Part shown: positions 1-24,065 of the stretch, piece after piece
Layout of the letters: every line of letters starts with the position of its first letter
Numbering within the stretch: the stretch's first letter is position 1
DNA from: a virus
Length of the DNA: 24,065 bases
Reading direction: 5' to 3' (one strand)
Virus record (IMG/VR): IMGVR_UViG_3300042691_027695
Span: 1 to 24,065 of that record
Translations under genes and position numbers: made by a program
Notes under the pieces: generated by a model
Databases searched by the model: none
The model's input: the letters and a program-made list of their open reading frames with translations, nothing else
What the model was told of the DNA's origin: nothing

Positions 1-848
1 ATTACATCCTCACCTAAATCCATTTCTTCTTCAGGTCTTAATGGGTCATTATCTGTAGGGTATTGTATATGACTCATACCCATAGATGCATATTCACTTA
101 TACCACCACCCAACGCATAAGGTTCATAGTATTCACTACCATCCTTGTTTAATTTAGATTTAAGTTTTTTAACATCTTTTGGATTTGGTGCACCATTAAT
201 ATATCCACCCGGTAAACTTAAACCAACACCAGCACCACCTGGCATATTTTCTGATAATTTTCTTAATTTTAATGTAATGAATTTATATATTGTTTCATCA
301 AATTTTGGATATGCTTTTAAAAAGTTTTTTCTTTTCTCTTCATCAGTTCCCTTACTTAACCAATTACGAACATCAGTACCACTAATTGCATTAGGTTGTG
401 CAGGTGCTATATAAACATATCCCCTGTCTTTAAATCCAATTTCAACTTTTCCTTTATATGGTTCAAAGTATTTTCCACCTAATCTAGCTTCATCCTTTTC
501 ACCAACTACAGTTATAAAACCAGTAGTTTCTGAATCGAATTTACCCAAAACTTCGGTTGGAGCATAGGGATTTTTGACCATTACAACTTTGTTTGATGGA
601 ATACCAAACATTTTGGTCATTATTGTTTTCTTTTCCTTAAAATCAAATGGAGATTTTTGGTTGTCTGTTTTATTGGATGTACCAACATAAACATTATCCT
701 TACCAAACTTTTTAACTAAATGGTCATATGTTGCATAATGACCTTTATGAAACGGTTGAAAGCGGCCAGCGTAAACAACAATAACTTTGTTTACACTGTC
801 CGCTTCCGTTAATATTGATTCTACTAAGAAATTAGTTAAGCCATTCAT
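1..848 (-). CDS. Nucleotidyltransferase with possible capsid-targeting N-terminus (3' end cut by window edge)
   Basis: The minus-strand frame is open from ATG at 848 to the left edge, giving 282 codons without a stop. It shows the cytidylyltransferase/NMNAT-like fold: the GRFQPFHKGH motif at about residues 28-37 carries the HxGH nucleotide-binding signature. A later ISGTDVR resembles the ISxTxxR motif of the superfamily. The substrate cannot be told from sequence; NMN, pantetheine phosphate or a cytidylyl acceptor are all possible. The first 20 residues contain two (L/I)-x-E sites, LVE|S and LTE|A, like T4 gp21 prohead-protease cleavage sites in capsid-targeted proteins, so the protein may be packaged (inference). 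Beyond about residue 195 is a Gly/Pro-rich and then acidic tail with no recognised domain. A TATTTATA box precedes it, and no clear Shine-Dalgarno is visible. Confidence 0.85.
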   Translation of the reverse strand, partial: MNGLTNFLVESILTEADSVNKVIVVYAGRFQPFHKGHYATYDHLVKKFGKDNVYVGTSNKTDNQKSPFDFKEKKTIMTKMFGIPSNKVVMVKNPYAPTEVLGKFDSETTGFITVVGEKDEARLGGKYFEPYKGKVEIGFKDRGYVYIAPAQPNAISGTDVRNWLSKGTDEEKRKNFLKAYPKFDETIYKFITLKLRKLSENMPGGAGVGLSLPGGYINGAPNPKDVKKLKSKLNKDGSEYYEPYALGGGISEYASMGMSHIQYPTDNDPLRPEEEMDLGEDV

Positions 849-872
849 TATATAGTAATTTGCTTTATACTA

Positions 873-880
873 TATAAATA
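873..880 (-). promoter_or_regulatory. Putative late promoter box TATTTATA
   Basis: TATTTATA on the minus strand ends 24 bp before the start of the nucleotidyltransferase at 848. It is one of eight instances of a TA[T/C]TTATA box in front of gene starts in this window. Confidence 0.5.
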
Positions 881-887
881 TTGGACT

Positions 888-1250
888 TTATTGTTTTGGT
901 GTTTGCTGCTCTCTCAACTGCTTACGAGTTGGTGCACCTGGTTGATATTGAACAGTACCATCTTGCATATTGATTCTACCTTGAGGATACTTCTCATCAA
1001 CACCATCTAATACTTCTCTTAATTCAGCATTTTTTGCTTTAAAATCATCATCGTTAACTTTAGTTAACTCATCAAGTCTTGCAAATTCTTCTGTCAATTC
1101 TTTTCTTCTAATGTAAATTTCTCCATATTGAGAAACACATTTGTTTACTTCTGCATTTAAATCTATAATTTTTTGAAAAATAGATTCATCAAGTTTTACT
1201 GTTTCAATCTCAATTTGAGCTTTTGTTGGAATTTTATCTAATTCTGCCAT
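888..1250 (-). CDS. Small coiled-coil protein, paralogue of the 94-aa protein at 5791-6075
   Basis: A 120-aa protein with no recognised family. Residues about 10-85 are charged and helical, with spacing that suggests a coiled coil. The C-terminal part reads EKYPQGRINMQDGTVQYQ and is followed by a Pro/Gln/Arg-rich tail. The 94-aa protein at 5791-6075 ends in a closely similar motif, EKQYPKGEVNLLDGTVTF, after its own helical region. The two are therefore probably paralogues, and they sit on either side of the glycosylation cassette. A short oligomerising structural protein or a fibre-associated chaperone would fit the size and composition, but neither role is shown. It has its own TACTTATA promoter box, and its leader is A-rich without a Shine-Dalgarno. 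Confidence 0.85.
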   Translation of the reverse strand: MAELDKIPTKAQIEIETVKLDESIFQKIIDLNAEVNKCVSQYGEIYIRRKELTEEFARLDELTKVNDDDFKAKNAELREVLDGVDEKYPQGRINMQDGTVQYQPGAPTRKQLREQQTPKQ

Positions 1251-1275
1251 AAATTTTTGTTTTTGTTATTGTATA

Positions 1276-1283
1276 TATAAGTA
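1276..1283 (-). promoter_or_regulatory. Putative late promoter box TACTTATA
   Basis: TACTTATA on the minus strand ends 25 bp before the 120-aa gene at 1250. The 16-bp context TATATACTTATATATA is identical to the one before the paralogous gene at 6075. Confidence 0.5.
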
Positions 1284-1292
1284 TATAATTTT

Positions 1293-2039
1293 TTATTTTT
1301 TGAAAATTGTAACCCCTTTTTCTTTTACAACCTCCCCAGCACAATAATTAGCCCAATCAATAGATTCTTCTATATTTTGAGAATCCAAGTATCTAGCCAC
1401 AAATCCAGCTACGAAAGTATCCCCAGCACCACTTACATCGGCATTATCAACTTTTTTAGTTTTTATTACTTTTCCTTTGTAAGAAGCCCCATTACCATCT
1501 AAAGTTGTTATTATTTTATCTTGCAACCATTTTTTCTCTAAAATAACTTCGTGATTGTTCTGAGCTTCAAATCGGTTCAATTTTATGAAAGTTATATCTC
1601 TACACCAATCTCCTAATTGTTTTTTAGTATCTAATATTACTAAGTTATGGAGTCTGGAAATTTCATATATATCTTCTTCAGTAAGAAACCCTTTACAATA
1701 ATCCGATATTACTACTGCATCATACTGAACCATTTCTGGTAATTCATATATGTTTATTCTATCAACTAAATCTTTTTCATCTACTCTAAGATACAATTCA
1801 TTAGTATCTTCATCAACATATCTAGTCTTTATTATATCACCACTATCGGAAAAAATATCCACATCAATACCCATTGCTATTAGATTGGCGGCTGTATTTT
1901 CTGCCATTCCCAAACCGAATACTTCTTTAGTTGGAATAAATACAGGTCCTTTTCCTTCTGGGGATTTTCGAGTAGATTTCCCATATATAAAAAGGTCTGT
2001 ACAACCTTCGCCAATTACTAATACTTTATTCTTATTCAT
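1293..2039 (-). CDS. PfkB-family sugar kinase, D-glycero-D-manno-heptose-7-phosphate kinase-like (HldE N-domain/RfaE1)
   Basis: A 248-aa ribokinase-fold kinase, expected to phosphorylate heptose 7-phosphate at C1 to give the 1,7-bisphosphate. The PfkB signature DVSGAGDTFVAG is at 201-212, with D207 the probable catalytic base. The N-terminal half follows the heptokinase pattern: an RKSPEGKGPV segment at 24-33 corresponds to the RISPEAPVPV of HldE. The substrate loop is at 42-52 and VVISDYCKG at 109-117. It is shorter than the roughly 320-residue HldE kinase domain, so some lid or dimer elements are reduced. Its start overlaps the end of the upstream nucleotidyltransferase by 8 bp, so the two are translationally coupled. 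Together they are the two halves of bacterial HldE, here as separate genes. Another sugar phosphate as substrate is possible. Confidence 0.85.
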   Translation of the reverse strand: MNKNKVLVIGEGCTDLFIYGKSTRKSPEGKGPVFIPTKEVFGLGMAENTAANLIAMGIDVDIFSDSGDIIKTRYVDEDTNELYLRVDEKDLVDRINIYELPEMVQYDAVVISDYCKGFLTEEDIYEISRLHNLVILDTKKQLGDWCRDITFIKLNRFEAQNNHEVILEKKWLQDKIITTLDGNGASYKGKVIKTKKVDNADVSGAGDTFVAGFVARYLDSQNIEESIDWANYCAGEVVKEKGVTIFKK

Positions 2040-2421
2040 CTAATAGTTTTGTTGTTGAAAGTTCATCTATTCTTTGAAAAAATTTTATCTCTTTTGCAAA
2101 CTCACCACCAATAATTGGTTTCCCAATATAATCCGAACCTATTACAAATATATCAGGATTTAGTGTTTTTAAATTATTCCTCAATTCATCTTCGGTATTA
2201 AAAACAATTACATCACCAACACCTCTTATTTGTCTTAAATTGTATTCCCTTTGCTGTTGGGTATGAAATGGTCTATCTTGTCCTTTAAGTTGTTTAACTC
2301 TTGCATCGGAATCAATTCCAATTACTAATTTGCCACCAAATGCAGCAGCATATTGAATCAACTTAAAATGTCCATAATGTAAAACATCAAAACACCCATT
2401 TATCCAAACTATTTTCCTCAT
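2032..2421 (-). CDS. ADP-heptose synthase-type nucleotidyltransferase (HldE C-domain/RfaE2-like)
   Basis: A 129-aa nucleotidyltransferase expected to join heptose 1-phosphate to ATP, giving ADP-D-glycero-D-manno-heptose. The motif GCFDVLHYGHF at 9-19 contains the HxGH signature (HYGH, 15-18). SDARVKQLKGQDRP at 38-51 is the signature block of the RfaE2 family, and the C-terminus retains the STTKLL ending typical of HldE. The whole short domain is present, so it looks intact. It overlaps the heptosyltransferase upstream by 4 bp and the kinase downstream by 8 bp. GmhA and GmhB, which make the heptose precursor and remove the C7 phosphate, are not in this window and would have to come from the host or elsewhere in the phage. 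A glycerol-3-phosphate cytidylyltransferase is a less likely alternative. Confidence 0.87.
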   Translation of the reverse strand: MRKIVWINGCFDVLHYGHFKLIQYAAAFGGKLVIGIDSDARVKQLKGQDRPFHTQQQREYNLRQIRGVGDVIVFNTEDELRNNLKTLNPDIFVIGSDYIGKPIIGGEFAKEIKFFQRIDELSTTKLLDE

Positions 2422-3566
2422 AGGAATTTTTCTAATTCTTTTATAACCATTTCAGAAGTTATTGTTTTAGTACATTCAAATTGTCTTTCCGTACCTTTGT
2501 GGTCTGGACACCAATTCCAATCCCCAGCATCCAATCTTATTCTATTAAAACATCCTTCACATTTTCCTGTTGGAGCGCCAATACGGATACAATCCTTCAT
2601 CTCTGCCCACTTATAAGAAAATCCGCTTATTAAAACAGTTGGTACATTTAATCCCCAACTCAACCAACTCAATCCACTACCAATGCCAATATAAGCTTTA
2701 GATTTTAAAAGTTCATCCATAACCAATTCAATAGGTCCATTTGGATGTTTGATAATTCCTTCTGGGTGCTTATTACCCATATAGTTATCATCTTCCTTCG
2801 ATATTAGTTTTACCACATATCCTCTATTTTTTAACCAGTCCACTACCTCTTGCCATCCATTTGGATTATTCCAATATTTTGATTGCGCAGTTCCGTGAAT
2901 ACCAATACAAACTTGTTTTAAGTTATGGTCAACTTTTACAGGTCTTTCTTTTATTAAAGGTTTAATTTCTTCAAATTCTAACCCCAATATATCAGAACAC
3001 ATTTTTTGCATTGTTTGATGTTTAGGGTCTGATGGATTTTTTAGTCCGTTGATGGAGCTATCTTCGTTATAAAATAACCCAACCGTATACATTGCATACA
3101 AATCCATAACATTTGTACCAGGTTTTACAAATTCGATATTTTTGTATTTTGTTTCAAACATATCATTCATAAATGTAGATACAATTACCTTACAACCATG
3201 TTGTTTTCTAAATGCCTCTGCATATGGTATCCATGCCAAAGAATCACCCAAAGCTTTAGAATCTAATGCAATATAAACTCTTTTATCAGCTGCATTATAT
3301 ATGTGTTCGTACCAAAGTGTACCATTTTCATAAATTGTAATTTTCCAATCTACAAAATATTCAATACTACATTTTGTCCACATATTATTTTTTATTTCAG
3401 TAGAATAATGCAATTTTCCTGTCTTGTTATCTCTGAACTCAATTTTGTATTGTGCTACTTTAGGTCCTTTAATTTCTACAAAGGCTCCACGTACAAAATG
3501 GGTAGTAACTTTATTTTGTACTTCAACAATATTTCTTTTATTTTTTACTAAGTTATCGTATATCAT
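2418..3566 (-). CDS. GT9 protein O-heptosyltransferase, TibC/BAHT-like
   Basis: A 382-aa family-9 GT-B glycosyltransferase. Its architecture matches the bacterial autotransporter heptosyltransferases (TibC, Aah), which move D,D-heptose from ADP-heptose onto Ser hydroxyls of repeat proteins. Residues about 20-95 form a beta-rich N-terminal domain typical of this subgroup. ALGDSLAWIPYAEAFRKQHG at 105-124 contains the LGDxLAW block with D108. GIHGTAQSKYWN at 222-233 is the nucleotide-sugar region, and GIGSGLSWLSWGL at 294-306 the C-terminal donor site. Four cysteines, C336-x2-C339-x13-C353-x11-C365, resemble the metal-binding finger of TibC. The start overlaps nothing and lies 1 bp after the upstream fusion gene; its stop overlaps the nucleotidyltransferase by 4 bp. 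Pairing with both HldE halves supports heptose as donor. The acceptor is unknown. Confidence 0.85.
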   Translation of the reverse strand: MIYDNLVKNKRNIVEVQNKVTTHFVRGAFVEIKGPKVAQYKIEFRDNKTGKLHYSTEIKNNMWTKCSIEYFVDWKITIYENGTLWYEHIYNAADKRVYIALDSKALGDSLAWIPYAEAFRKQHGCKVIVSTFMNDMFETKYKNIEFVKPGTNVMDLYAMYTVGLFYNEDSSINGLKNPSDPKHQTMQKMCSDILGLEFEEIKPLIKERPVKVDHNLKQVCIGIHGTAQSKYWNNPNGWQEVVDWLKNRGYVVKLISKEDDNYMGNKHPEGIIKHPNGPIELVMDELLKSKAYIGIGSGLSWLSWGLNVPTVLISGFSYKWAEMKDCIRIGAPTGKCEGCFNRIRLDAGDWNWCPDHKGTERQFECTKTITSEMVIKELEKFL

Positions 3567-3567
3567 T

Positions 3568-5736
3568 TTAGTTCCAAGTTTTTACCATCAAATCTAAAAG
3601 AGAGTAACCCTCCGCTTGCTTTGAATACATTTTGTTAGTTGTGTATCTATTTTTTGGATGATTTGCAAATACGTGATTATACCAAAGGTCACCAACATCC
3701 CAACCACAATCTACTAATCTTTCCATCCACCAAGCTTTTGTTCTATTAGGAATTAAATAAGCATGTGCAAGGTCTTGATTAAATGCAGTTTTACTAAACA
3801 TTTCATCAATCTTATTTTTTTCTCTTGATGGGTTATCAGCCAATCCAATAAAATAAACATCATCTCTTTCAGAAATAAAACAAGCTTTATGAACCATTTC
3901 TACAAACTCTTCTAATCCGGTGTATATAAATGCATCAGCTTCAAACACCAATGTATAATCATAATTTGTTTCATCCATCGTTTCTAAAGCACCTCTATGT
4001 GCTAAATAACACCCATAATGTCTACCAGTCATCCATCCCAAACCAGCACCAGGCCACAATTCACCAGGTTTATTATCTTTACTAATATGTTCGGGCCTAC
4101 GGCAGTTTTCGGCTGGCGCTAATCCTTCGTATGGTTTATTTACTATTGGTTGATAATCTATACCGTATTTTGCTAATTGCTTAATTGATTGTATAGATAC
4201 TCTTTCTCTCATATCATCAGGTCTAGTCAAAAGATGTTTAATTTGAATTCTTGGTTTCTTTCGTACCCAAGACAAATCCACCCTTTGAATTTGTCCATAA
4301 AAATAATCATTTACAGCTTTAGTTACTGAAGGAAATACATTATAATCATCTCCAGTTATATACCCACCCGGTTTTACTTTGTTGTACCAATTTTTTATAT
4401 CATTGATTGTGTTATCATAAGAATGGTCACCATCTAACATAATAAAATCAATACTATCATTTGAAAACTGATTTGAAGCGTTTTCGGAAGTATCTTTTAT
4501 AATATCAAATTTATCATAATTGTTTGATATTACCGCATTATCTACAAATTCGTAAAATGCATCTCCACCAAATGATTCAACTCTTTTTTGATAATAAGAT
4601 TCATCTAAGTTACCTTTAAAAGTATCAATTGTAGTAAATTGAATTTTCTTTTTTGATTCTTTTATTTTATCAACTAAATAATTTGTAGATTTACCAAGCC
4701 AAGAACCAACCTCCACAAAGTTTGCTTTGAATGGTGCTTTTTCAACAGCCTCATCGTAAAGCTTTTGATAAGAAAACCAACCAGGTAGTTCGTTAAATTC
4801 AGGCTTTAATATTTCTAATAATTTTCTTTTTGTAAGATTTAAATCATCATCAATATAAGTTACCAATGAATTATTATCATATGTATCTAAGAATGTATGA
4901 AGCTTTCTAAATAATGATGGAAGTTTCCAACTAAGTGCTTCTTTAACTGATAGCGGGTTTAATTCTAATGTTGATGAAAAATAAAAAAGGTCACACGCTT
5001 CATAAAATAAATTAGTATCGGTTCGTTCACCCCATATAACACAATTTTCAGGTTTATCTTTCATTAAAGGTAACCAATAGTGTTCAAAGTTCATAGCCTG
5101 ATTACCTACAAAGTGAAATTTTATTTTATATTTTTCTAACTGCCTAGCTACCGAAAATATTTCAGCTTGATTTTTACCAGGTGAAAACAAACCAACATTT
5201 AAAACATGCTTCCATGTTGGGTCTAAACCTAATTCTTTTTGAGCCTTTTTTCTATTCGGTTTGAAATCTTCAATTGGATATTCCCATAGCATGGTTTCAA
5301 CGCCAGTTTCCTCAAATCTCCTTCTGCTCCATTCAGATACTAAAACATATCTGTCTGGATGATATACTATATCAGATGGATTTGTAAAAGAACCATGGGT
5401 AGTTGCTACAATAAAATAATTTCTATCTTTTGTAAAAATTTTATCTAAAATATTTGTTGATAAATCAAATTGAGGTATTTCTTGAAAATGGATAATATCG
5501 GGCTCAAACTTTTGTATGATATTTAAAATTTCTGTCTTATCTTCACCCAAAGTGTGTAGTATTGCTAGTGATTTTATTCTATTCTTTTGAACAACAAAAG
5601 CATCACCACCACTATTGTTTATTTCAACAACTTGAATATCAAATTCATTGATAAAATGTTCTAACTGCTTAAAAGTGTATTGAGGTTGTCCTCCGGTTGA
5701 AAGATGGGGACATATGTAGAGTAACTTTTTACGCAT
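3568..5736 (-). CDS. Three-domain fusion: GT4-like glycosyltransferase, class I methyltransferase, GT25-like glycosyltransferase
   Basis: A 722-aa protein with three enzymatic regions. Residues 1-310 are a GT-B glycosyltransferase with a GG loop at 15-16 and an E-x7-E motif at E258/E266, as in GT4. Residues about 320-480 are a SAM-dependent methyltransferase of the Methyltransf_24 type: motif I VEVGSWLGKS at 341-350, an acidic residue in TIDTF at 369-373, and LDGDHSYD at 434-441. Residues about 495-722 resemble GT25 (LPS and collagen glycosyltransferases), with GRHYGCYLAH at 571-580 and VFEADAF at 597-603 in the place of the family's LEDDA. It is the first gene of the cassette, with a host-type promoter 17 bp upstream of ATG. 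It could extend or cap a glycan begun by the heptosyltransferase. Donors and order of action are not visible. Confidence 0.85.
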   Translation of the reverse strand: MRKKLLYICPHLSTGGQPQYTFKQLEHFINEFDIQVVEINNSGGDAFVVQKNRIKSLAILHTLGEDKTEILNIIQKFEPDIIHFQEIPQFDLSTNILDKIFTKDRNYFIVATTHGSFTNPSDIVYHPDRYVLVSEWSRRRFEETGVETMLWEYPIEDFKPNRKKAQKELGLDPTWKHVLNVGLFSPGKNQAEIFSVARQLEKYKIKFHFVGNQAMNFEHYWLPLMKDKPENCVIWGERTDTNLFYEACDLFYFSSTLELNPLSVKEALSWKLPSLFRKLHTFLDTYDNNSLVTYIDDDLNLTKRKLLEILKPEFNELPGWFSYQKLYDEAVEKAPFKANFVEVGSWLGKSTNYLVDKIKESKKKIQFTTIDTFKGNLDESYYQKRVESFGGDAFYEFVDNAVISNNYDKFDIIKDTSENASNQFSNDSIDFIMLDGDHSYDNTINDIKNWYNKVKPGGYITGDDYNVFPSVTKAVNDYFYGQIQRVDLSWVRKKPRIQIKHLLTRPDDMRERVSIQSIKQLAKYGIDYQPIVNKPYEGLAPAENCRRPEHISKDNKPGELWPGAGLGWMTGRHYGCYLAHRGALETMDETNYDYTLVFEADAFIYTGLEEFVEMVHKACFISERDDVYFIGLADNPSREKNKIDEMFSKTAFNQDLAHAYLIPNRTKAWWMERLVDCGWDVGDLWYNHVFANHPKNRYTTNKMYSKQAEGYSLLDLMVKTWN

Positions 5737-5753
5737 AATAAATTAAATTGTAA

Positions 5754-5785
5754 CAAATATACAAAAATATTTTTAAAAAACCAAA
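5754..5785 (-). promoter_or_regulatory. Bacteroidota-type promoter of the glycosylation operon
   Basis: On the minus strand TTTG (5785-5782), exactly 20 bp, then TATATTTG (5761-5754). This matches the Bacteroidota primary sigma consensus (-33 TTTG, -7 TAnnTTTG). The -7 box ends 17 bp before the ATG at 5736. The same arrangement with identical spacing occurs at 18501-18532. Confidence 0.65.
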
Positions 5786-5790
5786 TTTAT

Positions 5791-6075
5791 TTATTGGTTG
5801 TTGTCAAAGGTAACAGTACCATCTAAAAGATTTACTTCTCCCTTTGGGTATTGTTTTTCTAACTCACTTAAAGATGTGTTTAAAATATCATAGGTTTTAT
5901 CTACTTCATTTTCATATAAAGTAGTATCATCCTCAGCTTTTTTAAGTTCTTTTTTCATAGAACTTAATTTCATATGATGTTCACCTAAATTATAAACAGC
6001 ATTTGTGTAATTATTTTTATAAGAAATTAGGTTATCAACTATTTCTTTTGGTAATTGTTTTGTTTCTATCGCCAT
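5791..6075 (-). CDS. Small coiled-coil protein, paralogue of the 120-aa protein at 888-1250
   Basis: A 94-aa protein of unknown function. Residues about 8-75 are charged and helical, with many Leu/Met residues at coiled-coil spacing. The C-terminus carries YPKGEVNLLDGTVTF, shared with the 120-aa protein at 888-1250 (YPQGRINMQDGTVQY). It is the first gene after the giant fibre and is separated from it by 37 bp holding a promoter box. A role as accessory structural protein or chaperone for the fibre is plausible but unproven. Upstream of the start is AAAGGAAAATT, one of the few leaders here that resembles a Shine-Dalgarno sequence. Confidence 0.85.
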   Translation of the reverse strand: MAIETKQLPKEIVDNLISYKNNYTNAVYNLGEHHMKLSSMKKELKKAEDDTTLYENEVDKTYDILNTSLSELEKQYPKGEVNLLDGTVTFDNNQ

Positions 6076-6089
6076 AATTTTCCTTTATA

Positions 6090-6107
6090 TATAAGTATAT
6101 ATAAATT
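6090..6107 (-). promoter_or_regulatory. Putative late promoter region, TACTTATA and AATTTATA
   Basis: Two overlapping matches to the TA[T/C]TTATA box on the minus strand. TACTTATA ends 14 bp before the gene at 6075 and the variant AATTTATA ends 24 bp before it. The second has the spacing seen at 873-880 and 1276-1283. Confidence 0.45.
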
Positions 6108-6112
6108 TAGTT

Positions 6113-6457
6113 TTACAAACCCAAAGATGAACTCATTTGAGATTCCATTTGTTTAACTTTACTAATCAGAGCATTTATACCACCCCAAACAGCCCATAGG
6201 ATATTTCTGTTATCCAAATCTTCTGGTTGTTGTCCTATTACTTCTCCATTACTACCAGTTACATCGGAGTATCCAATAAGGTCAGTTAATCCAGCATCAT
6301 ACAAATCCTCTGCTATTAGTGATAGTTTTTTAGGGTATTCGCTATTAGGGTCAGCTTCAATGTATCTAAATTCCTTAACTCTTACTTTTTCAATTTTATC
6401 CAATAAATCGGGATAAGAATTCCAATCTTCTATTTCTTTCTTATACCTTCTAGATGA
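6113..6457 (-). other. Peptidase S74 intramolecular chaperone domain of the fibre
   Basis: Residues 2563-2676 of the fibre. The start, SSRRYKKEI, aligns with the S-D-x-R-L-K-x-I opening of the family, where cleavage follows the first Ser. Here the usual Asp after the cleaved Ser is Ser2564. The following FRYIEAD and LSLIAEDLYDAGL segments fit the family, and the last about 20 residues suit a terminal coiled coil. Confidence 0.8.
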
Positions 6458-9400
6458 TGGACCATCTCTAAACATTCTCCACTCATATGTACCAGCACTA
6501 ATACTCATTCTTACATCTCTATAAGTTTGACCACCAACACTACCATCTGTCAATGGCGATACAAAATAAATAGCTGAACTATTTCCAACTCTTATAGCAC
6601 CATCAGATGCAAATGTACCAGCACCACCTAAAGTAACTCTATTACCATTAAAAGCAACAGTACCAGCACCACTCACAACATTTATAGCTGTAAACGCTCC
6701 AGAAGTACCAATATTTTGAATAGTAAGAATTGTATCACTATCACCACTATCTTTTCTTAATCTAAGTGTATCTCCCGTAAACCCACCCTTATATGAATTA
6801 TAGTTATCCGTAGGATATGATGATATTGTAGCATCATGTCTAAGATATGCCGTACTTGTGGTTACCGTTTGGAATCCACCCCCATTGGCAATTGTACCAG
6901 CAGATACTAATTGATAACTAACTGATGTTGATGTTCCAATATTAGCTTGAGCTGTTGCTCTTGATGTTGCAAAATATGGCGAACCACCAGTATCAAGAGA
7001 TTCTAATGTATGTGTTGTTTTTAAACCAATTCTATAAGAAGTTGATGCTGCTAAAGATGGTGAAACCACAAATGTAAGCGGTTTTGGTAGATAATCTATA
7101 TCATATACAGCCGTATAAATAACGTTGTGTGAAATAATATTATTAGAAACATAGTTTAAATATTTTGGTACAGAGAACGAATACACTTCATTACCACCAT
7201 CTATTACTTCAATTGAATCTACAACTTTTTGCTCTATTATATCACCAACCTTAACATTAATTTTAGATTTACCAGGAACTAATTCTAGCACACTAAGTTC
7301 ATCAACTTCACCATCTACCCAAAATGTGTGAGTGTCAGAAACTTCTAATTCATAAGAACCAATTTTAACTTTATAAGTTTCAGATACTTCTCTATATGAA
7401 ACATTTGAAATTTTAGCAGAAACAAATTGTTTCAATTCATTATCCCAAGCTAATATCTCATCCCACTTTTCAATATCTTTTGCTAATTTAGTAGAACCAT
7501 CAGACATCAGTATTTCAGTATCACCAATAACTGACCTAAAGTTATCTTCTTCCATACTACCATACGCATATGCTCCGGCACTATTTCCAAAATATGCATT
7601 ATTAACATCAGGATTACCTCCAGATAATGGAGCAACAACTATTGTATATGTTACGGATGAATATGCAAAACCTTCCGCACTTGCAAAAGTTGGTAATGTT
7701 GATGGGTTATATATGTATTTAATTAAATATTTACCAGCCGCACCTGTTGTAAAATTTGATTGGCACCAATAATATCTTTCTTCTGCAAAAACATCATCAC
7801 TAGCATTTATCGTTGTATCTGAAAAGAATGCTGAGCTTGAAAACGAACTATTACCAGAAGTTGCCGCAGAAATTGAAGGTAGCGATGTATCTGTGTTGGC
7901 TTGGAATCTTAGTGTATCATTACTATCAAATACAGTTATTGATTCATCCGCCGCATCTAATAATATTGAGTCATTTTCAGATTGGATAGTATTTCCAATA
8001 ATTTTCCAAGAACCAATAACACCATCTAGCGCTTCTACACTTCCTCTTAATTCCAAACCAGTACCAGACCATCTTAAATATCTATAAGCGGCTGATGCGG
8101 TCGGTTCGTTATTTACTAAAGAGAGTCTGTAATTATTTGCATCGTTTCCCAAAAATACACCAGGTCTACCATAACCTTGAGTACCTTGTCCAATTGAAAT
8201 GTATGGTTGTTGAGTTCCACCAACGATAGCAATATTTGCAGTACTACCTGCTGTGTTAGTTCCCACATTTAATACACTTTGAACATACGATTGTTCGGAT
8301 ATAATAGTTCCTGTTGCTATTGAACTAAATTCAGCTCCAAATGAAGTCCAATTCGATGATGATGGCGATGGAACTCCCCAAGAAGAACCCGATTGATTGT
8401 TAAGTGCAGCATTTGATGCTAACCAATAGTTACTACCACCAGCCGCTTGTTGAACAACATCAGTTCTAGTTGATGATTTAAAATAAACACTACCGGTTGA
8501 AAATGGTCCTCTAAATACAACGCCAGGTCCTACACTACCAGCAGCACCAGATGTACCAGATGTACCATTTGCACCAGGCGCACCATTTACACCAGATGTT
8601 CCAGATGCAGCATATACCATCCAATATATACTTTGGTCTGGATATCCAGTGTTACCTGTTCCGTTTGTTGATGTATGTGCTACAGTACAAATATAACTTG
8701 CGCCGTTGAATGTTACTGTATCATCTACATAATATTGTGTAGCAGGAGAACCTACCCAAGCACCTCTAAATTCTCCTTCAGGTACACCTGGTGTAGTTTG
8801 TCTAATTGCACCAATGATTGTTAATGTATCACCATCCCAAAGAAGTCCAGCAGTACTTGCCCCACCAGGTTGAGTTTTAATTGAAAATCTACCCGATGTA
8901 GTTGCACCACCTTCATAAACTCCTAAAAATATTCCACCTCTATCATATCCAATTACACCATTTGATGTTTGGTCACCACTAGCACCAACAGTACCATTTT
9001 GTCCTATTGAAATATATGGGTCAGTTCTACCACCGGCTATTACAACATTTGCAAATGCTGAACCTGGATTGTTACCTACGTTAATTGTATTTTTTACAAA
9101 TGATTCTTCAAATATTGCTATTTTGGCAGATACGAAGAAATCTTGTTCTCCTAAATATTGCCAATAAGATGTATCAACATATGATGGTGAAGTTGGTGAT
9201 GTTGGTAATTGAGGACCTACACCAGCTGGCCCAGAACCACTTAACGCAGCCCAATAATGTGTTGCTCCACTACTACCAGATGGGTCTGGGAATATGATTG
9301 CATCTCTTCTATAATTTGTTGTTTCTACCGAACCAATGTAATCTGTAACTTCATTCCAAAGTCCTCTCATTACTATACCTGGCCCAGTATTTCCTTCATA

Positions 9401-12400
9401 TTGAATTGATAACGATTGAGTTTTATATAAATTTTCTCTACCTTCACAATCTATTCTATAAACAATTTGAGCAACCGCTATACTTTCAGGACTACCCCAA
9501 GAATCTAATTGAGCAATGGAAGCTGGATTTCCAGTTAAATAACTTCCACTAACTAAAGCCCCAGCTAAATCTAAATTAGCAGAAACGTTGTGAATTGAAA
9601 CGTTGTACTGATTCTTATATCCAGTATTTCCAAACGCATCTGTTTGTGGATTTGTAAACGATGAACTATTTACTAATTCAGTATCACCTCTAAATCCTCT
9701 AATTGTATTTCCAGTATTTTGTAATTCTATTTCACCACTTACCTTATAAACTACTGATGAGTTTTCGTTTGATAGTTGACCCGAATACGGCCCATATGGA
9801 TTAAACTGAATTGATAAGGATTGGGTTTTGTATAAAATTTGTCTACCACCTTCAATATTAATTTTGTAAACAATTTCAGCGTTTGTATTATTACCCCATT
9901 GATTCCAAGAAACCACATCACCAATTGTAGCAATTCCACCAACAGTTGGAACTATACTTCCACTAACCAATCCACCTGGTAAAGTTATATAATTTGGTTT
10001 AGATTGAATCGTAACTTGATACTCACCTAATGAACCAATAGGGTCACCATTTAAATCTAAAGTTGGTGCACTAAATGAGTTAACGTGAGTTAGTTGTTCA
10101 GAACCTTTTATAGTTACTATTTGTGTGTTACTACCAGTTGTATTTAATTCCCAAACATCACCAACTAAAGATGCTACTTCATTTGTTACATTTACAGCAT
10201 ATGCTTCAGCACCCGCTTTTATACCACTAATTGTAATTTGAGCTTGTGCCCTAACTGTTGCCGATGCTGAATTACTACCATCTCTCACATCAACTCTCCA
10301 AGTTGCTATTTGACCGGGAGATGTAGCATCACCTGAAGAAATAGTGAATGTATTTGTTGATTGTATTGATGAATATTGAACACTATCTTTATAGAATTGA
10401 TAGAATGCAGAACCAGTCATATTAAAAGCCGTAGCTGTTAATGTGATATCTCCTTCCGGTGTCACTACTACACCATCTCCATCAAAATTTACTGTCTCCG
10501 ATGTTGATGTTAATGTTACACTTCTAGCAGCTGGCTGTGCTACATTTTTTGTGAATAATTGAGTTCTTTCATATAGAGAAGATGTATATTGATGCCCAGC
10601 TCCTAATGCATATGGATAAACTCTAATTCCATAAACCGCACTTGCTGAAACGTGTGGGAAGTCAAATCTTTGAAAATTAGCAACTGCTGTATCGGTTGAT
10701 GAAGTTAATAATCCTTGTAATGATGCAGTTTGAATATTACTACCACTAATATATTGTACTCTCCAACTACCAGGAGATGTTGAAGATGTTGTAAATGTTA
10801 AATAATCACTTCCTTCTCTTACTCTAATTGTTGTTCTTGCATTAGCGTAATCAGAAACATAACCAACTTCATCAGCTGAAATGTTAGCTGATAATGGTGA
10901 TATTACTATTTCAATTGGCGGTGCACCATCTAATACTTTTGTAATATTTTGGAATACACTAGCTGTATAAATTGATGATGTGTAATATGGTTGTATTTCT
11001 AATGGTAACTCAATACTAGCACTTAAATCAGTCATATTAGATGAAGCGCTTAGTATTAACGATTGTGTATATAAATTATCAAAATAAACGTTACCCGCTG
11101 TAATATTATTTCCAATTATAGAACCAGTTGCTATATGGAATGTTCCAGGTTCTCTACTACTTGTAAAAATAAGATAACGAGAACCTTGCTTTAATTTAAC
11201 ATCGGTAATTGTTGGTGAGTAATCTGTTACAAAACCTCTTGAATTTGCTTGTAAAGTTACCGATGATGGTACAACTTCAAACACAATTGATTCATCGCCA
11301 GGTTTACCCTCAGGAACAATAGTAAATAGTTTATCAACACTTACAGATGCAGATGTAAATTCTTCCGTATAAGTAAAATTAACTAATAGTTGTTTACTTT
11401 GTGTTGTAGGTAATCCAATAAACTGATTATATGGTGTGGATGGAATAACAAACCCCTTTTCATCATAAGCAATAACACTAATTTCTGGGTTTACACTATT
11501 TGTTACATAATACATCCAATACTCTGGAACAAAGTCAGAATTAATTGACATTGATGGAAATACTTCAATAGATGCCGATATAGGTCCTTCTGTTGTACCT
11601 CTTTTATAAAAAGATGCGGTAGCTGATGATGATATTGGTGTGAATGTATTTGTAAGTCTTGGGTTTATTGTAAATGTATCCGCATCAAACAATACAACAC
11701 CAGCATCAATACCATCTAATAAATCTGTTAGTGTTAATGTAGTTAGAATTGATGCTGATAAATTTGTAGAACCAGATGGTATTAGATATAAAGTTCGTTG
11801 CCCATCAATTGATTCCCTTTTAAAGACAGCATTATAATTTAACTCACCACTACCCGTTACTCCAGCTGATAATCCTTTTACAAAATTTTTATTACTAGCA
11901 TCTTGCAGTGTGATATAAGTAGAACCACTTTGTACGTGAAGCTGAACAGCTGAACGTCCGGCTGGCAATCCACTTCTTAAATTAATTTCGTTTACACCAT
12001 CAATTCTAATTGACTGAACTTCTAAAGATGATGATGGGTTAGAGTTTCTAATTACAGTTCCGTTGTAAGGTCTAATTTCGTAATTAACACCACCCTTACC
12101 ATCAATTACTCTTGTAATGATTACTGAATCTTCAACGCCTTCACATTCGGCTGTATATTCTATGAATTGTACAACTATATCTTCTAATTGAGGGTCTCTT
12201 GAGCCTGTAAAATTTTGTACTGTGAGATATGGTGAATCGGTGTTTAAATCATTTAATAAACCAGGAAATTGATACCAATTGTAACCAGGTGTAACAGTAT
12301 ACGAATATTGTGAAGATGATAATTCGTTATTGAAAAAATCAAATGAACGAGAAGTAAATGTTACCGAACCAGTTAGGTAATTTTTTATTACATCAAAAGT

Positions 12401-14143
12401 TATTACAGTTGGTGGTAATGGATTTCCATTTCCAGAACCAGAATCAAATTGAAAGTATAATGAAGATGGTATTAGTTCTAAACTTTTTTGAATTGGATTT
12501 AAGTTACCACCATCAAATGTTTTACTTGCTTCAACAATTACAGGTATGTAGTTGTTGTTAATATCGTAAAATTGAAATAAGAAATTAAATGTTTCTGCTG
12601 GTAATGTTCTTGGAATTGGTTGGATAAATGTTATCTCATCCGGTGAGTATGATGTTTCTTGAGATGCTCTTAAACTTACATCAGAAACATACCAACCATT
12701 TCCCTTTACTTCAAAGTATAATTTAGCATTATTAATTTCATCTGCTTTAAAATTACTACTTAATTGACTTTTTTGAAGTACAGAATTATCAGAAGTAATT
12801 GTTACAATATCTTTTCTTACACCGATTGTTGATGTTACATTATTATATGTGGTTTGTCTTGAACCACTTAAATAAACTTTAACGTAATTATCAGATGATA
12901 TATTTTGAGCTAATCTGATATTGAATCCTAAAGTGTATTCGGTATCAGTTGTTAATGATAAAGATTTTGATGTAAAAAATTGATTAGTACCATTACTATT
13001 TAATTTAATTGAACTATATAAAAAGTCTTGATTAAATTCAGTTGTAATATTATTAGATGATGTTAACCAATAATTTGGATACAATACCTCATCAAAAGTA
13101 CCATAGTTTTCTAAATTTTTAACAGTGGATTCTAAATCCGTAAGAATCTCATTAGATTCTAATTGAATCTCTTGTATAAATTGATAGTCTGCTAAATCTG
13201 ATTGGGATTTTCTAAATATTTTTACCCTTGCAACATCTCCAACAAATGTAGTTAAATCTCTTAAATTTATTTTAGCAAATGAACCAGTTAATGCTGTCTT
13301 TAAATTATCAATTCCCTCAACATAATTAAATGTTATTGAATATGGTTGATTTGATATATCTTTTACTATTCCATTTTCAGTATATGGAGTTGTTATCGTA
13401 ATATCTTTATTTGATATGACATCATCAACTACCGATGAAAACCCTAAGTTGGTTAGATTGATTGTACTACCAACTATTGAACCAGTCCAAGCAGTAGCAT
13501 TGTTGTTTATTTGTAATAGATAGTTAGTTGGTAATGTAAACCCAGCCAATTTTTCGCCGGAAGCAGGTGTTTGTGCAAATCCATCAACAGTCCCCGTTTG
13601 TGTTACTGCAGTTACAATATTTGAAAAAATAGGTTTTACTATTTCCTCAATTACTACTTTTGGTCTTTTATAAAATCTAACCTTATCTTCGTTAGATAGT
13701 AATTTATTAATTGTAAAAGTTCTTTCCCATTTACAATTATAAACACCAGCCCAATTTTCTGGTATATCTCTTACAATTCCATTTTCATCAATATAGGTTT
13801 TTAATTCACCTAATACAGTAATTTTACCTAAACCAATTGGTGTGTTTTCATAAACATAAACAGCTACTATTTTGGAATTACCTTCATAATACTCAGGAAT
13901 ACCATTACCGGGCTCATAATAAACAGGATTACCTTCTACATCTAATATTTGTAATTTAATTTCGGTAGTTTCTTTTAAATGCTCACTACCCTCAATTAAG
14001 AATCCGTTTTTACCGCCGGTGAATGTATCTTTGAATTCTGTGATTCTAAAGTATGTAGAATTGGGCGCATCATCATTTACAAATGTTACATATGATGATA
14101 ATGGTTGTGTTAAAACCTCAGCGTATTTCTTTATTATTGCCAT
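6113..14143 (-). CDS. Giant modular tail fibre with Hint domain and C-terminal S74 chaperone
   Basis: A 2676-aa, very Ser/Thr-rich virion protein, the largest gene in the window, most likely a host-contacting fibre. Residues 1-180 look like a baseplate- or tail-attachment domain. The middle consists of repeated beta-sandwich-like modules: related pairs at about 955-1010 and 1080-1130, and about 1330-1448 and 1455-1580. Another pair at about 1585-1781 and 1871-2053 shares a PYISIGQ core. Between the last pair lies a chitin-binding-like CBM5/12 module (about 1787-1846), then a short G-x-y collagen-like stretch. Residues 2204-2340 are an intein-like Hint domain. Residues 2563-2676 are a peptidase S74 chaperone starting at SSRRYKKEI, expected to trimerise the fibre and then cleave itself off. 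It has its own promoter box. It is the likely acceptor for the adjacent heptosyltransferase, by inference only. Confidence 0.88.
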   Translation of the reverse strand: MAIIKKYAEVLTQPLSSYVTFVNDDAPNSTYFRITEFKDTFTGGKNGFLIEGSEHLKETTEIKLQILDVEGNPVYYEPGNGIPEYYEGNSKIVAVYVYENTPIGLGKITVLGELKTYIDENGIVRDIPENWAGVYNCKWERTFTINKLLSNEDKVRFYKRPKVVIEEIVKPIFSNIVTAVTQTGTVDGFAQTPASGEKLAGFTLPTNYLLQINNNATAWTGSIVGSTINLTNLGFSSVVDDVISNKDITITTPYTENGIVKDISNQPYSITFNYVEGIDNLKTALTGSFAKINLRDLTTFVGDVARVKIFRKSQSDLADYQFIQEIQLESNEILTDLESTVKNLENYGTFDEVLYPNYWLTSSNNITTEFNQDFLYSSIKLNSNGTNQFFTSKSLSLTTDTEYTLGFNIRLAQNISSDNYVKVYLSGSRQTTYNNVTSTIGVRKDIVTITSDNSVLQKSQLSSNFKADEINNAKLYFEVKGNGWYVSDVSLRASQETSYSPDEITFIQPIPRTLPAETFNFLFQFYDINNNYIPVIVEASKTFDGGNLNPIQKSLELIPSSLYFQFDSGSGNGNPLPPTVITFDVIKNYLTGSVTFTSRSFDFFNNELSSSQYSYTVTPGYNWYQFPGLLNDLNTDSPYLTVQNFTGSRDPQLEDIVVQFIEYTAECEGVEDSVIITRVIDGKGGVNYEIRPYNGTVIRNSNPSSSLEVQSIRIDGVNEINLRSGLPAGRSAVQLHVQSGSTYITLQDASNKNFVKGLSAGVTGSGELNYNAVFKRESIDGQRTLYLIPSGSTNLSASILTTLTLTDLLDGIDAGVVLFDADTFTINPRLTNTFTPISSSATASFYKRGTTEGPISASIEVFPSMSINSDFVPEYWMYYVTNSVNPEISVIAYDEKGFVIPSTPYNQFIGLPTTQSKQLLVNFTYTEEFTSASVSVDKLFTIVPEGKPGDESIVFEVVPSSVTLQANSRGFVTDYSPTITDVKLKQGSRYLIFTSSREPGTFHIATGSIIGNNITAGNVYFDNLYTQSLILSASSNMTDLSASIELPLEIQPYYTSSIYTASVFQNITKVLDGAPPIEIVISPLSANISADEVGYVSDYANARTTIRVREGSDYLTFTTSSTSPGSWRVQYISGSNIQTASLQGLLTSSTDTAVANFQRFDFPHVSASAVYGIRVYPYALGAGHQYTSSLYERTQLFTKNVAQPAARSVTLTSTSETVNFDGDGVVVTPEGDITLTATAFNMTGSAFYQFYKDSVQYSSIQSTNTFTISSGDATSPGQIATWRVDVRDGSNSASATVRAQAQITISGIKAGAEAYAVNVTNEVASLVGDVWELNTTGSNTQIVTIKGSEQLTHVNSFSAPTLDLNGDPIGSLGEYQVTIQSKPNYITLPGGLVSGSIVPTVGGIATIGDVVSWNQWGNNTNAEIVYKINIEGGRQILYKTQSLSIQFNPYGPYSGQLSNENSSVVYKVSGEIELQNTGNTIRGFRGDTELVNSSSFTNPQTDAFGNTGYKNQYNVSIHNVSANLDLAGALVSGSYLTGNPASIAQLDSWGSPESIAVAQIVYRIDCEGRENLYKTQSLSIQYEGNTGPGIVMRGLWNEVTDYIGSVETTNYRRDAIIFPDPSGSSGATHYWAALSGSGPAGVGPQLPTSPTSPSYVDTSYWQYLGEQDFFVSAKIAIFEESFVKNTINVGNNPGSAFANVVIAGGRTDPYISIGQNGTVGASGDQTSNGVIGYDRGGIFLGVYEGGATTSGRFSIKTQPGGASTAGLLWDGDTLTIIGAIRQTTPGVPEGEFRGAWVGSPATQYYVDDTVTFNGASYICTVAHTSTNGTGNTGYPDQSIYWMVYAASGTSGVNGAPGANGTSGTSGAAGSVGPGVVFRGPFSTGSVYFKSSTRTDVVQQAAGGSNYWLASNAALNNQSGSSWGVPSPSSSNWTSFGAEFSSIATGTIISEQSYVQSVLNVGTNTAGSTANIAIVGGTQQPYISIGQGTQGYGRPGVFLGNDANNYRLSLVNNEPTASAAYRYLRWSGTGLELRGSVEALDGVIGSWKIIGNTIQSENDSILLDAADESITVFDSNDTLRFQANTDTSLPSISAATSGNSSFSSSAFFSDTTINASDDVFAEERYYWCQSNFTTGAAGKYLIKYIYNPSTLPTFASAEGFAYSSVTYTIVVAPLSGGNPDVNNAYFGNSAGAYAYGSMEEDNFRSVIGDTEILMSDGSTKLAKDIEKWDEILAWDNELKQFVSAKISNVSYREVSETYKVKIGSYELEVSDTHTFWVDGEVDELSVLELVPGKSKINVKVGDIIEQKVVDSIEVIDGGNEVYSFSVPKYLNYVSNNIISHNVIYTAVYDIDYLPKPLTFVVSPSLAASTSYRIGLKTTHTLESLDTGGSPYFATSRATAQANIGTSTSVSYQLVSAGTIANGGGFQTVTTSTAYLRHDATISSYPTDNYNSYKGGFTGDTLRLRKDSGDSDTILTIQNIGTSGAFTAINVVSGAGTVAFNGNRVTLGGAGTFASDGAIRVGNSSAIYFVSPLTDGSVGGQTYRDVRMSISAGTYEWRMFRDGPSSRRYKKEIEDWNSYPDLLDKIEKVRVKEFRYIEADPNSEYPKKLSLIAEDLYDAGLTDLIGYSDVTGSNGEVIGQQPEDLDNRNILWAVWGGINALISKVKQMESQMSSSLGL
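7124..7534 (-). other. Minimal intein-like (Hint/BIL) domain inside the fibre
   Basis: Residues 2204-2340 of the fibre, 137 aa, the size of an intein without endonuclease. Block A is SVIGDTEILMSDG, with Ser instead of Cys at position 1. The block B-like segment is LEVSDTHTFWV, and block F/G is VYSFSVPKYLNYV followed by IISHN with the His-Asn end. The next residue is Val, not Cys/Ser/Thr. These features fit a bacterial intein-like domain that cleaves or splices non-canonically, rather than a classical intein. Confidence 0.8.
8605..8785 (-). other. CBM5/12-like carbohydrate-binding module in the fibre
   Basis: About residues 1787-1846 of the fibre. The pattern RGAW, YYVDDTVTFNGASYIC, AHTS and PDQSIYWMVYA follows the small chitin/carbohydrate-binding module (W, Y..GD.V...G..Y.C...H, P....YW). 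It could contact host glycans. A Gly-rich collagen-like linker follows directly. Confidence 0.55.
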
Positions 14144-14174
14144 TCAGTACCTACAAATTATTGATGAAATCACT

Positions 14175-14182
14175 TATAAGTA
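14175..14182 (-). promoter_or_regulatory. Putative late promoter box TACTTATA of the fibre gene
   Basis: TACTTATA on the minus strand ends 31 bp before the fibre ATG at 14143. It is back to back with the plus-strand box at 14207-14214 in the 102-bp divergent intergenic region. Confidence 0.5.
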
Positions 14183-14206
14183 TTTGGTAAAAATAAAACT
14201 TTGAAA

Positions 14207-14214
14207 TATTTATA
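14207..14214 (+). promoter_or_regulatory. Putative late promoter box TATTTATA of the plus-strand gene
   Basis: TATTTATA on the plus strand ends 31 bp before the ATG at 14246. Because this gene points the other way, the box is inverted along with it, which supports a directional element rather than general AT-richness. Confidence 0.5.
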
Positions 14215-14245
14215 TTAGAAAACTAAAGAAAAATATAGAATTGTT

Positions 14246-14416
14246 ATGAAAAAATATGCTATGGTTCAAATTGATGCAGAAGTCCATCAATTACTTAAAG
14301 AATTTTGTAAGGAGAAGGGATATAAAATAAGTGGTTTGGTAGAGACCCTAATTAAAGATAAAGTATCTTCTATTAAAAAGCCCCTACCAAAAAATGTTCT
14401 AACCACTAAAAATTAA
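14246..14416 (+). CDS. Small ribbon-helix-helix DNA-binding protein
   Basis: A 56-aa protein, the only gene on the plus strand. Residues 5-40 (MVQIDAEVHQLLKEF, then KGYKISGLVETLI) follow the ribbon-helix-helix pattern of Arc/CopG: a short beta strand, then two helices with the G-Y-K-I-S turn. Such proteins bind DNA as dimers and usually act as repressors. The C-terminal 16 residues are basic and probably flexible. It diverges from the fibre gene across a 102-bp region holding two opposing promoter boxes, and its last 11 bp overlap the end of the Mre11-Rad50 gene tail to tail. It may control the fibre promoter or serve as an early/late switch. An antitoxin role is less likely because no toxin partner is next to it. 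Confidence 0.75.
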   Translation: MKKYAMVQIDAEVHQLLKEFCKEKGYKISGLVETLIKDKVSSIKKPLPKNVLTTKN

Positions 14417-17400
14417 TTTTAGAAAATCCGTTTTCTTTTTTAATTTCAATCAACCCATCTACAACATCTCTCATTTGGTCTAAGTGAGATATAATCCAAA
14501 TAAAATCAAATTGAGTTTTAAGATATTGCATTAGAAGGAATAAAGATGATAAGTTATCGGAATCTAATGTACCAAATCCTTCATCAATTACTAAGAAGTT
14601 AGGTCTGGGTAGATTACATATATTAATCAAAGCTACTCGTATTGCCAATCCACTAACGAATTTCTCCATACCACTACATAACTCCAATGGCCATTCTTGG
14701 TCTTCATATACAATCTTAGCGTTAATACTTTTACCATCCACATCCATAACAACGCCAAAATCAACAATCTGACCTAAGATATTGTTTACTTCGTTTTCAA
14801 TAACAGGCATAGCCTTTGAAATCAGTTCATATGGAACACCATCTCTTTTTACCGCATCTAAATAATAGGTGTATAGTTGGTTTTTGTTTTCCAAATTCTT
14901 AACATCATCCATTTTTTGTTTTATACTAACAATGAAGGATTCAATAGAACCAATCTTTCCGGTTATATCCAAAAGTTCTTTATTGTATGTAGATAAACTC
15001 TTTTCAATACCTTTCTTTTGAGAATCCAATTCTAAAATACTTTGTTCTATTTTTTGGTTTTCTGAAATTATGGCTTCGTTATCATAATACTTTTGAATAT
15101 CAGATTCAACTCCACTTAATTGTGTTTTAAACAATTCTATTTGATGTTCAAGTGATTTAAGTTCGGCTTGAGCCTTTTCTTTAATAACTTTACCTTTCTG
15201 ATATTTGTTTTTTAATTCACCCAATTTCTCCCATACATCCTCAACCTCAGCAAGTGGTTCACTGGACTTGATAAGTGATTGGTGTGATGAATTGAGCTCC
15301 TCTAATTGCTTCTCTTGCTCTTTAACAGTCTCTTTAGTTTGAATTGCATCCTTAACAAATACGTTGTTCATACAAAACTGACAATTTGGGTCATACTCAT
15401 GTTGTTCCAAGTGTTTGAGTTTGTCTAAATTACCTTCGTATTGAGTTTCCAACTTATCTATTTGTTGTTGAATCTCCACCAATTTACCCTTAGCCAAATC
15501 CCATTGTTTTTTAGCTTCATCAATAGGTAATCCATTAACCTCATTGTGTTGATTAATTGATTGAGATACTTCTCCTAATAAAGTTTCATATTCTTCAATC
15601 TTAGATATCTTTTCGCCTATTTGAGTTTCAACTCCATTTATCTTAGTAGCCAAATGGGATTTTGAATCCTCTAATTTTTTTATATTTAGGTTTTTATCAA
15701 TTGGAGTTATTGATTTATTTAGTTCAGATATTTGGGTTTGAATGGAATCTTTTTGTTTATTGAACTCTTTCATCTCATTATTAAGTTCACCAAGTCGAAC
15801 CTTTTTATCCTTCAAGTCGGTTTCTTTTTCCGCCAATTCTGTCGTAAAATCCGTCCTCTTAAAATTTCTGATAAGTGCTGCCACTTCTTTAATCTCCTCA
15901 CCAGCCGTTGCATACAACTTATCAAATACGGTCAATCCCATAAATTGTGCCAACAAATCCTTTCTTTCCGATTGGGATTTATCAATAAAGAGAGCATTGT
16001 TACCTTGTAGGGATAGAGCAGTTAGGACAAAATCTTCGTATCTACCAACGTATTGCTCAATAATGGTATTCGTATCCCTTCGTTCCGTTCCATTTAGTGA
16101 TTCCGTTTCACCACCTACTTCTTTCCAAAACTCTACATCTACCTTTACGTTCTTTCCTTTGTTAATGGTTTTAGCTTCTCTACGAATAAAGTAATCCACA
16201 CCATCTATTTGAAAGTGTAATTTACAAAAGAAGGTATCCTTTCTATTGTTCATTATATGGGATGCTTTATAAGCCCTACTACATTTATCGAACATACAAA
16301 AGGATATAGCATCGAATAGGGATGATTTACCTGCTGTATTTGGTGCGAATAATCCCATCAGTCCGTTTGCTTTAGTGAAGTCAATCTTATTACTTTCACC
16401 ATAGGAGAACATATTGCTGAATTCAAACTTTATTGGCTTCCAACTTATGTTTCGAATTACATCATCATTTTGAATCTTTCCAGCTATATCTTTGTGAATA
16501 TCTTCAATTCCTTCCAAGTCCTCATCCGATATAAATGGCATCATTCTTTGTAGATATTCTTTTATAAGAGTGTTTTGATACTCCACATCGGTTATATCTT
16601 CAAAATCAAGTTTAGATATTCTATTACCAGTTTTCAATTTGTTCATTGAATCGGTTCTAATAATAGTGAAATCTTCAATACCATATTTCTTTTTGATTTC
16701 CGTTACCATACGCTTTGTATCCGCAGTATCGGTGTTGGATAATCTTACTCTTAATCTAGCATACTTTGGAATATCGGTTACATCAGGAACCACACCACCA
16801 TCAATATCTAACGTATAATATCCGTATTCATTTGGGATATCAACTTCTTCATAGGTCATTGTATCCAAGTCCCAAACTAAGAAACCATGCTTATCTAAAC
16901 TCTCTCCAAAGTTTTGTTGTACTAATGAACCAGCATAAACAATTTTACATCCCTTCGGAGATATCATTTCTTGTCTTTTATGGATATCACCTAATAGAGC
17001 TAAATCATACCCATCAAACATATCCGTTGTGAAATGTCTACTACTAACTACATAACCAACATCAGTTTGAGATGAATCAACCGGTCCATGAAATAAAGCA
17101 ATCTTTTTGTTACCAAATAATTTATCTGCAGTTGGCCAATTATCTCTTTTATCAAAAATACTAAATACTGCAAAATCAACGTTACCAATAGCATAAACTT
17201 GAGTATCTTTCAGATAATGAAAATTATCCAAATTGAGAGCCTCTACAATTGGAGTTAGTACATCCAATCTATCGGAGTTGTTCATATTACAATCGTGATT
17301 ACCTGCAATAAGAATTGTTGGGCAATGTTTTGTACATTCAGTAAATAACCAACTAATCTCTTTCACCAATTCAGGTGACATTTCCAATTTAGCATGAGCT

Positions 17401-17549
17401 ATATCTCCTGCCAAATAAATAATTGAATCTTCAGTTCCCCTAATACGAATCTCTTCAAACATCCTTTCAAATACCAAACGATATTCTTTATGTCTTTTCA
17501 AATTTCGGATATGAATATCTGCTATATGGTATATTCTCTTCAAACTCAT
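14406..17549 (-). CDS. Single-chain Mre11-Rad50 (SbcD-SbcC) recombination nuclease, T4 gp47+gp46 fusion
   Basis: A 1047-aa fusion of two proteins that are normally separate. Residues 1-330 are the Mre11/SbcD metallophosphoesterase: D11-x-H13, GD at 48-49, GNHD at 83-86, HGPVD at 154-158 and GDIH at 187-190. Residues about 372-1047 are Rad50/SbcC: Walker A at 399-410 (GLFAPNTAGKSS), a long coiled coil at about 550-890 with the zinc hook C723-QF-C726, and the ABC signature LELCSGMEKF at 955-964. Walker B FLVIDEG at 985-991 and an SHLD H-loop at 1021-1024 complete it. All key residues are present, so it should be an active ATP-dependent end-processing nuclease for recombination-dependent replication. 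It overlaps the primase stop by 4 bp (ATGA), so the two are co-translated. Confidence 0.93.
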   Translation of the reverse strand: MSLKRIYHIADIHIRNLKRHKEYRLVFERMFEEIRIRGTEDSIIYLAGDIAHAKLEMSPELVKEISWLFTECTKHCPTILIAGNHDCNMNNSDRLDVLTPIVEALNLDNFHYLKDTQVYAIGNVDFAVFSIFDKRDNWPTADKLFGNKKIALFHGPVDSSQTDVGYVVSSRHFTTDMFDGYDLALLGDIHKRQEMISPKGCKIVYAGSLVQQNFGESLDKHGFLVWDLDTMTYEEVDIPNEYGYYTLDIDGGVVPDVTDIPKYARLRVRLSNTDTADTKRMVTEIKKKYGIEDFTIIRTDSMNKLKTGNRISKLDFEDITDVEYQNTLIKEYLQRMMPFISDEDLEGIEDIHKDIAGKIQNDDVIRNISWKPIKFEFSNMFSYGESNKIDFTKANGLMGLFAPNTAGKSSLFDAISFCMFDKCSRAYKASHIMNNRKDTFFCKLHFQIDGVDYFIRREAKTINKGKNVKVDVEFWKEVGGETESLNGTERRDTNTIIEQYVGRYEDFVLTALSLQGNNALFIDKSQSERKDLLAQFMGLTVFDKLYATAGEEIKEVAALIRNFKRTDFTTELAEKETDLKDKKVRLGELNNEMKEFNKQKDSIQTQISELNKSITPIDKNLNIKKLEDSKSHLATKINGVETQIGEKISKIEEYETLLGEVSQSINQHNEVNGLPIDEAKKQWDLAKGKLVEIQQQIDKLETQYEGNLDKLKHLEQHEYDPNCQFCMNNVFVKDAIQTKETVKEQEKQLEELNSSHQSLIKSSEPLAEVEDVWEKLGELKNKYQKGKVIKEKAQAELKSLEHQIELFKTQLSGVESDIQKYYDNEAIISENQKIEQSILELDSQKKGIEKSLSTYNKELLDITGKIGSIESFIVSIKQKMDDVKNLENKNQLYTYYLDAVKRDGVPYELISKAMPVIENEVNNILGQIVDFGVVMDVDGKSINAKIVYEDQEWPLELCSGMEKFVSGLAIRVALINICNLPRPNFLVIDEGFGTLDSDNLSSLFLLMQYLKTQFDFIWIISHLDQMRDVVDGLIEIKKENGFSKINF

Positions 17550-18481
17550 AGATTTTTTAATTTGGTTAAAATCAAATCATCCCATTTTGTTTCGGATGAT
17601 TCTTTTATAAGATTTGTCACTTTGGCAAATCCCATTTCTCCAGCATCTTTATCAGATGGGATAATATTTTTTACTTTGATTCCATTTTTGATAAAATAAT
17701 TCGTATGCTTAGTGGAATCATCAATAGCATCTGAATCTAATACAATCGTAATTTCTTTTACTCCACTTTCTATAATTTTATCTTTCAGTTTTTGCAAAAG
17801 ATATTTTCCTAATAATGGAATAACATTTCTTTTTACGGAAAATGCATCAAATACACCCTCAACTAAAACTATTGGTTCGTTCCAATTTATTTGGTTTTCA
17901 AAAACAATTACATTTCTACTTGTTGGCGGGTTTTTGTATTTCATTTTATTGTTATCATAGAATGAACGAGCTACAAAATAATTTAATTCTCCGTTTTCAT
18001 CATATGATGGTACAATAATTCTACCAGCATAATCACCACTATCACAATATCCAATATTATATTTTACAATATCAGAAAGGGTTATACCTCTTTTTGTTAG
18101 ATAGTGGATAGCTTGATTATAAGATGGATTTAATCCTTTTGGTTTAAAATAAAGTTGTTTAAACTCTTTGGGTAGTTCTAATTTTTCTTGATAATCATCG
18201 GATGTATATACTTCCGGCTCATCGCCATAGATATCTTTTAACTTTTGAATATCTCTTACATCAACCTTTACTTTTTTTAATAAAGATGATATACGTTTAC
18301 CTTTAGCATCACAAACCCAACAATGCCATTGTTGTGTATCCAAATTAATTTGTAATTTCTTTTTATGATGGTGACAAAACGGACAATGGTGTGCTTGTTC
18401 ACTACCCTTTAGGGATGAACCCACTCCCAATGCGGAATCTAATATTGTTATTACTGATAGCCTGTTTTTACCACTTAGCAT
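17546..18481 (-). CDS. DnaG-type DNA primase (T4 gp61-like)
   Basis: A 311-aa primase that would lay down RNA primers for lagging-strand synthesis. An N-terminal CHC2-type zinc ribbon holds HC33-x2-C36 and C54-x2-C57. A linker to about 150 leads to a catalytic core with the TOPRIM domain at about 200-285: the acidic VEG at 207-209, the DSD at 249-251, and DKDAGE at 277-282. No helicase-interaction domain follows, and the length is close to T4 gp61. It is the first gene of a two-gene operon with the Mre11-Rad50 fusion and has a strong host-type promoter 20 bp upstream of its ATG. The start at 18481 is the only one that keeps the zinc ribbon and fits that promoter. Confidence 0.92.
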   Translation of the reverse strand: MLSGKNRLSVITILDSALGVGSSLKGSEQAHHCPFCHHHKKKLQINLDTQQWHCWVCDAKGKRISSLLKKVKVDVRDIQKLKDIYGDEPEVYTSDDYQEKLELPKEFKQLYFKPKGLNPSYNQAIHYLTKRGITLSDIVKYNIGYCDSGDYAGRIIVPSYDENGELNYFVARSFYDNNKMKYKNPPTSRNVIVFENQINWNEPIVLVEGVFDAFSVKRNVIPLLGKYLLQKLKDKIIESGVKEITIVLDSDAIDDSTKHTNYFIKNGIKVKNIIPSDKDAGEMGFAKVTNLIKESSETKWDDLILTKLKNL

Positions 18482-18500
18482 AATATGGATATACTTTCCA

Positions 18501-18532
18501 CAAATATACGAAAATTATCCCATATAACCAAA
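18501..18532 (-). promoter_or_regulatory. Bacteroidota-type promoter of the primase/nuclease operon
   Basis: On the minus strand TTTG (18532-18529), 20 bp, then TATATTTG (18508-18501), with the ATG 19 bp further on at 18481. This is a perfect fit to the -33/-7 consensus of Bacteroidota, with the same spacing as the promoter at 5754-5785. It starts right after the stop codon of the upstream gene. Confidence 0.7.
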
Positions 18533-18733
18533 TTAATGGTTAGAGTTTTTGATATCTATTAAAAAATCTGCTAAGAATTGTAATTTGTTAGCTACCGTTT
18601 CCCTTGGTTGGTTTTCAAGAACCATTTTTTTGAGGTCTAACAAAGATGCTGCTGCAATTGTATGTGCATCTTCTTTTGAATTTAAGAAGTTTTCGGAAAT
18701 TCCGTACTTTTTAGCTATTTCTGGTATTTGCAT
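18533..18733 (-). CDS. Hypothetical 66-aa helical protein
   Basis: A 66-aa protein of no recognised family, predicted mostly helical from composition, with no signal peptide or membrane segment. The first 15 residues (PEIAKKYGIS) look like part of a helix-turn-helix, but the protein is too short to assign that. It lies 8 bp downstream of the GIY-YIG gene, is co-directional, and is the last gene before the host-type promoter of the primase operon. The close spacing supports a real gene in the 63-aa/GIY-YIG/66-aa transcription unit. Confidence 0.7.
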   Translation of the reverse strand: MQIPEIAKKYGISENFLNSKEDAHTIAAASLLDLKKMVLENQPRETVANKLQFLADFLIDIKNSNH

Positions 18734-18741
18734 AAATTTGA

Positions 18742-19149
18742 TTATTGTAAATCCTTACGGAAAAACTTTCCCATAAGATTTTCGTTTATAGAATATGGGT
18801 TTGCAAGTACATCCAACTTAAATTGCCAATATACTTCCCAATATGTGAGTGATTTTTTAGAAAAACAGAATTGGATGATTTCTCTTTCAAATTCACCAGC
18901 TCTACCTTCTTTTACTTCATTCTTAATCCATTCATTAGATGAATAGTATTTCTCCCAATCTGATGCTTTACGAACTACTCTTTTACGAACTTTTCCCTTT
19001 AGGGGTTTCAAACGGCGAGTTGAAATAAGTGATTTTTTACCAATGTAGAATTTACCAGTTGGGGTATGTATGATTTTATAGACAAATCCAACCGCACCCT
19101 CTGGGGTGTTTTCTTCTGTAACCTCAATTCCATTAAATTTCCAACTCAT
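18742..19149 (-). CDS. SegE-like GIY-YIG endonuclease
   Basis: A 135-aa stand-alone nuclease of the GIY-YIG fold, like the SegE-type free-standing homing endonucleases of T4-like phages. The two-strand core GFVYKIIHTPTGKFYIGKKS starts at residue 21. It is followed by a basic segment rich in Arg/Lys (about 43-60) and a DWEKYYSSNEW block. A downstream helix, SLTYWEVYWQF, holds the Glu expected to bind the metal. No separate DNA-binding domain follows, so target choice probably rests on the basic insertion. It begins 6 bp after the 63-aa gene and 8 bp before the 66-aa gene. It may cut related phage genomes near this locus and spread itself. A role in DNA processing is also possible. Confidence 0.82.
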   Translation of the reverse strand: MSWKFNGIEVTEENTPEGAVGFVYKIIHTPTGKFYIGKKSLISTRRLKPLKGKVRKRVVRKASDWEKYYSSNEWIKNEVKEGRAGEFEREIIQFCFSKKSLTYWEVYWQFKLDVLANPYSINENLMGKFFRKDLQ

Positions 19150-19155
19150 TAATTT

Positions 19156-19347
19156 TTACTTTTTTGCAACAGTATCGGAGTATTTTTTAAGGTTTAATTT
19201 TCCACCTCTACTCTTTTCTAGTCTCTTTTCATCCTTTGAAAGATTCAATCCACCATCAGCTTCAATTAAGGTTTTATCTCCACCTTTAGTATTAGCTACA
19301 CCTGTTTTAGGTACTCCCATTTCGTATATTTCTATGATACTTGCCAT
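19156..19347 (-). CDS. Hypothetical 63-aa protein
   Basis: A 63-aa, Lys/Gly-rich protein of unknown function and without a recognised fold. The N-terminal segment IIEIYEMGVPKTGVANTKGG has the look of a conserved short structural motif, and the second half is basic and probably disordered (SRGGKLNLKKY). It sits directly downstream of the virion protein genes and upstream of the GIY-YIG gene, with its own TATTTATA box, so it belongs with the late structural set. It could be a minor virion component. No Shine-Dalgarno is visible before ATG. Confidence 0.75.
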   Translation of the reverse strand: MASIIEIYEMGVPKTGVANTKGGDKTLIEADGGLNLSKDEKRLEKSRGGKLNLKKYSDTVAKK

Positions 19348-19368
19348 TTGTAATAGTAGTTTACTTTA

Positions 19369-19376
19369 TATAAATA
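19369..19376 (-). promoter_or_regulatory. Putative late promoter box TATTTATA
   Basis: TATTTATA on the minus strand ends 21 bp before the ATG at 19347. It would drive the 63-aa, GIY-YIG and 66-aa genes, which are only 6-8 bp apart. Confidence 0.5.
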
Positions 19377-19381
19377 TAACC

Positions 19382-20239
19382 TTATGTGTCAAAACGAACA
19401 ATAAAATTCAAAGGATAATCCGGTAATGATTTTATTGGTTGTGGTAATTTTGCAACTGCAACCATATTCATTTCATTATCATATAATCCAATCGTTGTAA
19501 TATATGGTGCTAAATAAGAACCAGTTGGGTCTATTGATGATGAATAATCATATTCTCCAAATCCACTAAATTTATTTGGGTTTATAGATGATTGTATTGA
19601 ATGTAATTTAATTTTACCAAAACTTTTATCAACGTTCCAATCAACAGCTGATGGATTTTGTGATACATTAAATTCGTTTTCTAATACCGATAAAAATATT
19701 TCGTTTTCGTATATGGTTACACTTGAACGATAATTTAGCGTAAAATTATTTAATACAGACCCACTAACCACATCTTTGGTAACAATAACAAATCCTCTAT
19801 CATAGAAAACGTTACCACATATTGTGCTTCCGCTTAGTAGGTTTGAGTATCCATCATCAATATAAGTTTTTCCCAAAGTTTCATCTTCTAAAACTACACT
19901 ACCAACTTTTATACCTTCTCCATATTTTTGTTGTGGTATTGATATTAAAGCAAATTCAGTACTCAAAACTCTTTCATCATTTGAAGCATAGGATTCTCTT
20001 CTACCAACTTCTGTTAATATTGAAGCGGTTGCTGAGTTTGTATAAAATTGTGATTTTATGGATTCGTAAATAATTCTCCTATGGATTCCTGCACTTTTCT
20101 CATCAGTATCCGTATCGAATAAAGAACCAGTTTCTTCTAATCCAAATATTGGTGTAATATCATTTTCATCCAAAGTCCACTCTTTGTAAACTTTAAGCGG
20201 TCTTACAACAATATCTGATTTTGGAATCTCTTTTATCAT
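19382..20239 (-). CDS. Virion structural protein (285 aa) sharing a C-terminal domain with the 410-aa protein
   Basis: A 285-aa protein, assigned to the virion from its resemblance to its neighbour. Two blocks match the 410-aa protein at 20321-21553: a mid-protein FYDRGFVIV (FYPDRGIIVL in the other), and a C-terminal block starting YITTIGLYDNEMNMVAVAKL. The C-terminal block corresponds to FITTVGLLNDANEMIAVAKT, and both proteins also have an EFNxSxNP segment before it. This C-terminal block recurs, to my recollection, in virion proteins of other large tailed phages, but no function is assigned. It is Ser/Tyr-rich and beta-rich, without membrane segments. It has its own promoter box 16 bp upstream, just past a terminator. 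Confidence 0.8.
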   Translation of the reverse strand: MIKEIPKSDIVVRPLKVYKEWTLDENDITPIFGLEETGSLFDTDTDEKSAGIHRRIIYESIKSQFYTNSATASILTEVGRRESYASNDERVLSTEFALISIPQQKYGEGIKVGSVVLEDETLGKTYIDDGYSNLLSGSTICGNVFYDRGFVIVTKDVVSGSVLNNFTLNYRSSVTIYENEIFLSVLENEFNVSQNPSAVDWNVDKSFGKIKLHSIQSSINPNKFSGFGEYDYSSSIDPTGSYLAPYITTIGLYDNEMNMVAVAKLPQPIKSLPDYPLNFIVRFDT

Positions 20240-20255
20240 TCAAATTGAGGTTTAG

Positions 20256-20263
20256 TATAAATA
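20256..20263 (-). promoter_or_regulatory. Putative late promoter box TATTTATA
   Basis: TATTTATA on the minus strand ends 16 bp before the ATG at 20239. It lies immediately downstream of the terminator at 20275-20294, so transcription would stop and restart within 40 bp. Confidence 0.55.
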
Positions 20264-20274
20264 TTCTTTAAACG

Positions 20275-20294
20275 AAAAACCCCCTTTCGGGGGT
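20275..20294 (-). terminator. Rho-independent terminator after the 410-aa gene
   Basis: On the minus strand a 6-bp stem ACCCCC/GGGGGT with a GAAA tetraloop is followed by five T residues. It is the most GC-rich hairpin seen in this AT-rich window and lies 26 bp beyond the stop of the 410-aa structural gene. Confidence 0.85.
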
Positions 20295-20320
20295 CTTTCT
20301 ATTAAAAGTTTAAGGTTTAA

Positions 20321-21553
20321 TTAGAATGAAAGTTTAACTTTTATTAATACTTCCTTATCAAATGATTTAGGAATTGGTTGAGATGTTTTAGCTACAGCTA
20401 TCATCTCGTTTGCATCGTTTAATAATCCAACGGTTGTAATGAACGTTTTTGGGTCTGATTCAAATGATGGTTCAGAGAATGTTCCATCAGTGTTCACATA
20501 AGTTGGGTTGTTTGAATAATTAAATTCTCTATTTGTTGCTCTTACAAAGAAATGTTGAGTTGATACATCTTCAGTTCTTCTAGCTTCAAAATCACCACCT
20601 CTACGAATTGCTTGAAGTAAACGAGCTTGGTTAAATTGTTCAGTTGTTGTAAGTGTTGATGGCGTTACACTACCACTTATAATAACAGAACCATCATCAG
20701 TCCATAATGTTTCGTTTGCAATAGTACCAACAGTTGTTCCTATTGCGGTTGGGTTAAGTACTATAATTCCTCTGTCAGGATAGAATAAACCAAATCCCTG
20801 TCCGTTTGATGCGGTTGTGGTATTTACAGTAGCTTCATTTTGAGTTCCTAAATTTAAAGAACCACTAACTACTTTGAATACTCTACCGGCTCTACCAAAA
20901 GTATCACCGAATTTTTTACCGCTATCATCTATGAAAGTGAATGTACCATTTCCACCAGTTAATTTTAATGACCAGTTACCAGCATCCATTTCTTCTCTAA
21001 ATCTAGCTCTAGCTACATTTATGATATAGATATCGTTAGAATCGGTAGCTACACCACTTCCATTTTCAAATTGGAATTTAGTAGTTGGGTCATCTAACAA
21101 CATTGAACGATACTGAGCGTATGTTGCTTTAGTTGCTAACAATGAGTTATCATCAATAGCTAACGTTACTGAACCACTACCATCAACGTGTCCATATGCT
21201 ACTGCAAACTGAACTTCAGCTGAGTTGTTGGTTACGGGGTTTAAGTTATAAACATTATAATAATATTGACCTGTTGTAGCCAATGTTTGTGCTGAAGATG
21301 TAAAGAATGATGCTAATGAGCCTGAATCACTACTCCACAATCCGGTAGTTACAACTTCAACTTTTGCATTTACTTTATCAAAATCTCCAAATCTTTTATA
21401 AATTCCAGTAGTTACACCCGAACCAGCCGATAATTGCTGAGATGGTGGTAACGCCTGATTCAAAATTGATATAATCGCATTAGTATCAATTGTGCCAGTG
21501 TTAGCCAAGTCTGCTAATTGGGCGGTTATATTAGGGTCTGTAATAAGTGCCAT
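20321..21553 (-). CDS. Virion structural protein (410 aa)
   Basis: A 410-aa beta-rich, Ser/Thr/Gly-rich structural protein. The first 45 residues (MALITDPNITAQLADLANTG and the QALPPSQ segment) form a short helical lead-in, followed by a long beta region. The C-terminal about 110 residues contain FYPDRGIIVL, then FVRATNREFNYSNNP and an ITTVGLLNDANEMIAVAK block, all shared with the 285-aa protein. It lies 13 bp downstream of the 207-aa gene and ends at a terminator, so the two form one transcription unit. The exact place in the particle (neck, tail or baseplate) cannot be told. AGAGAAAT before the ATG is a weak ribosome-binding site at best. Confidence 0.83.
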   Translation of the reverse strand: MALITDPNITAQLADLANTGTIDTNAIISILNQALPPSQQLSAGSGVTTGIYKRFGDFDKVNAKVEVVTTGLWSSDSGSLASFFTSSAQTLATTGQYYYNVYNLNPVTNNSAEVQFAVAYGHVDGSGSVTLAIDDNSLLATKATYAQYRSMLLDDPTTKFQFENGSGVATDSNDIYIINVARARFREEMDAGNWSLKLTGGNGTFTFIDDSGKKFGDTFGRAGRVFKVVSGSLNLGTQNEATVNTTTASNGQGFGLFYPDRGIIVLNPTAIGTTVGTIANETLWTDDGSVIISGSVTPSTLTTTEQFNQARLLQAIRRGGDFEARRTEDVSTQHFFVRATNREFNYSNNPTYVNTDGTFSEPSFESDPKTFITTVGLLNDANEMIAVAKTSQPIPKSFDKEVLIKVKLSF

Positions 21554-21566
21554 ATTTCTCTATTTT

Positions 21567-22190
21567 TTATGCTTGATAAGTTACAGTTACTGGTATAGTT
21601 TGTGAACCACCTGTTTCGTTTCCATAAACAGTAATTGTAGTTGATACATCATAAGTTAATGATGGATTTGGAGTAAATTTAAACTCTAAACCACTTACAA
21701 CTTGCGCTGTTGTTGATACTTCCTCACCCAAGAAAACAGGAATTGTACCTGTTGCCGTTGCTCCTCTTGTCACAGTCAATGTACCAGCGTTTTGGTCTGC
21801 TAATACCATAGTATAACCAGCATTTGTGTTTCCAGCAGGAGATGTTGTTGGCGTCATTGCCACACCACCCTCAACTTGAGTCACTCCAATAGATGGGATA
21901 CCCAATCTAACAATAGGAATTTGTGTAGTTCCTTTTGGAAGAGTTACCAATTTATATCTCAACACTTGAGTTTCATCAGGTGTTGCTTCAGTAATTGGAA
22001 TAGCTCTGATTGCAGAATCATAATATGCCGAACCCTTTGGATGTGCTGGTTCATATAAAGTGTAATCTATTTCATCATCCCCCAAAGCGAATTTGGTGAT
22101 GTTTAATGCCTGACCTGATGCTAATTTTTGTCTACCCTTTTTGGTTAGAATCGCATCGACCGTAATTTCTGTATTATCTAAATATGCCAT
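21567..22190 (-). CDS. Virion structural protein (207 aa)
   Basis: A 207-aa protein of a type I recognise from structural regions of large tailed phages, though its exact role is not known to me. The N-terminal block ITVDAILTKKGRQKLA (9-24), then ITKFALGDDEIDY and a HPKG motif, is the most characteristic part. The C-terminal half (about 120-207) is a Thr-rich beta-sandwich-like domain with an Ig-like look (TYDVSTTITVYGNETGGSQT). It is the first gene of a two-gene unit with the 410-aa protein and has a TATTTATA box 27 bp upstream. Confidence 0.83.
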   Translation of the reverse strand: MAYLDNTEITVDAILTKKGRQKLASGQALNITKFALGDDEIDYTLYEPAHPKGSAYYDSAIRAIPITEATPDETQVLRYKLVTLPKGTTQIPIVRLGIPSIGVTQVEGGVAMTPTTSPAGNTNAGYTMVLADQNAGTLTVTRGATATGTIPVFLGEEVSTTAQVVSGLEFKFTPNPSLTYDVSTTITVYGNETGGSQTIPVTVTYQA

Positions 22191-22217
22191 AAGACAAATG
22201 CTTTTATTTTCGTTATC

Positions 22218-22225
22218 TATAAATA
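22218..22225 (-). promoter_or_regulatory. Putative late promoter box TATTTATA
   Basis: TATTTATA on the minus strand ends 27 bp before the ATG at 22190, in the 54-bp gap after the LamG protein gene. Confidence 0.5.
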
Positions 22226-22244
22226 TAACTATTTTACAAATTTA

Positions 22245-24065
22245 TCAATCTACCTCTAATATTGGTTCGCCACTACCTCTACCAGTCTTAGCAACTCTAA
22301 GAATGTTAGGATTAGTTGTAAATGTTTCGACTGGGTCTAACCCATCAGGAGTTGTTGCAGCTGTTTGCTGAGAACCTTTCCAGAATGAACGAATCATACC
22401 TTCTCCCAAATTATTAGTATAACGATAGTGTGTTGGGAAATAACCATTCAATGGTTTAACTTCAACAATTTCGTTACCAATTGAAATACTTCCACTAAAC
22501 GGCATTAATGAAACTCTATATTTGTTAAATGTGACAGGTATGTTTTCGTAAACAATTTGTTCCCCTGGCTGAGCCCCATTTACAGGATATCCAGCAGTTT
22601 GAGTTGATATCTTTTTAGTATATTGTTCTTTTACAAGATACATATTTGTTCTACTTTGTGTAACGTTTCCAAATGCATCATACCTTCTCCAAACACCAAC
22701 ACCATTTTTAGCATATAATCCAAAACCTAAATTAGAAAGGGAATCACCATCCATACCAATTGTTTGGAAGTTAAACGCATCAGCTTCACCTGTTAGAGAT
22801 GCTCCGTTTGGAACTTGAATTTCAACATCATAAAAAGGTGCGTTAGCTTCAAGTAAAGTTAACTCTGCGGTATCTATTAAACTATCATATGATAAATAAT
22901 CTGATTGTAAAGATGTATCATCTGTTGTGATTATTTCAGTAACATAAGATGGTACATTAACATCTATATTGGTACTATCATCAATATTTAATTCTGAATT
23001 ATAAGCTTTGTATTCTGATTCTAAATTTATATTTTCATCTACACCAATAGAGCTATCATAGTTATTTTGTTCAGCAATAGGTCTATCCCAGCGAGTTTTA
23101 CTTCTCTCTAAGTAGTGGGGTTCTATTAATAATCCTTTAGATATTTTTGCTCTTGCTGGTGCTAAATCAGTAAGAACATCGAATAAAGATTTATCTACAT
23201 TTTTTACTAACTGAATATATTCGTTTAGGTTTCTATCTAATCTTTGGAAATAATATCCTCTTAGATTTTCCAATTCTTTATAAGAATCTTTATATTCATC
23301 CGATGGGTCTCCTATATAGTTATCAATATTAAATTGACCAAATGCTTTTAAGATATCCATATTCAACTCCTTAATTGGAGAGAAAAATAATCCTAAACGA
23401 GATGAATCTATTGGAGCTCTATCAAATGATTTTTTGGTTGCTCTTACTCTATGAGATAACTCTCCCACCAACTCCGTATCTTCAAATCTAATTTTATTAG
23501 AATAAGTCATTCCTAATGATGGAACATCGGCTGTTACAGTTCTCTCATAAACTTCATATTGATATGGATAATTTGACGCTGAATAAAATAATCCCAATCC
23601 AGCTGCTGCAAAATCTTCACCATATGATGTATTTATTGCTACGTTTTTAATTCCTATATTTTCGTATTTGGTTCTATCTTTTGGTAATTCAAAATCCAAA
23701 CGGAATAATAAATCTTCAGTTGATGCTGTATAGGAGTTACCATTTATAGCATCAGGGAAAAGTGTGTGGTTTTCAAACTTAGATGGTTGTAATGGAACTC
23801 TCCATAAACGGAATTCATCCAACATACCGTTGTAATCATTACCAATCACAAGTTCAGAACCACTTAACCAAGCAGCTGCAGCGTCTGTTAAGATTGACAT
23901 ACTCACATATGTCTTAATTCTATCTTTTTCAGCCGTTGCTAATAATACTTCAAACCAAGCTGCATTACCACCTAATTCATGTCTATTAATTAAAATATTA
24001 CTATATTCGGTTGTTGAAAGTGGAAACTCTAAACTACCCGTTGCTGTTTCTGGCCCTAAAACATA
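22245..24065 (-). CDS. LamG-domain virion structural protein (5' end beyond window)
   Basis: The frame stays open to the right edge, giving 606 codons in the window; the first internal Met at 23906 is not the true start. The N-terminal visible part (about 53 residues before that Met plus the next 40) is a LamG/concanavalin-like jelly roll that ends in LDEFRLWRVPL, the typical closing strand of such domains. A helical middle section follows at about 23400-23050 (FGQFNIDNYIGDP, then YIQLVKNVDKSLFDVL and ERSKTRWDRP). After an acidic stretch comes a beta-rich C-terminus ending GRGSGEPILEVD. It is probably a large tail or baseplate-associated protein. LamG domains often bind carbohydrate, which would suit host contact, but this is not shown. 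Confidence 0.85.
   Translation of the reverse strand, partial: YVLGPETATGSLEFPLSTTEYSNILINRHELGGNAAWFEVLLATAEKDRIKTYVSMSILTDAAAAWLSGSELVIGNDYNGMLDEFRLWRVPLQPSKFENHTLFPDAINGNSYTASTEDLLFRLDFELPKDRTKYENIGIKNVAINTSYGEDFAAAGLGLFYSASNYPYQYEVYERTVTADVPSLGMTYSNKIRFEDTELVGELSHRVRATKKSFDRAPIDSSRLGLFFSPIKELNMDILKAFGQFNIDNYIGDPSDEYKDSYKELENLRGYYFQRLDRNLNEYIQLVKNVDKSLFDVLTDLAPARAKISKGLLIEPHYLERSKTRWDRPIAEQNNYDSSIGVDENINLESEYKAYNSELNIDDSTNIDVNVPSYVTEIITTDDTSLQSDYLSYDSLIDTAELTLLEANAPFYDVEIQVPNGASLTGEADAFNFQTIGMDGDSLSNLGFGLYAKNGVGVWRRYDAFGNVTQSRTNMYLVKEQYTKKISTQTAGYPVNGAQPGEQIVYENIPVTFNKYRVSLMPFSGSISIGNEIVEVKPLNGYFPTHYRYTNNLGEGMIRSFWKGSQQTAATTPDGLDPVETFTTNPNILRVAKTGRGSGEPILEVD

Follow-up and report, generated by a model that had tools for sequence, protein, structure and literature searches.

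A large freshwater phage and many of its relatives carry a compact set of genes that probably make an activated seven-carbon sugar and attach it to Ser/Thr residues of fibre proteins. On balance, we slightly favour the reading that this cassette O-glycosylates virion proteins, with a full path from heptose 7-phosphate to a decorated fibre. The reading builds on gene identities at the family level, gene linkage, catalytic residues, a predicted fold and the strong co-occurrence of the central enzyme, BAHT, with Gly-Ser/Thr-Ser/Thr repeats. In the window (the whole stretch of DNA analysed, 24,065 nucleotides), the open reading frames of all four cassette genes were verified on the minus strand, and their spacing is that of the original prediction (1-bp spacing or 4-8-bp overlaps). 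The features are as follows.

888..1250, minus strand: h120, small protein closing the other side of the cassette (synteny; resembles h94)
1293..2039, minus strand: KIN, HldE-kinase-like protein (PfkB), short form, 248 aa; best family TIGR02198; GAGD conserved
2032..2421, minus strand: NT, HldE adenylyltransferase-like protein, 129 aa, 8-bp overlap with KIN; best family TIGR02199
2418..3566, minus strand: predicted viral BAHT-type (GT9) protein O-heptosyltransferase, 382 aa, 4-bp overlap with NT; TIGR04414, TibC fold
3568..5736, minus strand: GT4-methyltransferase-GT25 fusion, 722 aa, 1-bp gap to BAHT; PF00534, PF13578, weak PF01755
5791..6075, minus strand: h94, small protein between the fibre and the cassette (synteny; resembles h120)
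6113..14143, minus strand: tail fibre with S74 chaperone-like C-terminus, candidate acceptor, 2676 aa; phrog_5073, PF13884
8522..8602, minus strand: collagen-like stretch in the 2676-aa fibre, candidate acceptor segment, 27 aa, GTSGVNGAPGANGTSGTSGAAGSVGPG; repeat type associated with viral BAHT

Judged by profile scores and predicted fold, the central enzyme belongs to the protein, not the lipid, heptosyltransferase family. It scores 269.7 bits against TIGR04414 (autotransporter O-heptosyltransferase), above the NCBI curated cut-off of 200, and only 23.6 bits against the LPS heptosyltransferase I model. The predicted fold (model residues 17-382) matches TibC with a Z of 41.3 (rmsd 2.1, 31% identity, 355 residues), including the TibC-type N-terminal barrel, and WaaC with a Z of 18.8. 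The original prediction of a TibC/BAHT-like GT9 enzyme, for which the TIGR04414 search had been proposed as a check, is thus borne out. The viral enzyme shares with TibC/AAH the GT9 core, the N-terminal beta-barrel, the Cys4 iron finger, the catalytic Asp, the equivalents of Lys-230 and Trp-305, and a gene position close to a candidate acceptor. Among viral-type sequences, catalytic Asp-110 (TibC numbering) is D in all 76 non-gapped sequences, and Thr-226, Lys-230 and Trp-305, which make phosphate or sugar contacts, are kept in 78/78, as is each of the four Cys of the iron finger.

The viral enzymes nevertheless differ from TibC/AAH. They form a clade apart from the bacterial BAHTs in the tree, are frequently fused to GT4 or methyltransferase domains, have Gly/Ser at a stereo-position where TibC has Pro, and lie next to collagen-like proteins or phage fibres, not autotransporters. 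The position of TibC Arg-286 is V/L/I/A in 78/78 viral-type sequences and R in 17 of 18 bacterial ones. In TibC, Arg-286 contacts adenine, and changing it to Ala removes most or all of the activity (PMC4358343). Because of the replacement in viral sequences we place the window-type enzyme in a viral sister subfamily and not among the canonical BAHTs, and grade ADP-heptose as its likely donor only. In the window, which is a fragment, none of the five structural proteins matched a family of AIDA-type/strand-loop-strand autotransporter repeats at an E threshold of 1.

KIN is predicted to be a D-glycero-D-manno-heptose 7-phosphate 1-kinase and NT a heptose 1-phosphate nucleotidyltransferase, the two activities of HldE (RfaE). 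That the halves of HldE are encoded as separate proteins, and would be found by RfaE1 and RfaE2 models, holds at the level of best family; both proteins score under their equivalog cut-offs. KIN lacks about 65 aa relative to the HldE model; it scores 94 bits against TIGR02198 (cut-off 345), and NT scores 102 bits against TIGR02199 (cut-off 181.5) and 63 bits against the glycerol-3-phosphate cytidylyltransferase model. The same families are matched by KIN of 10/10 and NT of 15/15 relatives tested (best E 1.6e-33 for NT). The PfkB motifs of KIN are invariant across 10 phages (GAGD at 204-207; R24, P27 and E28 of an R-x-x-PE type), and in a search over 31 records the kinase was found only where it adjoins BAHT. 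Neither GmhA nor GmhB was found in the BAHT-bearing phages searched, so the heptose precursor must be host-derived; that these two functions come from elsewhere had been anticipated. The BAHT-bearing records searched also lack a full-strength (HldD-grade) epimerase, which fits the use of ADP-D,D-heptose; of the earlier proposal of this donor made without HldD, that part stands, and the replacement of Arg-286 lowers the donor itself to likely.

The remaining gene of the cassette has the predicted GT4-methyltransferase-GT25 architecture. Pfam matches are PF00534 (Glycos_transf_1) and PF13578 (Methyltransf_24); the C-terminal 215 aa match PF01755 (GT25) weakly (E 0.0017, 18.7 bits, below the gathering score of 24). 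The fold of the GT25 part supports the assignment: its top solved match is COLGALT1, a collagen galactosyltransferase (Z 14.8 over 182 residues), and Mimivirus R655 also ranks high. The fusion is predicted to extend or decorate the glycan. Giant viruses with glycosylated collagen-like proteins (Mimivirus R655 etc.) resemble the phage in having their own glycosyltransferases, collagen-like proteins and a GT25-type fold. Collagen glycosylation of animals and giant viruses goes via hydroxylysine, whereas the linkage proposed here, in bacteriophages, would be Ser/Thr O-heptose.

The arrangement recurs in 86 loci (those retrieved), with BAHT and the fusion kept together in all of them. Both HldE-like genes are present in 42, only the transferase in 15 and neither in 29; KIN is absent from half of the cassettes. 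Along the BAHT tree KIN and NT are gained and lost, and the pair is dispensable in the window lineage. A distant BAHT lineage (48% identical) also pairs BAHT with KIN/NT. A huge fibre lies upstream of the cassette in those related loci that extend to it, and this linkage is conserved. The expected co-occurrence of four genes with a large fibre stands for BAHT, the fusion and the fibre, with KIN/NT as an optional part. All four genes are under purifying selection; against the nearest relative, at a synonymous difference of 42-64%, dN/dS is 0.04 for BAHT, 0.06 for the fusion, 0.17 for NT and 0.14 for the kinase.

The adjacent fibre had been described as Ser/Thr-rich and as the protein that the phage heptosylates. 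It does lie beside the cassette, but its richness is mild: S+T content is 21%; ordinary neighbours have about 10-15%, and many Gly-Ser/Thr-repeat proteins reach 30-42%. The Gly-Ser/Thr-Ser/Thr repeat is present in 19/23 BAHT-bearing records and, where relatives and cyanophages are free of BAHT, in 0/20. Among 50 contigs picked by the repeat alone, 18 carry BAHT. Two neutral markers were set aside in favour of ThyX: the Mel-JY01 terminase, which gave mostly short contigs, and a random 15-mer, whose contigs included many short and prophage-sized ones. Of 49 contigs selected by ThyX, each at least 30 kb long, none contains the repeat and none contains BAHT, in searches that had no internal positive control but used the same BAHT profile that matched repeat-selected contigs and the same pattern that matched BAHT-bearing records. 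For the association of BAHT with the repeat, Fisher P is 1e-6, or 2e-5 once near-copies are collapsed; the counts are non-independent, the contigs being related and maybe of a common host group.

Most fused-BAHT lineages have repeat proteins no more than about 5 kb away from BAHT. One is near BAHT in LR756501, and on a bacterial contig, whose BAHT is of the viral type, the two are 8 bp apart. A 271-kb relative encodes two roughly 4000-aa proteins in which repeats make up 390 and 735 aa. Against the repeats as acceptor, long repeats in the window lineage lie tens of kb from the cassette, the window fibre carries just 27 aa of collagen-like repeat, and several partial contigs of the cassette lineage show no repeat. 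Collagen-like repeats are not a feature of every cassette-lineage fibre; within 10 kb they are short or absent, and they are sited elsewhere in the genome. As acceptor, the adjacent fibre as a whole is less probable than the collagen-like Gly-Ser/Thr repeats, most of which are in further giant fibre proteins of the same phages.

We infer the following pathway, and with it the donor, the residues that accept the sugar, the structure of the glycan and its role in the phage's biology. Host-derived D-glycero-D-manno-heptose 7-phosphate would be phosphorylated at C1 by KIN, and a host GmhB-like enzyme would remove the 7-phosphate. NT would then activate heptose 1-phosphate, most likely to ADP-D,D-heptose, and the viral BAHT would move the heptose onto Ser/Thr of fibre proteins that the phage itself encodes; the likeliest sites are in collagen-like Gly-Ser/Thr-Ser/Thr repeats. 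The fusion would lengthen and methylate the glycan. In loci lacking KIN and NT, the whole donor would have to come from the host. The glycan may protect the fibre, tune it to host receptors or hide it from defences.

The cassette could instead alter host LPS/O-antigen or another surface glycan and so block superinfection, the usual reading when aquatic phages carry rfaE and glycosyltransferase genes, published for pelagimyophages (PMC7029224). HldE genes classically supply LPS, cyanophage clusters are termed LPS genes (PMC3037559), and KIN, NT and an HldD-like epimerase occur in cyanophages, where BAHT gave no match. Both the profile and the fold scores of the window enzyme, however, favour the protein family over the LPS heptosyltransferases, and the cassette is tied to fibres and repeat proteins; a surface-modifying role seems quite unlikely. 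The same cyanophage work raises genomic filler as a possibility, and KIN/NT do come and go, yet purifying selection, intact catalytic residues and the constant pairing of BAHT with the fusion make sugar genes devoid of function very improbable.

Two further alternatives keep protein glycosylation and change its donor or its target. The viral clade may have switched to a non-heptose or non-adenylyl donor, with KIN/NT making that sugar nucleotide. The universal loss of Arg-286, the sub-cut-off scores, the short kinase, the cytidylyltransferase score of NT and the frequent lack of KIN point that way; the remaining donor-contact residues, however, are unchanged, HldE models give the best E-values for both proteins, and the same HldE-like genes are paired with two separate BAHT lineages. 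We regard such a switch as unlikely. It is likewise improbable that BAHT targets the adjacent fibre only and that the repeat association is a by-product of a common host group or phage type. In the window lineage the fibre always neighbours the cassette while repeats within 10 kb are short or absent, and the phages sampled are related, but the association spans deep BAHT lineages, repeat-first sampling and one bacterial contig, and the neutral contigs lack both BAHT and repeat.

Fibre O-heptosylation, the reading we prefer, was not known to have been described in phages. Among the papers searched, we found none tying BAHT to phages or describing this use of phage sugar genes. ADP-heptose genes have been familiar from cyanophage annotations for a long time, where they figure as LPS genes. 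Those clusters (P-SSM2, S-SM2; T4-GC 304, 305, 307, 308), considered either functional or 'stuffer DNA' (PMC3037559), contain homologous KIN and NT, in P-SSM2 near tail-fibre genes as in the window. Unlike the window, they have an HldD-like epimerase and a HAD-like protein, and neither a BAHT match nor a Gly-Ser/Thr repeat was found in them. We propose only tentatively that many large aquatic phages coat giant Gly-Ser/Thr-Ser/Thr collagen-like fibres with O-heptose through the viral BAHT subfamily, and that some of them produce the activated heptose too. This would be a phage counterpart of the glycosylated collagen fibrils in giant viruses, and it would give phage 'LPS' genes a function. If so, the heptose and glycosyltransferase genes of large aquatic phages, annotated as LPS genes (PMC3037559), would gain a testable function, protein O-heptosylation would reach from bacterial adhesins to virions, glycosylated virion proteins would be predictable from their Gly-Ser/Thr-Ser/Thr repeats, and a subfamily of viral enzymes whose nucleotide pocket is altered would be defined.

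The closest counterparts of the window's primase and of a structural protein come from Flavobacterium phages immuto, Microcystis phage Mel-JY01 and LR756508, and few starts are Shine-Dalgarno-like. These affinities and starts, together with the lack of psbA in large BAHT-bearing relatives, led us to reject a cyanophage origin. A Bacteroidota host is plausible. Mel-JY01, which carries BAHT and proteins with Gly-Ser/Thr repeats, is an isolated phage.

ORF reading of the 24-kb IMG/VR record bears out the predicted positions and overlaps of the four cassette genes (minus strand, 1293–5736), with the 2676-aa fibre upstream.

Features of the window, with family matches
Within 1293–5736, minus strand: KIN, HldE-kinase-like; TIGR02198, 94 bits (cut-off 345)
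Within 1293–5736, minus strand: NT, HldE-adenylyltransferase-like; TIGR02199, 102 bits (cut-off 181.5); glycerol-3-P cytidylyltransferase, 63
Within 1293–5736, minus strand: BAHT, TibC-like (GT9) O-heptosyltransferase; TIGR04414, 269.7 bits (cut-off 200)
Within 1293–5736, minus strand: GT4-methyltransferase-GT25 fusion; GT group 1 and Methyltransf_24
14406–17549: SbcD-like nuclease fused to SbcC-like ATPase, a single 1047-aa protein
18742–19149: SegE-type GIY-YIG homing-endonuclease-like gene, between structural genes and primase/SbcCD genes

BAHT scores above its cut-off, as predicted, but KIN and NT stay below those of the RfaE1- and RfaE2-type models TIGR02198 and TIGR02199. The BAHT model (pLDDT 90) matches TibC with Z 41.3 across residues 17–382, and LPS heptosyltransferases reach only about 18.8; the heptosyltransferase identity of BAHT is solid at family level. 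The GT25 match of the fusion C-terminal part is weak by Pfam (E 0.0017). The nearest structure to its model (pLDDT 85) is collagen galactosyltransferase COLGALT1 (Z 14.8, 182 residues), and Mimivirus R655 also ranks high.

The cassette is real and conserved. A scan for viral BAHT relatives gave 141 loci, 80 of which were kept, and further loci came from a scan with CTL0, a flanking gene beyond h120. In 86 loci the fusion and BAHT are accompanied by a flanking gene, and the order fibre, h94, fusion, BAHT, [NT, KIN], h120, CTL0 is retained almost wherever the contig extends. The donor genes are optional in this arrangement: 42 of the 86 loci carry NT and KIN, 15 NT only and 29 neither, the last being a clean absence with ~50 bp separating BAHT from h120. 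On the BAHT tree, a fully supported branch separates all viral-type BAHTs from TibC and 18 bacterial sequences, and the NT+KIN state changes at least eight times by parsimony, at least six forced by starred branches. The dN/dS of 0.04–0.17 against the nearest relative indicates that the cassette genes are kept as proteins. In L065, the same HldE-like pair adjoins a distant GT4-fused BAHT, so that donor genes and a BAHT-type transferase are found side by side a second time. The small proteins h120 (888–1250) and h94 (5791–6075), one at each end of the cassette, are similar, as if the cassette lay between duplicated genes. The BAHT frame of G072 contains seven in-frame TGA codons, possibly a recoded phage; second BAHT copies in six near-identical contigs (G066, G089, G096, G100, G102, G112) contain one TAG and one TAA, decayed or recoded.

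KIN and NT match HldE models in every relative tested, with better E-values than for any other family. No GmhA (SIS_2) is found in 42 records, nor GmhB in 18; HldD-like matches in BAHT+ phages are far under cut-off, and cyanophages S-SM2 and P-SSM2 reach 191–197 bits. Formation of ADP-D,D-heptose requires no HldD. This sugar is the donor used by TibC (PMC4358343). Therefore, the gene set is chemically coherent, provided that the host gives D,D-heptose phosphate. Arg-286 of TibC contacts the adenine and is needed for activity (PMC4358343). The position is V, L, I or A in 78/78 viral-type sequences and R in 17/18 bacterial ones, a new caution on the donor assignment; the remaining contacts are unchanged. 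ADP-heptose is therefore a likely rather than an established donor. Short cyanophage genes annotated 'phosphoheptose isomerase' (L084, 10716–11060; L083, 17978–18289 and 19619–19948) are likely misnamed and perhaps GmhB-like; in that of P-SSM2, a DIDGTI motif resembling that of HAD phosphatases lies close to the beginning, and a search for the SIS domain (PF13580) gives no match.

Pelagimyophage rfaE and glycosyltransferases have been interpreted as O-chain modification (PMC7029224), LPS clusters of cyanophages are of unknown function (PMC3037559), and SynMITS9220M01 has annotated heptose genes (PMC7378029). A literature search found no published BAHT–phage link, its limited coverage making this no proof of absence. 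We slightly favor, as the best explanation, that the cassette O-glycosylates proteins of the phage's own fibres, with ADP-heptose as putative donor and collagen-like sequence as putative acceptor. It is a variant of BAHT-type glycosylation, not chemistry of a new kind.

Across all BAHT loci inspected, collagen-like Gly-Ser/Thr-Ser/Thr repeat proteins lie near BAHT in most fused-BAHT lineages. Such proteins are also close to BAHT in the 735-kb phage LR756501 and in L085, where 8 bp separate the two (a Polaromonas MAG contig with chromosomal-looking neighbours by ORF reading, possibly misbinned). The repeat is present in 19/23 BAHT+ records, in 0/3 BAHT- records scanned alongside and in 0/20 BAHT- relatives and cyanophages; neither repeat nor BAHT occurs in 49 contigs that were selected by ThyX and are 30 kb or longer. 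When 50 contigs were picked solely by the repeat, BAHT was present in 18 of them; nine of the 50 exceed 100 kb, and seven of these have it. Fisher P values for the association (1e-6, or 2e-5 with six near-copies collapsed, and 8e-14) overstate the evidence, given the relatedness of the phages and the shorter length of most BAHT- CTL0 relatives. The original prediction placed the acceptor in the adjacent fibre, which holds a single 27-aa repeat stretch. In the 271-kb relative G013, with full synteny, two proteins (3927 and 3994 aa) encoded tens of kb away from the cassette hold the repeats; in G002, too, they are carried by a pair of very long proteins. Therefore, the acceptor is probably the collagen-like repeats, which in the window lineage would belong in part or chiefly to giant fibres other than the adjacent one. 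In L073 (5418–13982), a phage protein of 2854 aa has more than 2200 residues of GTNGTSG-type repeats.

The window fibre also contains a HINT/intein-like domain (~7124–7530, minus strand; residues 2205–2340) with weak matches to PF14890, TIGR01445 and TIGR01443, and with Val-Ile-Gly-Asp-Thr at the position of the starting Cys of inteins. The fibres of L010, L038 and L167 give crude motif matches too.
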